DNA from: Butyrivibrio sp.
Lineage (GTDB): Bacteria > Bacillota > Clostridia > Lachnospirales > Lachnospiraceae
NCBI GenBank assembly: GCA_015056655.1
Contig: SVFV01000007.1
Coordinates: forward strand, 62,001-126,000
Direction of reading: 5' to 3'
DNA: 64,000 bases
This document shows positions 1 to 64,000 of this stretch, piece by piece. The notes below the pieces were generated by a model that saw only the letters and a program-made list of their open reading frames with translations, searched no databases and was not told the origin of the DNA. Positions within the stretch are counted from its first letter, which is position 1; every line of letters begins with the position of its first letter. The position numbers were made by a program, and so were the translations under genes.

Positions 1-2
1 GA

Positions 3-722
3 CCTGTTATGAATGCACTTCATGTGGAGCAGCCTGATTTTGTGGAATCGTTATCAGTGCCTCTTCAGCAGATTGCAAGAGTGCTGGTAGAGGACAGGAA
101 GGTCGCTGAATCAGACCTTTCAATGATAGATGATGTGATTGACAGAACTTATATCCATGAGCTTTACGCACCTGATTTTGCTGATAACATTAAAGAGCTT
201 GTAAGGGCAGGCCATCCTGAAGTGCTCGAACAGAATAAGATGGCATATCTTGGACTTTGGACCAGACTTTTATTCAGATATCCGGCAGATTATCTAAAGG
301 CATGGTTTGATCTGGTTGGAGGATATCTTTATCCTGATGTGGCATATGAAGTTGGCAACATTGATGGTATAATGGAAAATCCTTATGGTCTTACTTCGAC
401 ACCGCTTATTGGTGGGAAGGTAGTAATTAAGGCAAAGGAGATATTCATAAAGCTTGGATCGTTTATGCCAATCTATGGTCTTTTGTGGAGTATAGGTGCT
501 TATACCTGGTTTCTTGGAATCTGCCTTGTGGATTTTCTATCAAGAGAAAAAGCAAGAAAGTATGGGACACTTCTCATATATCCGCTTATGATTGAGGCAA
601 CTCTCTGCATAGCATCACCTGTGGTTGATTTCCGTTATGGATACGGAATAGTGATGGTTATGCCGCTACTTGCTTCAATACTTGTATATGTTATTATTGT
701 GAAAAAGGATTTAGCTGATTAA
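3..722 (+). CDS. C-terminal part of a DUF6020-like integral membrane protein (cut by window edge)
   Basis: The frame is open to the left edge and the first ATG (base 9) has no ribosome site in the few bases before it, so this is most likely the tail of a longer protein. The soluble part carries SLSVPLQQIARVL and FRYPADYLKAW, patterns I associate with DUF6020-type polytopic proteins of Lachnospiraceae. It is followed by about three membrane segments near residues 150-230. These proteins resemble GT-C glycosyltransferases in layout, but no reaction can be assigned. The thioesterase gene starts 30 bases downstream. The family name is from memory of motifs, not a search. Confidence 0.6.
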   Translation, partial: PVMNALHVEQPDFVESLSVPLQQIARVLVEDRKVAESDLSMIDDVIDRTYIHELYAPDFADNIKELVRAGHPEVLEQNKMAYLGLWTRLLFRYPADYLKAWFDLVGGYLYPDVAYEVGNIDGIMENPYGLTSTPLIGGKVVIKAKEIFIKLGSFMPIYGLLWSIGAYTWFLGICLVDFLSREKARKYGTLLIYPLMIEATLCIASPVVDFRYGYGIVMVMPLLASILVYVIIVKKDLAD

Positions 723-752
723 TACTCCCTGGCGGAAAGGATTAAGACAACT

Positions 753-1523
753 GTGTACACGTTTGATTCAAGAATAAGATATAGCGAATGCGATATAGAT
801 GGCTATCTTACCATGGAGTCCTTAATAGATTATTTTCAGGATTGTTCGACCTTTCAGACTCAGGAAGGACCTGCTACAATGGAGGTTCTTGAGAAGGAGG
901 GGATAGCCTGGGTCCTTAATAGCTGGCAGGTTGTTATAAACAGATTACCAAAGCTTGGAGAGAAGGTTATAACTGGAACAATTCCCTATGAACTCAGGGG
1001 ATTTATGGGGCTTCGTAATTTCTTTATGAGGACCACAGAAGGAGAGGAATTGGCAGTGGCAAATTCTATATGGTCACTGATAAATCTTGAGAAGGGAACT
1101 CCTTCACGTATAACCGAGGATATGGTTAAAACATATCCTGTTGAACCAAAGCTCGATATGGAATATGCTCCGAGAAAGATGGCACTTCCGGAGGGTGCAA
1201 GATGTTTTGATCTGCCTGTAAAAAAGGTGGGCGTGCATCATTTAGACAGCAATCATCATGTGAACAATGGGCAGTATATAAGGATGGCGCTTATAGCCTG
1301 TGGACAGGTGGCTGATAATGAAAATGTGGATGCGCTGTCAAAAATGGCAACAGCCAGAGAGAACATGCAGATAAGAGCTGAGTATAAACAGCAGGCGCAT
1401 CTTGGAGATGAGATTTATCCAAAGGTGTATGTAAATGATGAAAATGAGGAGCTCTATTGCGTGGTGTCACTTAATGATGCTTCTGGCAAGGCGTACTCCA
1501 TAGTTGAATTAAAGAGAATCTGA
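753..1523 (+). CDS. Acyl-ACP thioesterase
   Basis: This 256-residue protein should hydrolyse acyl-acyl carrier protein to free fatty acid and ACP in the cytoplasm. It has the double hot-dog layout of the acyl-ACP thioesterase family (PF01643). The first half opens with YTFDSRIRYSECDIDGYLTM, and the second half carries VGVHHLDSNHHVNNGQY, the Asn/His region of the second hot-dog where the catalytic residues of plant and bacterial members lie. It starts with GTG; an AAAGG lies about a dozen bases upstream, a rather long spacing. Length fits bacterial members. It may tune membrane fatty acid composition; chain-length preference cannot be read from sequence. Confidence 0.88.
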   Translation: MYTFDSRIRYSECDIDGYLTMESLIDYFQDCSTFQTQEGPATMEVLEKEGIAWVLNSWQVVINRLPKLGEKVITGTIPYELRGFMGLRNFFMRTTEGEELAVANSIWSLINLEKGTPSRITEDMVKTYPVEPKLDMEYAPRKMALPEGARCFDLPVKKVGVHHLDSNHHVNNGQYIRMALIACGQVADNENVDALSKMATARENMQIRAEYKQQAHLGDEIYPKVYVNDENEELYCVVSLNDASGKAYSIVELKRI

Positions 1524-1562
1524 TAAATAGCTGATATCAGACAAGTTAGAAAAGGAAAAGAA

Positions 1563-2396
1563 ATGCTAAGAATAGGTGAAAAACAAGAGCTTACAATAAT
1601 CAAGAAGGTTGACTTTGGCGTTTACCTCGCTGAGAAGATGGGAGAAGAGGATAAGGTTCTTCTTCCTAAAAAGCAGGTACCTGAAGGGGCTGAAATAGGT
1701 GATAATCTGGAGGTCTTTCTTTACAAGGATTCAGATGACAGACTTATTGCCACGACAAGACTTCCCAAGATTACCCTTGGAGAGGTTGGATTTTTGAAAG
1801 TAAGCGATGTTGGAAAAATTGGTGCCTTCATGGACTGGGGACTTGAGAAGGATGTGCTTTTACCCTTCAGAGAGCAGACCAGGAAGGTTAAAAAGGGCGA
1901 GGAGGTTCTCTGTGCTCTTTACGTTGATAAGTCAGGAAGACTTGCTGTTACAATGAATGTATACGAGTTCCTCAGAACAGACAGTCCTTACCATAAAGAG
2001 GACAGGGTTAAGGGAACAGTTTACGAGACCAGTAAAAACTTTGGGGTGTTTGTAGCAGTTGATAATATTTTCTCTGGACTTATTCCTAAAAAGGAACTCT
2101 ACGGAGATATTCAGATCGGTGATGAAGTAACCGCACGTATTACAGATGTAAGAGAAGACGGAAAGCTCACACTTAGTGTGCGTGAGAAGGCATATCTTCA
2201 GATAAATACAGATGCTGATAAGATTCTTGAAGAGATGGATAAGAATGATGGAATACTTCCTTTTACTGACAAGGCAGATCCTGAGCTTATCAGAAACAAG
2301 ATGAACATGAGTAAGAATGAGTTCAAGCGAGCTGTAGGACACCTGTTAAAGGAAGGAAAAATTGCAATTGAAGAGAGTAGAATCGTAAGGAAATAA
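1563..2396 (+). CDS. cvfB: CvfB/YitL-like S1 RNA-binding protein
   Basis: This 277-residue protein has the arrangement of the CvfB family (Bacillus YitL, Staphylococcus CvfB): S1-like OB folds in series followed by a C-terminal winged helix. The first S1-like unit begins near residue 5, a second is at GFLKVSDVGKIGAFMDWG, and a third is at VKGTVYETSKNFGVFVAVDN. The C-terminal part, LIRNKMNMSKNEFKRAVGHLLKEGKIAI, looks like the winged helix. Such proteins bind RNA and affect expression of virulence or stress genes in other Firmicutes; the role here is unknown. Its end is almost back to back with the convergent minus-strand gene, 2 bases apart. Confidence 0.85.
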   Translation: MLRIGEKQELTIIKKVDFGVYLAEKMGEEDKVLLPKKQVPEGAEIGDNLEVFLYKDSDDRLIATTRLPKITLGEVGFLKVSDVGKIGAFMDWGLEKDVLLPFREQTRKVKKGEEVLCALYVDKSGRLAVTMNVYEFLRTDSPYHKEDRVKGTVYETSKNFGVFVAVDNIFSGLIPKKELYGDIQIGDEVTARITDVREDGKLTLSVREKAYLQINTDADKILEEMDKNDGILPFTDKADPELIRNKMNMSKNEFKRAVGHLLKEGKIAIEESRIVRK

Positions 2397-2424
2397 TTCT
2401 ACTCTGAAAGCTCTCTTTCAATTG
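2356..2424 (-). terminator. Long inverted repeat at convergent gene ends, possible minus-strand terminator
   Basis: A 10-base perfect inverted repeat (AGAGTAGAAT at 2374-2383, ATTCTACTCT at 2396-2405) is nested inside an 8-base one (CAATTGAA at 2365-2372, TTCAATTG at 2417-2424). Read on the minus strand the structure is followed by CAATTTTT, so it could end transcription of the leftward membrane-protein gene. On the plus strand no T-run follows. It overlaps both stop codons and so lies partly in coding sequence. Confidence 0.45.
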
Positions 2425-4153
2425 TTCTAAGATAAGCATCATTGTCTTCTGACATGTGGCTTCCGATGGAACCAGAATAGATGAAGGCGAAAAGTGCTAC
2501 TGGAATGAGCATTTTCACTGCGAAAAGTGCCAGTGATTGTTTGGAAGCTCTGGTTACAGCGTTTATAAATCTATGATAACCAACGATTGAAAGAGGTAAT
2601 AACAATGCTATATATGTGAGAGTGTACTGTGATTTTGCCTCCCACATAAGGTGGAAGAAAAAGCCGCCAATAAGGATGATTTCAAGAAGTATGTCTGCCG
2701 ACTGTATAGGAACAGAAAGGCAGGCTACTTTTTTTTCTGCAAATAATCTGGAGGAGGCAAATAACAAAGCGCCTATAAGAATAAAGGTCTGCAGGAAATT
2801 TAAAAAGCCCACGCCCTTTAAATAATTATCATAGCTTATAAAGGTCTTTGCCCATGCAGAGGAGTCTTCGGATTTATTAGAAGTGCGAAGAATCCAGTAG
2901 GCTTCATAGGTGGGATCATTCCACTCAGAAGTGAGCTTTCTTGTGAAGAACTCTACACTGTAATGAGGGTTATGAACAAAGTATGAGAGCCTTGATACTA
3001 TTTCTTCTTTGGCTGCTTCTGACTGAAGCTCTGAGTCGAAATCAAACTCATGCAAGGTCTTAATGTTGTAGCCGTTATACCAGCCTTCCGCCAGACCACT
3101 TTCCTGAAAGCCCATAGCAATCCATGAAAGGGATGATGCTCCTTTTGGGGTATCCATTTTGGTTACTGTTGAAGTAACAATTCCGGGAAGCTTTGACTGA
3201 ACAATAAACGCAGTTATTAGAAGTGCTGAGAAAAGTACTTCTTTTTTGATGGAAGTCTTAGCTTCGGTTTTAGAGTCGGAAGCAGGACTGTTTTTTCTAA
3301 AAATACCTATTACAGCGTGTAGGAAAATTCCAATAAAACAAATGAGATAGTTTGGCTTAAACAGCATTGCCAAAAGAATGAAAAGTGCTGAGAGGATCGC
3401 ATCCTTTTTCTTAAGCTCATTTTGGAAGGTGAGGGCATAGTAAACTGACGCAGCAGATAGTGCAAGCCCGGGGATTGTTCCATATACAAAGGTGCAGTAT
3501 ATCTGCAGCGGATAAAAAAGTATTCCCAAAAGGATAACTGAAAGCGTGGGAAGCTTTTTGCCTGGACTTACAAGGCCTGTGATGTCTGATAATTTTTTGT
3601 AAAACATAACAAGGAAAAGGGCATTCATAATCTGAAATGCCTGATAATTACCAAATCCAAATATGCTAAAAAATACATAGCTTATCCATACAAGACCCAG
3701 CTGATTGGGATAAACTGCAAGATAGCCACCTTTTTCGAGGGATGAATAGTCTCCTTTACTAAAAGCCTCTGCAGCCTCCTGAACAAAAAGCTGATCTGAT
3801 ACGGGTGCAAGCTTTGCAGAAAAAATAAAATAAAGTGATAAAAAGAAAATGATTAACAGGCCTGCTCCTGTTAAGGTTTTGAAGAAACGACTGTCAGTTT
3901 CGAGCCTTTTTTCAAGGGAACCGATAAAACTGCTGTATTTAAGCAGGGTGAATACTGTTATGAGAATCAGAATTAAGGCGATGTGGATAAGGGGCTTGTC
4001 CTTTAAAAAGAAAGTAATTTCATAGCTGTCCACAAGGCATGTGTGTTTTATGCTTACAAGAGCAAGAAAAGATAAAATAAACCAGAATAATATAGAAATC
4101 AGATTATCGTATATTAAAACGAGAATGTTTTGCTGAGAGTTATTGTTTGTCAT
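2399..4153 (-). CDS. Multi-pass membrane protein, GT-C/DUF6020-like
   Basis: This is a polytopic protein with roughly 12 hydrophobic segments and an acidic extracytoplasmic loop after an early membrane segment (APVSDQLFVQEAAEAF), as in GT-C glycosyltransferases that use polyprenyl-phosphate sugars. A larger loop region follows (GFQESGLAEGWYNGY and the HNPHYSVEFFTRKLTSEW stretch), whose layout resembles the truncated protein at the left edge; the two may be paralogues. The track starts at 4189, but the ATG at 4153 has GGAG six bases upstream while the earlier ATGs have none, so I chose 4153 (584 residues). The donor, acceptor and product are unknown. Confidence 0.7.
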   Translation of the reverse strand: MTNNNSQQNILVLIYDNLISILFWFILSFLALVSIKHTCLVDSYEITFFLKDKPLIHIALILILITVFTLLKYSSFIGSLEKRLETDSRFFKTLTGAGLLIIFFLSLYFIFSAKLAPVSDQLFVQEAAEAFSKGDYSSLEKGGYLAVYPNQLGLVWISYVFFSIFGFGNYQAFQIMNALFLVMFYKKLSDITGLVSPGKKLPTLSVILLGILFYPLQIYCTFVYGTIPGLALSAASVYYALTFQNELKKKDAILSALFILLAMLFKPNYLICFIGIFLHAVIGIFRKNSPASDSKTEAKTSIKKEVLFSALLITAFIVQSKLPGIVTSTVTKMDTPKGASSLSWIAMGFQESGLAEGWYNGYNIKTLHEFDFDSELQSEAAKEEIVSRLSYFVHNPHYSVEFFTRKLTSEWNDPTYEAYWILRTSNKSEDSSAWAKTFISYDNYLKGVGFLNFLQTFILIGALLFASSRLFAEKKVACLSVPIQSADILLEIILIGGFFFHLMWEAKSQYTLTYIALLLPLSIVGYHRFINAVTRASKQSLALFAVKMLIPVALFAFIYSGSIGSHMSEDNDAYLRTIERELSE

Positions 4154-4193
4154 GGTAGTCTCCATCAGTGATAATATCGATTTCATCATAACA

Positions 4194-4225
4194 CAAAAAG
4201 AAAGCTACCGCATTGTCCGGTAGCT
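4194..4225 (-). terminator. Rho-independent terminator after the yjfB-like gene
   Basis: On the minus strand the sequence forms an 8-base stem (AGCTACCG with CGGTAGCT) around a 7-base loop and is followed by TTCTTTTT. It lies directly after the stop of the small motility gene and before the next minus-strand gene, so it should separate the two. Confidence 0.85.
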
Positions 4226-4243
4226 CTCTTAATGTTCCATGGT

Positions 4244-4435
4244 CTAGAGTCTGATATCGATATTAGCTCCTACGTCAGGATTAACTGATAACTCCATCGC
4301 GGAAGTGTCTATCATTTCGGCAAGGCTGCCGCCCACGTCAGAAAGCATATCAAGACTGTTCGCAAGCATTGCTGTACCCCAGTCCTGCTGGACTCTACTC
4401 ATAGATAAAGCCATGGATAATTCGGGTATGTCCAT
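4244..4435 (-). CDS. YjfB-like putative motility protein
   Basis: This is a 63-residue protein beginning MDIPELSMALSMSRVQQ, typical of the small YjfB family (PF14070, putative motility protein). The track ORF is longer (to 4540), but the ATG at 4435 has a near-perfect AAAGGAGGTG just upstream, so the first 35 track residues are discarded. It has no membrane segment and no enzyme motif. It stands alone, with a sigma-D-type promoter about 50 bases upstream and its own terminator, which supports expression with the flagellar regulon. Its molecular function is not known in any species as far as I know. Confidence 0.85.
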   Translation of the reverse strand: MDIPELSMALSMSRVQQDWGTAMLANSLDMLSDVGGSLAEMIDTSAMELSVNPDVGANIDIRL

Positions 4436-4462
4436 AAAGACACCTCCTTTCCTAGCCGATAA
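4435..4462 (+). promoter_or_regulatory. Sigma-D (sigma-28)-type promoter facing the regulator/ftsEX genes
   Basis: Plus strand TAAA, a 16-base spacer, then GCCGATAA, a full consensus match. It overlaps the start codon and ribosome site of the minus-strand yjfB-like gene and would fire to the right from about 4469 toward the PucR-like gene, giving a leader of about 145 bases. The match is seen directly; activity is inferred. Confidence 0.55.
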
Positions 4463-4487
4463 AAATGCAGCTAATATTCTATTTTCT

Positions 4488-4515
4488 GTATCGACTTGAG
4501 AGGCTTTAAAGTTTA
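4488..4515 (-). promoter_or_regulatory. Sigma-D (sigma-28)-type promoter for the yjfB-like gene
   Basis: Minus strand TAAA, a 16-base spacer, then GTCGATAC. The Bacillus sigma-D consensus is TAAA, 14-16 bases, GCCGATAT; the -35 matches 4/4 and the -10 matches 6/8. The start point would be near 4481, giving a leader of about 45 bases with the strong ribosome site at its end. Confidence 0.6.
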
Positions 4516-4550
4516 TTATGAAAAATAAACAAAAATACAAAATTATTTTG

Positions 4551-4579
4551 TGGATTTTTTAGCAATTATCGAGTAGAAT
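4551..4579 (+). promoter_or_regulatory. Weak sigma-A-type promoter candidate before the PucR-like gene
   Basis: TAGAAT at 4574-4579 with a poor -35 (TGGATT, 17-base spacing). It is 37 bases before the ATG at 4616, whose ribosome site is TAGGAG. Only the -10 element is convincing. Confidence 0.25.
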
Positions 4580-4615
4580 GGATATGAAAATACTCAATAT
4601 GATTAGGAGTGTCTT

Positions 4616-5698
4616 ATGATATCAAATCAAATCCTTCAGAACACAATAGATGGATTAAAGGGAATTGCGCATGTGGATCTGTGCGTAGTTGATACTGATG
4701 GTGGAGAGGTTGCGGCTACAAGACCCGACTTTTCACTCTCTGCTGAGGCTGTGAGGGAGTTTGTAAGATCCCCTGCTGATTCTCAGGAGGTTCAGGGACA
4801 TCAGTATTTCAAGATATATGACGAGCAGCAGCTGGAGTATATTCTGGTGGCAGCAGGCAGCGGCGAAAGTGTATACATGATCGGCAAGATGGTTGCATAC
4901 CAGATTCAGGGACTTCTCGTTGCATACAAGGAGAGATTCGATAAGGATAACTTTATCAAGAATCTGCTTCTTGATAACCTGCTTTTGGTAGATATTTACA
5001 GCAGAGCTAAAAAGCTTCATATTCCTGCTGATGTAAAGAGAGCTACCATGATCATCTCCGCTGAAAAGGTAAGGGAGAATAATGTCCTTGAGACAGTAAG
5101 ACTATACTGTGTAGGTAACGGCGGCGACTTTGTAACAGAGGTTGACGAGGATAATGTAATTGTAGTTAAGGATGTGACTGAGTTTAAGTCTGCTGAGGAT
5201 ATTTCTGCTTCAGCCAGAGAGCTTCAGGAGCACCTTGAAGGCGCTGGCGTTAAGAACGTTCATATCGCTATAGGTACAGTTATAAGCGAGATCAAGGAAG
5301 TCAGCAGATCTTATAAAGAAGCAAAGATGGCTCTTGATGTAGGACGAATCTTCTTTGAGGAGAAGGCAGTTATAAGCTATAGCGAGCTTGGAATTGGAAG
5401 ACTTATTTATCAGCTTCCTATCCCTCTTTGCAAGATGTTCATTAAGGAGATCTTCGGTGGCAGAAATCCTGAGGAATTCGATCAGGAAACGCTGTCTACT
5501 ATTGACAAGTTCTTTGAGAACAACTTAAATGTTTCTGAAACATCAAGACAGTTGTTTATTCATAGAAATACACTTGTTTACAGACTTGATAAGCTTCAGA
5601 AGAGCACAGGCCTGGATCTTAGAGTGTTTGGGGATGCAATAACATTCAAGATCGCACTTATGGTTGTGCGTTACATGAAATACATGGAGCGATACTAA
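4616..5698 (+). CDS. PucR/CdaR-type transcriptional regulator
   Basis: This 360-residue protein ends with the helix-turn-helix typical of PucR/CdaR regulators (PF13556), at NVSETSRQLFIHRNTLVYRLDKL near residue 315. The middle part, with AIGTVISEIKEVSRSYKEAKMALDVG, matches the GGDEF-like domain that precedes this HTH in the family. The N-terminal 110 residues resemble a small ligand-sensing domain. It is cytoplasmic, with no signal peptide or membrane segment. It sits directly before ftsE in the same direction, 66 bases apart; a 6-base hairpin (AACGGA/TCCGTT at 5708-5723) lies in that gap. Its ligand and targets are unknown; control of the ftsEX genes is possible but not shown. Confidence 0.85.
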   Translation: MISNQILQNTIDGLKGIAHVDLCVVDTDGGEVAATRPDFSLSAEAVREFVRSPADSQEVQGHQYFKIYDEQQLEYILVAAGSGESVYMIGKMVAYQIQGLLVAYKERFDKDNFIKNLLLDNLLLVDIYSRAKKLHIPADVKRATMIISAEKVRENNVLETVRLYCVGNGGDFVTEVDEDNVIVVKDVTEFKSAEDISASARELQEHLEGAGVKNVHIAIGTVISEIKEVSRSYKEAKMALDVGRIFFEEKAVISYSELGIGRLIYQLPIPLCKMFIKEIFGGRNPEEFDQETLSTIDKFFENNLNVSETSRQLFIHRNTLVYRLDKLQKSTGLDLRVFGDAITFKIALMVVRYMKYMERY

Positions 5699-5764
5699 TT
5701 AATCACGAACGGAGCAATCCGTTGTATCGCAGGTAAAGAAAATATTTTTTAAAGGATTTAAGGT

Positions 5765-6508
5765 ATGGAAAAAGCAGTAAGAAAGAGGAGAGCGGTGCGT
5801 CCCGAGGTGGACGAGGATATAATCACGCTTGATAACGTGACGAAATCCTACTCTACTGGTGCACCGGCTCTTAATGGAGTCACCCTTCATATCAAGAAGG
5901 GTGAATTTGTTTTTATAGTTGGTGATAGTGGATCAGGTAAGTCTACTCTGATCAAACTTCTTTTAAGAGAGCTTGTACCATCCAGTGGTGCCATCACTGT
6001 TATGGGACATGATCTTGGAAAAATGCGTCATCGCCATATTCCCAAATTCAGAAGAAAGCTTGGAATTGTATTCCAGGATTTCAGACTGTTAAAGGACAGA
6101 AATGTCTATGAGAACGTGGCCTTTGCACAGCGCATCATTCAGAAACCCACTAGAGAAATAAGAAAAAATGTTCCTTCTGTTTTAGCTACAGTAGGTCTTG
6201 CTGGAAAGTATAAGAGCAAGGTGTCTGCCCTTTCAGGTGGTGAGCAGCAGAGAGTTGCTATAGCCAGAGCCATGGTTAATAAGCCTGATATTCTTCTTGC
6301 GGATGAGCCCACAGGTAATCTGGACCCTAATAATTCATGGGATATCATGAAGCTTATGGAACAGATCAATGCAAATGGCACTACGGTTATCGTGGTTACA
6401 CACAACAGAGAAATCGTAAACGCCATGCATAAGCGCGTAGTTACTATGAAAAAAGGCGTCGTGATATACGACGAAGAAGAGGGTGAGTATCACGATGAGG
6501 ATGAGTAG
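5765..6508 (+). CDS. ftsE: Cell division ATP-binding protein FtsE
   Basis: This is the ABC ATPase of the FtsEX complex, which transmits cytoplasmic ATP hydrolysis through FtsX to a periplasmic-side peptidoglycan hydrolase. The Walker A motif is GDSGSGKST (residues 53-61), the signature is LSGGEQQRVAIARA, and Walker B is ILLADEPTGNLD. At 247 residues it is slightly longer than the usual 220-230 because of a basic N-terminal extension of about 20 residues and an acidic tail (YDEEEGEYHDEDE). The family is well known and the assignment is supported by the FtsX and M23 genes that follow. Confidence 0.96.
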   Translation: MEKAVRKRRAVRPEVDEDIITLDNVTKSYSTGAPALNGVTLHIKKGEFVFIVGDSGSGKSTLIKLLLRELVPSSGAITVMGHDLGKMRHRHIPKFRRKLGIVFQDFRLLKDRNVYENVAFAQRIIQKPTREIRKNVPSVLATVGLAGKYKSKVSALSGGEQQRVAIARAMVNKPDILLADEPTGNLDPNNSWDIMKLMEQINANGTTVIVVTHNREIVNAMHKRVVTMKKGVVIYDEEEGEYHDEDE

Positions 6509-7391
6509 TTTTTTCTATACACTGGGACAGGGCTTTAAAAACCTGAGACGAAACAGATGGTATACGCTTGCTTCAATAGCAACCATCAGTGCATGTCTTT
6601 TCCTGTTTGGTGTGTTTTATTCAATTGTTTCTAATTTCCAGCACGTTGTAAAAACTGCTGAAGAAGGTGTCTCCGTTACTGTTTTCTTTAACGAGGGAAC
6701 TAGCGAGGACATAATGCTTGCTGCAAAAGCGCTTATTGAAAAAAGACCTGAAGTAAGCAGAGTTGAGTATGTGTCTGCTGAAGCAGCATGGGAGAGCTTT
6801 AAGGCTGATTATCTTGGCGAGTATGCAGATGGATTTACAGAGAATCCCCTTGAGGATTCCGCAAACCTTCAGATTTATCTGAATGATGTTTCAATGCAGC
6901 CTGCACTTGTAACTTATCTTGAATCTATGACAGACGTAAGAACAGTTAACAGATCAGAGGTTACAGCATCAACTCTTAGCGGAATCAACAGCCTGGTTGC
7001 TTATATTTCAATCGGAATTATAGCGATCCTTTTGATGGTTTCCATATTCCTTATAAGTAATACGGTTACTATTGGTATCTCTGTAAGAAAAGAAGAGATT
7101 GGAATCATGAAGTACATCGGTGCTACAGACTTCTTTGTAAGAGCACCTTTTGTAATAGAGGGTATTCTTATTGGACTTATCGGATCAATAATCCCTCTTG
7201 TGATCATTTATTTTATTTACAATGAGGCATCTGTATATCTTGCAGAGAGATTTTCAATGCTGAATTCTTTGTTGGATATTTTACCGGTTAATACTATTTT
7301 TGACGCACTTATCCCGATTTCCATTCTGATCGGTGTTGGAATCGGATTTTTGGGAAGCATAACTACAGTCAGAAAACACTTGCATGTATGA
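6495..7391 (+). CDS. ftsX: Cell division protein FtsX
   Basis: This is the permease-like partner of FtsE: one N-terminal membrane segment (ASIATISACLFLFGVFY), an extracellular domain of about 120 residues that recruits hydrolases, and three C-terminal membrane segments with VGISVRKEEIGIMKYIGAT-type coupling sequence between the first two. The track begins at a GTG at 6483, but the ATG at 6495 is better placed after GAGGGTGAG, so I use 6495 (298 residues, normal for FtsX). It overlaps the end of ftsE by 14 bases and its stop overlaps the next start as ATGA, which indicates tight translational coupling. Confidence 0.95.
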   Translation: MRMSSFFYTLGQGFKNLRRNRWYTLASIATISACLFLFGVFYSIVSNFQHVVKTAEEGVSVTVFFNEGTSEDIMLAAKALIEKRPEVSRVEYVSAEAAWESFKADYLGEYADGFTENPLEDSANLQIYLNDVSMQPALVTYLESMTDVRTVNRSEVTASTLSGINSLVAYISIGIIAILLMVSIFLISNTVTIGISVRKEEIGIMKYIGATDFFVRAPFVIEGILIGLIGSIIPLVIIYFIYNEASVYLAERFSMLNSLLDILPVNTIFDALIPISILIGVGIGFLGSITTVRKHLHV

Positions 7392-8614
7392 GAACTTTTT
7401 TGAGAAGAAATAAAAACAGAATAGTATCAGTTTTGCTTCTTCTATGTATGCTCACAGCTAGTATGAATTATTCTCTGATTGTTAGTGCTGAGGTTACCAA
7501 GGAGAGTATCAAGCAAAAGGAGAATGAGATTGCGGACGCGAAGAAGGAGAGAGAGTCCATGAAAAGCTCCCTCACAGATCTTCAGTCTGTAAAGAAATCT
7601 CTGGAATCTGAGAAATCAGATCTGAATGCATATATTACTAAACTTGATGGGACTCTTGTAGAAATTCAGGACAAGATCGATGACCTTGAGGACAAGATAA
7701 CAGAGAAAGAAAAGAAGATAGACGAAACACAAAAGGAACTTGAGGAAGCGATTGAGACTCAGAAACAGCAGTATGAGTCCATGAAAAAGCGAATCAAGTT
7801 CATGTATGAAAAGGGTGATACCGTTTATTTTCAGCTTCTTCTGGAATGGGGCAGCTTTAGCGAAATGCTGAATAAGGCTGAGTACATCGAAGAACTGTCA
7901 GCTTATGACAGAATGAAGCTTAATGAATATATAGAGCATACTGAGCTTGTGGATGCTACCAAAGAAGCCTTGGAAGAAGAAAAAAAGACACTTGATGAGG
8001 CTAAAGAAGATCAACTTGTGGAGCAGGAAAACATGCAGGCCCTTATGGCTCAGAAGAGCTCCGAGGTTAATAAGATTTCGGCTAATATCGCTGACAAAGA
8101 AGCAGCCATAAAGGAGTATGAGGCTCAGATCGCTGCTGAGAACGCTGCTATTGCGGCTTTGGAAAAGGCTGTCGAGGCTGAGAAGGCTGAACTTGCTGCG
8201 CAGAATGCCAGAAAGTATGATGGCGGAGTTTTTGCATTCCCTTGTCCCTCATATACAAGAGTATCTGATGATTATGGAATGAGAATGCATCCTACCCTTG
8301 GCGTTGAGAAGATGCATAACGGAATTGATCTGGCGGCGGCCAGTGGTTCTGCTATACTTGCTGCCTATGATGGCAAGGTGGTCGCAGCAGCTTATAACTC
8401 CACCATGGGTAACTACATAATGATAGATCATGGAAGCGGACTTTATACGATTTATATGCATGCGTCATCTTTGTATGTGTCCACTGGAACAGAGGTTACA
8501 AAGGGACAGAAGATTGCGGCAGTTGGTTCTACCGGAAGATCTACAGGTCCTCATCTTCATTTCGGAGTCAGATCCGGAGGCGGATATGTAAGCCCCTGGA
8601 ATTATCTGAAGTGA
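7388..8614 (+). CDS. EnvC/PcsB-like coiled-coil M23 peptidoglycan hydrolase
   Basis: This is a secreted protein: a basic start and hydrophobic stretch (IVSVLLLLCMLTASMNYSLIVSA) form a signal peptide. A long coiled coil from about residue 35 to 270 probably docks on the FtsX outer domain. A C-terminal LytM/M23 domain keeps the zinc ligands MHNGIDLA and HLHFG, so it should be an active endopeptidase rather than a pure activator such as E. coli EnvC. It is translationally coupled to ftsX by ATGA. The trio ftsE-ftsX-hydrolase is well established in Firmicutes division or elongation; PcsB and CwlO are functional parallels with different catalytic domains. Confidence 0.92.
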   Translation: MRTFLRRNKNRIVSVLLLLCMLTASMNYSLIVSAEVTKESIKQKENEIADAKKERESMKSSLTDLQSVKKSLESEKSDLNAYITKLDGTLVEIQDKIDDLEDKITEKEKKIDETQKELEEAIETQKQQYESMKKRIKFMYEKGDTVYFQLLLEWGSFSEMLNKAEYIEELSAYDRMKLNEYIEHTELVDATKEALEEEKKTLDEAKEDQLVEQENMQALMAQKSSEVNKISANIADKEAAIKEYEAQIAAENAAIAALEKAVEAEKAELAAQNARKYDGGVFAFPCPSYTRVSDDYGMRMHPTLGVEKMHNGIDLAAASGSAILAAYDGKVVAAAYNSTMGNYIMIDHGSGLYTIYMHASSLYVSTGTEVTKGQKIAAVGSTGRSTGPHLHFGVRSGGGYVSPWNYLK

Positions 8615-8646
8615 TTATATAGTGCGATAGCACAATTTTTATATAA
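8615..8646 (+). terminator. Weak hairpin between the M23 hydrolase and ctpA genes
   Basis: GTGC-GATA-GCAC followed by AATTTTT, flanked by TTATATA and TATATAA. The stem is only 4 base pairs with an A/T-rich outer helix, so it would at best attenuate transcription between the two genes. Confidence 0.3.
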
Positions 8647-8661
8647 CAAGGAAGTAGTATC

Positions 8662-9900
8662 ATGGAATCAAAAGAGAATAAGAGTTTAGCCTACCTGGTA
8701 GGATTTATTGCCGGAGTTGCCCTCACAGGGCTGTTGGCTGCAGGTTGCTTCTGGGTATACAGAGTACAGGGCGTTTTCTCCATCTTTGAAGGTAAGGATA
8801 AGGAGCAGACTGCAACTAATGAAACGGCTCTTACAGACGATACTGTAAATAAGATGAAGACTATTGAACAGGCAATAGACACTTATTACTATCAGACAGA
8901 TATCGACAGAAATGCCGAGGCAGTATCCATATACAAGGGAATAGTTAGTTCTCTTGATGATCCTTATTCAGAGTATTACACACAGGAAGAGTATAAGGAT
9001 TTGATGGCAGATACTCAGGGTGTGTATTTTGGAATTGGCGCATACGTTAGCATGGACAAAACCTTGAATCTTCCTAGAATTACAGGAACAATTGAGGGTT
9101 CACCTGCAAGCACAGCTGGATTTGTTGCAAATGACATTATCTACGAAGTAGATGGTGAGAATATACAGGGCCTTACACTTACAGAGGTTGTAGGTCGTAT
9201 TCGAGGGGAGATTGGAACCACTGTTTTGATTAAGGTGTACCGCGAGTCACTTGGCGATTATGTTGAGATAGAGGTTGCCAGAGATCGTGTGGAATCTCCG
9301 ACAGTTCATACTACTATGATGGAAAACCAGATTGGATATCTTGGTATTACAGAGTTTGATTCTGTAACTCCTCAGCAGTTCATGGATGGTATGCAGGAGC
9401 TCAGGGATCAGGATATGAAGGCTCTTATACTTGACCTTAGATCCAATCCCGGCGGAAGCTTATCAGCAGTATGCGATATTGCAAGGCAGCTCTTACCTTC
9501 AGGCGATATTGTTTACACTGTGGACAGAGATGGCAACAGAGAAGACTACACCTGCGATGGTGCAAATGAGATAGATATTCCTTTAGTTGTTCTCGTAAAT
9601 GGATATTCAGCAAGTGCTTCAGAGATTCTGTCAGGTTCAATTAAGGACTATGGCAAGGGTACAATTGTTGGAGAGACAACCTATGGTAAGGGTGTAGTAC
9701 AGCGTATCTTCCCCTTCGAGGACGGAACAGCTGTAAAGCTTACCATCAGCAATTACTTCACTCCCAACGGAAACAATATCAATGGAGTTGGTATTGAGCC
9801 CGATGTAGAGATTGCACTTGATACAGAGGCCTTCGCAAAGGACGGCACTGATAATCAGGTAAATAAAGCAGTTGAGATTTTAAATGAGAAATTAAAATAA
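8662..9900 (+). CDS. ctpA: S41-family carboxy-terminal processing protease (CtpA-like)
   Basis: This 412-residue membrane-anchored serine protease has an N-terminal membrane segment (LAYLVGFIAGVALTGLLAAGCFW), a PDZ domain (about residues 115-205, GSPASTAGFVANDIIYEVDG) and an S41 peptidase domain. The catalytic Ser is in GYSASASEIL and the catalytic Lys in TTYGKGVVQ. Such proteases trim extracytoplasmic proteins from the C-terminus. Position right after ftsEX and the M23 hydrolase is common in Firmicutes and suggests that it controls wall enzymes or their regulators. The ribosome site is AAGGAAG. A strong terminator follows. Confidence 0.93.
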   Translation: MESKENKSLAYLVGFIAGVALTGLLAAGCFWVYRVQGVFSIFEGKDKEQTATNETALTDDTVNKMKTIEQAIDTYYYQTDIDRNAEAVSIYKGIVSSLDDPYSEYYTQEEYKDLMADTQGVYFGIGAYVSMDKTLNLPRITGTIEGSPASTAGFVANDIIYEVDGENIQGLTLTEVVGRIRGEIGTTVLIKVYRESLGDYVEIEVARDRVESPTVHTTMMENQIGYLGITEFDSVTPQQFMDGMQELRDQDMKALILDLRSNPGGSLSAVCDIARQLLPSGDIVYTVDRDGNREDYTCDGANEIDIPLVVLVNGYSASASEILSGSIKDYGKGTIVGETTYGKGVVQRIFPFEDGTAVKLTISNYFTPNGNNINGVGIEPDVEIALDTEAFAKDGTDNQVNKAVEILNEKLK

Positions 9901-9917
9901 GTTTATGTGACGAGAAG

Positions 9918-9950
9918 ATCCACTACCCGAAAGGGCGGTGGATTTTTTCT
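9918..9950 (+). terminator. Rho-independent terminator after ctpA
   Basis: ATCCACTACCC, a GAAA loop, then GGGCGGTGGAT and TTTTTTC. The stem is 11 pairs long with one wobble and one mismatch. It ends the regulator-ftsEX-ctpA unit. Confidence 0.9.
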
Positions 9951-10064
9951 TTACAAGTAAAAAAATTTAGTGTATAGTTTCGTCTTATCTGATTTCTTAA
10001 AATTTTCATTCGGTCTTTCGCCGGATTATTTCAACAGAAAAAATTAAAGAGAGGAAGTGGAATA

Positions 10065-10790
10065 GTGGATTACTATGCTGCAGCTGTACGCGAGGATGGT
10101 ACTTTTTGTCGTGGAACAGATGGCCTTTTGGTAAAGGGATATAAACTGAGTAATGGCGAAAAGATTATTGTTATGGCTTATTGTGATAAAGAAAACTCTG
10201 CAAGGCGCGTTGTAAGAAAGCGAAGCGTTTTTTTGACAAATTGGTTCAAGAAAAAGGTGGGCCAGAGGACTGATTATGTGATACGAATGGTGGAATCATG
10301 TTGCGAAGAGCTGTATATGGATCTGAATATCGGACTTGTTCATGGTGAAGTAGTTAGGGGAAAAGAGATTGAGGATTATCTTGAGGAATCGATGTGGAAA
10401 ATCCTGAAGAAGAGGAGATTTGCTAAAAAAGCAGAGTTGTCTGTTATCTGCTTTTATGGACAAAAGTTGTTTGCGTTTTCAAATACCGGCAGAGGGATAT
10501 TTCTTTTGGGCAATTGTGGTATGTCAGAAATGAAAGGGTTTAGTAGACTTGCTGGTAAAGAACTTATGAAAAGACGTGCAGAGGTAAGGGATAGTCAGAC
10601 AATTGTAATGGGAAGCGATAGTTTTTTTGAGAACATATCTAAGGACGAACTTCATGTAAATCTATGTCCTCAGATGTGCATGGATAATGAAACTATGGAA
10701 AGTAGCCTTGAGGAATTGGGTGAGATTGTCAGGGGAAGAAATGGTGGCAGGGCATTTGGTGCAGCGGCTTTGTGTATGGCAGCTAATTGA
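10065..10790 (+). CDS. Degenerate PP2C-like protein (probable pseudophosphatase)
   Basis: This 241-residue cytoplasmic protein starts with GTG behind GAGGAAG. Its layout follows PP2C phosphatases: GTDGLLVKGYKL stands where active enzymes have NEDSL, VMAYCDKENS where they have VCDGMGG, and TIVMGSDSFFENIS where they have a SDGFWENL-like strand and loop. The C-terminal DN motif is absent (GRAFGAAALCM). One or two metal-binding Asp survive but the Gly pair of DGMGG is gone, so phosphatase activity is doubtful. A Ser/Thr kinase gene follows 20 bases downstream. My reading is a pseudoenzyme that binds or senses the kinase or its substrate; fold prediction would be needed to prove the relationship. 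Confidence 0.6.
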   Translation: MDYYAAAVREDGTFCRGTDGLLVKGYKLSNGEKIIVMAYCDKENSARRVVRKRSVFLTNWFKKKVGQRTDYVIRMVESCCEELYMDLNIGLVHGEVVRGKEIEDYLEESMWKILKKRRFAKKAELSVICFYGQKLFAFSNTGRGIFLLGNCGMSEMKGFSRLAGKELMKRRAEVRDSQTIVMGSDSFFENISKDELHVNLCPQMCMDNETMESSLEELGEIVRGRNGGRAFGAAALCMAAN

Positions 10791-10810
10791 TGCTAGATTT
10801 GAGGTAATAG

Positions 10811-12004
10811 ATGAATGAAATATTTTGTGGAGAGAAAAATGAATATGAATTAGTGAGGCTCCTTGGAAGCGGAGGGATGTGTGATGTTTTTGTGGCAGAA
10901 TCTGTAAGAGATAAGGCTAATTCAGGGGATCTGAATCCGGCTAAAAGATATGCACTAAAGCGTCTTAAGAAGCAGGTGGATGCAGATGCAGAAAGGAAAA
11001 TGCGTGCTCTTTTTGAAAATGAGATTAAGATTTTAGAGGCTTTAGGAGAAGTGGAGGGTGTTCCGAAGCTGATTGACAAAGAGGGTAGCATTACAAAGGC
11101 TGCAGATAAAGGAGATGACTTCTATGTTATGGAACTTGTAGAAGGGAAGGCGCTTAAAAAGGAGTCATTATCAGGAAAAGAAGCAATCAGGCTGGGAGTT
11201 GAGCTTTGCGATATATTGGGAAGACTACATGGACTGCCAACTCCAATAGTGCACCTTGATATAAAGCCATCTAATTTGATGCTTTCTGAAAACGGGAGAC
11301 TTTTTCTAGTGGATTTTGGACTTGCTAAATTTTTGGAAGGATATGAAAGCAAAAAGAAGGTCTTGGATGATCATGTTAAGGATAGTAATGGAGAGACAGA
11401 GTGCATTCAGAATGAAACAAAAAATAAGATACTTGGAGGAACGGTTGCTTATGCGGCACCGGAACAGTTTGGTGAAAGGTTTGTCACTGATAAACGGACT
11501 GATATATTTCAGTTTGGAAAGACCTTGCAGAAGATAGTAAACAGGGATGAGACGGATCCATTTTTGTATAGAGAACTTCAAGAGATTTCGGCGAAGTGCT
11601 CATCTGTGAAGAAACAGCAAAGATATACGGATATACAAAAAGTAAGAAGTAATCTGATGCTATGCGAAAGAAATGCAAGGAGATGCAAAAACAGGTTCAA
11701 AATAAAGCTTGCTATAGCAGCGGCACTTTTTGTTATGTCGCTGATCCTCATTATTTTCTCCTTTTTGGGATTTGCTAATCCGCTTTTTGTGGCAGCAGCT
11801 GTAGTGCCTGGACATTTTATTTGGAATGACGAAGGATTATCAGAAGATACAGCTGTGGTAGCTGATTTTGCAAAAAGAAAATTAATAAAAATTTCACCTT
11901 TTAAGAGGCAGATAGAAAATAGCTGCAATCCCGCTGATGATGGGATTTTTCTGGATATAGTAAAAACTGTCGACAGCCTTGATTTTTGCCCCAAAACCAA
12001 TTAA
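10811..12004 (+). CDS. Membrane-anchored Hanks-type Ser/Thr protein kinase without PASTA repeats
   Basis: This 397-residue kinase has the Gly loop LGSGGMCDVF (residues 18-27), the ATP Lys in YALKRLKK, the catalytic loop HLDIKPSN, the metal-binding VDFGLAKF, and AAPEQF at the end of an activation segment of about 50 residues, longer than usual. A single membrane segment (LAIAAALFVMSLILIIFSFLGFA, near residue 300) is followed by a short outside tail of about 65 residues with two Cys and no PASTA domain, unlike PrkC/Stk1. It probably phosphorylates cytoplasmic targets in response to a signal sensed by the tail or by the PP2C-like partner. The ribosome site is GAGGT, and the partner gene is 20 bases upstream. 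Confidence 0.92.
   Translation: MNEIFCGEKNEYELVRLLGSGGMCDVFVAESVRDKANSGDLNPAKRYALKRLKKQVDADAERKMRALFENEIKILEALGEVEGVPKLIDKEGSITKAADKGDDFYVMELVEGKALKKESLSGKEAIRLGVELCDILGRLHGLPTPIVHLDIKPSNLMLSENGRLFLVDFGLAKFLEGYESKKKVLDDHVKDSNGETECIQNETKNKILGGTVAYAAPEQFGERFVTDKRTDIFQFGKTLQKIVNRDETDPFLYRELQEISAKCSSVKKQQRYTDIQKVRSNLMLCERNARRCKNRFKIKLAIAAALFVMSLILIIFSFLGFANPLFVAAAVVPGHFIWNDEGLSEDTAVVADFAKRKLIKISPFKRQIENSCNPADDGIFLDIVKTVDSLDFCPKTN
11927..11951 (+). terminator. Terminator-like hairpin inside the 3' end of the kinase gene
   Basis: AATCCC, a 9-base loop, GGGATT then TTT, located about 55 bases before the kinase stop codon. It resembles a weak intrinsic terminator but lies in coding sequence. No other terminator is seen before the uvrB promoter. 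Confidence 0.3.
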
Positions 12005-12035
12005 GTGTACTCAATAACAAAGTCGGTGTATCATG

Positions 12036-12063
12036 TTTACAATTTAAATATGTATGATACAAT
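12036..12063 (+). promoter_or_regulatory. Sigma-A-type promoter of uvrBA
   Basis: TTTACA, a 16-base spacer, then TACAAT. It lies 35 bases before the uvrB ATG, in the gap after the kinase gene, and is immediately followed by the LexA-type box. Confidence 0.6.
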
Positions 12064-12073
12064 TAGTTTAAAT

Positions 12074-12087
12074 CGAAAATATGTTCG
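12074..12087 (+). promoter_or_regulatory. LexA (DinR) SOS-box-like operator before uvrB
   Basis: CGAAAATATGTTCG matches the Bacillus LexA consensus CGAACRNRYGTTYC at 12 of 14 positions and is nearly palindromic. It sits just downstream of the predicted -10 and before the uvrB ribosome site, where LexA would block initiation or clearance. uvrBA is a classic SOS target. Confidence 0.65.
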
Positions 12088-12097
12088 GAGAAAATGT

Positions 12098-14092
12098 ATG
12101 GATCATTTTGAACTTAAATCTGAATATAAGCCGACTGGTGATCAGCCACAGGCAATTAAAGCACTGGTGGATGGCTTTAAAAGTGGTAATCAGTTCGAGA
12201 CATTACAGGGTGTTACCGGCTCAGGTAAGACCTTCGCCATGGCTAATGTAATTCAGGCGCTTAATAAACCGACTCTTGTTATTAGTCATAATAAGACACT
12301 GGCTGGACAGCTCTATGGTGAGTTTAAGGAGTTTTTCCCAAATAATGCTGTAGAGTATTTTGTATCCTACTACGACTACTATCAGCCAGAAGCTTATGTG
12401 CCACAGACTGATACATATATAGCTAAGGACTCTGCGATAAATGACGAGATTGATAAGCTCAGACTTTCAGCTACAGCATCCCTTACTGAGAGGAAGGATG
12501 TAATTGTTGTTGCGTCTGTTTCCTGCATTTATGGTCTGGGTAGCCCTGACGAATTCAAGGGAATGTCAATTTCCTTAAGGCCTGGAATGGAGAAGAGCAG
12601 AGAGGACATCATCAGAGACCTTGTTGCGATTCAGTACACAAGAAATGACCTTGATATAAACAGATGTAACTTCAGAGTTCGCGGAGATACTATCGAGATT
12701 TTTCCTGCTCAGGCGGATGACTATCTTATCCGAGTTGAGCTCTTTGGTGATGAGATTGACAGAATATGTGAGGTTGAGCCTGTTACCGGTGCTGTGAAGA
12801 GTGAACTTACTCATGTCATGATTTATCCGGCATCCCACTATGTTGTGCCTCAGGAAAAGATAAACCTTGCCTGCAAGAATATTGAGGCTGAGCTTGAGGA
12901 ACAGGTTAAGGAGTTCAAGGCTGAGGACAAGCTCATTGAGGCTCAGAGAATAGCTGAGAGAACTAACTTCGATATCGAGATGATGAGAGAGACCGGATTC
13001 TGTTCGGGAATTGAGAACTATTCAAGGCATTTAAACTTCATGCCTCCGGGTGAGCCGCCTCTTACACTTATGGACTTCTTTGATGGAGAATTTCTGATTA
13101 TTGTCGACGAATCACATATGACAATTCCTCAGATTGGTGCAATGTATCATGGTGACAGATCCAGGAAGACTACCCTTGTGGATTATGGATTCCGTCTGCC
13201 ATCAGCCCTTGATAACAGACCACTCAACTTTGAAGAGTTTGAAACACACATCGATCAGATGCTTTTCTGCTCTGCAACTCCCGGACCTTACGAGGCTGAG
13301 CATGAGCTTTTGAGAGCTGAACAGATAATAAGACCTACAGGACTTCTTGATCCGGAGATTTCAGTAAGACCAGTAGAGGGCCAGATTGATGATCTTATCA
13401 CAGAGATCAATAAGGAAATAGATAAGAAGAACAAGGTTCTTGTTACAACTCTTACCAAGAAGATGGCAGAGGATCTGACTGAATACCTCGCTGAAACTGG
13501 AATCAGAGTAAAGTATCTTCATTCTGATATAGATACCCTTGAGAGAGCTGAGATTATCAGGGACATGAGACTTGATGTATTCGATGTTCTTGTGGGAATC
13601 AATCTTTTGAGAGAGGGACTTGATATACCTGAGATTTCACTTGTTGCAATCATTGATGCTGACAAAGAGGGATTCCTTCGCTCTGAGACATCACTTATTC
13701 AGACTATTGGACGAGCTGCGAGAAATGCTGACGGACATGTAATCATGTATGCAGATAACATGACTGACTCTATGAAGAAGGCGATAGAAACAACTGAGCG
13801 CAGAAGGAAAATCCAGCAGGCATACAATGAGGAGCATGGCATCACTCCGCAGACTATTCGCAAGGCTGTAAGAGAACTGATCAGTGTAACCAAGGCAGTT
13901 GCCAAGCAGGAGGTTCAGTTTGAGAAGGATCCTGAATCTATGGATAGACAGGAACTTGAGAAACTCATCGGAGATGTTCAGAAGAAGATGAAGAGAGCTG
14001 CAGCAGAGCTCGACTTCGAGACGGCTGCTATGCTCAGAGACCAGATGGTGGATTTGAAGAAACATCTAAATGAATTAACCGGTGGAAAATAA
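12098..14092 (+). CDS. uvrB: Excinuclease ABC subunit UvrB
   Basis: This is the damage-verifying helicase-like subunit of nucleotide excision repair; it receives DNA from UvrA and recruits UvrC. The Walker A motif is GVTGSGKTF, the damage-probing beta hairpin is at [18 protein letters not shown], the DEAD-like box is DESHMT, helicase motifs VI-type are at QTIGRAARN, and a C-terminal UVR motif ([22 protein letters not shown]) binds UvrC. The track start (GTG at 12005) adds 31 unrelated residues; the ATG at 12098 follows CGGAG at normal spacing and gives 664 residues, the family norm. It is followed at 14 bases by uvrA. Confidence 0.98.
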
Positions 14093-14106
14093 CCTGAAGG
14101 AGATTT

Positions 14107-17007
14107 ATGACAGACAATAATTCACATATGACAAAACTTAATACTTCCGCGAAGAGGATATTATCAAGTGACATTCATGATTATATCCGTGTTCGTGGTG
14201 CAAACGAGCACAACCTTAAAAATGTTAAGGTGAAGATTCCGAGGGATACTCTGACTGTATTTACAGGACTTTCAGGATCAGGTAAGTCATCCCTTGCATT
14301 TGATACGATTTTTGCAGAGGGACAGCGCAGATATATGGAGTCGCTTTCTTCTTATGCGAGAATGTTCCTTGGTCAGATGGATAAACCTGACGTTGAAAAG
14401 ATAGAGGGACTTTCCCCTACAATTTCAATAGACCAGAAGTCGACCAACAGAAACCCCAGATCAACAGTGGGAACAGTAACGGAGATATACGATCACTTCA
14501 GACTTTTGTATGCCCGCATAGGAATACCTCACTGCCCTAACTGTGGCAGAGAGATCAGAAGACAGACAGTTGATGAGATGGCTGACCAGATCATGGCTCT
14601 CCCAGAGGGTACAAGATTCCAGATTCTTGCTCCTGTTGTCAGAGGCAGAAAGGGTGAGCATGCCAAGGTTTTTGACAGAGCAAAAAGAGCAGGCTTTGTA
14701 AGAGTCAGAGTTGATGGCAACCAGTATGATCTGTCTGAAGAGATTTCTCTTGATAAGAATATAAAGCACAGTATTGAGATCATTGTGGACAGACTTGTTA
14801 TCAGACAGGACAAGGATGATATCAGATCAAGACTTACAGATTCAATTGAGAGTGCTCTTAATCTCGCAGAGGGACTTGTGGATGTTGATGTAATAGACGG
14901 AAAGCCTATGAACTTCAGCCAGAATTTCGCTTGTCCTGATTGCGGAATAAGCATTCCAGAAATTGAGCCCAGAAGCTTTTCCTTCAACAATCCTTTTGGA
15001 GCATGCCCTGAGTGTACAGGTCTTGGCTACAAGATGGAGTTTGATGAGGAGCTTATGATTCCGGATAAGAAGCTTTCCATAAATGAGGGATGCTTCCAGG
15101 TTACAGGCTGGGCTTCATCAGGTAAGGAGGGAAGCTTTACTAACGCTGTCCTCAGAGCTCTGGCAAAAGAGTATAAGTTTAGCCTTGATACTCCCTTTGA
15201 GAAGCTTTCACCCAAGGTCAGGGATATGCTGGTGCATGGCGCTGACAGACAGGTAATTGTTGAATACAAGGGCCAGAGAGGTGAGGGAAAATATCCCATT
15301 ACTTTTGATGGCCTTATCAGAAATGTTGAGCAGAGATACAGAGAGACATATTCTGAGCAGCAGAAGGCTGAGTATGAGTCTTATATGAGAATAACTCCCT
15401 GCGCTGTATGTAAGGGACAGAGACTTAAGCCTGAATCACTTGCTGTAACAATAGATGATAAGAATATTTTTGAGATCACATCATTTTCAATTGGAGAGCT
15501 TCATGAATATCTTGAGAACATGAAACTCACAAAACAGCAGGAGATGATTGGTGCTCAGGTCCTTAAGGAAATAAGAGCAAGGGTTGGATTCCTTATCGAT
15601 GTGGGCTTGGATTACCTTTCTTTATCAAGATCCACAGGAACCCTCTCTGGTGGTGAAGCACAGAGAATAAGACTTGCAACCCAAATTGGTTCGGGCCTTT
15701 GCGGAGTGTGCTATATACTTGATGAGCCAAGTATCGGACTTCATCAAAGAGATAATGATAAGCTTCTTAACACATTGAAGAATTTGCGTGATCTGGGTAA
15801 TACCCTTATCGTAGTAGAGCATGATGAGGATACCATGAGAGCAGCGGACTATATCGTAGATGTAGGTCCTGGTGCAGGATCCCATGGAGGTGAAATAGTT
15901 GCAACAGGAACTGCTGAGGATATCATGAAGGTTCCTGAGTCCATCACAGGACAGTATTTATCAGGTAAGCTTAAAATTGAAGTCCCTGATCACAGAAGAA
16001 AGCCCACAGGTTGGCTCAAGGTAAAGGGAGCGCAGGAGAATAACCTTAAAAATATCGATGTTAAATTTCCTCTTGGAGTACTTACTATTGTCACAGGTGT
16101 GTCCGGATCAGGTAAGAGCTCTCTTGTAAACGAGATTCTCTATAAGCATCTTGAGAGAGATTTAAACAGGGCAAGATGTATTCCTGGAAAGCACAAGGGT
16201 ATTGAAGGAATTGAACAGCTGGATAAGGTTATCGCAATCGACCAGTCACCTATCGGAAGAACTCCCAGGTCAAACCCTGCAACCTACACAGGCGTTTTCG
16301 ACATGATAAGAGACCTGTTTGCAGCTACACCGGATGCTAAGGCAAAGGGTTACAAGAAGGGAAGATTCTCCTTTAACGTCAAGGGTGGAAGATGTGAAGC
16401 CTGCGGCGGTGATGGAATCATAAAAATCGAGATGCATTTCCTTCCTGATGTATATGTTCCCTGCGAAGTCTGTGGAGGAAAGAGATACAACAGAGAGACA
16501 CTTGAAGTCAGATATAAGGGCAAAAACATCTATGATGTTTTGAATATGACTGTGGAAGAGGCTTTGCCCTTCTTTGAAAACATCAAGACCATCAAGAGAA
16601 AAATAAAGACTCTTTATGATGTAGGACTTGGATATGTTAAGCTTGGTCAGCCTTCTACGGAGCTTTCAGGTGGTGAAGCACAGCGAATAAAGCTTGCTAC
16701 AGAGCTTTCGAGGGCAAGTACCGGTAAGACTATCTACATTCTTGATGAGCCTACAACCGGACTTCATTTTGCTGATGTGCAGAAGCTTGTAAAGATTTTG
16801 CATGATCTGGTTGATGCAGGAAATACAGTTGTTGTCATCGAGCATAATCTGGATGTTATAAAGACAGGTGATTATATCATTGATATGGGACCTGAAGGAG
16901 GTGACGGCGGCGGAACTGTTGTAGTCCAGGGAACACCTGAGCAGGTGGCTAAGTGTAAGGAGTCATACACCGGCGCTTACATAAAGAGAATGCTTGAGAA
17001 AAAGTAA
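14107..17007 (+). CDS. uvrA: Excinuclease ABC subunit UvrA
   Basis: This 966-residue damage-recognition ATPase of nucleotide excision repair has two ABC-type ATPase modules: Walker [10 protein letters not shown] (near residue 57) and GVSGSGKSS (near residue 667), with signatures [14 protein letters not shown] and [14 protein letters not shown]. Zinc-binding Cys clusters are visible at CPNCGREI, at CPDCG with CPECTG, and at CEACGGDG with CEVCGG. The start is supported by AAGGAG. It carries an extra 25 or so residues before the usual start of the family ([13 protein letters not shown]). It forms an operon with uvrB and should share its SOS control. Confidence 0.98.
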
Positions 17008-17016
17008 GGATTATTA

Positions 17017-17044
17017 TTAAGTTTTTACATAATATGGCCGATAG
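17017..17044 (+). promoter_or_regulatory. Sigma-D (sigma-28)-type promoter upstream of mbl-flhO
   Basis: TTAA, a 16-base spacer, then GCCGATAG. The -10 matches 7 of 8 and the -35 matches 3 of 4 positions of the sigma-D consensus. It lies just after uvrA, 165 bases before mbl. The spacer length is the same as in the other sigma-D-type sites of this window. Confidence 0.5.
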
Positions 17045-17102
17045 AACAATTAGGGAGTTTATGTCCTGAAACTGCCAATCATGAAAAAATTGTGTTTTGA
17101 TA

Positions 17103-17131
17103 TTTCAAAACCCGTTCCTTTGGTTTATAAT
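17103..17131 (+). promoter_or_regulatory. Sigma-A-type promoter of mbl
   Basis: TATAAT at 17126-17131 with TTTCAA at 17103-17108, spacing 17. The leader to mbl would be about 70 bases. The -10 is perfect and the -35 is weak. Confidence 0.5.
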
Positions 17132-17208
17132 AAATTGGATTATCATTACAATTATTTATTGTGCGTTTTTATGCGCTTTGAACCTGTAGGAAAGGGGTAA
17201 TATACCAA

Positions 17209-18201
17209 ATGCAGTATACAGATATAGGAATTGATTTAGGAACAGCGAGCATTCTTGTATATATCAGAGGCAAGGGTGTTGTCCTTAAAGAGCCCTCAGT
17301 AGTTGCATATGACAGAGATACTGAAAAGATAAAAGCAATTGGAGAAGATGCCAGACTTATGCTTGGTCGTACTCCTGGAAATATAGTTGCAGTTAGACCT
17401 CTTAGACAGGGGGTTATTTCAGATTATAAAGTAACAGAGCAGATGATGAAGTACTTCATCACTAAGGCAATCGGTCACAGGACCTTTCGTAAGCCTTTGA
17501 TCGCAGTTTGTGTACCCAGTGGTGTAACTGAGGTTGAGCGTAAGGCGGTTGAGGATGCTACTCTTATGGCTGGTGCCAGAGATGTCCGCATCATCGAGGA
17601 GCCTATCGCAGCTGCTATCGGAGCTGGAATTGATATCACAAAGCCATGTGGTAACATGATCGTAGATATAGGTGGTGGTACATCTGATATAGCAGTTATC
17701 TCACTTGGAGGAACTGTTGTAAGTACTTCAGTTAAGGTTGCTGGTGATGATTTTGATGAAGCAATCGTCAGATATATGCGTAAAAAGCATAACCTGCTCA
17801 TCGGTGAGAGAACAGCCGAGGATATCAAGATCAAGATTGGTGCTGCATATCCAAGAGCAGAGGCTGATTATCTCGATGTAAGAGGACGTAACCTTGTTAC
17901 AGGTCTTCCTAAGACAGTTAAGGTATCATCTGAGGAAACTGAGGAGGCTTTGAGAGAACCCACAGCTCAGATTGTTGAAGCTATACATGGCGTTTTGGAG
18001 AGAACTCCTCCGGAACTTGCTGCTGATATCGCAGACAGAGGTATTGTGCTTACAGGTGGAGGTAGTCTTCTTAGAGGACTTGATGACCTTATCGCATCAA
18101 AGACAGGTATCAATACTGTAACTGCTGAGGATCCAATGACTGCTGTTGCAATCGGTACTGGCAGATATGTTGAATTCCTTGCTGGTTACAAGGATATTTA
18201 A
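17209..18201 (+). CDS. mbl: MreB-family rod-shape protein, Mbl-like
   Basis: This 330-residue bacterial actin directs lateral wall synthesis. The phosphate-1 loop is IGIDLGTASILVYIRGKG, the phosphate-2 region is MIVDIGGGTSDIAVISLGG, and the adenosine motif is GIVLTGGGSLLRGLD. The start is an ATG after AAGGGG. The gene order mbl, flhO, flhP is that of Bacillus subtilis, so I call it Mbl rather than MreB, though sequence alone does not separate the two with certainty. No mreC or mreD follows. It is linked by an 18-base gap to the flagellar gene flhO. Confidence 0.88.
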   Translation: MQYTDIGIDLGTASILVYIRGKGVVLKEPSVVAYDRDTEKIKAIGEDARLMLGRTPGNIVAVRPLRQGVISDYKVTEQMMKYFITKAIGHRTFRKPLIAVCVPSGVTEVERKAVEDATLMAGARDVRIIEEPIAAAIGAGIDITKPCGNMIVDIGGGTSDIAVISLGGTVVSTSVKVAGDDFDEAIVRYMRKKHNLLIGERTAEDIKIKIGAAYPRAEADYLDVRGRNLVTGLPKTVKVSSEETEEALREPTAQIVEAIHGVLERTPPELAADIADRGIVLTGGGSLLRGLDDLIASKTGINTVTAEDPMTAVAIGTGRYVEFLAGYKDI

Positions 18202-18219
18202 TAAAAAAGGAAAAAGAAT

Positions 18220-19074
18220 ATGGTAAAAGGTCTGTACACCGCGTATACAGGTATGGTAAACGAACAGAGGCGAATGGATATTGAGACTAATAACCTCGCC
18301 AACGCAAATTCTACCGGATTCAAGGAGGAACGATCGGTTAGCCAGTCATTCCGTGATCTTTTGGGATTAAAGATCAAGGACTATTCCGATGCGCCTTGGA
18401 CTGCGCGGCGTCTTGGCCTTATAAATCCCGGCGTTAAGCTTGCTGGGTCATATACTAACTTTGAGCAGGGTGATCTGGAGTCAACAGGTAATGACTTCGA
18501 CCTTGCGCTTAATAATGGAATCCCTACTACGGATTCCGATTCTGTCAACGATAATATGGGAGCTGGAGGAAATGCATTCTTTGCTACTTCCTTTGCAACG
18601 GGAGATCCCGATGTAGGAGCTCTTATCAAATATACCAGAGACGGTAATTTTACCCTCGATCAGGATGGCTATCTTGTAACAACTGAGGGTAATAACGTTC
18701 TGGATGTCAATAATAATCCAATTCAGGTAGATCCACTTAGAGACACAACAATTTTTCAGGATGGAAGAATAGTTCAGGACGGTAACGTCGTGGGTACTAT
18801 TCAGGTTGCAAGATTTGACAATCCTCAGTTCTTGCAGAGATATCAGGATAATTCATTTATTATTGGCGACAGCCCTGCCCAGGTAGTAAGTACTACTGCA
18901 GCCGAAGCAAATGCGACGGTTAACCAGGGATTTTTGGAGAGATCCAATATCAGCGTAGTGGATGAAATGGTTAATATTATTGCCATTCAGAGAAACTATG
19001 AGACCAACTCCAAGGCTATGCAGTCTGAGGATGATACTTTGGACATAGCAGTTAATCAGCTGGGAAAGCTCTGA
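18220..19074 (+). CDS. flhO: Flagellar hook-basal body rod protein, FlhO/FlgF-like
   Basis: This 284-residue axial protein has the conserved N-terminal motif of rod and hook proteins (YTAYTGMVNEQRRMDIETNNLANANSTGFK), a central domain with TRDGNFTLDQDGYLVT, and the matching C-terminal helix (NISVVDEMVNIIAIQRNYETNSKAMQSEDD). These two ends pair in the coiled core of the flagellar rod. It is exported by the flagellar type III system without a cleaved signal. It lies 18 bases after mbl and before a second paralogue, as flhO and flhP do in Bacillus. Confidence 0.9.
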   Translation: MVKGLYTAYTGMVNEQRRMDIETNNLANANSTGFKEERSVSQSFRDLLGLKIKDYSDAPWTARRLGLINPGVKLAGSYTNFEQGDLESTGNDFDLALNNGIPTTDSDSVNDNMGAGGNAFFATSFATGDPDVGALIKYTRDGNFTLDQDGYLVTTEGNNVLDVNNNPIQVDPLRDTTIFQDGRIVQDGNVVGTIQVARFDNPQFLQRYQDNSFIIGDSPAQVVSTTAAEANATVNQGFLERSNISVVDEMVNIIAIQRNYETNSKAMQSEDDTLDIAVNQLGKL

Positions 19075-19109
19075 TATAAATGGTAAAATTATTATATAGG
19101 CTTTTACTA

Positions 19110-19137
19110 TAAAGAAACGACTTCTTAGTGCCGATAT
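19110..19137 (+). promoter_or_regulatory. Sigma-D (sigma-28)-type promoter upstream of flhP
   Basis: TAAA, a 16-base spacer, then GCCGATAT, identical to the Bacillus sigma-D consensus elements. It lies in the 140-base gap between flhO and flhP, about 75 bases before the start codon, in the expected direction. Confidence 0.8.
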
Positions 19138-19214
19138 AGATAGTGGTAAAATATTGAGATTTGTAAATATATTTCGTTATCGAAATTGTTTGTATACATA
19201 AGGAGGCCGGTTAT

Positions 19215-20042
19215 ATGGTAAGAAGCTTATGGACAGCCGCATCAGGAATGAATGCACAGCAGACAAATGTTGATACTATAGCGAACAACCTCGCAAACGT
19301 TAACTCTGCAGGATATAAGGCTCAGGGTGCGAGATTTAAGTCCCTTCTTTATCAGGAGCTGAAAACAAAGACTGTTCAGACAACAGGTTCTCCTGTTAAT
19401 TCAGATGTTGGACTTGGTGTAAGAGTTTCGTCTATAAATTCCTTCTTTACACAGGGGAGTTTGCAGGATAATGATTCCAGTTCTGCATTTGCAATTCAGG
19501 GCGATGGCTTCTTTGCATATGCAACAGATCAGGCAAATATAAATGAGGCAAATACAAGATATACCAGAAATGGTAACTTCGTATGGGCGCTTACTGAGGC
19601 TGGAACTCTTGAGCTTACTACCTCAGAAGGAAATCCAGTTCTTGGAATAGATGGTGGACCGATCGTAGTAAATGATCAGACAGTAAAAGCTACAGATATT
19701 ACCTGTGATCAGGAAGGTCAGCTTTACTATCTTGATATAAATCAGAACAGAGTGGATGTAGGACAGCTTGCACTGTTCCAGTTCAGAAATGCAGAAGGTC
19801 TTGAGAGAACCGGAGATACCAGCTTCTCCTCAACACCTGCAAGTGGAAATCCTCTTCCTGAGGCTACAACAGTCGGAATCAGACGAAGTGTAGTTGTTCA
19901 GGGATACCTTGAGGGATCCAATGTAAACGTTGCTACAGAGATGGTTAATCTGATCGTTGCTCAGAGAGCGTACGAGATGAACTCAACTGCAATAACAACT
20001 ACAGACGATATGATGCAGACAGCAAATGGTCTGAAGAGATAA
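19215..20042 (+). CDS. flhP: Flagellar hook-basal body rod protein, FlhP/FlgG-like
   Basis: This 275-residue paralogue of the preceding gene starts MVRSLWTAASGMNAQQTNVDTIANNLANVNSAGYK, the classic FlgG-type N-terminus, has a central TRNGNFVW segment, and ends in SNVNVATEMVNLIVAQRAYEMNSTAI. It should form part of the distal rod. A strong AGGAGG ribosome site precedes the ATG, and a consensus sigma-D promoter lies upstream. Whether it is FlgG proper or the FlhP paralogue depends on what the main flagellar operon elsewhere in the genome contains. Confidence 0.9.
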   Translation: MVRSLWTAASGMNAQQTNVDTIANNLANVNSAGYKAQGARFKSLLYQELKTKTVQTTGSPVNSDVGLGVRVSSINSFFTQGSLQDNDSSSAFAIQGDGFFAYATDQANINEANTRYTRNGNFVWALTEAGTLELTTSEGNPVLGIDGGPIVVNDQTVKATDITCDQEGQLYYLDINQNRVDVGQLALFQFRNAEGLERTGDTSFSSTPASGNPLPEATTVGIRRSVVVQGYLEGSNVNVATEMVNLIVAQRAYEMNSTAITTTDDMMQTANGLKR

Positions 20043-20093
20043 TGGCTTTTGCGATTAAAGGCGTGTTTACCTGTTTAGTGTTAGGAGTTGTCT

Positions 20094-20480
20094 ATGGCAC
20101 TTGATCTAAATTCACTTAATGTATCCGGACTTTCTCAGTATGCGAGAGAAGCAGCTGGAGACAGCGGAGCCAGAACCATAAGTGATGCGAAGGAAAAAGT
20201 TAATAAAGCAAAGGCTTCTGACAATGAGGAAGAGATCAACGAGGAGTTGATGGATGCCTGTAAGCAGTTTGAAGCTTATCTTATGGAGCAGGTCTACAAG
20301 GGCTATGAGAATACCGTGAAGGTGTTCAGCAAGGACAAGGAAGACAAGTCTCTTAATACTCTGGTTGATTATTTCAAGGATATTACTATCCAGGATATTA
20401 CAGCTACGCAGTCGGAGACTCAGAGTACTGGACTTGCACAGATGCTTTATGAGAACATGAAGCGAAATTATGATCTTTAA
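20094..20480 (+). CDS. FlgJ-like rod-binding protein
   Basis: This 128-residue protein has the rod-binding domain (PF10135) seen in the N-terminal half of FlgJ: ELMDACKQFEAYLMEQVYKGYENTVK and a C-terminal DITATQSETQSTGLAQMLYENMKR. It has no muramidase domain, as is usual for Gram-positive forms. It probably caps or chaperones rod assembly. The track begins at a TTG right after the ribosome site; the ATG at 20094 has TAGGAG at a 6-base spacing and is preferred. It ends the mbl-flhO-flhP-flgJ flagellar block. Confidence 0.85.
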   Translation: MALDLNSLNVSGLSQYAREAAGDSGARTISDAKEKVNKAKASDNEEEINEELMDACKQFEAYLMEQVYKGYENTVKVFSKDKEDKSLNTLVDYFKDITIQDITATQSETQSTGLAQMLYENMKRNYDL

Positions 20481-20549
20481 TAATGGATATGGATATGAGG
20501 GGCTGCCATTTTGAAAAGAGTGGCAGCTCATTTTTATTCAAGGAGGATT

Positions 20550-22787
20550 ATGGAAACAGTAAAGGGGTATGTTGACCACTTTATATATAAAAATAATGAA
20601 AATGGCTATGGAGTAATGTCATTTATCACCGATGGTGAGGAAATGACCTGTGTTGGCTACTTCGTGGATGTAGATGCAGGAGATACTCTGGAGCTTAAAG
20701 GGGAAATGACCGAGCATCCGGTTTATGGAGAGCAGCTAAAGGTCAGTGAATATAATATTTCTGCTCCTGATGATGAGGAGTCTATAGAGAGGTATCTTGG
20801 ATCTGGTGCAATAAAGGGCATCGGAGAAACTATGGCGAGAAGAATCGTCAAAAAGTTCGGAGCCGATACCTTCAGGATCATAGAGGATGAGCCTGAGAGA
20901 CTTGCTGAGATCAAGGGAATAAGCGAAAGAAAAGCAAGAGACATCGCTGTTCAGCTATATGACAAAAGAGAGATGAGAGAAGCCATGGTCTTTTTGGCTG
21001 GATTTGGAATCTCTAACACTATGTCGGTCAGAATCTATGAGAGATACGGTGCACAGGTTTACTCCATTATGAAGGAGAATCCGTATCGCCTGGCTGATGA
21101 TATTGATGGAATAGGTTTTAGAACAGCGGATGAAATTGCTTCAAAGATTGGAATAAAGGTTGATTCTGATTACCGAATAAAAAGTGGAATTCTATACATG
21201 CTCATGGAGTCAGCAGCGGAAGGAAACAGCTTTTTACCAAGGGATATTTTATTAAAAAACAGCTCTGAAATGCTTGGTGTTAACGTGGAGCTTATCGATA
21301 CCCAGATAGATAACCTGATGGTGGAGAGAAAACTTGTAATAAAAAATGATGATATATATGCTTCATCATATTTTTACGAGGAACAATCCATAGCAGTAAT
21401 GCTACGAGAACTCAATCTTGACCTTTCAAGCGGTGCCGGATCTGACGAGGCTCTTTTAAACCGAATCAAAATGATTGAAGTGAGCAGAGGTATTGAACTT
21501 GATGAGCTGCAGAGAAATGCAGCAGTAGCAAGTGCCAAGAACGGAGTTGTTGTAATAACAGGTGGACCGGGAACTGGTAAGACCACAACCATAAATACAA
21601 TAATCCAGTACTATGCCGAGGAGCAGATGGATATTGTTCTGGCTGCTCCTACTGGAAGAGCTGCTAAGAGAATGACTGAGGCTACTGGTTATGAGGCTCA
21701 GACTATTCACAGATTATTAGGAGTTGGCGGCGCTGGTGCTTATGACGATAGCGATAAGGGCAGAGAGAGGATGCGCTTTGAAAAGGGCGCTGACAATCCT
21801 TTGGAAGTAGACGCCATAATCATAGATGAGATGTCTATGGTGGACATGCACCTCTTCAATGCACTTTTAAAAGCAGTAATTCCGGGAACCCATCTTATAC
21901 TTGTTGGAGACAGCTCACAGCTTCCCAGCGTTGGACCAGGACAGGTGCTAAGAGATATTATTGCAAGCAAAGCATTTCCTACGATCATACTTGAGAAGAT
22001 TTTCAGACAGGCACAGCAAAGTGATATAGTGGTCAATGCTCATCATATAAAGCTTGGTGAACACATAGTGATGGATAACAAGAGCAAGGACTTTTTCCTC
22101 TTAAAGAGAGATAATCCTGATGTTATCTACAAGCACATGATTCAGCTTATAAAGGAAAAGCTTCCGGGATATGTAAATGCCAAGAGCCTCGATATTCAGG
22201 TCCTGACACCAATGAAGAGAGGACCGCTTGGAGCAGAAAGCCTGAACCAGATTTTGCAGAAATATCTAAATCCTGCGGACAGAGATAAAAGAGAATACGC
22301 CTTTGGGGAGAGGCTCCTCCGTGAGGGCGACAAGGTAATGCAGATAAGAAATAACTATCAGGCGGAATGGGAAGTTCTTGGAAAATACGGGATTCCTACT
22401 GATAAGGGAATGGGTGTATTTAATGGAGACATGGGATATATCCAGAAGATAAACGAGCCCATGCGAGAACTGACGGTGGAGTTTGATGAAGGAAGATGTG
22501 TGATATATCCTTTCTCAGAGCTTGATGAGCTTGAGCTTGCGTACGCTATCACGATCCACAAGTCCCAGGGCTCTGAATATCCGGCAGTAATCCTTCCGCT
22601 CCTTGGAGGGCCGAGGATGCTCCTTAACAGGAACCTTCTTTATACTGCTGTCACAAGAGCGAAAAGCTGTGTTGTAATACTTGGAAGTGAAAGCACAGTT
22701 GAAAACATGATAGACAATGAGGAGCAGTTAAAAAGGTATACAGGACTTGAAGCAACCATAAGGGAGGTTTTAAGTAGTGCAGGGTGA
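20550..22787 (+). CDS. recD2: RecD2-type ATP-dependent helicase (YrrC-like)
   Basis: This is a superfamily 1B 5'-3' DNA helicase of the RecD2 group, which acts without RecBC in replication fork repair. The N-terminal OB-like part is followed by helix-hairpin-helix repeats (GSGAIKGIGETMARRIVKKFG), then Walker A GGPGTGKTTT, motif II IDEMSMVD, RecD motif VI at TIHKSQGSEYPAVILP, and a final SH3-inserted core. The track starts 13 codons early; the ATG at 20550 follows AAGGAGG and gives 745 residues, the usual size. It overlaps the following comF gene by 11 bases. Confidence 0.95.
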   Translation: METVKGYVDHFIYKNNENGYGVMSFITDGEEMTCVGYFVDVDAGDTLELKGEMTEHPVYGEQLKVSEYNISAPDDEESIERYLGSGAIKGIGETMARRIVKKFGADTFRIIEDEPERLAEIKGISERKARDIAVQLYDKREMREAMVFLAGFGISNTMSVRIYERYGAQVYSIMKENPYRLADDIDGIGFRTADEIASKIGIKVDSDYRIKSGILYMLMESAAEGNSFLPRDILLKNSSEMLGVNVELIDTQIDNLMVERKLVIKNDDIYASSYFYEEQSIAVMLRELNLDLSSGAGSDEALLNRIKMIEVSRGIELDELQRNAAVASAKNGVVVITGGPGTGKTTTINTIIQYYAEEQMDIVLAAPTGRAAKRMTEATGYEAQTIHRLLGVGGAGAYDDSDKGRERMRFEKGADNPLEVDAIIIDEMSMVDMHLFNALLKAVIPGTHLILVGDSSQLPSVGPGQVLRDIIASKAFPTIILEKIFRQAQQSDIVVNAHHIKLGEHIVMDNKSKDFFLLKRDNPDVIYKHMIQLIKEKLPGYVNAKSLDIQVLTPMKRGPLGAESLNQILQKYLNPADRDKREYAFGERLLREGDKVMQIRNNYQAEWEVLGKYGIPTDKGMGVFNGDMGYIQKINEPMRELTVEFDEGRCVIYPFSELDELELAYAITIHKSQGSEYPAVILPLLGGPRMLLNRNLLYTAVTRAKSCVVILGSESTVENMIDNEEQLKRYTGLEATIREVLSSAG

Positions 22788-23493
22788 AATGATGGAAGCT
22801 GCTGTTTCACTTTTGTATCCCAGGCGTTGTCCAATCTGTGATGGCATAGTTAGAAGGCAGGAAGGTATCATACATACAGACTGTAAAAAGAAGGTCAGGA
22901 CAGCGGGCAAAATAACCTGCATGAAATGTGGTAAACCACTTAGAAGTGAGCAGGACGAATACTGTGAGGATTGCCGGAAGACAAAGCATGTATTTGACAG
23001 AGGTTATTCGGTTTTCAGATACAGATCAATATCAGGATCTATTTACAGATTCAAGTATTCAGGTAGGAGAGAATACGCAAGATATTACGGAGAAGTCACA
23101 AGAGATACACTTGGAGAAGTTATTAAGGACATTGGTCCAGATGCTATTATACCTATTCCAATGTACGGACCAAAGAAACGTACAAGGGGTTATAATCAGG
23201 CAGAAATTCTGGCTGAAGCTATAGGAAAAGAGTGTGGAATTCCGGTCAGAAGTAACGTCATAAAAAGGGTCAAAAACACAGTGCCCATGAAACTTTTGGA
23301 CAGTCGCAGAAGACGCTCGAATTTGAAAAAGGCTTTTAATATAAGCGGAAATGATGTAAAATTTAAGTGTATTATCCTTATTGATGACATTTATACAACA
23401 GGCAGTACAATCGATGCTGTTGCAAAAGAGTTCCGAAGGATTGGGGTTGAGAAAATATTTTTTATCACACTGGCCATCGGAGATGTTGTGTGA
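22777..23493 (+). CDS. comFC: ComFC-like phosphoribosyltransferase-fold protein
   Basis: This 238-residue protein begins with two zinc-finger-like Cys clusters (CPICDGIVRRQEG, then CMKCGKPL with CEDCRK) and ends in a phosphoribosyltransferase domain with the PRPP-type loop IILIDDIYTTGST. ComFC is needed for DNA uptake in naturally competent bacteria and acts in the cytoplasm; its exact reaction is unsettled. The start is GTG behind AGGGAGG, inside the end of recD2. No comFA is present next to it, recD2 taking that place, and yvyF follows as in Bacillus. Confidence 0.9.
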   Translation: MQGEMMEAAVSLLYPRRCPICDGIVRRQEGIIHTDCKKKVRTAGKITCMKCGKPLRSEQDEYCEDCRKTKHVFDRGYSVFRYRSISGSIYRFKYSGRREYARYYGEVTRDTLGEVIKDIGPDAIIPIPMYGPKKRTRGYNQAEILAEAIGKECGIPVRSNVIKRVKNTVPMKLLDSRRRRSNLKKAFNISGNDVKFKCIILIDDIYTTGSTIDAVAKEFRRIGVEKIFFITLAIGDVV

Positions 23494-23523
23494 AGTTACA
23501 CTATATACTTGCAGGAGGTTAAT

Positions 23524-23952
23524 ATGAGCAATATCAAGAATTGTGTAAGATGTGGCAAGATGTTTAATTACATCGCGGGTGATCCTATCTGTGATGTCTG
23601 CAAAAAGGAAATCGAGGAGAAATTCCAGGAAGTTAAGAAATATATCGAAGAGAATCCCGGAAGCGGACTCAAGCAGATTTGTGAAGAGTGTAACGTTCCT
23701 TCTAAACAGCTGAAGAAATGGATTCTTGAAGAGAGACTTATGTTCACAGAGAATTCTCCTATTCAGATCACATGTGAGAACTGTGGTGCCAGAATTCAGA
23801 CAGGAAGACTTTGCGCTAAATGTAAGGCAACTGTTACTAATGCACTTAATGATACAGTTAAGCAGCGCCAGGATGCGCTTGCAGCTGAGCTTGCAAAGAA
23901 ACAGAAGAAGCAGGCTGATGCTAAATCAGGAATGAAATTCCTGAAAACGTGA
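23524..23952 (+). CDS. yvyF: YvyF/TIGR03826-type flagellar operon protein
   Basis: This 142-residue protein has two Cys4-type zinc clusters (CVRCGKMFNYIAGDPICDVC and CENCGARIQTGRLCAKC) separated by a helical, helix-turn-helix-like stretch (GLKQICEECNVPSKQLKKWILEE). This matches the YvyF family, found in flagellar operons next to flgM. In Bacillus it lies directly after comFC, as here, which supports the name. The ATG at 23524 has GCAGGAGG; the earlier track start is dropped. The flgM, flgN and flgK genes that follow in Bacillus are absent here. Confidence 0.82.
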   Translation: MSNIKNCVRCGKMFNYIAGDPICDVCKKEIEEKFQEVKKYIEENPGSGLKQICEECNVPSKQLKKWILEERLMFTENSPIQITCENCGARIQTGRLCAKCKATVTNALNDTVKQRQDALAAELAKKQKKQADAKSGMKFLKT

Positions 23953-23968
23953 AACGCGTGAGGAGTTT

Positions 23969-24358
23969 ATGTTAAACGAGGAGCGAGTAATCCTGATGAC
24001 CAGGATGGCTGCATTTGAGCAGCATGAGGGGAAAAAGAATAACGCTATTAATTCATACTTCCGCAGCGACTATGTTGGATATGAGGTACTGAAGTCTATT
24101 ATCAGTGCCACTATCGTATATCTGATACTGGTCGCTGCCTATGTGATGTACCATTTTTCTGATGTATTACAGGACATCTATAATACTGATGTTATGGGAA
24201 CTGCCAGAAAATATCTGGTTTACTACATTGCACTTGTAGGCGTATATTCATTGATTTCGGGCGTCTACTATTCTATCCGGTATCGCAAAATGCGAGGCAG
24301 CATGAGGGCTTATTATGCATGCCTGAAAAAACTCGGCAGAATGTACGAAAAGGAATGA
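23969..24358 (+). CDS. Small two-helix membrane protein of unknown function
   Basis: I do not recognise this 129-residue protein. It has a basic and acidic N-terminal part (LNEERVILMTRMAAFEQHEG), two membrane segments (about residues 45-62 and 82-100), and a basic cytoplasmic tail. GAGGAG precedes the ATG. It lies 16 bases after yvyF and 4 bases before the next membrane protein gene, so it is probably co-transcribed with both and with cdaA downstream. Confidence 0.7.
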   Translation: MLNEERVILMTRMAAFEQHEGKKNNAINSYFRSDYVGYEVLKSIISATIVYLILVAAYVMYHFSDVLQDIYNTDVMGTARKYLVYYIALVGVYSLISGVYYSIRYRKMRGSMRAYYACLKKLGRMYEKE

Positions 24359-24362
24359 GAAG

Positions 24363-25328
24363 ATGACGTCTTTATTGGAATTACGCGAATACATTAAAAA
24401 CTTTTATGTAAAATACGAGATTTATATAACTTATATCTGGAAGTTTCTGCTTTCATTCATAGCGTTTGTAATGATCGGCAACAAGGTAGGTTTTCAGGGT
24501 AGTTTAACCAAATTACCCATTCTTTTGATGGCTGCTTTGTTGTGTTCTATCATGCCTACAAACTTTATGGTGTTTGTTTCTGCAGGTTTCATTCTTGGAC
24601 ATTTATATAAGCTTTCAATGCAGTGTACAGTAGTTGCACTTATCGTGTTCCTTCTAATGTTCCTTTTGTATTTCAGATTTTCTCCTAAGGATACACTGGC
24701 AGTAATGCTTACACCTATGGCTTTTTATTTGAGCATCCCATATGTGATGCCGATTGCACTTGGACTTTTAGGAAGTCCCTCTTCAGTTATTTCAATGTCC
24801 TTTGGTGTAATTGTTTCATTTATGATTTCTTACATCTCAGTTAATGCCACAGCGCTTACGGCTTCAAACATTGAAGAGACAGCTAATCAGTTCCAGACAA
24901 TTATTTCTGAGCTTCTTGGCAATAAGCAGATGTGGATGTATGTAGTATGTTTTGGAATCACACTTATAGTTGTTTACCTGATCAGACGTATGTCAGTTGA
25001 TCATTCATGGACAGTGGCAATTATTGTAGGAGCACTTACAGACATTATCTGCCTTTTGGTGGGTGATCTTATGTACACAACACAGTTATCCTTCGCAGGT
25101 GTTATTGTGCAGTCATTGTTAGCTGTGTGTGTCGTTTTTGTTATTAAGTTTTTTGCATTTAATCTGGATTACACGAGAATTGAGAAGGTCCAGTTTGAAG
25201 ATGATGAGTATTACTATTATGTAAAGGCTGTACCGAAGGTTACGGTTTCAACACCGGCACCAAAGGTTAAGCAGATAAATAAAGCAAATGTAAGCCGAGA
25301 TTACAGAGGTAGAGACAGAGGCGAGTGA
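24363..25328 (+). CDS. Polytopic membrane protein of unknown function before cdaA
   Basis: This 321-residue protein has about eight to nine membrane segments (residues 20 to 265) and a cytoplasmic tail rich in charged residues (QFEDDEYYYYVKAV, then NVSRDYRGRDRGE). No catalytic or transporter motif is evident. It lies 4 bases after the small membrane protein and 5 bases before cdaA. The position suggests a link to c-di-AMP signalling or turgor, but that is only inference from gene order. Confidence 0.7.
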   Translation: MTSLLELREYIKNFYVKYEIYITYIWKFLLSFIAFVMIGNKVGFQGSLTKLPILLMAALLCSIMPTNFMVFVSAGFILGHLYKLSMQCTVVALIVFLLMFLLYFRFSPKDTLAVMLTPMAFYLSIPYVMPIALGLLGSPSSVISMSFGVIVSFMISYISVNATALTASNIEETANQFQTIISELLGNKQMWMYVVCFGITLIVVYLIRRMSVDHSWTVAIIVGALTDIICLLVGDLMYTTQLSFAGVIVQSLLAVCVVFVIKFFAFNLDYTRIEKVQFEDDEYYYYVKAVPKVTVSTPAPKVKQINKANVSRDYRGRDRGE

Positions 25329-25333
25329 TTTAG

Positions 25334-26206
25334 ATGCAACAGATAGGTTTTTTTCTTGAAAACAATCTGACAAGTTTGCACATGCCAACAGTGAGGGCTT
25401 TGGACGTCGCACAGATGATCATAATTGCCTTCCTGATATATCAGATTTTGGTTTGGGCAAAAACAACGAGACTATGGTCCCTTTTAAAAGGGGTCGTAGT
25501 TATTATTGTGTTTATAGTAATTGCAGCTGCATTCAATATGACAACAATTCTCTGGATTGTGCAGAATGTATTTGGAATTGCTGTAACTGCGATGGTTGTT
25601 ATACTCCAGCCCGAGCTTAGGAAAGCGCTTGAAGGAATTGGCAGAAGAAACTTCCTTCATGGCTTTTTGAATTTTGCTGAAGCAACAGAAGAGGGTAGAT
25701 TTTCTGATAAGACAATTAGCGAGATAGTTCGCGCTTCAGTTGAAATGGCTAAGGTAAGGACAGGCGCGCTGATAGTTATAGAGCAGCTTTCATCACTTAG
25801 CGAGTTTGAGAGAACCGGAATTGATGTTGATGGTATTGTTACCAGTCAGCTATTGATTAATATTTTTGAACATAATACACCTCTCCATGACGGAGCAGTA
25901 ATTATCAGGGGCGACAGAATTATGGCTGCAACCTGCTATCTGCCCTTGTCAGATAATATGGAGCTTGGTAAAGAGCTTGGCACCAGACACAGAGCTGGCG
26001 TTGGTGTCTCTGAGGTTACAGATTCTCTTACCATCATTGTTTCTGAGGAAACAGGTAAGATAAGTGTTGCTTATATGGGAGAGCTCGAAAGAGCAGTAGA
26101 TAGCGACAGGCTTCGTGAGAGACTTAGACAGATACAGAATAAGACAGGCGAAGATAAAAAGAAGAAATACAAGATAAACAAAAAAGCGAAAGGAAAGGCG
26201 AAATGA
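25334..26206 (+). CDS. cdaA: Diadenylate cyclase CdaA
   Basis: This membrane enzyme makes cyclic di-AMP from two ATP. Three membrane segments occupy roughly residues 20-95, followed by the DAC domain with the two hallmark motifs DGAVII and GTRHRAGVGVSE. The C-terminus is strongly basic (KKKKYKINKKAKGKAK). The three-helix start distinguishes CdaA from DisA. Its stop overlaps the start of cdaR as ATGA, and glmM follows, the conserved cdaA-cdaR-glmM module in which CdaR and GlmM modulate cyclase activity. Confidence 0.97.
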   Translation: MQQIGFFLENNLTSLHMPTVRALDVAQMIIIAFLIYQILVWAKTTRLWSLLKGVVVIIVFIVIAAAFNMTTILWIVQNVFGIAVTAMVVILQPELRKALEGIGRRNFLHGFLNFAEATEEGRFSDKTISEIVRASVEMAKVRTGALIVIEQLSSLSEFERTGIDVDGIVTSQLLINIFEHNTPLHDGAVIIRGDRIMAATCYLPLSDNMELGKELGTRHRAGVGVSEVTDSLTIIVSEETGKISVAYMGELERAVDSDRLRERLRQIQNKTGEDKKKKYKINKKAKGKAK

Positions 26207-27492
26207 AGAAGTTCAATTTTACAGCCAACTTGGGCCTGAAGATTGCTTCGCTGTTCTTTGCCGCACTTCTTTGGTTCCTTGTTACAAATATAAATGATCC
26301 TGTGGATTCCGTTAGATTCAGTAATATTTCTGTGACTTTGAGGAATACAAATAAGATCACAGATAATAATCAGGTGTATGAAGTGCTTGATGGTACTGAT
26401 ACGATTTCAACGGTTACTGTTTATGCGCCCAGATCCACAGTGGATTCCCTTAATCGTGACAATATTGTGGCGATTGCAGATTTAGATGATATGGCTGTGA
26501 TTGATGGAGAGTATGTTGTCTCTGTCCAGCTTTCAACAAATAAATATAATAACCAGATACAGAGTATAGTCGGAACTTCAGATACAGTGAGACTTAGCGT
26601 TGAGGATAAGGCATCCAAGACCCTTGCTATTTCCGCTACAACAAGTGGAAGTCTTTCTGAGGGCTATATAATTGGGGATGTGGTAACAGATCAGAACCAG
26701 ATCCGTATCACTGGACCAAAGTCTGTAGTTGATAATGTTTCTACAGCTTCTGTAAACGTAGAAGTTACAGGATATACAACCAACATTGGAACCAATGCAG
26801 AAATCCATCTGTATGACAAGGATGGAAATGAGGTTGCAAAGGATAACCTGAAGCTTAGCAGTACATCTGTTGGCGTAAACGTTACTATCCTTGCAACAAA
26901 GAGAGTTCCTGTTGACTATCAGGTAGTAGGTATGCCTGCTGATGGTTATGTATTCACGGGAGAAGTTGATGTAGAGCCTGACTCAGTCCTCTTGGCTGGA
27001 AGAATGTCAGTGCTTAACGGAATAGAAGAAATTTCTGTTTCCGATGATGCTTTGGATATTACAGGTCTTACAGGAGACCTTAATGCAACAATAGATTTGT
27101 CCGGATATCTGCCTGGTAATGTTACCTTTGGAGATGAGGACTTTAATGGAATAGCAACAATCACAGCTCACATCGAAGCAACCAGTGATATCAAAGTGGA
27201 GGTGCCTTACCAGCATATCGCGCTTGTAAATGTACCTGATGGATATAACGCTGAGATTGTTGGAGATACAGAGGAGTTCACTGTAACCTGTAGTGGACTT
27301 GAGGATGTTATTAGCGGAATTTCTGATTCCGATATCACAGGAACAATAGATTTATCTAAGGTTATAGACAGTGCAGAAGAAGCTGAGGATTTAAGTGGAG
27401 AATATTCTGCGACAGTGTCACTTTCACTTCCGGGAGGAGTTATGACATCTGATACTATAACAGTGACTGTGGAACTATCTAAGGTAGAATAG
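26203..27492 (+). CDS. cdaR: CdaR, YbbR-domain regulator of CdaA
   Basis: This 429-residue protein has one N-terminal membrane segment (LGLKIASLFFAALLWFLVTNIND) and an extracytoplasmic part made of about four YbbR-like beta domains, for instance the stretches around GYIIGDVVTDQNQIRITGPKSVVDNV and DGYVFTGEVDVEPDSVLLAGRMSVL, which show the repeated fold. It is coupled to cdaA by ATGA. In Bacillus and Listeria it binds CdaA at the membrane and lowers or tunes c-di-AMP production. Confidence 0.93.
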   Translation: MKKFNFTANLGLKIASLFFAALLWFLVTNINDPVDSVRFSNISVTLRNTNKITDNNQVYEVLDGTDTISTVTVYAPRSTVDSLNRDNIVAIADLDDMAVIDGEYVVSVQLSTNKYNNQIQSIVGTSDTVRLSVEDKASKTLAISATTSGSLSEGYIIGDVVTDQNQIRITGPKSVVDNVSTASVNVEVTGYTTNIGTNAEIHLYDKDGNEVAKDNLKLSSTSVGVNVTILATKRVPVDYQVVGMPADGYVFTGEVDVEPDSVLLAGRMSVLNGIEEISVSDDALDITGLTGDLNATIDLSGYLPGNVTFGDEDFNGIATITAHIEATSDIKVEVPYQHIALVNVPDGYNAEIVGDTEEFTVTCSGLEDVISGISDSDITGTIDLSKVIDSAEEAEDLSGEYSATVSLSLPGGVMTSDTITVTVELSKVE

Positions 27493-27509
27493 AATTATTT
27501 GGAGGATTT

Positions 27510-28859
27510 ATGGCAAGATTATTTGGAACAGACGGGGTAAGAGGAGTTGCTAATGACGAACTCACTCCCCTTTTAGCTATGCAGCTTGGTCAGGCAGGAG
27601 CTTATGTACTTTCTAAGGAGAATCAGCACAAGCCTACAATCATGGTTGGTTGCGACACCAGACTGTCAGGAGATATGCTTGCATCAGCTCTTATGGCTGG
27701 AGCATGCTCAGTAGGAGCTAACGTGGTAAATGTAGGAGTTTTACCGACACCTGCGGTTGCTTATCTTACCAAGAAGAATAGAGTTGATGCAGGTGTAGTT
27801 ATTTCTGCATCACACAATCCGATGGAATTCAATGGGATAAAATTCTTTGATGGACAGGGCTTCAAGCTTCCTGATGCACTTGAGGATGAGATTGAAGAGC
27901 TTATCAGAAACAACATGGAAGGCGTGAAAATGCCTACAGGTGCTGGGATTGGTAAGATAAAGAATCGTCCTGATGCTAAGGAAGAATACATTAACCACAG
28001 TCTTAGATGTGTAGATGTTCATCTTGATGGATTCAAGATTGTTATGGACTGTGCAGAAGGTGCAAGCTCATATACTTCTGTAGAGACAATCAGACAGACT
28101 GGCGCAGAGGTTATAACAATCCATACCAATCCTGATGGAACAAACATAAATGCAAACTGCGGTTCCACACACATGGAAGAACTTATGGGACGCGTGGTTA
28201 CTGAGAAGGCAGATATTGGTCTTGCTTTTGATGGTGATGCAGACAGATTCCTCGCTGTAGATGAGAATGGTACATTAGTCAATGGTGATGAGATCATGGC
28301 TATCATCGGAAAGCACATGAAGGAGAACGGCCGTCTTAAGAATGACACTATTGTTGCTACAGTAATGAGTAACCTTGGATTCTTCAAGATGGGTGAGCGC
28401 GAAGGAATCAAGATTGAGAAGACCAAGGTTGGTGACAGATATGTTCTTGAGAGAATGAAAAAGATCGGTGCTAACTTCGGCGGAGAACAGTCTGGACACA
28501 TTATTTTCCTTGACGACAATACCACAGGTGATGGCCTGCTTTCAGCACTTCATCTTCTCAAGGTAATGAAGGACACAGGAAAGAAGCTCTCAGAACTGGC
28601 AAAGGTTATGGAGGTTATGCCTCAGGCACTTTATAATGCAACAGTTCCTACTCATAAGAAGGATCATTACATGGAGTATCCCGAGATTGCAGATGCAATC
28701 GATGCTCTTGAGATGAAGTTTGCGGGCGATGGAAGAGTCCTTATCAGACCATCAGGTACAGAGCCGCTTGTAAGAGTTATGATTGAAGGAAAAGACCAGA
28801 AGGTCATTGAAGAAGAAGCAAAGAAACTGGCAGAGTTGATACAGAATGTAATGCTTTGA
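27510..28859 (+). CDS. glmM: Phosphoglucosamine mutase GlmM
   Basis: This 449-residue enzyme converts glucosamine-6-phosphate to glucosamine-1-phosphate, feeding UDP-GlcNAc for wall and glycan synthesis. The phosphoserine loop is SASHNPMEFNGIKFF, the metal loop DGDADRF, the sugar-binding loop GGEQSGH, and the phosphate-binding motif RPSGTEPLVRVM. It starts 17 bases after cdaR behind TTGGAGG. GlmM in this operon also inhibits CdaA in other Firmicutes. Its product feeds the UDP-GlcNAc from which the Pse pathway downstream starts. Confidence 0.97.
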   Translation: MARLFGTDGVRGVANDELTPLLAMQLGQAGAYVLSKENQHKPTIMVGCDTRLSGDMLASALMAGACSVGANVVNVGVLPTPAVAYLTKKNRVDAGVVISASHNPMEFNGIKFFDGQGFKLPDALEDEIEELIRNNMEGVKMPTGAGIGKIKNRPDAKEEYINHSLRCVDVHLDGFKIVMDCAEGASSYTSVETIRQTGAEVITIHTNPDGTNINANCGSTHMEELMGRVVTEKADIGLAFDGDADRFLAVDENGTLVNGDEIMAIIGKHMKENGRLKNDTIVATVMSNLGFFKMGEREGIKIEKTKVGDRYVLERMKKIGANFGGEQSGHIIFLDDNTTGDGLLSALHLLKVMKDTGKKLSELAKVMEVMPQALYNATVPTHKKDHYMEYPEIADAIDALEMKFAGDGRVLIRPSGTEPLVRVMIEGKDQKVIEEEAKKLAELIQNVML

Positions 28860-28880
28860 TGCATTAAGAAGGTTGATTAT

Positions 28881-29144
28881 ATGGTAACAAGAAAGGTAGT
28901 CATAAAGAATCCTACAGGTCTTCATTTGAGACCGGCTGGAAATCTGTGTAAGGTAGCGATGAATTACAAGTCGCACATAACATTTATGTACGGTGATAAT
29001 TCAGCGAATGCAAAGAGTGTACTTAGTGTTCTTGGCGCATGTATAAAGTGTGGCGATGAACTTGAATTTAGATGTGAAGGACCCGATGAAGAAGAAGCTT
29101 TGGAGGCGCTTGTAGCGGCTATCGAAGGCGGACTTGGGGAATAA
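28881..29144 (+). CDS. HPr-family phosphocarrier protein
   Basis: This 87-residue HPr-fold protein has His15 in NPTGLHLRPAG, the site phosphorylated by PTS enzyme I, and Ser46 in AKSVLSVL, the usual HPr kinase site. Both key residues are present, so it is not Crh-like. The helix region after Ser46 (LGACIKCGDEL) holds two Cys not usual in HPr. It lies 21 bases after glmM. It may be the general PTS carrier or a paralogue; the PTS enzymes are not in the window. Confidence 0.88.
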   Translation: MVTRKVVIKNPTGLHLRPAGNLCKVAMNYKSHITFMYGDNSANAKSVLSVLGACIKCGDELEFRCEGPDEEEALEALVAAIEGGLGE

Positions 29145-29151
29145 AATATTA

Positions 29152-29187
29152 ACGGACGGCAGGCTTGTCGTCCGTAAAACATTTTTT
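29152..29187 (+). terminator. Rho-independent terminator after the HPr gene
   Basis: ACGGACGGCA, a 4-base loop, TGTCGTCCGT (10 pairs, one wobble), then a T6 run six bases later. It should close the cdaA-glmM-HPr unit and separate it from the glycan locus, although the T-run is slightly distant. Confidence 0.6.
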
Positions 29188-29236
29188 AAACAACAGGTTT
29201 ATTTGCCTGTGAAAATGAAATAGAAAGGCATATGAA

Positions 29237-30118
29237 ATGAAAAAGATAATTGTAACAGGTTGTAATGGTCAGTTAGGAAGAGCGATAAATATTGAACTTT
29301 CAAAGAGTGGAGAATATAAGCTTGTAAACACAGATGTGTTCGAGCAGGATGGAATTACTCCCTTGGACATTACAAATGTTGATAAGGTTGTAGAGCTTGC
29401 AAGAGAGGTTAAGCCTTACGCTATCGTTAACTGTGCTGCTTACACAGCAGTTGATGCTCAGGAAAAGGATGTGGATCTGGCTTATAAGATCAATGCTATA
29501 GGCCCCAGAAACCTTGCAATCGCAGCCACAGAGACAGGCGCAAAGCTTGTACATATTTCAACTGATTATGTCTTTGATGGTAATGGCACAAAGCCTTACG
29601 TTGAGTTTGATAAAACTGGTCCTGTAAGTAAGTATGGTATTACAAAGCTTGCCGGAGAGCAGTTTGTAGAGAAGTTTGCAAAGAACTACTTCACTATCAG
29701 AACAGCATGGCTTTATGGCGATGGTAAAAACTTCGTAAAGACAATGATGAACCTGTCTGAAAAGATGGATGAGATCAGTGTTGTATGTGATCAGCTTGGA
29801 ACACCTACAAGTACTTATGAGCTTGCAAGAGCAATTCATTTCCTTATGGAGACAGAGAATTATGGTCTGTTCCATGGAACCTGCGAAGGTGATACTAACT
29901 GGGCTGATTTCACAGAGGAGATCTTCAGAATAGCTGGTAAGTCTACTCATGTTAAGCATGTTACAAGTAAGGAATATGCACAGATGAATCCTCAGGCTGC
30001 ACCGAGACCTGCATATTCAATTCTTGAGAACTACATGTTCAAGCTTACATCTGACTTTATGTTTGCTGACTGGCATGATGCTATTGAGAAATACATGAAA
30101 GAATTTATTTTGAAATAA
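29237..30118 (+). CDS. rfbD: dTDP-4-dehydrorhamnose reductase
   Basis: This 293-residue short-chain reductase performs the last step of dTDP-L-rhamnose synthesis. The NAD(P) loop is TGCNGQLG, the substrate region ISTDYVFDGNG, and the catalytic pair is in YGITKLAGEQ. The family is distinguished by AAYTAVD near residue 70. The rfbA, rfbB and rfbC genes are not in the window, so they must lie elsewhere if rhamnose is made. It opens the surface-glycan locus, right after the terminator. Confidence 0.93.
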   Translation: MKKIIVTGCNGQLGRAINIELSKSGEYKLVNTDVFEQDGITPLDITNVDKVVELAREVKPYAIVNCAAYTAVDAQEKDVDLAYKINAIGPRNLAIAATETGAKLVHISTDYVFDGNGTKPYVEFDKTGPVSKYGITKLAGEQFVEKFAKNYFTIRTAWLYGDGKNFVKTMMNLSEKMDEISVVCDQLGTPTSTYELARAIHFLMETENYGLFHGTCEGDTNWADFTEEIFRIAGKSTHVKHVTSKEYAQMNPQAAPRPAYSILENYMFKLTSDFMFADWHDAIEKYMKEFILK

Positions 30119-30131
30119 GAGGTGACAGTTT

Positions 30132-31913
30132 ATGCTGTCGGTTATACTAGTTTGGATTTATGTACTTATAACTACATATATTCTGGGCTTTGCTGCTCTT
30201 CGCCTGATAGTAAATATTCCGTATATGTACACAGCGAAGGGAAAAAAGCAATGCGTATATACGGTTAAATATCATGAAAGTGCCCTTGTTGCCGGCATTA
30301 TCCTGGTTACAGTTTATGCGCAGATGTTTAGCCTTGTAAAGGGAGTAGGACTTGCGGCAAACCTGCTCCTTGTTGCTACTTGCTTTGCTCTGGCACTGGG
30401 CCTTAGGGATGAGCTTTTAAAGAATGTGTCTGGCATCATAAAAAGATTGTCGGATACGAAAGAACTATGGCTGTATTTGGGAGTTTTCCTCTTGATGGCT
30501 TATGGAACATCCCATGGTCTTATGCACTATGATACGGATTTGTATCACGCACAGGCAATAAGGTGGATTGAAGAGTATGGAATTGTAAGGGGGCTTGGCA
30601 ACCTTCATTTAAGACTTGGATATAATAGCGCTTCTTTTGCTTTATCTGCACTATTTAGCATGAGCTTTCTTGGGAAATCACTTCATGTTATGGCAGGATA
30701 TTTTGCTCTTTTACTGGCATGGCAGTGTGTGGATATAGTGAACCTTGTAAGAAGGCGTCATCCGATTCTTTCAGATTTTGTAAGAGTAGTTGCAATATAC
30801 TATCTGTTTACAATATACGATGAGATGGTTTCACCTGCGTCAGATTACTTCATGACAACTATTACGTTGTATATAGTAATTCACTGGCTTGATCTTTATG
30901 CTATTCATGAGAGATCATTTTTGCCACATGCATTACTTAGTCTCACAGCGCTGTATGCAGCTACAATAAAGCTTTCAGCTGCACCATTTGTCTTACTTTC
31001 GATATATCCAATCGCTCGTCTTATCAGGAAAAGAAAAAAGGGTGCGATAAAGCCAATACTGTACTTCGTAATACTTGGCGTAATGATAGCTTTGCCATTT
31101 GTATTTAGAAGTGCTGTGCTTACAGGGTGGCTCGTATATCCATTTACTGGAATAGATTTGCTTAATGTTTCATGGAAAGTTCCCTATGAGCAGGCTGTGG
31201 CAGACGCAAGAGAGATTATTGCTTACGGAAGAGGCTTTACTGATCCTTCCGGATATTATGCCGGTTTATCTGAGTGGCTTCCTTCCTGGATAGGAAATCT
31301 TGGCTTATTTAATAAACTTATGCTTTTACTGGATGTGCTTTGTGTTCCGGTGTTTATTGCCTGCTTCATTTATTACCTGATAGGAGGAGCTGCTAAGAGA
31401 GCAGAGAAAAACAGAGGCGCAGCTAAAGTGTTCCAGTTAAGTCATAGAAAGTCAGTGTCTATCTCTGACTTCCTGTTCGTAGCATCTATATGCTATGCGG
31501 CGCTTTTATACTGGCTGTTTTCCTCACCGCTTGTGAGGTATGGCTGCGTATATCTATGGCTTCCTTGCACAATAATAATTGGAAGATTTGTGATATATAT
31601 TTATGACCATTTCCAGTTTGCAACAAGTAAATGGATATATAAAACAATTGCAGTTGTGATTGTCATGTTTATTGTCTACAAGATGGGATGGTTGATATGG
31701 GATGATATTCCAAGGTTTAGTCCTAAGTATTTTCTCATGCAACAGGATTACAACAGCTACGAGCTTGAAAGTAGAGAAATAGATGGAATTACCTTCTACT
31801 ATCCGACAGAGGGAGACCGGACTGGATATGATCCATTCCCTTCAGCTCCGTCACTGGATGGCTTTAAGCTTTTGGGGAATGAGCTTCGCCAGGGCTTTGC
31901 TCCATCAAGGTAA
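30132..31913 (+). CDS. Multi-pass membrane protein, LIC_10190-like (GT-C type)
   Basis: This 593-residue protein has about 12 membrane segments. An early outside loop carries HYDTDLYHAQAIRWIEEYGIVRGLGNLH, with the acidic residues where GT-C glycosyltransferases bind lipid-phosphate sugars. The motif recalls the LIC_10190 membrane protein family, from memory. It lies 13 bases after rfbD. It may transfer a sugar, possibly rhamnose, to the extracytoplasmic glycan; the substrate is not determinable. Confidence 0.65.
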   Translation: MLSVILVWIYVLITTYILGFAALRLIVNIPYMYTAKGKKQCVYTVKYHESALVAGIILVTVYAQMFSLVKGVGLAANLLLVATCFALALGLRDELLKNVSGIIKRLSDTKELWLYLGVFLLMAYGTSHGLMHYDTDLYHAQAIRWIEEYGIVRGLGNLHLRLGYNSASFALSALFSMSFLGKSLHVMAGYFALLLAWQCVDIVNLVRRRHPILSDFVRVVAIYYLFTIYDEMVSPASDYFMTTITLYIVIHWLDLYAIHERSFLPHALLSLTALYAATIKLSAAPFVLLSIYPIARLIRKRKKGAIKPILYFVILGVMIALPFVFRSAVLTGWLVYPFTGIDLLNVSWKVPYEQAVADAREIIAYGRGFTDPSGYYAGLSEWLPSWIGNLGLFNKLMLLLDVLCVPVFIACFIYYLIGGAAKRAEKNRGAAKVFQLSHRKSVSISDFLFVASICYAALLYWLFSSPLVRYGCVYLWLPCTIIIGRFVIYIYDHFQFATSKWIYKTIAVVIVMFIVYKMGWLIWDDIPRFSPKYFLMQQDYNSYELESREIDGITFYYPTEGDRTGYDPFPSAPSLDGFKLLGNELRQGFAPSR

Positions 31914-32026
31914 AGTGGAAATATTCACATTAATAGGGTAAAATAGAGAGTTGAAATGATATTCAAAGCCTAAGATGCCGAAGTATGCGCATCATTTGGG
32001 CAAATTGCAATGGAGAGTTTTTTGAA

Positions 32027-32968
32027 ATGGAAAAGAATGCAAAGATTTATGTAGCAGGTCATCGTGGAATGGTAGGCTCTGCTATTGTCAGAGAACTTGA
32101 GAAACAGGGCTATACAAATATAGTAACCCGTACACATAAGGAGCTTGATCTTACAAGACAGGACGCTGTAGAAAAGTTTTTTGCTGAGGAGAAGCCTGAG
32201 TATGTATTCCTTGCTGCTGCAAAGGTAGGTGGAATTGAGGCTAACCAGAGCGCACTTGCAGACTTTATGTATGAGAATATGATCCTTGAGATGAATGTTA
32301 TTCATTCAGCATGGAAGAACGGCTGTAAGAAGCTTGAATTCCTTGGCTCATCATGCATTTATCCTCGTCTTGCACCTCAGCCCATGAAGGAGGACTGCCT
32401 TCTTACAAGCGAGCTTGAGAAGACAAACGAGGCATATGCTCTTGCAAAGATTTCAGGTCTTAAATACTGTGAGTATCTTAATAAGCAGTATGGCATGGAC
32501 TATATTTCAGTAATGCCTACAAACCTTTATGGACCAAATGATAACTATCATCCTACTCACTCACATGTTCTTCCGGCTCTTATCCGTCGTTTCCATGAGG
32601 CTAAGGAGCAGAATCTTCCTTTCGTAACATGCTGGGGAGATGGAAGTCCGCTTAGAGAGTTTTTATATGTTGATGACCTTGCTAACCTCTGCGTATTCCT
32701 TATGAATAATTACAGTGGTGATGAGACTGTAAATGCAGGTACTGGTAAAGAGCTTACAATCAAGCAGCTCACAGAGAAGGTTGCAAAGATTGTTGGATAC
32801 GAAGGTGAGATCAGATGGGATCCTTCAAAGCCCAACGGAACACCCAGAAAGCTTCTTGATGTATCTAAGGCAGCAGGTCTTGGCTGGACTTACAAAACAG
32901 AATTGGAAGACGGTATCAGGCTGGCATATGATGACTTCCTGAATAATCCGATGAGAGCGGAGAGATAA
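32027..32968 (+). CDS. fcl: GDP-L-fucose synthase (WcaG/Fcl)
   Basis: This epimerase-reductase converts GDP-4-keto-6-deoxy-mannose to GDP-L-fucose. The NADP loop is GHRGMVGSA, the catalytic Ser is in LGSSCIYP and the Tyr/Lys pair in YALAKISG. The sequence PTNLYGPNDNYHPTHSHVLPALIRRFHEA is highly diagnostic of Fcl. The track start at 31985 adds 14 residues; I chose the ATG at 32027 (313 residues, family norm), though its GGAG is 11 bases away. The partner gmd is not in the window. Confidence 0.94.
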   Translation: MEKNAKIYVAGHRGMVGSAIVRELEKQGYTNIVTRTHKELDLTRQDAVEKFFAEEKPEYVFLAAAKVGGIEANQSALADFMYENMILEMNVIHSAWKNGCKKLEFLGSSCIYPRLAPQPMKEDCLLTSELEKTNEAYALAKISGLKYCEYLNKQYGMDYISVMPTNLYGPNDNYHPTHSHVLPALIRRFHEAKEQNLPFVTCWGDGSPLREFLYVDDLANLCVFLMNNYSGDETVNAGTGKELTIKQLTEKVAKIVGYEGEIRWDPSKPNGTPRKLLDVSKAAGLGWTYKTELEDGIRLAYDDFLNNPMRAER

Positions 32969-32970
32969 TA

Positions 32971-33903
32971 ATGAAGCTGTTAAGCATAATTGTTCCATGC
33001 TATAACGAAGAAGAGAATATCAGGGATTTCTATGATGAACTCATGAAAACTGAGGATTTTTTCAAGGGACATGATGTTGATTTTGAAATACTTTATGTAA
33101 ATGATGGATCAAAGGATGGAACTGTTCCTGAGGTAAAGAAGCTTCATGAGGAGGATGAAAGGGTACACCTTATCAACTTCTCAAGGAACTTCGGAAAAGA
33201 GGCAGCAATCTACGCAGGACTTCAGAAGTCCAAGGGAGATTTTGTTGTTATGCTGGACTGCGATCTTCAGGATCCGCCGGCTCTTCTTCCAGAAATGTAT
33301 GGCTACATCGTAAATGAAGGCTACGATTCTGTAGCAACCAGAAGAGTGACAAGAAAGGGTGAGCCGCCAATCAGATCATTCTTTGCGCGCAGATTTTACA
33401 GCCTTATCAATAAGATGTCACGCACTGAAATTGTTGATGGTGCAAGAGATTACAGACTTATGACCAGACAGTTTGTGGATGCAATCCTGTCAATGGAGGA
33501 ATATAACAGATTCTCCAAGGGTATCTTTGGATGGGTTGGATTTACCACAAAATGGCTTGAGTATGAGAATATCGAGAGAAAGAAGGGCGAGACAAAGTGG
33601 TCCTTCTGGAAGCTTTTTGTTTATGCACTCGATGGAATAACAGCCTTTTCAACAGTTCCGCTTGCTGTAGCATCGGTTCTTGGAGTTGTTTTCTGTATCC
33701 TTGCTGTAATACTTATTATTGTGACAATTATCAGGAAGATTGTATTTGGAGATTCTACAAGTGGATGGCCGTCTCTTGTCTGCATAATCAGTCTTGTGAG
33801 CGGAGTACAGCTTTTCTGCCTTGGTATTGTTGGACAGTATCTTAGCAAGACTTACCTTGAGGTAAAGCGCAGACCTATCTACATCGTTAAGGAAGAGCTT
33901 TGA
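32971..33903 (+). CDS. GT2 polyprenyl-phosphate glycosyltransferase (GtrB-like)
   Basis: This 310-residue GT2 enzyme starts LSIIVPCYNEEENI, has DxD-type CDLQDPP and RNFGKEAAIYAGL typical of the DPM1/GtrB/ArnC group, and ends in two membrane segments (PLAVASVLGVVFCILAVILIIV and LVCIISLVSGVQLFCLGIVGQYL). Such enzymes put glucose or a related sugar on undecaprenyl phosphate at the inner face. The sugar is then flipped by a GtrA-like protein and used by a GT-C transferase, for which several candidates exist in this locus. Confidence 0.9.
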   Translation: MKLLSIIVPCYNEEENIRDFYDELMKTEDFFKGHDVDFEILYVNDGSKDGTVPEVKKLHEEDERVHLINFSRNFGKEAAIYAGLQKSKGDFVVMLDCDLQDPPALLPEMYGYIVNEGYDSVATRRVTRKGEPPIRSFFARRFYSLINKMSRTEIVDGARDYRLMTRQFVDAILSMEEYNRFSKGIFGWVGFTTKWLEYENIERKKGETKWSFWKLFVYALDGITAFSTVPLAVASVLGVVFCILAVILIIVTIIRKIVFGDSTSGWPSLVCIISLVSGVQLFCLGIVGQYLSKTYLEVKRRPIYIVKEEL

Positions 33904-34673
33904 TGGTAATGGAAAAGCGTCAGGATAATTTGATAAGTATCATTGTTCCTGTGTACAAGGCTATGGATTATATAGGCTGTACGATTAAGAACGTGCAAGA
34001 GCAGACTTACAGGGATTTTGAGCTGATATTGGTTGATGATGCATCCCCTGATGATTCTTACAAGATAATTGAGGAAATGGCCCGGCATGATGACAGGATC
34101 AGACTTATCCGCAAGGAAAAGAATGAAGGGGCAGCCTCAGCCAGGAATACTGGCATAGATGCATCGAGAGGACGCTATATAGCATTTCTTGATGCAGATG
34201 ATGTATGGAAAAAAGATAAGCTTGAAAAAGAGCTTTCATTTATGCATAAAAAGGATGCAGGCTTTGTATTTACTTCCTATGAGTTTGGTGATGAGGATGC
34301 TAATCCCACAGGCAAGCTCGTAAGGGTACCTGAGACACTGCGCTACAGGCAGGCTTTATCAAGAACCATAATTTTTACTTCTACGGTACTAATTGACTTA
34401 GAGAAAGTAGATATAAATCTTGTACACATGCCGCTTATTGAGAGCGAGGATACAGCCACCTGGTGGACTATCCTTATGAATGGAATAGTTGCCTATGGAC
34501 TTGATGAGGTTCTGGTTGTATATAGGAGACCTGCCAAATCACTTTCATCTAATAAGTTTAAGGCAGTGAAGAGAATTTGGGGATTATATAGGAAAATAGC
34601 AAAGCTATCGCCTGTGGCAAGTGTAGTACACCTTCTGGCTTGGGGAGTCAGGGCAACTATGCGCAGGTTATAA
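33903..34673 (+). CDS. GT2 family glycosyltransferase
   Basis: This 256-residue cytoplasmic GT-A enzyme has the nucleotide-sugar site ISIIVPVYKAMDYIG, VDDASPDDSY, NEGAASARNTGIDASRG and the metal motif FLDADDVW. The ATG at 33903 shares one base with the preceding stop (TGATG) and has GGAAGAG upstream; the track's TTG start three bases earlier is less likely. The C-terminal 50 residues are basic and probably membrane-associated. Sugar specificity cannot be assigned. Confidence 0.88.
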   Translation: MVMEKRQDNLISIIVPVYKAMDYIGCTIKNVQEQTYRDFELILVDDASPDDSYKIIEEMARHDDRIRLIRKEKNEGAASARNTGIDASRGRYIAFLDADDVWKKDKLEKELSFMHKKDAGFVFTSYEFGDEDANPTGKLVRVPETLRYRQALSRTIIFTSTVLIDLEKVDINLVHMPLIESEDTATWWTILMNGIVAYGLDEVLVVYRRPAKSLSSNKFKAVKRIWGLYRKIAKLSPVASVVHLLAWGVRATMRRL

Positions 34674-34704
34674 AGTTTTTTCAAAGCAATGGGCTTTGGG
34701 GTGA

Positions 34705-34719
34705 GGATATCTGATATCC
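34705..34719. repeat. Short perfect palindrome before the sugar-phosphate transferase gene
   Basis: GGATATC-T-GATATCC, 7-base arms around one central base, 18 bases before the ATG of the initiating transferase. It could be an operator or form a hairpin near the ribosome site (AGGATTATTG). Its role is unknown. Confidence 0.4.
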
Positions 34720-34737
34720 CGCAAAAAGGATTATTGT

Positions 34738-36192
34738 ATGAAACAGGTTGAATCTATAAAAAGAGTATTTGTATTATTTATAGGACTTGTGGGTCTTGCC
34801 ATGCAGACTGCGGTTTATGCAGTTTTCTGGTTTAAGGTCTACTATCCGATCGTTAACGCACCCAGAATCAGTGCCCAGGGATTTTTGCTTGGTAATGGTC
34901 TTAAGCTGTATTTCCGTGGACATGTACTGGTAATTGCAATTTATTTCTTCATGTTATTGTTCTTTTCGAACACTTACGGTGGCTTGAAAATCGGATATCT
35001 GAAATCCATGGATATCTTTCTTTCACAGATTTTCTCAGTTGCCGTAGTGAACGTTCTGTCTTATTTCCAGATTTCACTTATGAGTAACGGACTGGTTGCT
35101 GCCTATCCGATGATTGAGATTACTGTCATTGAGCTGATACTTGCCTTTTTGTGGGCTGTGGCATCTAACTGGTTATATCGATCAATATTCCCGGCAAGGC
35201 AGATGCTCCTTATAAGTGGGGAGTATCCTGTTGATGACATCTTAAGAAAATTTAATTCAAGAAAAGACAGATATAATATTGTAAAATGCATGAATATCTC
35301 TGAGGGAATTGAGAAGATAGAAGAGGAAGCTCTCCTTAGATATGATGCTGTTGTTATCTGGGATATACCTACAAAGGACAGAAATAATCTTCTTAAGTTT
35401 TTGTATGCGCATTCTATAAGAGTATATCTTATGCCTAAGATCACGGATGTACTTGTAAAGGGTTCAACACAGATGCACCTTTTTGACACACCGGTATTGC
35501 TTTTGAGAGAGTATTACCTCAAGGTGGAAGAGAGGGCTATAAAGAGGCTTATAGATGTTGTTTGCGCTCTTATACTCAGTATATTTTTTTCACCTATTAT
35601 GCTTATTACAGCTATCATCATTAAGCTCTACGATGGTGGCCCTGTCCTTTATAAGCAGATAAGATGCACTGAGAATGAGAGAGAATTTAAGATTATGAAA
35701 TTCAGGAGCATGAGAGTTGATGCTGAGAAGGATGGAGTTGCAAGACTTGCAACCAAAAATGATTCCAGAATCACTCCCATTGGTAAGTTCATCAGAGCAG
35801 TTAGAATCGATGAGCTCCCGCAGCTCTTTAACATACTTAAGGGTGATATGTCCTTCATAGGACCACGCCCTGAGAGACCTGAAATTATTAAGCAGTACAT
35901 GGAGACAATGCCCGAGTTTGCTTTCAGAATGAAGGTTAAGGCAGGACTTGCAGGATATGCTCAGGTTTATGGAAAATACAACACAACACCTTACGATAAG
36001 TTAAAGCTGGATCTTGCATATATTGAGAACTATTCAGTCTGGCTTGACTTTAAGCTTATGCTTTTAACACTCAAGATATTATTTACACCTGATGCTACTG
36101 AAGGTGTTGAGGAAACACAGATCACTGCGATGAAGATAGAAAGTGATGACGACTTCGGAGGAGAAGATGGCAAGGAAACGGAAAAGTTATGA
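34738..36192 (+). CDS. Polyprenyl-phosphate sugar-1-phosphate transferase (initiating enzyme, WbaP/WcaJ type)
   Basis: This 484-residue protein has about four N-terminal membrane segments (residues 10-150), a Rossmann-like middle part, a re-entrant hydrophobic helix (LIDVVCALILSIFFSPIMLI) and the bacterial sugar transferase domain (PF02397) with KIMKFRSMRVDAE, RIDELPQLFNILKGDMSFIGPRPERPE and AGLAGYAQVYGKYNTTP. It should load a hexose- or deoxyhexose-1-phosphate on undecaprenyl phosphate and so start the repeat unit. The following Wzz-like gene overlaps its end by 26 bases. Confidence 0.94.
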   Translation: MKQVESIKRVFVLFIGLVGLAMQTAVYAVFWFKVYYPIVNAPRISAQGFLLGNGLKLYFRGHVLVIAIYFFMLLFFSNTYGGLKIGYLKSMDIFLSQIFSVAVVNVLSYFQISLMSNGLVAAYPMIEITVIELILAFLWAVASNWLYRSIFPARQMLLISGEYPVDDILRKFNSRKDRYNIVKCMNISEGIEKIEEEALLRYDAVVIWDIPTKDRNNLLKFLYAHSIRVYLMPKITDVLVKGSTQMHLFDTPVLLLREYYLKVEERAIKRLIDVVCALILSIFFSPIMLITAIIIKLYDGGPVLYKQIRCTENEREFKIMKFRSMRVDAEKDGVARLATKNDSRITPIGKFIRAVRIDELPQLFNILKGDMSFIGPRPERPEIIKQYMETMPEFAFRMKVKAGLAGYAQVYGKYNTTPYDKLKLDLAYIENYSVWLDFKLMLLTLKILFTPDATEGVEETQITAMKIESDDDFGGEDGKETEKL

Positions 36193-37267
36193 TAGTGAGA
36201 TCGTAAATATCCGGGCTTTTTATTTGAAACTGCTGCAAAAGATATGGATCATTCCTGTAGCTTTGGTGGTAGGAGCAGTTATTGGCGGACTTTTGTACTA
36301 CCTGACAAATGTGGTATATGGTCCTGCGAGAAAATATGAATCAACATCCACTTTGTATATTGATTTTGCCTATGATGAAAACAAGGGCACGCAGGTGGAT
36401 TATTACAATGCCTTCACATGGAATATTCTTCTTAAGACAGATGAGCTCTCAGATGTCATTGAGACTAATCTGAGAAAGGCTGGCATTACAGAAGCAGAGA
36501 TTTCTAAGGAGGAGGCGATCGCTTCTCTTAATCTGGATATTCCTTCTGATGTAAGAGTAATGCTACTTACAGCAGAGAATACAGATATCAGGCTGTGCTC
36601 TGTGCTTATGGATGCAGCCAACAAGGCTCTTGTTTCCTATGGCGAAACCAATAAAGCCTTCGAGCAGATTAAAGTATTGGGAGTTAAGGATCCTAAGCTT
36701 CAGGTGAAAGCAGATAAACTAAAGACAGCAGCTGCTTTAGGTGCTGTATGTATGCTTGTATTTTCTGTTTTAGTTCTCCTGATGCTGGAAGCAATGGATG
36801 ATGCAATCTATGTTCCAGAGGATGCTGAGAAAAGGTATCAGCTTCCGGTCATGGGAGTTATGACTTCAGCTGGTAAAGAGGAGCCTACTTATTTTAGAAA
36901 TGAGATACTCTCCGTATTTAAGTCTTATGCATCAGAGACTAAGAAGGTAGCAGTTTTTTCTGTGGACGATAAGAATGGCCCTGAGACTGCCAAGGCAGAG
37001 GCAGAGAGACTTTCTGAAATCCTGGGAAGCATGGAGGAGAAAAAGAATATAGAATTCATTCCTCTTACAGTTCCGGGAAATGATCCAGAGTCAGCAGAAA
37101 AGGTAAAGACAATGGATGGCGCGATTTTGATGATCGCACACAGAAAGAGAAACGGAGCAATGACAGAGCATCTTATTTCCATGTTGAAAAAGCTTGGATG
37201 TCCTGTGGACGGAATAGTTTTGACGAATGTGGATGATAGATTTTTAAAGAGATATCTGGGGCTTTAA
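36167..37267 (+). CDS. Wzz/YveK-like chain-length protein with degenerate tyrosine-kinase-like tail
   Basis: This 366-residue protein has a membrane segment near the N-terminus (IWIIPVALVVGAVIGGLLYYL), an outside Wzz-type domain, a second membrane segment (AAALGAVCMLVFSVLVLLML) and a cytoplasmic tail of about 150 residues. The tail has the outline of a CpsD/BY-kinase domain: VAVFSVDDKNGPETAKAEAERLSEIL where the P-loop should be, and DGAILMIAHRKRNGAM with LGCPVDGIVLTNVDD at the end. The GKT/S P-loop is missing, so it should not bind ATP as a kinase. The start at 36167 follows GGAGGAG; the track start at 36143 is upstream of that site. Confidence 0.82.
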   Translation: MARKRKSYDSEIVNIRAFYLKLLQKIWIIPVALVVGAVIGGLLYYLTNVVYGPARKYESTSTLYIDFAYDENKGTQVDYYNAFTWNILLKTDELSDVIETNLRKAGITEAEISKEEAIASLNLDIPSDVRVMLLTAENTDIRLCSVLMDAANKALVSYGETNKAFEQIKVLGVKDPKLQVKADKLKTAAALGAVCMLVFSVLVLLMLEAMDDAIYVPEDAEKRYQLPVMGVMTSAGKEEPTYFRNEILSVFKSYASETKKVAVFSVDDKNGPETAKAEAERLSEILGSMEEKKNIEFIPLTVPGNDPESAEKVKTMDGAILMIAHRKRNGAMTEHLISMLKKLGCPVDGIVLTNVDDRFLKRYLGL

Positions 37268-37268
37268 T

Positions 37269-38075
37269 ATGACAAGGATTCAATTACTGGTAGCAGCTGT
37301 ATCACAGGATACGGGTGCACTGCCACAAAAAATGAATATACAGTCCGATGCCATAATAGTTAACCAGAAAATGGCGTATTCCTTTGAGCAAAAGGATTTT
37401 AACGGCAACGAGATAAGGATTTTTAACTGTGATGAAAAAGGCGTCGGGCTTTCAAGAAACCTTGCGCTTTTAAGGGCGGATCACGAGCTTGTTCAGTTTT
37501 GTGATGAGGATATAGTGCTGGATGACGGATATACAGCACTGGTTATGAAGGAATTTGATGATCATCCCGAAGCGGATATGATCATGTTTAATGTTAAGGC
37601 ATCTGAGGGGCGAGTTACTTACCATAATACAGATTTTGCAAAGGTTGGTTACCTTAATTACGGACGCTATCCTGCTTATGCGATTGCTGCAAGGAGAGAG
37701 AGACTCCATGAGGCAGGAGTTACCTTTTCGCTTCTTTTTGGAGGCGGAGCAAAATATAGCAATGGTGAGGACTCGCTTTTTATAAAGGATTGCCTGGATA
37801 AAGGACTTAGAATCTACAGGTCACCGGTTGAGATTGGTCATGAGATTGTAGAGAGACCATCCACCTGGTTTGATGGCTTTAATGATAAGTTCTTTTTTGA
37901 CAGAGGTGTTTTATATCATTTCCTATATGGAAAGCTGGCCGTTCCCATGTGCCTTAGATTCCTTCTTAAGCACAAGGAAGAGGTATGTAGCCAGATGCCT
38001 GTAAGCAAAGGCTTTGCCATAATGAAAAAAGGGGTGCATAGCGTCAGTATGCAGAACATAGGCAAGGAGGGCTGA
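37269..38075 (+). CDS. Divergent GT2-like glycosyltransferase
   Basis: This 268-residue protein lacks the usual IIVPVYN start but keeps a GT-A outline: NCDEKGVGLSRNLALLRAD followed by QFCDEDIVLDDGY, where CDED replaces the DxD metal motif. Next comes a substrate region (FGGGAKYSNGEDSLFIKDCL) with the ED acid typical of the catalytic base in GT2. It starts one base after the Wzz-like gene and is probably translationally linked. The specificity is unknown. Confidence 0.75.
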   Translation: MTRIQLLVAAVSQDTGALPQKMNIQSDAIIVNQKMAYSFEQKDFNGNEIRIFNCDEKGVGLSRNLALLRADHELVQFCDEDIVLDDGYTALVMKEFDDHPEADMIMFNVKASEGRVTYHNTDFAKVGYLNYGRYPAYAIAARRERLHEAGVTFSLLFGGGAKYSNGEDSLFIKDCLDKGLRIYRSPVEIGHEIVERPSTWFDGFNDKFFFDRGVLYHFLYGKLAVPMCLRFLLKHKEEVCSQMPVSKGFAIMKKGVHSVSMQNIGKEG

Positions 38076-38083
38076 GAGGTACT

Positions 38084-39247
38084 ATGCTGGTCTATCTTTT
38101 GCTTACACTTACAGTTCTTCTGATTGCTCTTAACGTAAAGAGCAGACAACAGGAGTGTGTGGCAGGTGTAAGTGGTGATTACAATTACATATACAGAGGT
38201 ATTACTAGAGAAAGACTAAAGAGTAGTGTAGGAATCTTTGCCATATTCGTATTGCTGACAGGAGTATCCTCCATAAGACTCAATGTGGGAAATGACTACA
38301 GCAATTATGTAGAGTTCATGCACAGAGCCTTTAGTGGTGCAATCGTTCCTACTGAACCGGGATTTAATTACCTGACAATACTTATTTATAAGATCTCAGG
38401 CTTTGAGAATTATGTGGCAGTCTTCTTTGTTTTCGCAGCAGCAACAGTTTTCTTTTTCCTTGCTGCAATCAGGAAAAGATCAGAAGACTTCTGGATGTCA
38501 TTTATGATGTTCATGCTGCTTGGTTATTATTTCCAGTCGATCAGTACAGTGAGATGGTACCTTGCACTCTCTATTGCTATTTTTTCAGCATATTATTGCA
38601 TTGAGAGGGACTGGCCAAAGTTCGTACTTCTGGTACTTGTTGGAGCATTGTTTCATAAGTCACTGCTTGTGGTGCTGGTGCTTTATCCCATGGCATGCAT
38701 TAAGTGGAGAAGATGGATGCTTGGCGCACTTGGAATAATGTGTCTTTCAACATTGTTCTTAAAGGACTTTTATTTGCAGGTGGCAATTAAGTTATATCCG
38801 TCCTACGCAGGAACTGAGTACTTAAATACCACAGGACTTAGCAAGGTCAATATCATAAGATGTCTTGCGGTTGCTGCCTTTGGAATTTATGTACTTAGAA
38901 AGGATATTACAAAGGACAGAGAGTTTACCTTTTACTTTTACTGCAATATATTTGCATTTCTCTTGTACACCTTCGGTTCCTTTATTCCGACGGTGTCCAG
39001 AATTGCATATTATCTGACCGTAACACATCTTTTCTATATACCCATGCTTATTAACAGGGTTGATGAAAAAATGTTTATAAGGACAAATATCAGAACTGTG
39101 TTAAAGGTCGTTACAGTAGCTATATGCGTAGTTTACTTTATAGGCTACATGAGAGGCGCAGGAAATGACGGAGTCAGGATATTGCCTTACGAGACAATCT
39201 TCTTCCATGAACTTCCGGCTACACTTTCAGAGAGAGGCTTCGGCTGA
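38084..39247 (+). CDS. EpsG-family polysaccharide polymerase
   Basis: This 387-residue polytopic protein, with about ten membrane segments, matches EpsG (PF14897): RLNVGNDYSNYVEFMHRA, the EPGFNYL motif, STVRWYLALSIAIFSAYYC and GALFHKSLLVVL. EpsG-type proteins are Wzy-like polymerases that join repeat units outside the membrane. Along with the initiating transferase and the Wzz-like protein this outlines a polymerase-dependent route. The ribosome site GAGAGGT is three bases before the ATG, closer than usual. Confidence 0.88.
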   Translation: MLVYLLLTLTVLLIALNVKSRQQECVAGVSGDYNYIYRGITRERLKSSVGIFAIFVLLTGVSSIRLNVGNDYSNYVEFMHRAFSGAIVPTEPGFNYLTILIYKISGFENYVAVFFVFAAATVFFFLAAIRKRSEDFWMSFMMFMLLGYYFQSISTVRWYLALSIAIFSAYYCIERDWPKFVLLVLVGALFHKSLLVVLVLYPMACIKWRRWMLGALGIMCLSTLFLKDFYLQVAIKLYPSYAGTEYLNTTGLSKVNIIRCLAVAAFGIYVLRKDITKDREFTFYFYCNIFAFLLYTFGSFIPTVSRIAYYLTVTHLFYIPMLINRVDEKMFIRTNIRTVLKVVTVAICVVYFIGYMRGAGNDGVRILPYETIFFHELPATLSERGFG

Positions 39248-39258
39248 CAGGTGACATA

Positions 39259-40146
39259 ATGAATAAAGCTTTTTTTACAATAATAGTAGTTTCATATAAT
39301 CCGGGAGAAGACCTGGATAAGACCATCGACAGTATTCGCAGACAGACCTTCAAGAATTATCGAATCCTTATTAAGGATGGAGGCTCAACAGACGGTTCTC
39401 TGGAGAGAGTTGCTGCCCTTTATGGGATAGATTCCACTGGGAAATCCGCTGATGGAAAGTGCACCATAATCAGGGGTAAGGATTATGGCATCTATGATGC
39501 CATGAATATAGCTGTGGGTGAGCTTAAAAAAGAGAACGATAATGAGAATGCTGTTCTTGGCAGGCCTGGCTTTGTGTACTTTTTGAACTGTGGTGATGTT
39601 TTCTCCGGAAATCAGGTACTCCAGAAGGTCTATGAGAAGATAACTGAAAATGAAGGCATTCATGGAACTACACTTCCAACTATTTACTACGGCGACATTT
39701 ATGAGATGCAGACAATGCAGAGGGTATCTTCTGTTCCCAAGATAAATGATTTTGCCTGCTACAGAAATGTGCCTTCACATCAGGCATGCTTCTATGATGA
39801 GAGACTCATGTACAGATATGCTTTTGACACTGTCTGGAAGGTGAGAGCTGATTATGAGCACTTCCTCAGATGCTTCTATGTGGAGAAAGCCCAGACTGTT
39901 TACATGGAGCTTCTGATTGCAGACTACGAGGGCGGAGGATTTTCAGAAACTCGTGAAAACAGGAAGATATCAGAGACAGAGAGACAGCAGATAATTCATC
40001 TTTATCTTAGCAAGTCAAAGATTCAGAAATACGATTTTATAAGAGCAGCTACTTTGGCATCCTTCAGGACGAAACTGGCACAGAATCCAAAAACCGCAGG
40101 TGCTTACAACAAGCTGAAGAGCTTTATCTACAGTAAGCGTAAATAA
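39259..40146 (+). CDS. GT2 family glycosyltransferase (WcaE-like)
   Basis: This 295-residue GT-A enzyme has FTIIVVSYNPGEDLDKTIDSIRRQTF, IKDGGSTDGSLERV, KDYGIYDAMNIAVGE and YFLNCGDVF, the pattern of the WcaE-like branch in which NCGD takes the place of DxD. It is cytoplasmic with a basic C-terminus. It overlaps no neighbour but stands 11 bases after the polymerase gene. The acceptor and sugar are not known. Confidence 0.88.
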   Translation: MNKAFFTIIVVSYNPGEDLDKTIDSIRRQTFKNYRILIKDGGSTDGSLERVAALYGIDSTGKSADGKCTIIRGKDYGIYDAMNIAVGELKKENDNENAVLGRPGFVYFLNCGDVFSGNQVLQKVYEKITENEGIHGTTLPTIYYGDIYEMQTMQRVSSVPKINDFACYRNVPSHQACFYDERLMYRYAFDTVWKVRADYEHFLRCFYVEKAQTVYMELLIADYEGGGFSETRENRKISETERQQIIHLYLSKSKIQKYDFIRAATLASFRTKLAQNPKTAGAYNKLKSFIYSKRK

Positions 40147-40161
40147 GAATGGAGTTTGGGT

Positions 40162-41484
40162 ATGAGAGTTTTGTGGGTATGTAATCTAATGCTTCCGGCC
40201 TTTGCCAAGGCAAAGGGGTATTCATGGTCGGACCGTGAGGGCTGGCTTTCGGGAGCCTATGACAGACTGAGAAGCAGGGGAATGGCGTCTCAGATAAAGC
40301 TTGCTATCTGTTTTCCTGGTGATATTGGAGAAGAACCGGTTAAGCTTGATGGCGTGAAGTTCTATGGATTTCGTGAGAATCTTAATACACCTGAAATATA
40401 TGATGATGAGCTTGAGCAGAGATTAAGGCGCATTATTGATGATTTTAATCCTGATCTTATTCATATTTTCGGAACGGAATTCCCTCATTGTCTTGCAGCT
40501 ATCAGAGCGTTTAATAATCCTGACAGGACACTTCTTGGAATACAGGGACTTTGCAGTGAGATAGCAAAAGACTATATGGCTGAGCTTCCTATTGAGGTTC
40601 AAGGGGCAAGCACCTTCAGGGATAAATACAAAAATGATTCTCTTATTCAGCAGCAGCAAAAGTTCGAGGAAAGAGCAAAGAACGAGCAGGCTGCAATAAG
40701 ACTGACTGGTCATATTACAGGGCGCACTGATTTTGATAAAGAGAAGACTCTTGAGATTAATCCTGGAGCAAAATATCACAAGATGAATGAGACCATGAGG
40801 AGCACATTCTATAAGGGTGCCTGGAGGTCGGTTAATACAGTTAACCATAGTATTTTTATGTCTCAGGGTGACTATCCTTTAAAGGGAATGCATTTTATGC
40901 TTGAGGCTATGCCTGAGATATTAAAGGAGTTTCCTGATGCGAAGCTTTATGTTGCAGGAAACAGTATTATCGGCAAGATAAAGAGAAAAACAGTAACTAT
41001 ACCTGATGAGCAGAAGGGGGCAAGTGGAAAGAGTAAATACCCCATGGCTATCAGGATTTCCGCTTATGGAAAATATCTAAAGAGACTTATCAGAAGAAAC
41101 AGACTTGGCGGAAAGGTTGTTATGCTTGGTAAGCTTTCTGCTGAACAGATGAAGGAACAGCTTTTAAAGAGTAATGTTTTTGTATGTCCTTCTATTGTAG
41201 AGAATTCACCTAATTCGCTTGCTGAGGCAATGCTTTTGGGAGTTCCTGTAGTTGCATCAAATACAGGCGGAATTCCCAGCATGGTTGATAGAAATGTGGA
41301 TGGACTTTTATTTGAAAAGGGAAATCCTAAGGAGCTGGCAAAGTGTATCTGTCAGATGTTCAGAGAGCCTGTAATAGCAGCTGTATATGGCGATAATGCC
41401 AAGAAGCATGCGCTTATTACCCATGATGGGGATACAAATTTCAACAGACTGATTGAAATATACAATGAGATAGTAGAGGGCTGA
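40162..41484 (+). CDS. GT4 family glycosyltransferase
   Basis: This 440-residue GT-B enzyme starts MRVLWVCNLMLP and has an IHIFGTEFPHCLAA motif in the acceptor domain. The donor domain contains VYGD-type and EX7E elements at PSIVENSPNSLAEAMLLGVPVVASNTGGIPSMVD. The ATG at 40162 has GGAG at 7 bases and is preferred over the track's TTG. A low-complexity charged stretch (IQQQQKFEERAKNEQAA) lies between the two halves. It is cytoplasmic. Confidence 0.9.
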   Translation: MRVLWVCNLMLPAFAKAKGYSWSDREGWLSGAYDRLRSRGMASQIKLAICFPGDIGEEPVKLDGVKFYGFRENLNTPEIYDDELEQRLRRIIDDFNPDLIHIFGTEFPHCLAAIRAFNNPDRTLLGIQGLCSEIAKDYMAELPIEVQGASTFRDKYKNDSLIQQQQKFEERAKNEQAAIRLTGHITGRTDFDKEKTLEINPGAKYHKMNETMRSTFYKGAWRSVNTVNHSIFMSQGDYPLKGMHFMLEAMPEILKEFPDAKLYVAGNSIIGKIKRKTVTIPDEQKGASGKSKYPMAIRISAYGKYLKRLIRRNRLGGKVVMLGKLSAEQMKEQLLKSNVFVCPSIVENSPNSLAEAMLLGVPVVASNTGGIPSMVDRNVDGLLFEKGNPKELAKCICQMFREPVIAAVYGDNAKKHALITHDGDTNFNRLIEIYNEIVEG

Positions 41485-41511
41485 TGCCCTGTTACGAAGG
41501 ACTATAGGCAA

Positions 41512-42738
41512 ATGGGAATCAGGATTACTTTTGTTTCAAATTTCATAAATCATCATCAGATTCCTTTTTGCGAGGAGATGTATTCAAGGCTTCATGAGGA
41601 TTTTTCCTTTGTGCAGGTTATGCCCATGGATCAGCAAAGAGTTGAAATGGGCTGGGGAGAGGAATCATCAAGGATTCCATATCTTCATAAGCTGTACGAG
41701 GAAGAGGAGTTTTGTACAAGGCTCATTCTGGACTGTGACGTTCTTATCCTTGGCTGGACTGGTGATGATAAGGGAGAAAAAAAGGACGTACTTATAAAGG
41801 AGAGACTATCTTCTGGAAAGCCTGTTATTCGCATAAGTGAGAGGATTTACAGAGAGGGGAGATACAAAGCAGTTTCTCCGAGAGGACTTATCGCTAAATA
41901 TCATGAGCATATAAAATATAAGGCTAAGCCTGTGTACATGCTGTGCGCAGGAGCTTATGTTTCCGGGGATTTTAAGCTACTTGGCGCATACCCTGGGAAA
42001 ATGTTCAAGTGGGGATATTTCCCGCCGCTTAAGAGATTTGAAGAAGACCAGCTCCAGGAGATGCTTTATAAAGAAAAAGAAAAGCTAAGGCTATGTTTTG
42101 TGGCAAGGCTAATAAAATTAAAGCATCCGGAATTTGCTTTATATGTAGCTGAGCATTTAAGGAATAGGGGAATTGATTTCCACATGGATATAGTTGGTGA
42201 TGGCCCCCTTAGAAGTGAACTTGAGGCGACTGTAAAGGAAAAAGGTTTAGCTGATAAGATTACCTTCCATGGTTCCATGGAGCCCGACAAAGTAAGAAGG
42301 GTTATGGAAAACAGCCATGTCTTTATTTTTGCAAGTAACTATCTTGAAGGCTGGGGTGCTGTGGTAAATGAAGCCATGAATAGTGCCTGTGCGGTTGTCG
42401 CTTCGAAGGAAGCGGGAGCTGTACCTTTTCTTATTAAGGATAAAGAAAACGGATTGTCCTTTGATAAGTGCAGTAAAGACGAGCTTTTATCAAAGATAGA
42501 TTATCTAATAGATGAGCCAGGTAGAATAAGCAAGTTTCAAAAGGCAGCTTATGAGACCATTATTTCTGAGTGGAATGCAGAGGTTGCAGGAGAGAGATTT
42601 TTGCATTTTTGTAAGAACATAACTGCGGACAATTCGGAGTTAAAAGATATTCCAACGTCTGGTCCCATGAGCAGGGCTGAGGTTTTGAAGGCTCCTGGTT
42701 TTATCAGGACATTGCAGGAAGATAATCATCTTGAGTAA
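41512..42738 (+). CDS. GT4 family glycosyltransferase
   Basis: This 408-residue GT-B enzyme starts MGIRITFVSNFINHHQIPFCEEMY, a start seen in many capsule GT4 enzymes. The donor domain has LCFVARLIKLKHPEFAL, DIVGDGPLRSELEA and the EX7E-type segment FIFASNYLEGWGAVVNEAMNSACAVVASKEAGAVPFLI. It is cytoplasmic. It is followed 25 bases later by a GT2 gene. Confidence 0.92.
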   Translation: MGIRITFVSNFINHHQIPFCEEMYSRLHEDFSFVQVMPMDQQRVEMGWGEESSRIPYLHKLYEEEEFCTRLILDCDVLILGWTGDDKGEKKDVLIKERLSSGKPVIRISERIYREGRYKAVSPRGLIAKYHEHIKYKAKPVYMLCAGAYVSGDFKLLGAYPGKMFKWGYFPPLKRFEEDQLQEMLYKEKEKLRLCFVARLIKLKHPEFALYVAEHLRNRGIDFHMDIVGDGPLRSELEATVKEKGLADKITFHGSMEPDKVRRVMENSHVFIFASNYLEGWGAVVNEAMNSACAVVASKEAGAVPFLIKDKENGLSFDKCSKDELLSKIDYLIDEPGRISKFQKAAYETIISEWNAEVAGERFLHFCKNITADNSELKDIPTSGPMSRAEVLKAPGFIRTLQEDNHLE

Positions 42739-42763
42739 TAATTTGGATTAGAGGATTCAGATT

Positions 42764-43795
42764 TTGTTTGATAAGAAAATTAGTGTAATTGTTCCGGCAT
42801 ATAATATTGAGAATCTGGTGGAAAAGTGTCTTGAATCCGTATACAACCAGACTTATCCGGGGAAGCTGTTAGAGATTATAGCTGTTGATGATGGTTCAAC
42901 GGATTCAACTTTGGAAAAGCTGAATGCTTTTGCTGATAAGCACAAAGAGGATAAGGACGGAGCAAAGATAATAGTCATTCATCAGGAAAACGGTGGCAGC
43001 AGCGCGGCAAGAAACAATGCGCTTTCCATTGCGACTGGTGATTATGTTGGATTTGTTGATTCGGATGACTTTATCGATCCTCACATGTATGAGGATCTTA
43101 TGAATGCCATAGAAGCTGAGGACGGCGAAATCCTTATGGCTCAGGCATCCAGGGATGAGATTGCAGAAAATGGGGACAAGCTTCCTGATGTATGTATTCC
43201 TCCTTCTGAGAAAAAGGTGGTATCAGGACAGGAGCATCTTAGAACTCTCTTGATGCATACGGGTGATGCATCCTACTGCACAAAGCTTACAAAGAAGGAA
43301 CTTTTTGATAGCGAGGATGGGAAGTTCCCGGTTGGAGAGCTGAACGAAGATTTTTATCTTATGATACACATGCTTTTGAAGGTGGATAAGCTTGTTATAC
43401 TTCCAAAGCAGTATTATCATGTGTTCTACAGAAGTGGCAGTAATTCTCGTAAGAAGGCGGATCAGAAGGACTACTTCCCACCTGTGTTCACAGACATAGT
43501 AAGGAACTCTGATGTAGCTTTTGACCTGGTGCAAAAGTCTTTCCCAGAGCTTAGAGAAGTAGCTATACGCTTCTGTCTTGTGCAGAGACTTGATTATCTT
43601 TTGCACATTCCTATCAGCAAGATGACTGCTGATAATGATTTTTATAAAAAGGATGTTGTCGGATTTTTAAGAAAGCATTTGGGAGATGTTATTTCCAATA
43701 AATATCTGACTTCAAAGAACAGAGCATATCTTTTGGCGCTGGCCCTTGCTCCCAAATTTGTAAGGACAGTTCACGCAAAGATAAAGCATCTGTAA
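42764..43795 (+). CDS. GT2 family glycosyltransferase
   Basis: This 343-residue GT-A enzyme has ISVIVPAYNIENLVEKCLESVYNQTYP, AVDDGSTDSTLEKL, ENGGSSAARNNALSIATGDYVGFVDSDDFIDP and a C-terminal tail of about 100 residues with basic helices. It uses a TTG start behind AGAGGA, supported by the fact that the GT2 motif begins five residues later. Nothing indicates the sugar. Confidence 0.9.
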   Translation: MFDKKISVIVPAYNIENLVEKCLESVYNQTYPGKLLEIIAVDDGSTDSTLEKLNAFADKHKEDKDGAKIIVIHQENGGSSAARNNALSIATGDYVGFVDSDDFIDPHMYEDLMNAIEAEDGEILMAQASRDEIAENGDKLPDVCIPPSEKKVVSGQEHLRTLLMHTGDASYCTKLTKKELFDSEDGKFPVGELNEDFYLMIHMLLKVDKLVILPKQYYHVFYRSGSNSRKKADQKDYFPPVFTDIVRNSDVAFDLVQKSFPELREVAIRFCLVQRLDYLLHIPISKMTADNDFYKKDVVGFLRKHLGDVISNKYLTSKNRAYLLALALAPKFVRTVHAKIKHL

Positions 43796-43814
43796 ATTGT
43801 AGGGAGTATCAGGA

Positions 43815-45599
43815 ATGCTTCGTGGCAGAAGTGTTTCGGATTATATTATGGAAAAAGAAAAAAGAAAATACAGCTTAATATTGTTATGGATTCTAATCAT
43901 GCAGCTGTGTCTGATGATCTTTAGTGGCTTTAATAAGGCGGGATTCCATCAGGATGAGTACTATTCTTATTTTTCCTCCAACAGGACTATGGGTTTTTAT
44001 TATCCAGACAGAGAGTGGGTGGATAATGAAACCATAAAGAATGAGTTTGTGGTACTACCAGGTGAGGGATTCAATTATCCTTTGGTTTCGCTGGTACAGT
44101 CCTGGGATGTGCATCCGCCATTTTTTTATGATCTGCTTCACACAGTGTGTTCGCTGACGCCCGGAGTATTCAGTAAATGGCAGGGTATTATTGTAAATAT
44201 AATTGCTTATATAATAAGCTTTGTTTTACTAAATAAGCTTGCAAAAAGTATAGGAATGACCAGTGGACTTCGAATGGTGCTTATGGCTGTTTACGGCTTT
44301 AATCCCATGACAGTGTCCTGCGTGATGTTTATCCGCATGTATATGTGGCTTACGGTATTTGTTCTGGCATCAGCCCTTTTACATATTAAGCTTATAAGTC
44401 TTATAAAAGAGTATTATGAGGGCTCTGAGCTTAAAGGCTTTGTCTTGTCAAAGCCCTTTGATAAGCATTTCAATACCTGGTTTATAAGATTTCTGGTTTG
44501 CATTACGGTAGTGAATTTCCTTGGATTTTTAACTCAGTATTATTATCTTATATTCATGGTGATGCTGGGATTCTTCTTTAGCCTGTGGTTCTTGTTCCTC
44601 ATGCCAAAGAACAAGAAGTATAAGGGGCAGGATACTCTTAATGTCAAAGAGATGCTTGAGGATGAGGAGTTTAAGAATCAGGCAGCTACATTTGTAGAGA
44701 GACTAAAATATATCGTAATTTATGGATTTGTAAGTGGCATATCACTTGCCCTTTCGGTTGTGGTTTATCCTGCATCCCTGTCCCATATTTTCAGGGGCTA
44801 CAGAGGTCAGGAAGCAATGAGCGCTTTCACAGATGGGACCAATTTTATTGACAGATTGTTGTTTTTTACAGGCCTTGCGGGAAAGTATCTTTTCTCAGGA
44901 CTTTGGGGCTTTATTTTGGCACTTGTTATACTTGCAAGTATTGCTCTGTTTTTCATAATCAGAATAAAGGGCGACAAGGATACGATGCACATAGCGCATA
45001 TTCGAATCCTTACAGTTACTGTAACCGCCTACTTTGTCATTGTTGCAAAAACTGCGCTCTTACTTGGGGAGACCTCCAACAGATATGAGATGCCTGTATA
45101 TCCTTTGGCACTTCTCCTTCTGGTTTACTTTGTGAGAATAGGTGCAAGGGCGATAGTTGGTGATAGAAGATTTGGAGGCATGAGTCTTCCGGTTCTTATT
45201 ACATTAGTATTATTTATTGCTATCGACTTTAAGGGCCTGTGTGTTGATAAGAATGTGCTCTTCTTATATAAAGAGGATGCAGACAGAATAGCCTATGCAA
45301 AAGAGATGGAAGAAAACGGTGCAGTGACACTTGTGATGTTCAATGAAGCTACTCCTGATAATATCTGGAGACTTACAGATGAACTGTTAGAGTACCCTGA
45401 GCTGTTCTATGTGGATGAATCAAATACAGATATTATTGAAGATGATAAAGTAAGAAATGCTGACACACTCCTGGTGTACGCAGCAGACCATGACAACCAG
45501 GATGCCTTACTTGACAAACTCCTGGAGAGTAATGGTAAACTATCTACTTGCGAACAGGTTTCCAAGAAGGATATGTGGACACTATACAGATTGTATTAG
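43815..45599 (+). CDS. Multi-pass GT-C/GT39-like membrane protein
   Basis: This 594-residue protein has about eleven membrane segments. After the first lies GFHQDEYYSYFSSN, the acidic DE motif of GT39-like lipid-phosphate-sugar transferases, and the C-terminal 130 residues are a soluble outside domain. A ribosome site GGGAG at 8 bases favours the track start over the later ATG at 43848. It ends the first half of the locus; a promoter-like stretch and the pse genes follow. Confidence 0.75.
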   Translation: MLRGRSVSDYIMEKEKRKYSLILLWILIMQLCLMIFSGFNKAGFHQDEYYSYFSSNRTMGFYYPDREWVDNETIKNEFVVLPGEGFNYPLVSLVQSWDVHPPFFYDLLHTVCSLTPGVFSKWQGIIVNIIAYIISFVLLNKLAKSIGMTSGLRMVLMAVYGFNPMTVSCVMFIRMYMWLTVFVLASALLHIKLISLIKEYYEGSELKGFVLSKPFDKHFNTWFIRFLVCITVVNFLGFLTQYYYLIFMVMLGFFFSLWFLFLMPKNKKYKGQDTLNVKEMLEDEEFKNQAATFVERLKYIVIYGFVSGISLALSVVVYPASLSHIFRGYRGQEAMSAFTDGTNFIDRLLFFTGLAGKYLFSGLWGFILALVILASIALFFIIRIKGDKDTMHIAHIRILTVTVTAYFVIVAKTALLLGETSNRYEMPVYPLALLLLVYFVRIGARAIVGDRRFGGMSLPVLITLVLFIAIDFKGLCVDKNVLFLYKEDADRIAYAKEMEENGAVTLVMFNEATPDNIWRLTDELLEYPELFYVDESNTDIIEDDKVRNADTLLVYAADHDNQDALLDKLLESNGKLSTCEQVSKKDMWTLYRLY

Positions 45600-45617
45600 T
45601 GCGATATCCCGATAACT

Positions 45618-45645
45618 ACCACAAAATCAGTATTTATAGTATAAT
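45618..45645 (+). promoter_or_regulatory. Sigma-A-type promoter candidate for the pse genes
   Basis: TATAAT at 45640-45645 with ACCACA at 45618-45623 (16-base spacing). The -10 is perfect and the -35 matches three of six positions. It lies 35 bases before pseB in one of the few gaps of the locus. Confidence 0.45.
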
Positions 45646-45680
45646 GACCTAGGATTATGCATTGAAAAGAGGAATCAAGA

Positions 45681-46682
45681 ATGAAATTAGACGGTAAAAC
45701 CTTATTAGTAACTGGAGGCACAGGTTCTTTTGGACACTGCTTTATAGAATATGTGCTCGAGCACTATAATCCGAAGAAGATTATTGTTTACTCAAGAGAT
45801 GAGTTTAAACAGTATACAATGGCCAATGAGAAGGTTTATAAAGAGCACGCAGATCAGATGCGTTTCTTCATTGGTGATGTAAGAGATGGAGCACGTCTTG
45901 AGAGAGCTATGGAGGGTGTTGATTATGTTATCCACGCCGCTGCTCTTAAGCAGGTTCCGGCTTGTGAATACAACCCTGACGAGGCTATCAAGACCAATGT
46001 TAATGGTGCTCAGAACGTAATAAATGCAGCACTTAACACAGGTGTAAAGCGCGTTGTTGCTCTTAGTACAGACAAGGCAGTTAATCCTGTAAACCTTTAC
46101 GGTGCTACAAAGATGGTTTCAGATAAGCTATTTATTGCAGCTAATGCTTATGCCGGCAATAAGGACATTAATTTCTCTATTGTTAGATATGGAAACGTAG
46201 CTGGAAGCAGAGGTTCTATCATTCCTCTCTTCAAGAGTCTTATTGAAAGAGGTGAGAAGGAGCTTCCTATCACTGACTATCGTATGACACGTTTCTGGAT
46301 AAGCCTTCCTGAGGGTGTTGAGCTTGTGCTCAAGGCACTTGACGAGGCTAAGGGTGGTGAGACCTTCATCAGTAAGATCCCTTCATTCACTGTCAAGGAT
46401 CTGGCTGAGGCTATGTGCCCTGGAATCGCTACAACAGAAGTTGGTATTCGTCCGGGTGAGAAGCTCGACGAGGTTATGGTAACTGTTGAGGATGCGCCTT
46501 TCACATACGAGTTTGATAAGCACTTCATCGTTTATCCTCAGGTGACATTCAATGACAGACAGGTTCCTGATCCGAGAGGAAAGAAGGTACCTGAAGGATT
46601 CTACTACAGCTCAGGTAACAATACTGAGTGGATGAGCGTTGCTGATATTCAGGCAAGACTTCATGAGGCAGTAGATCACTAA
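45681..46682 (+). CDS. pseB: UDP-GlcNAc 4,6-dehydratase (5-inverting) PseB
   Basis: This is the first enzyme of CMP-pseudaminic acid synthesis: it dehydrates UDP-GlcNAc at C4-C6 with inversion at C5. The NADP loop is TGGTGSFGH, the active site is STDKAVNPVNLYGATK (Asp, Lys and Tyr of PseB), and GNVAGSRGSIIPLF is diagnostic of the PseB/FlaA1 group. At 333 residues it is of normal length. The pseC gene follows 52 bases later. Confidence 0.96.
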   Translation: MKLDGKTLLVTGGTGSFGHCFIEYVLEHYNPKKIIVYSRDEFKQYTMANEKVYKEHADQMRFFIGDVRDGARLERAMEGVDYVIHAAALKQVPACEYNPDEAIKTNVNGAQNVINAALNTGVKRVVALSTDKAVNPVNLYGATKMVSDKLFIAANAYAGNKDINFSIVRYGNVAGSRGSIIPLFKSLIERGEKELPITDYRMTRFWISLPEGVELVLKALDEAKGGETFISKIPSFTVKDLAEAMCPGIATTEVGIRPGEKLDEVMVTVEDAPFTYEFDKHFIVYPQVTFNDRQVPDPRGKKVPEGFYYSSGNNTEWMSVADIQARLHEAVDH

Positions 46683-46734
46683 TTTAAAAAGAGCTTAGAT
46701 AATATAAGGAGTCAGCAAAGGCTGATAATTAAAC

Positions 46735-47949
46735 ATGAGCGATAATAATAATGATAAGAGAATCCCTGCAATTTGCGGGGGTTCGCCCGTTAGAAGCAAA
46801 AAATTATACTATTCTCATCAGGATGTAAATGAGAAGGATATTCAGGCGGTCGTAGATGTACTTAAAAGTGACTACCTGACAACTGGTCCTGCAATCACAG
46901 ATATGGAGGAGAAGCTTTGCAAGGTTACAGGTGCAAAACACGCTGTTGCAATAAGCAATGATACAGCGGCTCTTCATGTTGCTTGTCTGGCAGCAGGCGT
47001 AGGACCTGGTGATGAGGTTATTACAACTCCCATCACTTTTGCAGCAAGTGCTAACTGCGCATTTTATTGTGGCGCAAGACCTGTGTTTGCTGATATCGAT
47101 CCTGAGACATATCAGATCGATCCTGATGATATTGAGAGAAAGATTACATCAAAGACAAAGGCTGTAATCCCTGTGGATTATACAGGACAGACCGGTGCTC
47201 TTGATAGAATAAAAGAAATCTGCAAGAAGCATAACCTTGTAATGATCGAAGATGCTGCTCATTCCATCGGAACTACATATAAAGGAAAGCCCGTTGGAAC
47301 TATAGCTGATATGTCTACCTTCAGTTTTCATGCTGTTAAAACTATAACCGGAGGCGAAGGTGGAGCAATTCTTACAGATGATGATGAGTATTACAAGAAG
47401 CTTCTTCTTTTCCGTACTCATGGAATTACAAGGGACACATCTCTTATGGAGCATGAGATAGATGGCCCCTGGTATTATGAGCAGCTTTGCCTTGCACCTA
47501 ATTACAGACTTACAGATATGCAGGCAGCGCTTATCAGCAGCCAGCTCGACAGACTTGATGAGTTTGTAGCCAGAAGAAAAGAAATCAGAAAGAGATATGA
47601 TGAAGCATTTTCAAAGCTTCCTGAGCTTTTTGTTCAGAAAGAGGATCCGGATTCTGATTCCTGCAGACATTTATATATTCTCAGAATTGTACCAGAGAAG
47701 CTTAAAGTAGGACGCAAGGAGTTCTTCGATGCACTTGGAGCAGAGAACATCATCTGTAACGTTCACTACATTCCGACTTACTACTTCCCTTACTATGAGA
47801 AGCAGGGTTATAAGAAGGGACTTTGCCCTAACGCTGAGAAGCTCTATGATGAGATGATCACTATTCCTCTTTATGCAGCTATGACTGATGAGGACGTTGA
47901 GGATGTTATTGCTGCTGTAGAGAAGCTTGTGGATTACTACAGAGCTTGA
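46735..47949 (+). CDS. pseC: UDP-4-amino-4,6-dideoxy-N-acetyl-L-altrosamine transaminase PseC
   Basis: This PLP-dependent DegT-family enzyme aminates the 4-keto product of PseB using glutamate. It has SNDTAALHVACLAAG, TTPITFAASANC, EDAAHSIG and the Schiff-base Lys in SFHAVKTITGGEGGAIL. The PseC-specific start (YSHQDVNEKDIQAVVDVLKSDYLTTG) and position after pseB settle the call within the DegT family. The 404-residue length is slightly above the 375-390 usual. Confidence 0.95.
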   Translation: MSDNNNDKRIPAICGGSPVRSKKLYYSHQDVNEKDIQAVVDVLKSDYLTTGPAITDMEEKLCKVTGAKHAVAISNDTAALHVACLAAGVGPGDEVITTPITFAASANCAFYCGARPVFADIDPETYQIDPDDIERKITSKTKAVIPVDYTGQTGALDRIKEICKKHNLVMIEDAAHSIGTTYKGKPVGTIADMSTFSFHAVKTITGGEGGAILTDDDEYYKKLLLFRTHGITRDTSLMEHEIDGPWYYEQLCLAPNYRLTDMQAALISSQLDRLDEFVARRKEIRKRYDEAFSKLPELFVQKEDPDSDSCRHLYILRIVPEKLKVGRKEFFDALGAENIICNVHYIPTYYFPYYEKQGYKKGLCPNAEKLYDEMITIPLYAAMTDEDVEDVIAAVEKLVDYYRA

Positions 47950-47991
47950 TTAAGGCGCAGACATAAAAGTATTTGGCATAAGGAATTATAA

Positions 47992-48696
47992 ATGAGTGCT
48001 ATTGCAATAATTACAGCGCGTGGTGGAAGTAAGAGAATACCACGTAAAAATATAAAAGTATTTTGCGGTAAACCGATAATAAATTATTCAATTGAGGCTG
48101 CCCTTCAGTCGGGTATCTTTGATGAAGTAATGGTTTCAACTGATGATGAGGAGATTGCAGAGATAGCAAAGAAGGCAGGAGCAAATGTTCCCTTCTACAG
48201 ATCTGCGGAGACTTCAAGTGACATAGCTACTACAGCTGATGTGCTTTTGGAAGTACTTGATGAGTATGAGAAAATGGGACGCAGCTTCGAGTATGGATGC
48301 TGCATTTATCCCACAGCTCCTTTTGTTACTGCCAGAAAGCTTAAGGAAGCAATGGACGAGCTTATAAAGTCAGGTGCTCAGTCAATTGTTCCCATGCAGG
48401 AGTTTTCATATCCTCCTCAGCGCGGACTTTTCATTGATGAGAATGGACTGGTTAAGATGCTTCATCCTGAGTATGCAACAACAAGAAGTCAGGATCTTCA
48501 GAAGCAGTATCATGAGTGTGGTCAGTTCTACATTTTCAGAAATGACGAGTTCAGAATTCAGAAGGATACCACTATGGAGAAGTCAATTCCGTATATCATA
48601 GACCCTGTTGAATCACAGGATATTGATAATGAGAGCGACTGGCTTCTTGCAGAAATGAAGTACAGATTCCTTACAGAACAGGGATTACTTAAGTAA
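47992..48696 (+). CDS. pseF: Pseudaminic acid cytidylyltransferase PseF
   Basis: This 234-residue enzyme activates pseudaminic acid with CTP to CMP-Pse. It has the NeuA-type motif AIITARGGSKRIPRKNIKVFCGKPII and the acidic DPVESQDIDNESDWLLAEMKY tail of PseF. It is in the usual place among pse genes, before pseI. The NeuA and LegF families are alternatives, but the flanking genes fit Pse. Confidence 0.95.
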   Translation: MSAIAIITARGGSKRIPRKNIKVFCGKPIINYSIEAALQSGIFDEVMVSTDDEEIAEIAKKAGANVPFYRSAETSSDIATTADVLLEVLDEYEKMGRSFEYGCCIYPTAPFVTARKLKEAMDELIKSGAQSIVPMQEFSYPPQRGLFIDENGLVKMLHPEYATTRSQDLQKQYHECGQFYIFRNDEFRIQKDTTMEKSIPYIIDPVESQDIDNESDWLLAEMKYRFLTEQGLLK

Positions 48697-48707
48697 GACG
48701 AGGATAT

Positions 48708-49745
48708 ATGAAATTAGAGAAATGTCTTAAAGAAAACAGAGCATATATGATAGCAGAGATGAGCGCCAACCACGGCGGCTCTCTTGAAAATGCTTTAAAA
48801 ATAGTTGAAGCAGCAGCAAAGGCAGGGGCAGATTGCTTAAAGACTCAGACCTACACTGCTGACACAATTACTATTGATTGTGATGCGGAAGCTTTTAAAA
48901 TTCATGGAGGCTTATGGGATGGATATAATCTCCATGATCTTTACAAGGAAGCCTACACTCCCTGGGAGTGGATGGAGCCCATAAAGAAAAAGTGTGAGGA
49001 ATGCGGAATAGACTTCCTTTCCACACCTTTTGACAAGACTTCTGTGGATTATCTTGAAAATATTGGAGAGGAATTCTACAAGATAGCTTCATTTGAGCTT
49101 GTGGATATTCCGCTTATTAAGTATATAGCAAGGACCGGAAAACCCATCATCATGTCTACCGGTATGGGAAGTGAAGAGGAAATTGAGGAAGCTATAGCAG
49201 CTATCAGATCCGAGGGTAATGATCAGATTATTATTCTTAAGTGCTGTAGCGTTTATCCTACTGTTTCTGCAGATTTAAACCTTAGAACTATTCCTGATAT
49301 GAGGGAGAAATTCAAGGTGCCTGTAGGTCTTTCAGATCACTCAATGGGTGGCACAGCAGCTATTGCTGCAGCAGCACTTGGAGCTGTTGTTATTGAGAAG
49401 CATTTCTGCCTGGACAGAGACATTCCTTCAGCTGATTCAGCATTCTCCATGGAACCTCAGGAGTTTGCAGATATGGTAAAGGGTGTTCATGATGCAGAGC
49501 TTGCTTTGGGTAAGGTTTTCTATGGACCTACAGAGGCAGAGGCTGGAGAATATACCAACCGTAGATCCTTGTTTATAGTTGAGGATGTCGAGGAGGGCGA
49601 GGAGCTCACCGAGACAAATGTCAGAAGTATCAGATCCTACAATATACAGGGTATTAAGCCTAAGTATTACGAAGAAGTACTTGGAAAGAAAGCAAAGAAA
49701 AAGCTAATGCGCGGAACTCCGCTGGAATGGAGCCTATTTGAATAA
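48708..49745 (+). CDS. pseI: Pseudaminic acid synthase PseI
   Basis: This NeuB-family aldolase-like enzyme condenses phosphoenolpyruvate with 2,4-diacetamido-2,4,6-trideoxy-altrose. The TIM barrel has MIAEMSANHGGSLENA, CLKTQTYTADTIT, KIASFELVDIPLI and LSDHSMGGTAAIAA, and the C-terminal SAF domain carries NRRSLFIVEDVEEGEELTETNVRSIR. The SANH and KTQTY forms point to PseI rather than NeuB. It overlaps pseG by 8 bases. Confidence 0.96.
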   Translation: MKLEKCLKENRAYMIAEMSANHGGSLENALKIVEAAAKAGADCLKTQTYTADTITIDCDAEAFKIHGGLWDGYNLHDLYKEAYTPWEWMEPIKKKCEECGIDFLSTPFDKTSVDYLENIGEEFYKIASFELVDIPLIKYIARTGKPIIMSTGMGSEEEIEEAIAAIRSEGNDQIIILKCCSVYPTVSADLNLRTIPDMREKFKVPVGLSDHSMGGTAAIAAAALGAVVIEKHFCLDRDIPSADSAFSMEPQEFADMVKGVHDAELALGKVFYGPTEAEAGEYTNRRSLFIVEDVEEGEELTETNVRSIRSYNIQGIKPKYYEEVLGKKAKKKLMRGTPLEWSLFE

Positions 49746-50907
49746 GATAGCGATTCGTGTAGATGCAAATGAAATAGTAGCGACAGGGCACATTATGCGT
49801 TGCAGGACCATAGCAGGGAGCCTCAGGCAGATGGGGTGCACTGTCGTTTTTGTGTCTGCTGATAACAATATAGAGCCTTATATCGGAGGGGAATACGAGC
49901 TTTTTGTCCTTGAATCCAACTGGCGCAAGATGGAGCAGGAGGTGGCTTTATTCCTTAGTCTTTTGCGTGCTGAGAAAATAGACAGAGTCCTGGTGGACAG
50001 CTATCAGGTAACACCCTTGTACCTTAAAATCCTAAGGGATAATGGAATTAGCGTCATGTATATCGACGATATGAAAAAGGATATTTATCCTGTGAAGGCG
50101 CTTTTAAACTATAGTCCCAGTGCACTGACAATGGATTATGACAAGGACTATGACAAAGATACAATGCTCCTTCTTGGAACAAAATACATTCCGCTTAGAG
50201 AACAGTTTTGGCAGAGAAGACACTTCGATGCTGGTATGAGCTCTAGCGAAAAAGAGGAGAGATACGGCACCGACGGCGAGCTTCTAATGAACATAGATAT
50301 AGTTGCCCTTGAAAATGAAGAGGCATCTGCTGGAGCTCATAGGACTTACGGTTATGAGGATGGCATTAAAAATGTTTTCCTTACTACAGGCGGTGCAGAT
50401 ACAAGGGGACTTTCAGAGCTTATAATCACTGCGATTCTTTCTGAGCCTGAGCTTCAGTTTAAGGGAAATAAGAGTAAAAAGATTCATCTTCTTGCTGGAA
50501 GATTTTACAGGATATCAGAGAGAGTACAAAAGTATGTTGAGGATGGCAGCGTAGTTCTTCATCAGAATGTAAGCAATGTTGCTGAGATTATGGGAAGCTG
50601 CGATTTTGCTATAACTCCGGCTGGAACGACACTCTTTGAATTATGCGCAGTTGGAGTGCCATCTGTGAGCTATGTTTTTGCTGACAATATGGAGCCGGAT
50701 GCATTGTATTTTGCAAATGATGGACTGGTACCATACGCGGGTGATTTCAGAGATGATGAAAGAACCGTTTTGATAAATATCATGACTCAGCTTCTGAAGT
50801 TCTCTGAGCTTGATACTGCTTCAAGAATTGAAATCGGAAACAGGATGAAGAGTATCATAGATGGTCAGGGTGCTGACAGAATAGCAGAAGCAATTTTGGA
50901 TATGTAA
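49738..50907 (+). CDS. pseG: UDP-sugar hydrolase PseG
   Basis: This GT-B-fold hydrolase removes UDP from the 2,4-diacetamido sugar before PseI. The general-base His is in ATGHIMRCRTIAGSL and the nucleotide-binding half has FLTTGGADTRGLSEL and ITPAGTTLFELCAVGVPSVSY. It starts with TTG inside the end of pseI, with GGAG 6 bases upstream. At 389 residues it is longer than the usual 280-340, with an extra charged stretch around residues 160-210 (GMSSSEKEERYGTDGELL). Confidence 0.92.
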   Translation: MNKIAIRVDANEIVATGHIMRCRTIAGSLRQMGCTVVFVSADNNIEPYIGGEYELFVLESNWRKMEQEVALFLSLLRAEKIDRVLVDSYQVTPLYLKILRDNGISVMYIDDMKKDIYPVKALLNYSPSALTMDYDKDYDKDTMLLLGTKYIPLREQFWQRRHFDAGMSSSEKEERYGTDGELLMNIDIVALENEEASAGAHRTYGYEDGIKNVFLTTGGADTRGLSELIITAILSEPELQFKGNKSKKIHLLAGRFYRISERVQKYVEDGSVVLHQNVSNVAEIMGSCDFAITPAGTTLFELCAVGVPSVSYVFADNMEPDALYFANDGLVPYAGDFRDDERTVLINIMTQLLKFSELDTASRIEIGNRMKSIIDGQGADRIAEAILDM

Positions 50908-50921
50908 TTTCCGGAGATTTA

Positions 50922-52163
50922 TTGTATATGAAAAAGATTTTTATTTTGGGAGCAAGTGCACTTCAGGTGCCTGCAATCAGAAGAGCGAAGGAAAAGGGAT
51001 TGTATGTGTATGCGCTTGATTACGATCCGCATGCAGTGGGAATTCCTGAAGCAGATGAGTTTTTGCTCATAAGTACAATTGATAAAGAGGCAGTTCTTGA
51101 GGCTGCAAAGAAATATAAGCCGGATTTTGTTGTGACATCAACCAGCGACCTGCCTGTAAGAACGGTTGCGTGGGTTAATGAGCAGCTTGGAAGAGAAGGT
51201 GGAATAGCATACGAGGATGCGATCTGTGCTACAGATAAGGCAGCGATGCGCGTAAGGATGAAGGAATGCGGAGTTCCTATTCCTGATTTTCATGTGGCTG
51301 GCTCAAAGGAAGAGTTCCTTGAAAAGACAAATCTTCTGGGTGATAAATTTGTTTGTAAGCCTGCTGATAATGCAGCAAGCAGAGGTGTGGTTTTAGTTGA
51401 TAAGAATGAACTAAAGGCAGATGGAAAAAATCTTGAAGAAGAGCTCTTAAAGATATATGAGTACACTCACAGCTTTTCCAGAAGCGGAGAGGTTCTTGTA
51501 GAGGAGCTTATGACAGGCCCAGAGGTTAGTGTTGAGTCCATAACTGTGGATGGCGAGCCTCATATAATAACCATCACAGATAAGCTGATAACTAAAGAGC
51601 CATACTTTGTTGAGACTGGACACACTGAGCCATCAAGATTATTCAAGTATCAGCAGGAGGACATCAGACAGGTTGCATTTAAGGCAATAAAAGCTTTGAA
51701 CATGTCCTATGGTTCAAATCATACAGAGATCAAGGTTACTCCGACAGGAGCAAAGCTTGTGGAAATAGCAGCAAGGCTTGGAGGAGATTACATTACTTCC
51801 AGACTTGTTCCGCTTTCAACAGGGGTTGATATGATAGACTGCGACCTCTCAAGTGCTGTTGGAGATAAGGTTAACTACGAGAAAACTCTCGATAAAGGCT
51901 CTGCTATCAGATTTATCTACTTTAACGAGGATGAAGAGAATGAAAGAGAGCATGTAATAAAGGCTATTGATGGCGTTTCGGATGCGCAGAGTGTTCCTGG
52001 TGTTACAGAGGTAGTTCTTTACAAAAATGTGGGGGACACAGCTGGCAGATTAAAGAGCAGTAACGACAGGATAGGACACGTTATTGCCACAGGAAAAGAT
52101 GCTGACGAAGCCGAAGAAAACGCACTTTTGGCGCTTTCAAAGATACATATATTATACGAATAA
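50922..52163 (+). CDS. ATP-grasp ligase of unknown substrate
   Basis: This roughly 413-residue protein has the three parts of biotin-carboxylase-like ATP-grasp enzymes. They are an N-terminal Rossmann-like domain (IFILGASALQVPAIRRAKEKGLYVYALDYDP), a central lid (DKFVCKPADNAASRGVVLVD with EELMTGPEVSVESI) and the metal site NHTEIKVTPTGAKLVEIAARLGGD. Such enzymes join a carboxylate to an amine or similar via acyl phosphate. It lies 14 bases after pseG and before a PLP-type gene. Two starts are possible: TTG at 50922 (GGAG 5 bases away) or ATG at 50928 (11 bases). It may modify a sugar amine with an amino acid, but this is inference. Confidence 0.85.
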   Translation: MYMKKIFILGASALQVPAIRRAKEKGLYVYALDYDPHAVGIPEADEFLLISTIDKEAVLEAAKKYKPDFVVTSTSDLPVRTVAWVNEQLGREGGIAYEDAICATDKAAMRVRMKECGVPIPDFHVAGSKEEFLEKTNLLGDKFVCKPADNAASRGVVLVDKNELKADGKNLEEELLKIYEYTHSFSRSGEVLVEELMTGPEVSVESITVDGEPHIITITDKLITKEPYFVETGHTEPSRLFKYQQEDIRQVAFKAIKALNMSYGSNHTEIKVTPTGAKLVEIAARLGGDYITSRLVPLSTGVDMIDCDLSSAVGDKVNYEKTLDKGSAIRFIYFNEDEENEREHVIKAIDGVSDAQSVPGVTEVVLYKNVGDTAGRLKSSNDRIGHVIATGKDADEAEENALLALSKIHILYE

Positions 52164-52210
52164 ATCCTTTTATGGGATTTCACATATATGTTGCAATGTG
52201 ATCAGTTTTT
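52162..52210 (+). repeat. Two tandem hairpins between the ATP-grasp and PLP-type genes
   Basis: AAATCC/GGATTT (52162-52167 with 52175-52180) and TCACAT/ATGTGA (52180-52185 with 52196-52201), the latter followed after four bases by TTTTT. The second may be a weak attenuator; stems are short and the downstream gene is in the same direction. Confidence 0.35.
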
Positions 52211-52225
52211 GAAATGGGGATTGGT

Positions 52226-53419
52226 ATGTACGAGATTGGTAGCGAATTTCATTTTGAGAAAAACAATGTACGCGAGAACCTGATAGAGGTATTTGAGCAT
52301 GCTGCTTCAAAAAGCGGAAGAAATGTAGCTTTTTTAAGATGTGGCAGAGATGCTATTGGCTTTGTGGCTGATGATATTATTGCGAAAATGGAGGATGCAG
52401 GAGATGATAGCCTTGGTAAAAAGGTATTTTTGCCTGCTCTTTCCTGCGATTCTATGGTGAGACCCTTCGAGGTAAGAGGCTTTGATGTGAGCTTCTACAG
52501 ACTTAAGGAGGACCTTACTGTTGATACTGAATATCTTATAAGTGAGATGGGAAAAGTTACTGATAACAGTAAGCTTTCTGTTCTTTTCATGAATTTCTAT
52601 GGAATAGCAGATACTACTGAGGCTTCAAAGGCTGTAAGAGAAAGCTTTGCAAATGCAGCGATCATTGAGGACGTGACACATATTTTACTTGAGCCTGAAA
52701 AATATCTTGAGACGGATAAAGCAGCCTATGTGGATTACCATGTTGGAAGTATCCGCAAGTGGCTTGGAGTTCCGGATGGAGCTCTTGCCATAAGCAAGGA
52801 TGAATTTGTAATGGGCGCACTTACAGGCGAGACAGATTTCTCACTTCTTAGAATGGAAGCCTTAAAGGAAAAGACACAGTATCTTGATAACGGAGATGAG
52901 GAGCTTAAAGTCCATTTCAGAAAGCTTTTATCAGATGCTGAGGATTCCCTTAGCGATGGACTTGATCCTTATCATATGTCTGATGAGAGCGCTGAGTATT
53001 TAAAGAGTATTGATGCTCTTTACATGAGCGAGAAGAGAGCTATGAATTATCATAACCTCTACAGCATGTTGAAGGCTCTTCCAATCTATGGAAAGGCATT
53101 CAGACTTTTGAAGGAAGAGGATTATGAGGAGTTTACTCCCTTTATGCTTCCTATCGTTCTTGATATCGACTTTATGAGAAGAAGCGCTATCACAGAAGAA
53201 GGCAAGACTATCACAAGAGATGGCTTTGAAAAGGTTCTTGCAAGCAAGGGCGTTTACGCTCCTGTGCTTTGGCCTATTTCTGAAGAAGCAGCGAAGACCT
53301 GTCCTGTCTCTGAAAGCTTTGCTGATAAGATGCTGGCATTCTGGATTGATCAAAGATATAACAGATTCGACATGGAGAGAATCTGTGAGGTATTAGACGA
53401 GAGCCTTGCACAGATTTAA
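52226..53419 (+). CDS. Divergent PLP-dependent (aspartate aminotransferase fold) protein
   Basis: This 397-residue protein (start at ATG 52226; track start 52214) resembles DegT-type aminotransferases in outline: FLRCGRDAIGFVADDI as in the substrate-binding start, FLPALSCDSMVRPFEVRGF, VLFMNFYG, IIEDVTH for the PLP-stacking Asp, and YHVGSIRKWLGVPDGAL where the Schiff-base Lys would be RK. The usual SFHxxKxxxxGEGG is not there, so it is not a canonical sugar aminotransferase. It follows the ATP-grasp gene and may act with it. Function is unknown. Confidence 0.65.
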   Translation: MYEIGSEFHFEKNNVRENLIEVFEHAASKSGRNVAFLRCGRDAIGFVADDIIAKMEDAGDDSLGKKVFLPALSCDSMVRPFEVRGFDVSFYRLKEDLTVDTEYLISEMGKVTDNSKLSVLFMNFYGIADTTEASKAVRESFANAAIIEDVTHILLEPEKYLETDKAAYVDYHVGSIRKWLGVPDGALAISKDEFVMGALTGETDFSLLRMEALKEKTQYLDNGDEELKVHFRKLLSDAEDSLSDGLDPYHMSDESAEYLKSIDALYMSEKRAMNYHNLYSMLKALPIYGKAFRLLKEEDYEEFTPFMLPIVLDIDFMRRSAITEEGKTITRDGFEKVLASKGVYAPVLWPISEEAAKTCPVSESFADKMLAFWIDQRYNRFDMERICEVLDESLAQI

Positions 53420-53479
53420 GGCGGACTTTCGGAGGATATGAAAGAAGTTTGAATATAGGGTAGGGGCCCTGTTAGTACC

Positions 53480-54565
53480 ATGAAGATTAGCGTTATAGTT
53501 CCTGTCTACAACATGGCAGGAGAAGATAAATTGAAGCATTGCCTGGACAGCCTTGTGGGGCAGACTCTGAAGGATGGTGAAATTGAGATCATCGCTGTAG
53601 ATGATTGTTCCACTGATAATTCCTTCGAGATCATGCAGAGATATGAAAAAGAATATCCTGAGAGATTTATTGCCATACACAGCCCGGTAAACCATCATCA
53701 GGGCGGTGCAAAGAATATAGGTCTTGGCATTGCAAAGGGCGAGTGGATAGGCTTTATAGATGCAGATGACTGGGTTGTTCCGGATTACTATGAACGCCTT
53801 TTGAAAAAGGCAGAGGAAACCGGTGCGGATATGGTTGGCTGCGATTATTCTTTGGTTGATAGTTATACTTTTGAGCCTGGCCAGATAGTTCATAACAACA
53901 CTCATGAGCAGACAGGAATCATGGATGAAGATAAGTACAGAAAGCTTCTCCTTGATACCGGCAGTCTCGTGGTTAAGATTTACAAAAGATATATTGTTCT
54001 TGGGGATGAGTCTTCAAAGGAAGGCAAATATGGTGCACCTAAGGAAGATGCATTGAGTGCGAAGCTTGATATTTTCCCTGAGGATATTTTCTATGAGGAT
54101 AATGCGGTAAGTAATACCTGGATGCTGAGAGTCAAACACTTTGAGTATATCGAGGAGCCGCTTTACTTCTATTTCCAACATGATACTTCTACGGTTCATA
54201 CTATTTCAAAGAAGAATCTTGAGGACAGGATGACTGCCGGAAGGCAGATTCTGAGGGAAGCTAAGGATAATAACTATCTTGATAAGTACCACCCCGAAAT
54301 AGAATTTATGTACACAGTGCTTTTCTATGTAAACACACTGTTTTCTGCTATGCCGAAAAATCAGCATATAAGCGGATGCTATGGCTTTACCAAAAGGATG
54401 GGCGAGGAAATGAAGGAAGCTTTTCCTGATTTCCAGAATAATAAATATTATGTGGACAGAATACATCCTGAGGAAAAGAAGCTTATTGGGATGCAGATGA
54501 AGTCGCATCTGATGTTTTATGTTTATTACAGGCTTTTATGGTTTTACAGAGGCCTTAGAAAATAG
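53480..54565 (+). CDS. GT2 family glycosyltransferase
   Basis: This 361-residue GT-A enzyme has ISVIVPVYNMAGEDKLKHCLDSLVGQTL, VDDCSTDNSFEIM, NHHQGGAKNIGLGIAKGEWIGFIDADDW and a C-terminal tail of about 150 residues with membrane-associating character (MFYVYYRLLWFYRGL). The ribosome site is poor and the 60-base upstream gap contains GGGGCCC. It lies between the PLP-type gene and the sialyltransferase-like gene. The sugar is unknown. Confidence 0.9.
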   Translation: MKISVIVPVYNMAGEDKLKHCLDSLVGQTLKDGEIEIIAVDDCSTDNSFEIMQRYEKEYPERFIAIHSPVNHHQGGAKNIGLGIAKGEWIGFIDADDWVVPDYYERLLKKAEETGADMVGCDYSLVDSYTFEPGQIVHNNTHEQTGIMDEDKYRKLLLDTGSLVVKIYKRYIVLGDESSKEGKYGAPKEDALSAKLDIFPEDIFYEDNAVSNTWMLRVKHFEYIEEPLYFYFQHDTSTVHTISKKNLEDRMTAGRQILREAKDNNYLDKYHPEIEFMYTVLFYVNTLFSAMPKNQHISGCYGFTKRMGEEMKEAFPDFQNNKYYVDRIHPEEKKLIGMQMKSHLMFYVYYRLLWFYRGLRK

Positions 54566-54589
54566 TACTCTCATATATCAGTGGGGTGA

Positions 54590-54611
54590 CATCTTTCCCT
54601 GGAGGGAGAGA
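54590..54611 (+). repeat. Hairpin in the leader of the sialyltransferase-like gene
   Basis: TCTTTCCC, a 4-base loop, GGGAGAGA (8 pairs with one wobble), five bases before the AAAGGAG ribosome site at 54614. No T-run follows, so it is not an intrinsic terminator. Confidence 0.35.
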
Positions 54612-54624
54612 TAAAGGAGATAAC

Positions 54625-55767
54625 GTGCACGAGAGAATTTATGTATGCCACACCTTTTATCATGTGTATGTGGCATGTCTAAAGGAATTTCATATATTAC
54701 ATGGGCTGTCTGCTAAAAAGGACGGCGATTTTGCTTCTTCTAAAGCAGGCGAAGGCAGCAGCGCTGCTGGAAGAGCTACACTTGTGCTTTCAAAGATGAG
54801 TAACAAGTTTGGAAGCATGGTAGAAAGAGCAAGGAATTGCGGACTTTTTGAAGAGGTAATTGAGTATGATGAAAAGGTTGATACCTTTTTCCCTGAGCTT
54901 GCTCCTCTTCGAAAAAATACAGGAAGTCTTCCAAAGAACATGATCAACAGAATCAAGTTCTGCAAGAGATTTGCGCAGCTCCAGGAACAGTACATACCTG
55001 TAGACTTTAAGCAGTACAAGGATATTTATGTTTTCTGCGATTCTGATCCAATAGGCTACTATCTGAACTATAAAAAGATTAGATACCATGCCCTTGAGGA
55101 TGGCCTTAACTGCATCAAATACGGCGATCAGGCACGCTATGACAACAATGGACACTTTAAGTTCAAGGCATGGCTTGCATCAACAGGTCTTATCTTCATC
55201 CAGAACGGCTGGGGCAGATACTGCATAGATATGGAGGTTAATGACATCTCCATTTTGGACTACCCATGTCCTAAGTATATAGAAGTTCCGCGTGAGCCAC
55301 TTGTTGAGGAGCTTACGCAGGCAGATAAGGATCTCATGCTCGAGCTTTTTGTGGAGAACATGGATGAACTTAAGCAGCAGCTTGAAAAGGGCAAGGATAA
55401 GCCCAGAGTTTTGATTTTATCTGAACCCCTCTGCGATCTTGAGACCAGAGAACGCCTTTTCAGAGACCTTGTAAATGAGTATGGAACCGTAAATGGCAAG
55501 GAAGCTATCGTAATGATAAAGCAGCATCCCAGAGACTACCTTGATTATAAAACCAAGTTCTCTGATGTTATTCTTCTTGCAGGCACCTTCCCAATGGAGA
55601 TGCTCAACTTTATTGATGGTCTTAAATTTGATAGACTAGTATCGGTATATACAGTTGTTGACTCAATCAAATTCGTTGATGAGAAGCTTTTCCTCGGTGA
55701 TGACTTTATGGATAAGTATGAAGCGCCTGAGATTCATCGACTTAATGAACAGATAATAGATAATTAG
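54625..55767 (+). CDS. GT-B sialyltransferase-like protein (GT52/POLYST type), candidate nonulosonic acid transferase
   Basis: This 380-residue protein has RYHALEDGLNCIKYG, matching the D/E-D/E-G motif, and IVMIKQHPRDYLDY, matching the HP motif, of bacterial GT-B sialyltransferases; a late VSVYTVVDSIKF may be the S(S/T)-type motif. The N-terminus ERIYVCHTFYHVYVACLKEF resembles that of GT52 enzymes. I chose the GTG at 54625, with AAAGGAG at 5 bases, over the track start at 54586. Its place a few genes after pseG, with CMP-Pse as an available donor, suggests a pseudaminyl transferase. The family call rests on motifs only. Confidence 0.65.
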   Translation: MHERIYVCHTFYHVYVACLKEFHILHGLSAKKDGDFASSKAGEGSSAAGRATLVLSKMSNKFGSMVERARNCGLFEEVIEYDEKVDTFFPELAPLRKNTGSLPKNMINRIKFCKRFAQLQEQYIPVDFKQYKDIYVFCDSDPIGYYLNYKKIRYHALEDGLNCIKYGDQARYDNNGHFKFKAWLASTGLIFIQNGWGRYCIDMEVNDISILDYPCPKYIEVPREPLVEELTQADKDLMLELFVENMDELKQQLEKGKDKPRVLILSEPLCDLETRERLFRDLVNEYGTVNGKEAIVMIKQHPRDYLDYKTKFSDVILLAGTFPMEMLNFIDGLKFDRLVSVYTVVDSIKFVDEKLFLGDDFMDKYEAPEIHRLNEQIIDN

Positions 55768-55774
55768 GAGAAAC

Positions 55775-57526
55775 ATGAAAAAGATTTATCAGAAAATGAT
55801 GGTGCTTTTGGATGACCGTCAGAAAAAACAGATGGTGCTCATTGTGTTCATGATGCTCATTGGAGGTATATTGGAGACTTTGGGAATTGCTCTTCTTTTA
55901 CCTGCGATGCAGACAGTATTGGAACCAGACAAGCTTTCTGAAAGCAAGTATCTCTCTGCTGCATATAACTTTCTTGGGTGCACAAGCGTCAAGCAGTTCG
56001 CAATAATAATATTTGCATCAATAATAGTAGTTTTTGTAGTAAAGAACATTGTTTTGTTTTTTATAAATGTAGTTCAGCTTAGGTTTGTTTACACCAATCA
56101 GTTTGCTACTTCAAGACGCATGATGATCAACTTCATGCAAAGACCTTATGAGTATTATTTAAATGCAGATACGTCAGTTATCCAGAGAAACATAACTTCT
56201 GATGTAAACAATATGTACGGACTTATCTTAAGCTGCCTTCAGCTTATTTCAGAGATGATAGTTTTTACATGCCTTGTTGTCATGCTTCTTCTGGTCAATC
56301 CTATAATGACCATTTTTATCGCAACCTTACTGGTTTCAGTACTTTTGATAATAAAGTATATTATTAAGCCCATTATGGTTAAGGCAGGACAGGATAACCA
56401 GGATTACTACAGCGGACTATTCAAATGGATAGAAGAGTCTGTTATGGGAATCAAGGAAATCAAGATTGCAAACAAGGAAAACTATTTCATAAACGGATAT
56501 GCGGACTGTGGAGCCGGATATGTAAATGCCGTGCAGAAATATAACCTCTACAATTCTACGCCAAGACTTCTCATCGAGACTATAAGCGTTGCAGGAATGG
56601 TTGGCTATATGCTGGTCGTTATCATCAGAGGCGAGGCTCTTAGCGATATGGTCGCTTTGGTAGGTGTGCTTGGCGGAGCTGCCACAAGACTTCTTCCAAG
56701 TGCCAACAGAATCAACAATTATCTTACTTCTATAGCATATTTTGAGCCTTTCTTTATGAATGTAAGTGATAATCTTCAGAGTGAGATAAATGATTCAGGA
56801 ATCTCTTATAACGCTGAGGATTATAAGAAAATGGGAGATGTTGAAAAGCTTCCTGTACATAAGACAATTGAGCTTAAGAATATAACATATAAATATCCAA
56901 ATTCAGAGAGCTATGTTTTAAAGGGCGCAGATATGACAATACCTGTTGGCAAATCAATCGGTATCGTGGGTACATCTGGTGCTGGTAAGACCACAATTGT
57001 TGATATCATGCTTGGACTTCTGAAGACAGAGACAGGTGAAATCCTGGCTGATGGCGTGGAGGTCAGAGAGCATTATCCACAGTGGCTTAAGAATATCGGA
57101 TATATTCCGCAGACTATTTTCATGCTGGATTCAACCATTAGAAAGAACGTAGCATTTGGAATACCGGATGAAGGTATTGATGATGACAAGGTTTGGGCTG
57201 CTCTTAAAGAGGCTCAGCTTGATGAATATGTAAGATCTCTTCCTGACGGACTTGATACCACAATTGGTGAGCGTGGAATCAGACTTTCAGGTGGTCAGAG
57301 ACAGAGAATCGGAATTGCCAGAGCGTTGTTTGAGGATCCTGAAGTTCTCGTTCTTGATGAGGCTACAAGTGCTCTTGATAACGAGACTGAGGCAGCTATC
57401 ATGGATTCAATCAACAGGCTTCATGGAAGAAAGACACTTATCATAATCGCACACAGACTTCAGACTATCGAGAAGTGCGATATGGTATACAGAGTAAGTG
57501 GTCAGAAGGCTACATTACAAAGATAA
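55775..57526 (+). CDS. ABC exporter/flippase, PglK-like
   Basis: This 583-residue half-transporter has six membrane segments (residues 20-310) fused to an ATPase domain with GTSGAGKTT, YIPQTIFMLDSTIRKNVAFG, RLSGGQRQRIGIARAL and VLVLDEATSALD. The sequence style (MLLGGILETLGIALLLPAMQ-type first helix, NITSDVNNMYG, GIKEIKIANKENYF) fits PglK, which flips lipid-linked oligosaccharides. No Wzx flippase is seen in the window, so this may export the repeat unit. It starts 7 bases after the preceding gene. Confidence 0.9.
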   Translation: MKKIYQKMMVLLDDRQKKQMVLIVFMMLIGGILETLGIALLLPAMQTVLEPDKLSESKYLSAAYNFLGCTSVKQFAIIIFASIIVVFVVKNIVLFFINVVQLRFVYTNQFATSRRMMINFMQRPYEYYLNADTSVIQRNITSDVNNMYGLILSCLQLISEMIVFTCLVVMLLLVNPIMTIFIATLLVSVLLIIKYIIKPIMVKAGQDNQDYYSGLFKWIEESVMGIKEIKIANKENYFINGYADCGAGYVNAVQKYNLYNSTPRLLIETISVAGMVGYMLVVIIRGEALSDMVALVGVLGGAATRLLPSANRINNYLTSIAYFEPFFMNVSDNLQSEINDSGISYNAEDYKKMGDVEKLPVHKTIELKNITYKYPNSESYVLKGADMTIPVGKSIGIVGTSGAGKTTIVDIMLGLLKTETGEILADGVEVREHYPQWLKNIGYIPQTIFMLDSTIRKNVAFGIPDEGIDDDKVWAALKEAQLDEYVRSLPDGLDTTIGERGIRLSGGQRQRIGIARALFEDPEVLVLDEATSALDNETEAAIMDSINRLHGRKTLIIIAHRLQTIEKCDMVYRVSGQKATLQR

Positions 57527-57550
57527 TCTTTTTGGGGAAAAGGGTTAAAG

Positions 57551-59305
57551 ATGCTTACATTAAGAACACTTAGGGGATATGTATTCAGATTAAAAAAATA
57601 TCAGGAACCAATTGAAAAATGGGTTTTCCCTGTTCTGCTGTTTTTATACCCATTTATAGGTGTAAGTCAGGGTGTGGATATCACAGATACAACCTACAGC
57701 CTTGGTAATTATCAGTTTATGGACAGCCTTGATCCCATGTGGATTATAGCTACATTTCTCCCAAATATCTGGGGGAGATTTCTGACAATCCTTCCCATGG
57801 GCAACACGATGCTTGGAATGAGCATTTACTGCACGGTTATTATTTCTGCGACAGCACTTGTGGCATACTATATGCTACAGAGATGGCTTCCCGGATGGAT
57901 GGCATTTCTTGGAGAGTTTATAGCAGAGAGCCTTTGCTGGTGCCCCAGGGTTATCCTTTATAACTACATGACATATCTGTTCTTTACTCTTGGCGCTTTA
58001 TTCATGCTTCATGCCATGACTGATTATGAGAAAAAGAACTACAGATTTGTCCTTGCAGGAGTATTCTTTGGCCTTAATGTTATGGTCAGATTCCCTAATA
58101 TACTTGAAGTTCTGGTTATAATCGCTCTTTGGTACTATGAGCTTATACACAGGCACGATAGAAAGCTTATCTGTAAAAATACAGGGCTTTGTATACTTGG
58201 ATTTTTCATTGGATTTATCATTCCGCTTATACTCATCAGTATCATGTTTGGAATAGGTGCATTCCCTAATATGATAGGTTCACTGTTTACCATGTCAGAG
58301 GGCGCTTCAGATTATACATTTATGGGAATGATCGCATCCATACTATCAGCATGGTTTACAAGCCTCAGACACATGATAATTATTGTCCCTTTCATGATGG
58401 CAGCAGCTATTTTGCTTCTTCTTAAACCTGGGAAATACTACTGGGTTAAGAGACTTTTGTATGTGGCAGGTCTTCTTGTGCTTGTAAGATATTTCTTTAA
58501 GTCAGGAGTTGTTACAAGAAGCTACCACTACTATGACAGTATGTTTGAAGCTGCAATGATGTTCCTTATAGCAGGTATGTGCATCCTTTTGATTGGTGTT
58601 ACACCGTATCTGCATGGACAGGCTTCAGAGAGATCACTTTGCCTTGCAGCAATACTGATTGTTTTGATAACACCTCTTGGAAGTAATAACTATACATATC
58701 CTGTGATCAATAACCTGTTCATTGTTGCTCCGGTTATTTTGTGGATGTTCAGAAGACTCAGACAGGCAGCAGGAAATAATGAGATTCATTTTACCTGGAA
58801 AGCTATGTATATGACGCTTCTTGTTCTTATCTGCGTTCAGGGATTTTTCTTCCACATGTGCTACAGCTTCGTGGATGGAACTGATGGACAAAAAAGAGAC
58901 ACTCTTGTAGGCTCAAGAGATATCCCTAAGGCTGTAGGAATGCATACTACAAGTAGTAATGCTGAAAGCCTTGCAGAGTTATATACTTTCCTTGATGGCG
59001 AGGGGCTTAATGCTGATAAGCTTTTGCAGTTTGGTAAGGCACCTGGACTTTCCTATTTGTTTAACATGGAGCCTGCTATTTTCAGCACATGGCCTGACCT
59101 TGATTCCAACACAGTTGAGAAGTTTGACGAAGCTCTGGCTGGTCTTGAGGAAGGCTCAGAGTTTCCGGTTATTATCATCAATCCCGATTTTGAGGGAGAA
59201 GTGAGTGCTCCAGACAAATATGAGCATTTATTGGACTTTATGGACGTACAGAAGTATAATAAGGTCTTCGATAATAATCGATTTGAGGTTTATTGCCGTC
59301 AATAG
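57551..59305 (+). CDS. Multi-pass membrane protein, GT-C-like
   Basis: This 584-residue protein has about twelve membrane segments, an early outside loop with GVDITDTTYSLGNYQFM (acidic motif as in GT-C enzymes), and a C-terminal soluble outside domain of about 130 residues. It starts behind AAGGG. The GtrA-like gene is directly downstream, a common pairing in which GtrA flips the lipid-sugar and a GT-C protein uses it. Confidence 0.7.
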   Translation: MLTLRTLRGYVFRLKKYQEPIEKWVFPVLLFLYPFIGVSQGVDITDTTYSLGNYQFMDSLDPMWIIATFLPNIWGRFLTILPMGNTMLGMSIYCTVIISATALVAYYMLQRWLPGWMAFLGEFIAESLCWCPRVILYNYMTYLFFTLGALFMLHAMTDYEKKNYRFVLAGVFFGLNVMVRFPNILEVLVIIALWYYELIHRHDRKLICKNTGLCILGFFIGFIIPLILISIMFGIGAFPNMIGSLFTMSEGASDYTFMGMIASILSAWFTSLRHMIIIVPFMMAAAILLLLKPGKYYWVKRLLYVAGLLVLVRYFFKSGVVTRSYHYYDSMFEAAMMFLIAGMCILLIGVTPYLHGQASERSLCLAAILIVLITPLGSNNYTYPVINNLFIVAPVILWMFRRLRQAAGNNEIHFTWKAMYMTLLVLICVQGFFFHMCYSFVDGTDGQKRDTLVGSRDIPKAVGMHTTSSNAESLAELYTFLDGEGLNADKLLQFGKAPGLSYLFNMEPAIFSTWPDLDSNTVEKFDEALAGLEEGSEFPVIIINPDFEGEVSAPDKYEHLLDFMDVQKYNKVFDNNRFEVYCRQ

Positions 59306-59329
59306 AAAGTGAGGATTAGTTTAGTATTT

Positions 59330-59800
59330 ATGGAAGAAAGTCAGAATAAAGATATTTTTGACAGGATTATGTCACTACCTGTTCTTAATATTTTTGAACC
59401 ATTTTATAAAAAGTATAAAGAAGGGCTTATGTATCTCTTTTTTGGAGGTCTTGCATTCTTTTTAAGCATCTTTCTTTTCTGGTTTATGGACAGTGTGATG
59501 CACCTTAACGAGGTGCTTAACAACACCATTGACTGGGTAATATGTGTAGCATTTCAGTTCTTTACTAATAGAACATGGGTATTTGATGGTAAGGTAGATA
59601 CCAGGAAAGATTTCTTAAAACAGGCTGGAGCATTTACAGCTGGAAGACTTTTTACTCTTGTAGTTGAGGATCTTTTGATCTTTATTTTCATAACACTTAT
59701 GGGATTTCCCAAGATGCCAGTTAAGCTTGGAGCAACCTTCATAGTTATTGCACTCAACTATGTTATTAGTAAACTGATAGTATTTAAAAAGAAAGACTAA
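59330..59800 (+). CDS. GtrA-family membrane protein
   Basis: This protein of about 156 residues has four membrane segments and the GtrA features YLFFGGLAFFLSIFLFWFMD, WVICVAFQFFTNRTWVF and the final LNYVISKLIVFKK. GtrA proteins are thought to flip undecaprenyl-phosphate sugars. The true start is uncertain: the GTG at 59309 has no ribosome site, and the ATG at 59330 has GAGGA 14 bases away, so I favour the ATG. Partners may be the GT-C gene upstream and the GT2 at the right end. Confidence 0.88.
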   Translation: MEESQNKDIFDRIMSLPVLNIFEPFYKKYKEGLMYLFFGGLAFFLSIFLFWFMDSVMHLNEVLNNTIDWVICVAFQFFTNRTWVFDGKVDTRKDFLKQAGAFTAGRLFTLVVEDLLIFIFITLMGFPKMPVKLGATFIVIALNYVISKLIVFKKKD

Positions 59801-59859
59801 ATGATATCCGACCGGACAAAGTCAGATAATAACTATAGTTATTAGAGGTGGACTATTAT

Positions 59860-60996
59860 ATGCGAATAAATTTTAATGTGCCTCCTTTCACAGGAAAGGA
59901 AATGGACTACATAAAAATCTGTGTAGAGAATCAGAAGATTTGTGGTGATGGCGAATTCACTAAAAAAGATAATGAGTGGTTTGAGAAAAAGACAGGAGCA
60001 AATAAGTGCCTTCTTACAACCTCATGCACTCACGCTACAGAGATGGCGGCTATTCTTGCAGGAATCAAAGAAGGGGATGAAGTTATAATGCCTTCCTACA
60101 CCTTTGTTTCCACTGCGAATGCGTTTGTACTTAGAGGTGCAAAGGTAGTATTTGTGGATATCCGTCCAGACACCATGAACATAGATGAAAATCTAATTGA
60201 GGATGCTATCACACCAAAGACAAGGGCAATCGTACCTATGCACTACGCAGGTGTTGGCTGCGAGATGGACACCATCATGGATATAGCAAAGAGGCATAAT
60301 CTTTTTGTTGTAGAGGATGCAGCCCAGGGTGTTATGTCTACCTACAAGGGTAAGGCACTCGGAGCTATCGGAGATTTTGGTAACTACAGCTTCCATGAGA
60401 CAAAGAATTACAGCATGGGCGAAGGTGGAGCACTTATCCTCAGGGATGAGACCTATGTCAATGATGCGATTATCATCAGAGAGAAGGGTACCAACAGAAC
60501 ACTTTACCAGCTTGGTAAGGTTGATAAATACACATGGCTTCAGCCTGGTTCCTCATATCTTCCCAGTGATATGAATGCTGCTTATCTTTATGCACAGCTT
60601 CAGATGGCAGATGAGATAAATGAGGACAGATTAAAGAGCTACAACAAGTATGTTGAAGCTTTCAAACCTCTTGAGGAGGCAGGGCTTATCGAGCTTCCTT
60701 ATGTTCCGGAGGAATGTGTGCACAATGCTCACATGTTTTATATTAAGTGTAAGGATCAGGAAGAGAGAGCAGGACTTATAAATTACTTAAAGAGCAATGA
60801 TATCCTCCCGGCTTCACATTATGTTCCGTTACACACATCTACTGCAGGACTTAAGTACAGCAGGTTCCATGGAGAGGATAGATATACAACAAAGGAAAGC
60901 TTAAGACTTTTAAGACTTCCTATGTATTACAAGCTTTCAGATGAGGATCTTAATGAAGTAGTTCTTCGAGTAAAAGAGTACTATAGGGCGGTATGA
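59860..60996 (+). CDS. rffA: dTDP-4-amino-4,6-dideoxy-galactose transaminase (RffA/WecE)
   Basis: This DegT-family enzyme makes dTDP-Fuc4N from dTDP-4-keto-6-deoxy-glucose. It aligns by eye closely to E. coli WecE: INFNVPPFTGKEMDYI, KICGDGEFTKK, YTFVSTANAFVLRGAKVVFVDIRPDTMNID, HYAGVGCEMDTIM, EDAAQGVMSTYKGKALG, and SFHETKNYSMGEGGAL with the PLP Lys. The ATG at 59860 has AGAGGTG 9 bases upstream; the track start lies inside that site. At 378 residues it fits WecE (376). Its stop overlaps the next start by ATGA. Confidence 0.95.
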   Translation: MRINFNVPPFTGKEMDYIKICVENQKICGDGEFTKKDNEWFEKKTGANKCLLTTSCTHATEMAAILAGIKEGDEVIMPSYTFVSTANAFVLRGAKVVFVDIRPDTMNIDENLIEDAITPKTRAIVPMHYAGVGCEMDTIMDIAKRHNLFVVEDAAQGVMSTYKGKALGAIGDFGNYSFHETKNYSMGEGGALILRDETYVNDAIIIREKGTNRTLYQLGKVDKYTWLQPGSSYLPSDMNAAYLYAQLQMADEINEDRLKSYNKYVEAFKPLEEAGLIELPYVPEECVHNAHMFYIKCKDQEERAGLINYLKSNDILPASHYVPLHTSTAGLKYSRFHGEDRYTTKESLRLLRLPMYYKLSDEDLNEVVLRVKEYYRAV

Positions 60997-62825
60997 AAAA
61001 CGAAAAGAAAAACATTTCATTGAACTATATAATTACAAGTCTCATGGTCACTGTTTTTGCAGTGGTCGTGGGACTTTTGTACGATTATTTCTTTGATCTT
61101 AATGATGATGTTTTAATGAAGGATATTCTCTCCGGAGTATATACCGGCAATCCTGAAGGGCATAATATTCAGATGCTCTATCCCATAAGCTTTATAATAA
61201 GCCTTTTTTATAAAATAAGTAGCACCGTAGACTGGTATGGGCTATTCCTTATTGTATGCCAGTATTTAAGTGTGACGGTTCTTATTTACTTTGGAGTATC
61301 TCTGGTAAGGGGCAGTGAAAGCACAATTGAAGAGGAGGCTCTGAAGGAAGCCAGGGACAGAGTCGTTTATTATTTCAGATTCATGATAACTCCTGCGCTT
61401 ATGCTGATAGTGGTAGCAGGGCTTTTCTTAGGGCATCTTGTAATAGTTCAGTATACTTTTACAGTGGCACTTATGTGTTCGGCAGCAGTTGTGCTTTTTG
61501 CAAAGGGATGGGATAAGACGGCTTCCTGCATTGTCATCATTGCCTTTTTGATCAGATCTGAGATGACACTTCTAATGCTTCCATTTGTGCTTCTGGTGCT
61601 CTTTTATCGTTACTTCTCTTTAAGGGATAACAAGGAGGAATTAAAAAGAACACTGATAGTAGCTGGGGCAATAATAATAGGACTTCTTGTTTCCAAGGGC
61701 CTTAATTTTGCAGGTTATAGTTCAGCTGAATGGAAGGAATTTAATTCTTTTTTTGATAACAGAACTCAGGTATACGATTTTTATCAGATTCCTGACTATG
61801 CAGAAAATAAAGAGTTCTATGACAGCATTGGACTTGATGAGAGTGAGTATCAGCTTCTGGTAAACTATAACTTTGGAATCGATGACAAGATAAATGCTGA
61901 ACTTATGGGCAAAATCGCTGAATATGGCAAGGAATTAAAGGCAAAAGAGAGCCTTTTTAGCAGTATCAGAAGAGTTTTTCCTAACTATTTATACAGACTT
62001 AGAAGATTTAATCTTCCAATCGGCTATGAGTATCCTATGACGGATTCACCTTGGAATCTGATGACGTGGATATTATATATTTATGCGTTTCTGTTATGGC
62101 TTTTTGGAATCCGTTCAAATCATGGATGGCGCAAGGGAATATGGGGAGCATTCTGGAGAGTTGCAATTTTATTCTGCGGAAGGACTCTTATATGGATGTA
62201 TATTCTCGTGAGAGGAAGAGATCCCATCAGAATTACGCATTCCCTATATTTGATTGAGATATTTGTTTTGATCTCACTTTTGTATCTGGCAAAGAAATCC
62301 TACAAGGAAAGTGCGCTTGTTATAGAGAAAAAGATTTCTTTCTGGATGGTTGGAATCATACTTATGGAAAGCGTGATCCTTACGCCTGTTATGTCCAGAA
62401 TTATTAAGACGGAATGCGGAGGCAGAACCGAATACAATAGAGCTTATGAGGAGCTTGATGATTATTGCAGATCAAATGCTGACAGCTTTTACTTTGTGGA
62501 TGTATATACATCTGTAGCTTATGAGGATACAGGATATACCTATTCCGAGAAGATGTTTGAAAATGTGGATAACAGTCTTTCAAATCAGATCTTGATGGGT
62601 GGCTGGGCATGCAAGAGTCCTATTGAAAGTAAAAAGCTGGTGAATGCCTTTGGAAATAGCAGCATGGAAGAGGATATCCTTTCTGACAAGGCCTGTATTG
62701 TTGCTGATAAGGATACAGATATGGGCTGGCTTACTGATTATTACAGCTATAAAAACACAGATATTACTATTGAAAAGGTTGACCTTGTTGCAGATGAATT
62801 TGTAATTTATAAGGCTTCAAGGTAA
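60993..62825 (+). CDS. Multi-pass GT-C-like membrane protein
   Basis: This 610-residue protein has about eleven membrane segments. The first outside loop carries DLNDDVLMKDILSGVYTGNPEGHNIQMLYP, an acidic motif of the kind seen in GT-C transferases, and the C-terminal 150 residues form a soluble outside domain. It is translationally coupled to rffA (ATGA), so it probably uses the 4-amino sugar made by that enzyme. It has no clear named family. Confidence 0.72.
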   Translation: MKNEKKNISLNYIITSLMVTVFAVVVGLLYDYFFDLNDDVLMKDILSGVYTGNPEGHNIQMLYPISFIISLFYKISSTVDWYGLFLIVCQYLSVTVLIYFGVSLVRGSESTIEEEALKEARDRVVYYFRFMITPALMLIVVAGLFLGHLVIVQYTFTVALMCSAAVVLFAKGWDKTASCIVIIAFLIRSEMTLLMLPFVLLVLFYRYFSLRDNKEELKRTLIVAGAIIIGLLVSKGLNFAGYSSAEWKEFNSFFDNRTQVYDFYQIPDYAENKEFYDSIGLDESEYQLLVNYNFGIDDKINAELMGKIAEYGKELKAKESLFSSIRRVFPNYLYRLRRFNLPIGYEYPMTDSPWNLMTWILYIYAFLLWLFGIRSNHGWRKGIWGAFWRVAILFCGRTLIWMYILVRGRDPIRITHSLYLIEIFVLISLLYLAKKSYKESALVIEKKISFWMVGIILMESVILTPVMSRIIKTECGGRTEYNRAYEELDDYCRSNADSFYFVDVYTSVAYEDTGYTYSEKMFENVDNSLSNQILMGGWACKSPIESKKLVNAFGNSSMEEDILSDKACIVADKDTDMGWLTDYYSYKNTDITIEKVDLVADEFVIYKASR

Positions 62826-62840
62826 ACAGGGAGGTTTTAA

Positions 62841-63359
62841 ATGGGAATTGTCAGAGGGCAGAAGGTTTTCTTAAGAGAGATTACCCTTGATGACACCAAA
62901 AATGTGGTGAAATGGAGAAATAACCCCAGGGTTAGAAATAACTTCATCTACAGAGAGATATTTACTGATGCCACTCATAATGAGTGGATGAAAACAAAGG
63001 TTGCTTCAGGTGAGGTTTGTCAGATGATAATCTGCGAGGCGGAAAGCGAAAGGCCGGTTGGAAGTGTATACCTCAGGGATATAGATAATGATAAAAAGGA
63101 AGCTGAATACGGAATTTTTATCGGCGAGGATGATGCTACCTCCAAGGGCTATGGCAACGAAGCAGCGATTCTAATGTGCGATTACGCAAGAGATGAGCTT
63201 GGACTGAAGAGACTGATACTCAGGGCTTTTTGCGATAATGAGCCTGCACTTAAGAGCTATGAGCATGCAGGATTTAAGAAAACAGAGGACCTTCCAGAGG
63301 TTAAATGCTCTGATGGTGAAGTTAAGGATATGATTCTTATGGAAAAGGTTTTATGGTAA
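62841..63359 (+). CDS. GNAT N-acetyltransferase (PseH-like or WecD-like)
   Basis: This 172-residue acetyltransferase has VFLREITLDDTKNVVKWRNNPRVRNNF, whose WRN signature is common in PseH and RimJ-type enzymes, the acetyl-CoA region ATSKGYGNEAAILMCDYARDEL, and NEPALKSYEHAGFKKTED. A strong AGGGAGG precedes the ATG. It could be PseH, the missing step between PseC and PseG, or it could acetylate dTDP-Fuc4N made by RffA just upstream, as WecD does. Position favours the latter and sequence style the former. Confidence 0.88.
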   Translation: MGIVRGQKVFLREITLDDTKNVVKWRNNPRVRNNFIYREIFTDATHNEWMKTKVASGEVCQMIICEAESERPVGSVYLRDIDNDKKEAEYGIFIGEDDATSKGYGNEAAILMCDYARDELGLKRLILRAFCDNEPALKSYEHAGFKKTEDLPEVKCSDGEVKDMILMEKVLW

Positions 63360-63368
63360 AATAGGCCT

Positions 63369-64000
63369 ATGCATAAATTAGTGAGTTTTGTGATTCCCTG
63401 CTATCGCTCGGAACAGACAATTGAAAGTGTAATAGAAGAAATAGAAGGCGCCATGGACATGCTTGTCCTTTACAGCTATGAGATCATTCTGGTGAATGAC
63501 GCTTCTCCTGATAATACCTGGGAGAAAATCTGTGAGCTGGTCAAGGGACATGATGAGATCAGGGGCTTTAATCTTGCGAAGAATTTTGGGCAGCACGCAG
63601 CTCTTATGGCTGGCTTTAATGCAGCTAAGGGCGATATTATTGTGTGCCTTGATGATGATGGCCAGACACCAGCAGATGAAGTTGGTAAGCTTCTCTATCA
63701 GATTGAGAAGGGAGCTGACGTTGCTTACGCGAGATATGCGCATAAGAAGCACAACATTTTCAGAAATTTCGGAAGTGCAATGAATGACTGGATGGCTTGC
63801 GTTATGCTTGGTAAGCCTAAGGATTTATCAGTTTCAAGTTACTTTGCAGCCAGAAGATTTGTTGTGGATGAGATGATTAAGTATAAGAGCTCATATCCAT
63901 ACGTTATAGGTTTGGTTCTTAGAACCACCAAGAATATCGTAAATGTAGATGTGACTCACAGAGCGAGAACTGTGGGCAGCAGTGGATATACCTTTGCCAA
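63369..64000 (+). CDS. ArnC/GtrB-like GT2 glycosyltransferase, cut by window edge
   Basis: This open frame starts at ATG 63369 and has no stop before the window end; it is not in the ORF track. The visible 210 residues start MHKLVSFVIPCYRSEQTIESV and include VNDASPDNTW, NFGQHAALMAGFNAAKGDIIVCLDDDGQTP and SSYFAARRFVV. This is the DPM1/ArnC/GtrB group that loads a sugar on undecaprenyl phosphate; the usual two C-terminal membrane segments would lie beyond the edge. DDDGQTP replaces the more common DxDLQDPP. It starts 9 bases after the GNAT gene and is probably part of one module with rffA. Confidence 0.88.
   Translation, partial: MHKLVSFVIPCYRSEQTIESVIEEIEGAMDMLVLYSYEIILVNDASPDNTWEKICELVKGHDEIRGFNLAKNFGQHAALMAGFNAAKGDIIVCLDDDGQTPADEVGKLLYQIEKGADVAYARYAHKKHNIFRNFGSAMNDWMACVMLGKPKDLSVSSYFAARRFVVDEMIKYKSSYPYVIGLVLRTTKNIVNVDVTHRARTVGSSGYTFA

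Follow-up and report, generated by a model that had tools for sequence, protein, structure and literature searches.

Pseudaminic acid (Pse) is a bacterial relative of sialic acid, and surface sugars of this type shape the encounters of bacteria with hosts, phages and antibodies, with N-acyl groups accounting for much of their diversity. During Pse biosynthesis, the product of PseC carries an amine that PseH would acetylate. Other substituents occur on related sugars, such as the N-methyl-glutamyl group of a legionaminic acid (Leg) derivative in the flagellin of C. botulinum, and the BtrJ/BtrK pair provides a case in which glutamylation is followed by decarboxylation on a carrier protein. In the canonical pathway, PseBCHGIF of C. 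jejuni and H. pylori, PseH acetylates N4 of the PseC product (PMC7910423). In C. difficile, Fuc3N on type B flagellin bears Gly-Ala-taurine, with the amino acids placed on the sugar amine by MS and NMR; the genes CDR20291_0244-0247 encode FemAB, ATP-grasp and ornithine-cyclodeaminase-like proteins next to an amino-sugar aminotransferase, and mutation showed that the ATP-grasp and ornithine-cyclodeaminase-like genes are needed (PMC5207245, PMC5207246). An ATP-grasp_4 gene, sfmE, belongs to sfmABCDE of Shewanella oneidensis, which has a Pse-like sugar without one N-acetyl group (PMC3765264), and Leg of Vibrio vulnificus bears an alanyl group (PMC7371886). A literature search found no papers on FemAB with nonulosonic acids or on ATP-grasp with butirosin decarboxylase.

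In this study, a Pse locus was analyzed within a 64,000-nucleotide stretch of Butyrivibrio sp. DNA (referred to as the window), in which a gene for an ATP-grasp ligase is followed by one for a divergent PLP-type protein, here called PLP*. A recurrent module of a ligase and a PLP enzyme would explain how some N-acyl groups are made and would allow unusual aminoacyl sugars to be predicted from genomes. It also offers a role that can be tested for an enzyme family that has no name but a strict motif signature.

The Pse locus of the window

All five Pse enzymes found (PseB, PseC, PseF, PseI and PseG) score above their NCBIfam cut-offs, PseG barely so, and the genes run in the order PseB, PseC, PseF, PseI, PseG, ATP-grasp, PLP*, GT2, GT52. 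The features are as follows.

45681-46682, + strand, PseB, UDP-GlcNAc 4,6-dehydratase (inverting); TIGR03589, 512.8 bits, cut-off 407.75
46735-47949, + strand, PseC, 4-aminotransferase; TIGR03588, 469.1 bits, cut-off 423.5
47992-48696, + strand, PseF, CMP-Pse synthetase; TIGR03584, 289.2 bits, cut-off 205.7
48708-49745, + strand, PseI, Pse synthase; TIGR03586, 455.1 bits, cut-off 340.25
49738-50907, + strand, PseG, UDP-sugar hydrolase; TIGR03590, 153.9 bits, cut-off 153.55
50922-52163, + strand, ATP-grasp ligase of the L-amino-acid-ligase type; Pfam ATP-grasp_4 and LAL_C2
52214-53419, + strand, PLP*, divergent fold-type I PLP protein; AlphaFold2, Foldseek and invariant residues
53480-54565, + strand, GT2 glycosyltransferase; Pfam PF00535, a conserved neighbour in Pse/PLP* loci in the neighbour census
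54586-55767, + strand, GT52/polysialyltransferase-like protein, probable Pse transferase; Pfam PF07922, E 2.4e-13
59848-60996, WecE homologue; NCBIfam
62841-63359, + strand, GNAT, PseH-like but below cut-off; TIGR03585, 73 bits, cut-off 93.1

The list of open reading frames bears out the original prediction that the ATP-grasp and PLP-type genes are consecutive, and has both on the + strand. That prediction also set the pair between CMP-Pse synthesis and a putative Pse transferase; the pair does lie within this span, but its direct neighbours are PseG upstream and GT2 downstream, with the sialyltransferase-like GT52 next. The arrangement is not due to chance, because another locus (L031) keeps an order identical to that of the window from PseF to GT52, with identities of 61% for the ATP-grasp protein and 44% for PLP*.

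The ATP-grasp ligase

The ATP-grasp open reading frame reads as a real, intact ligase gene. It matches PF13535 (ATP-grasp_4; 77.3 bits, E 1e-21) and PF18603 (LAL_C2; 73.7 bits, E 1e-20) above the Pfam cut-offs, and Lys144, His265, Glu267, Glu279 and Arg283 (K144, H265, E267, E279 and R283, numbered from the ATG at 50928), which we take to be ATP-grasp signature positions, are invariant across eight relatives. This ATG is probably the true start, being situated a few bases past a purine-rich stretch resembling a ribosome-binding site, and relatives begin with MKK. The closest relatives in the PDB are BL00235, an L-amino acid ligase (E 9.5e-18), and BacD. As the characterised L-amino-acid ligases are only distant relatives, the donor could be something other than an amino acid; a role for the window ligase as an N-aminoacylating enzyme on a Pse sugar amine is moderately likely.

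The PLP* protein

The adjacent PLP* frame likewise has the appearance of a real, intact gene, probably starting at the ATG at 52226, with a purine-rich stretch resembling a ribosome-binding site a few bases upstream and with relatives beginning with MEIGS. For the window protein, searches of Pfam and PHROG found no match and NCBIfam gave nothing meaningful. Assignment to a named family was rejected, the matches in all three libraries being no better than noise, and no name for the family was found in the libraries searched. An AlphaFold2 model (13 relatives; pLDDT 87.8, pTM 0.90) was placed by Foldseek among the fold-type I PLP enzymes at a TM of about 0.5-0.6, near-equally close to sugar aminotransferases (ArnB and PseC), NifS/IscS and serine palmitoyltransferase. 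When a profile built from 36 members was run against structures, it matched those of DegT type (E 5e-13); a search with PF01041 gave 0 matches to the window protein and weak matches to 23 of the 36 relatives (best E 1.1e-13).

In profile-profile alignments with ten sugar aminotransferases, including PseC, Lys182 of PLP* aligns with the Schiff-base Lys, Asp153 with the pyridine Asp and Ser179 with the phosphate-site Ser. Since these three residues are also invariant in 98 members, the cofactor site is probably intact; the family itself is probably distinct. The full set of invariant positions in the 98 members comprises G9, P74, C78, D153, S179, R181, K182, R275, R335, W353, D379 and R381. The N-Y-R motif of the DegT set (N256-Y257-R in PseC), presumably the phosphate contact from the partner subunit, is not conserved in PLP*. 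Three invariant Arg residues suggest the binding of a carboxylate or other anion.

The original prediction had singled out an atypical lysine context and had made its reading depend on the cofactor pocket. The context is real, S-x-R-K-W around the Lys being a hallmark of the family and not the trace of a lost site, and both the invariant residues and their alignment with PseC indicate a cofactor site that looks intact. A dead PLP enzyme was rejected as an explanation on account of the invariant Lys182, Asp153 and Ser179, and a replacement for PseC was rejected for the window, where a full PseC is present.

Occurrence and neighbourhood of PLP*

Of 250 genomes of the same family, 27 contain a PLP* match, although the weakest of these matches may be ordinary aminotransferases, and at strong scores PLP* is present in about 20 of 391 genomes of the class. 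Cultured carriers include Hungatella hathewayi WAL-18680 (L091), which has Leg genes, FemAB and PLP*, and Litchfieldia alkalitelluris (L101). A public genome collection scanned with a 6-row PLP* alignment (A2) gave 240 stretches with PLP*, and the best 80 of the 240, which were kept, come from Clostridia, Bacilli, Bacteroidota, Nostoc (a cyanobacterium) and methanogen records. The census covers about 100 related PLP* loci, the neighbourhoods of which were typed using profiles built for this analysis; some are duplicated under two identifiers (for example L043/L116, L034/L159 and L005/L115).

A ligase gene, either ATP-grasp or FemAB-like, is no more than two genes away from PLP* in 23 of the 25 Leg-type loci and in all 20 UDP-4-amino-sugar loci that have a PglC-like transferase; among the 28 Pse loci, 19 have one no more than six genes away. 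These counts are not statistically independent because the census loci are mutually related. Of the nine remaining Pse loci, at least two, L033 and L045, are interrupted by contig ends, and their ligases are on other contigs (L175 and L176). The loci were picked by PLP* alone, so that the sampling itself did not favour the presence of a ligase. Chance as the reason for the proximity of the ATP-grasp and PLP* genes was rejected by the census and the PLP* tree. The original prediction would have been refuted by occurrence of the pair independently of glycan loci; the pairing with a ligase is repeated in glycan loci, and clades of PLP* free of ligases do exist, but as separate branches.

One of these clades (L105-L112 and L163) is tight, with PLP* at about 9 kb in most of its loci; in L106 and L108 the gene is surrounded by housekeeping genes, without sugar or ligase genes. 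Another (L037, L046, L047 and L048) has neither ligases nor sugar-nucleotide genes nearby. The PLP* neighbours in L046-L048 are an RpiR regulator, an isoaspartyl dipeptidase-like amidohydrolase, a PanF-like symporter and a creatininase-like amidase, with a class II glutamine amidotransferase in addition in L046.

Methyltransferase genes are found near PLP* in many Leg loci and octopine-dehydrogenase-like genes in L036 and L119. Domain searches gave no match for a 634 aa protein of L119 or a 438 aa protein of L128. Three methyltransferase-like frames, two of them overlapping, occupy 5445-6913 of L092, a Leg locus with FemAB and PLP*, and suggest repeated methylation. A CotH-kinase-like protein is encoded at 14917-17097 within the Pse/PLP*-PseG locus L040.

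Fusions, trees and loci with a ligase but no PLP*

PLP* and PseG form a single open reading frame in 17 loci (for example L040, L045, L033, L124 and L147), and in one locus (L139) PLP* is fused to a PglC-like transferase. As PseG and PglC are consumers of the acylated UDP sugar, these fusions suggest that PLP* acts at that stage, and its substrate is probably a nucleotide sugar. The PLP* tree, a quick tree with weak deep forks, indicates that PLP* was recruited into Pse loci three or more times and that its ligase partner changed about ten times.

In the ligase tree, the window ligase groups with those of L031 and L168. The latter is a Pse locus with a ligase 61% identical to that of the window, in a genome in which no PLP* was found, and L170 and L171 are further Pse loci with ATP-grasp and without PLP*. 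Since close ligases occur in Pse loci that lack PLP*, the latter looks like an optional addition to ligation. A Pse locus in another genome of the same genus as the window (L173, genome G207) has GT2, GT52 and ATP-grasp genes without PLP*. At 10394-12322 of this locus, beside the ATP-grasp gene, PseF and a PLP decarboxylase of fold type III are fused. The PDB relatives of this decarboxylase include N-citrylornithine decarboxylase, diaminopimelate decarboxylase and BtrK; the ATP-grasp protein is only distantly similar to the window ligase (27%). By analogy, the presence of a different PLP enzyme in place of PLP* next to an ATP-grasp gene favours amino-acid chemistry for PLP*, and the methyltransferase and octopine-dehydrogenase-like genes near PLP* point the same way.

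Several other arrangements were observed. A 661 aa frame in a Pse locus (L171, 6908-8893) combines a domain resembling CMP-sugar synthetase with an ATP-grasp ligase domain. The Pse locus L172 (6197-9349) contains ATP-grasp, GNAT and 3-oxoacyl-ACP synthase III-like genes, possibly for another acyl group. The genome of the window has a second locus on contig C18 (L177, 6308-11485), with NeuB-like, cytidylyltransferase-like, DegT and PylC-like ATP-grasp genes, possibly for another sugar acid with an ATP-grasp step.

PseH and the control genomes

A search of the whole genome of the window for PseH (TIGR03585) gave nothing over the cut-off of 93.1, the best score being 73 bits. This best candidate, the GNAT at 62841-63359, is 13 kb downstream of PseI and about 10 kb from the Pse locus, and is separated from the WecE homologue only by a 610 aa frame without a Pfam match. 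The three genes (59848-63359) make up a 4-amino-sugar module of their own, adjacent to the Pse genes; the GNAT probably belongs to this module, although it could act as PseH.

As a control, 56 genomes of the same family with PseI above cut-off were compared, 8 with PLP* in the Pse locus (counting G107 and G060, which are split across contigs) and 48 without. A ligase of the window type lies within 3.5 kb of PseI in 7/8 genomes with PLP* versus 5/48 without (Fisher p 2.5e-5), the eighth having a PylC-like ATP-grasp instead. A PseH-like gene was found within 3.5 kb of PseI in 0/8 versus 18/48 (p 0.03), a contrast that is only suggestive because it is lost at 15 kb (p 0.21). In addition, no PseH could be detected in many of the Pse loci that have no PLP*. 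Absence of PseH as judged by profile is therefore weak evidence.

Among 14 complete Leg loci with PLP*, a FemAB-like gene is present in 13 and a PseH-like GNAT above 75 bits in none. Five complete Pse loci all have a ligase, and among them only the window has such a PseH-like GNAT, far downstream. In the UDP-4-amino/PglC loci a GNAT usually accompanies PLP* and FemAB, so the module there is added to acetylation and not exchanged for it.

Proposed mechanism and alternatives

Gene order, ligase and PLP signatures, fold, the recurrent association with a ligase and the fusions are directly seen. The preferred reading, to which an even chance is given, is that the window contains a variant Pse locus, in which acetyl transfer by PseH is replaced, or supplemented, by a module of ATP-grasp and PLP* that would aminoacylate and then edit. 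The ATP-grasp ligase would activate an amino acid with ATP and join it to the free 4-amine, derived from PseC, of the UDP sugar, this acylated amine becoming N7 of Pse. PLP* would then bind the alpha-amine of the newly attached residue as a Schiff base at its Lys182 site and alter that residue, the candidate reactions being epimerisation, decarboxylation, side-chain lyase or elimination chemistry and transamination. After editing, PseG would remove UDP, PseI would extend the sugar and PseF would activate it. In this scheme we infer the choice of amine, an amino acid as the donor and the action of PLP* after ligation. The original suggestion of an amino acid or another acyl group being placed on a sugar amine by the pair is partly supported, by context: the ligase pairing, the lack of a recognised PseH in the locus and the PseG fusion. 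A wider proposal, that PLP* represents a new widespread fold-type I family editing amino acids on nucleotide sugars after ligation ('install, then edit'), is put forward tentatively, with the balance of probability somewhat against it. If true, such editing after ligation would give bacteria and archaea a general means of making unusual aminoacyl sugars.

The order of events might be reversed, with PLP* first producing a non-protein amino acid in free form, such as a D-, beta- or decarboxylated one, for the ligase to attach afterwards. ATP-grasp partners do use free amino acids, and the amidohydrolase, amidotransferase and amidase neighbours in L046-L048, which lack sugar-nucleotide genes, hint at amino-acid substrates; however, the expected substrates of FemAB-type ligases are aminoacyl-tRNAs carrying ordinary amino acids, and the fusion partners of PLP* are PseG and PglC and not the ligase. 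Such prior supply is possible but rather unlikely. It is less probable that PLP* is a true sugar aminotransferase, making an extra amine that the ligase acylates. The closest folds and profiles are those of DegT sugar aminotransferases and PLP* of the glycan clades always lies amid sugar genes, but a canonical PseC, LegC or PglE-like aminotransferase is already present in most complete loci, the loci share no common oxidase or dehydratase for a second keto group, and both the non-conserved N-Y-R motif and the three Arg residues, with their suggested anion binding, argue against it.

The explanation given the lowest probability, and considered unlikely, is that the GNAT at 62841-63359 is PseH and N7 is ordinary, with the pair decorating another glycan amine, such as a 4-amino sugar made by WecE. 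In its favour are the 73 bits of this GNAT against the PseH profile, its place in one gene run with the pair, and the nearby WecE. Against it, every related Pse locus has the pair embedded amid its Pse genes, 17 loci have PLP* fused to PseG, and the complete Pse loci L124, L147, L155 and L040 contain no such GNAT in the stretch searched.

Comparison with known systems

The window has PseB, C, G, I and F in common with canonical PseBCHGIF, all over profile cut-offs, and differs from it in having no PseH over cut-off in the genome and in having ATP-grasp and PLP* after PseG. BL00235 and BacD share the ATP-grasp_4 domain with the window ligase, but their products are dipeptides or anticapsin amides, whereas the proposed acceptor here is a sugar amine. 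The DegT/DnrJ/EryC1/StrS aminotransferases share the fold and the Lys, Asp and Ser cofactor residues with PLP*, which is set apart by S-x-R-K-W, a conserved N-terminal EIGS, DQRY and three invariant Arg beside the Lys, as well as by the lack of the N-Y-R motif and, for the window protein, of any Pfam match. BtrK and N-citrylornithine decarboxylase are PLP decarboxylases for acylated or carrier-bound amino acids, with a homologue fused to PseF in L173; they are of fold type III and PLP* is of fold type I, so that the likeness is one of analogy only. The Shewanella sfm system resembles the window in its ATP-grasp gene and Pse-like sugar, but has no PLP*, and its substituent of 236-264 Da is seemingly nitrogen-free (PMC3765264). 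CDR20291_0244-0247 of C. difficile shares ATP-grasp (Pfam 13535) with the window and a FemAB-type gene with other PLP* loci; its sugar is dTDP-Fuc3N and not Pse, and a putative ornithine cyclodeaminase stands in place of PLP*, none being described. Aminoacylated amino sugars are already known, as in this flagellin, and the proposed module of ligase and PLP* would add a new variant.

Follow-up and report, generated by a model that had tools for sequence, protein, structure and literature searches.

The window, by which we mean the whole 64-kb stretch of Butyrivibrio DNA that was analysed, contains a polysaccharide locus in which an initiating transferase, an EpsG-like polymerase, several GT1 and GT2 genes and a set of genes for pseudaminic acid (Pse) synthesis lie upstream of a predicted GT52-like pseudaminyl transferase (Table 1). 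The PglK-like ABC gene starts 7 bases downstream of the transferase gene, and a search of the 64-kb window against Rfam gave no match. Direct reading of the transferase ORF found it intact. Its start was placed at the GTG at 54625 because an AAAGGAG sequence lies four to five bases upstream, and the start residue is common to the homologues. In-frame stops that seemed to be present in some homologues proved to be natural stop codons that had been taken into the match.

Table 1. Features of the window discussed in the text; bit scores are followed by the respective cut-offs.
Feature	Position	Strand	Evidence or remark
Initiating polyprenyl glycosylphosphotransferase	34738..36192	+	PF02397; TIGR03025 328.6 > 295.55
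EpsG-family putative polymerase	38084..39247	+	PF14897 E=2.7e-51
PseB, UDP-GlcNAc 4,6-dehydratase (inverting)	45681..46682	+	TIGR03589 512.8 bits > 407.75
PseC, aminotransferase	46735..47949	+	TIGR03588 469.1 bits > 423.5
PseF, pseudaminic acid cytidylyltransferase (makes CMP donor)	47992..48696	+	TIGR03584 289.2 bits > 205.7
PseI, pseudaminic acid synthase	48708..49745	+	TIGR03586 455.1 bits > 340.25; NeuB_NnaB 295.5 < 399.65
PseG, UDP-sugar hydrolase, 389 aa	49738..50907	+	TIGR03590 153.9 bits, cut-off 153.55
ATP-grasp ligase with L-amino-acid-ligase C-terminal domain; possible Pse tailoring	50922..52163	+	PF13535, PF18603
PLP-dependent fold-type-I enzyme; possible Pse tailoring	52214..53419	+	Without Pfam match; AF2 pLDDT 89.5
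GT2 glycosyltransferase directly upstream of transferase	53480..54565	+	PF00535 E=1.5e-33; neighbour kept in relatives
Shine-Dalgarno AAAGGAG	54614..54620	+	Fixes GTG start at 54625; read directly
Predicted GT52-like pseudaminyl transferase	54625..55767	+	380 aa + stop; EDG 158-160, KQHP 299-302
PglK-like ABC flippase	55775..57526	+	Best NCBIfam match NF050066 PglK 345.9 bits, below cut-off 1000; conserved neighbour
WecE-like dTDP-4-amino-sugar transaminase, separate sugar branch	59848..60996	+	NF008687 606 bits > 375
GNAT acetyltransferase, sole PseH candidate in cluster	62841..63359	+	TIGR03585 PseH 73.4 < 93.1

The six Pse pathway proteins were scored against NCBIfam equivalog cut-offs (Table 1). 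An earlier note on this DNA had described the cluster as able to make CMP-Pse, a description that stood for 5 of the 6 steps (PseB, PseC, PseF, PseI and PseG) and fell short for PseH, the only candidate for which scored below the cut-off. PseG, which is longer than the 280-position TIGR03590 model, was just over its own. A PseH-like GNAT accompanies a WecE-like gene in 40/40 related loci, suggesting a separate dTDP-amino-sugar branch, and the GNAT in the window may serve that branch instead of acting as PseH.

Family, motifs and fold of the transferase

The transferase had been proposed to be of the GT52/POLYST type. The GT52 part of the proposal was upheld, as the protein matched Pfam family PF07922 (Glyco_transf_52) with E=2.3e-13 and a score of 50.5 bits, where the cut-off is 26.1, and the same family matched 53 of 56 aligned relatives (59-92% identity) at E<=1e-3. 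The POLYST part stayed below threshold for the window protein, whose 17.6 bits against PF07388 were under the cut-off of 23.3; 25 of the 56 relatives matched POLYST at E<=1e-3. A match to the Maf domain PF01973 (MptE-like) was not found in the transferase by Pfam at E<=0.1. The Neisseria lipooligosaccharide sialyltransferase is the type of the GT52 bacterial sialyltransferases. These enzymes share with the Butyrivibrio transferase the Pfam match, the D/E-D/E-G and K-x-H-P motifs in that order, and the GT-B fold; they differ in being tied to the NeuB/NeuA sialic acid pathway, whereas the Butyrivibrio transferase is tied to PseI/PseF.

Both motifs to which the earlier note had drawn attention, LEDG and KQHP, were confirmed in the expected order, L157 standing before the EDG. 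Of shuffled copies of the transferase, 42% contained D/E-D/E-G, 4% contained K/R-x-H-P and 0.9% had the two in the proper order, so that taken by themselves the motifs carry modest weight. They become convincing through their conservation: E158, D159, G160, K299, H301 and P302 were identical in 56/56 aligned relatives, and nine further relatives (about 44-58% identity) also possessed EDG and KPHPRD. The residues of HT(F/Y)YH and V-x-T were likewise invariant among the aligned relatives.

An AlphaFold2 model computed on the alignment (pLDDT 90.7, pTM 0.89) displayed a GT-B fold, and its ten best PDB matches were all bacterial sialyltransferases of GT80 and GT38 (PDB 2zwi, 4r83, 2ihk, 2z4t; 5wcn), with E from 1e-8 to 2e-6, 9-13% identity and TM-scores of only about 0.5. 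We take the GT80 entries to be enzymes of Photobacterium and Pasteurella, and the GT38 entry (5wcn) to be a bacterial polysialyltransferase. Unrelated GT-B enzymes came after them, from E about 5e-6, and the margin of the sialyltransferases over these enzymes is real, albeit not huge. The GT80 and GT38 enzymes provided the best folds for the transferase but differ from it by their CMP-Neu5Ac donor and by the lack of a sequence match. The 50 fold matches listed included no recognisable solved GT52 structure, and PDB sequence searches with the transferase and with the 56-row profile as queries likewise returned no relevant relative and no solved GT52 protein. The viral fold library gave nothing specific. 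Together, the motifs and the modelled fold point to a probable CMP site.

Pairing of the transferase with PseI

The closest relatives of the transferase are from Butyrivibrio (92% identity). The gene was present in 37/37 genomes of the genus examined, that of the window included, with a NeuB-family gene within about 13.5 kb on the same contig in 34 of the 37 and on another contig in three fragmented assemblies. Among 294 genomes of the order, a full-length homologue was detected in 36 and a PseI over the curated score in 60. For these counts homologues were detected with alignment A2, since PF07922 misses true homologues on whole genomes (e.g. G001, G015, G030). All 36 homologue-bearing genomes had PseI and 0 were without it (Fisher p=1.7e-30), a value to be read with the genomes not independent, as a single family supplied every full-length homologue of the order sample; at the genus level, co-occurrence was 12/12 with PseI vs 18/132 (p=8e-10). 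Homologues residing mainly in genomes without nonulosonate synthesis, which would have spoken against the proposed function, were therefore sought and not found. The homologue was also absent from all 32 order genomes whose NeuB-type synthases are solely non-PseI, and complete genomes with the transferase subfamily and no PseI were not found in the sampled order.

All 38 PseI-family proteins scanned from related loci (38/38) matched the PseI model, and their best NeuB_NnaB E-value, 1.1e-91, was far short of that model's cut-off. A PseI identity of only about 50% had raised the suspicion that distant loci encode Neu or Leg synthases; by NCBIfam these proved to be PseI/PseF.

Acceptor and donor

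Since its gene belongs to a polysaccharide operon and is followed by one for a PglK-like flippase, the transferase likelier acts on a surface glycan than on flagellin. We questioned whether it might nevertheless be a pseudaminyl transferase whose acceptor is flagellin or another protein, given that flagella are the best-known site of Pse and that the window's strain carries a Maf gene among its flagellin genes (PseD-like domain match of 99 bits). We regard this as unlikely, in that the flagellin and Maf genes lie on another contig (C18), while the transferase gene stands between a GT2 gene and an ABC flippase gene. Moreover, the transferase and long Maf proteins (PF01973 at E<=1e-20, a threshold of our own) mostly exclude each other in the 60 PseI genomes: 28 had the transferase alone, 20 long Maf alone, 8 both and 4 neither, a pattern of mutual replacement with p=3e-6, not corrected for kinship. 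The strain studied here is one that has both, and the likeliest arrangement would be a division of labour in which Maf serves flagellin and the transferase serves polysaccharide. The flagellar region (L175:6052-15909) comprises three flagellin genes with the Maf/PseD-like gene between them, one flagellin being 858 aa long with a repetitive middle.

The donor could instead be a different nucleotide sugar from the cluster (a UDP-sugar or one of dTDP-Fuc4N type) or a second, Kdn-like CMP-nonulosonate of the same genome. The latter has a candidate source on contig C18, where a second nonulosonate locus (L174:10307-15484) encodes a short NeuB, a CMP-transferase joined in one protein to a HAD domain like that of Kdn-9-phosphatase, an aminotransferase of the DegT type and an ATP-grasp protein whose C-terminal part is HAD-like; judging from its genes, the genome makes a second CMP-sugar. 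The WecE-like branch offers another source within the cluster, and PF07922 overall is not confined to nonulosonate makers, as 3 of 5 other genomes of the phylum with a PF07922 match had just weak NeuB-like matches, a true NeuB being absent. In contrast to PF07922 as a whole, the transferase subfamily was never seen without PseI. In the complete same-genus genomes G023 and G030, which keep the transferase, PseI is the sole NeuB-family enzyme and PseF the sole PF02348 enzyme, so any CMP-nonulosonate used by the transferase there is the product of PseI/PseF. Three others (G032, G034, G013) likewise have one NeuB-family and one PF02348 enzyme each, the separate scoring of the NeuB-family enzyme as PseI covering G023 and G030. 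Likewise, L057, L061, L069 and L109 keep PseI/PseF and the transferase with no WecE-like gene within the fetched flank. A donor other than a product of the Pse pathway is thus improbable in our view.

PseI lay within about 20 kb of the transferase on the same contig in 28/36 genomes (median 3.3 kb) and on another contig in 8/36. Pairwise distances among the transferases ran only partly parallel to those among the PseI proteins (r=0.67), and comparisons with locus L031 revealed clear swaps of PseI lineage, as a transferase identity of 65% goes with a PseI identity of 76%, and one of 72% with 49%; the pairing thus survives exchange of the PseI lineage. That the pairing reflects linkage alone, with an ordinary glycosyltransferase riding along in a polysaccharide cassette that is shared and moves laterally, might be read from the neighbourhood conserved across many loci and from the confinement of homologues to one family of the sampled order, but is very unlikely in light of the separate contigs, the only partly parallel distances, and the persistence of the pair while the rest of the cassette varies in order and contents.

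Taken together, the GT52 match, the fold, the invariant motifs and the exclusive co-occurrence with PseI lend good support to the candidate pseudaminyl transferase as a prediction. We assign a probability of roughly 80% to the reading that the transferase is a cytoplasmic GT-B, GT52-like enzyme that uses CMP-Pse, or an N-acyl derivative of it, to transfer Pse onto a lipid-linked surface-polysaccharide intermediate; the inference is strong for the donor and moderate for the acceptor. PseB, PseC, an acetyltransferase, PseG, PseI and PseF would make CMP-Pse. By analogy with characterised sialyltransferases, the nucleotide would bind in the C-terminal domain, with KQHP (through H301) and S340/T343 holding the phosphate, and D159 of EDG would activate the acceptor hydroxyl as CMP leaves. 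The product of the adjoining PglK-like ABC gene would then flip the Pse-bearing lipid-linked oligosaccharide.

Known transferases and possible tailoring of Pse

Pse transferases of known function are few, being KpsS1/GT118 and Maf in the accessible literature; preparative synthesis of CMP-Pse5Ac7Ac by enzymes is dealt with in PMC7910423. KpsS1, an Acinetobacter capsule pseudaminyltransferase, is described as retaining and as founding GT118 (Walklett 2024, cited in PMC12887879); it has the role predicted for the Butyrivibrio enzyme, that of a surface-polysaccharide Pse transferase, but by that description is set apart as a Gram-negative member of a separate retaining family. The Maf/PseD flagellin transferases have the predicted use of CMP-Pse in common with it and differ by family (PF01973) and by their flagellin acceptor; a recent survey (PMC13317340) regards the Pse of Clostridium as a flagellar sugar that depends on Maf. 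Group B Streptococcus CpsK and S. suis Cps2N are Gram-positive capsule sialyltransferases, and these two species are called the sole Gram-positives with a sialylated capsule (PMC5891629). CpsK and Cps2N are thus Gram-positive nonulosonate capsule transferases whose sugar is sialic acid, not Pse. Accordingly, of the earlier view that such an enzyme would be notable in a Firmicute, the pairing with Pse holds up, while a sialyltransferase-like enzyme as such has precedent. In the open-access literature, to which the search extended, we found neither a characterised GT52 pseudaminyltransferase nor any Pse transferase reported for Butyrivibrio or Lachnospiraceae, an absence that is weak evidence. 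A Pse-linked Gram-positive GT52-like subfamily was not found described in the searchable literature, although GT52-like transferases themselves are known.

The ATP-grasp and PLP genes stand between PseG and the GT2 gene, inside the Pse operon. A matching ATP-grasp was present in 40/57 PseI-bearing related loci, and the best fold matches of the AF2 model of the PLP enzyme were NifS/IscS and the ArnB/DesI/PseC aminotransferases. The PLP enzyme and PseG form one ORF of 719-849 aa in L079, L096, L102, L089, L107 and L101. PseF ORFs of 579-677 aa occur in 19 related loci, among which L046 was scanned; at L046:4843-6771, PseF forms a fusion with a PLP decarboxylase belonging to the N-citrylornithine/diaminopimelate decarboxylase group, with an ATP-grasp gene adjoining. 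Loci of the B. proteoclasticus type have PseF fused to a PLP decarboxylase. The fusion and its ATP-grasp neighbour hint at a tailoring of Pse derived from amino acids, and the ATP-grasp and PLP enzymes of the window suggest a Pse derivative as donor, such that the transferase may use a modified CMP-Pse. More tentatively, and with the balance still somewhat against it, a Pse-specific GT52-like branch in Lachnospiraceae might place tailored Pse (amino-acylated by an ATP-grasp ligase, with a PseF-fused decarboxylase in some strains) on surface polysaccharide, as an undescribed class of Gram-positive surface nonulosonate.

The Pse-linked transferase points to a group of Pse transferase candidates in Lachnospiraceae of gut and rumen. 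A GT-B subfamily that tracks PseI in these bacteria supplies many such candidates and a possible tool for installing Pse. It also gives reason to examine common commensals for surface pseudaminic acid, which could bear on sialic-acid mimicry, on the binding of phages and on recognition by the immune system.
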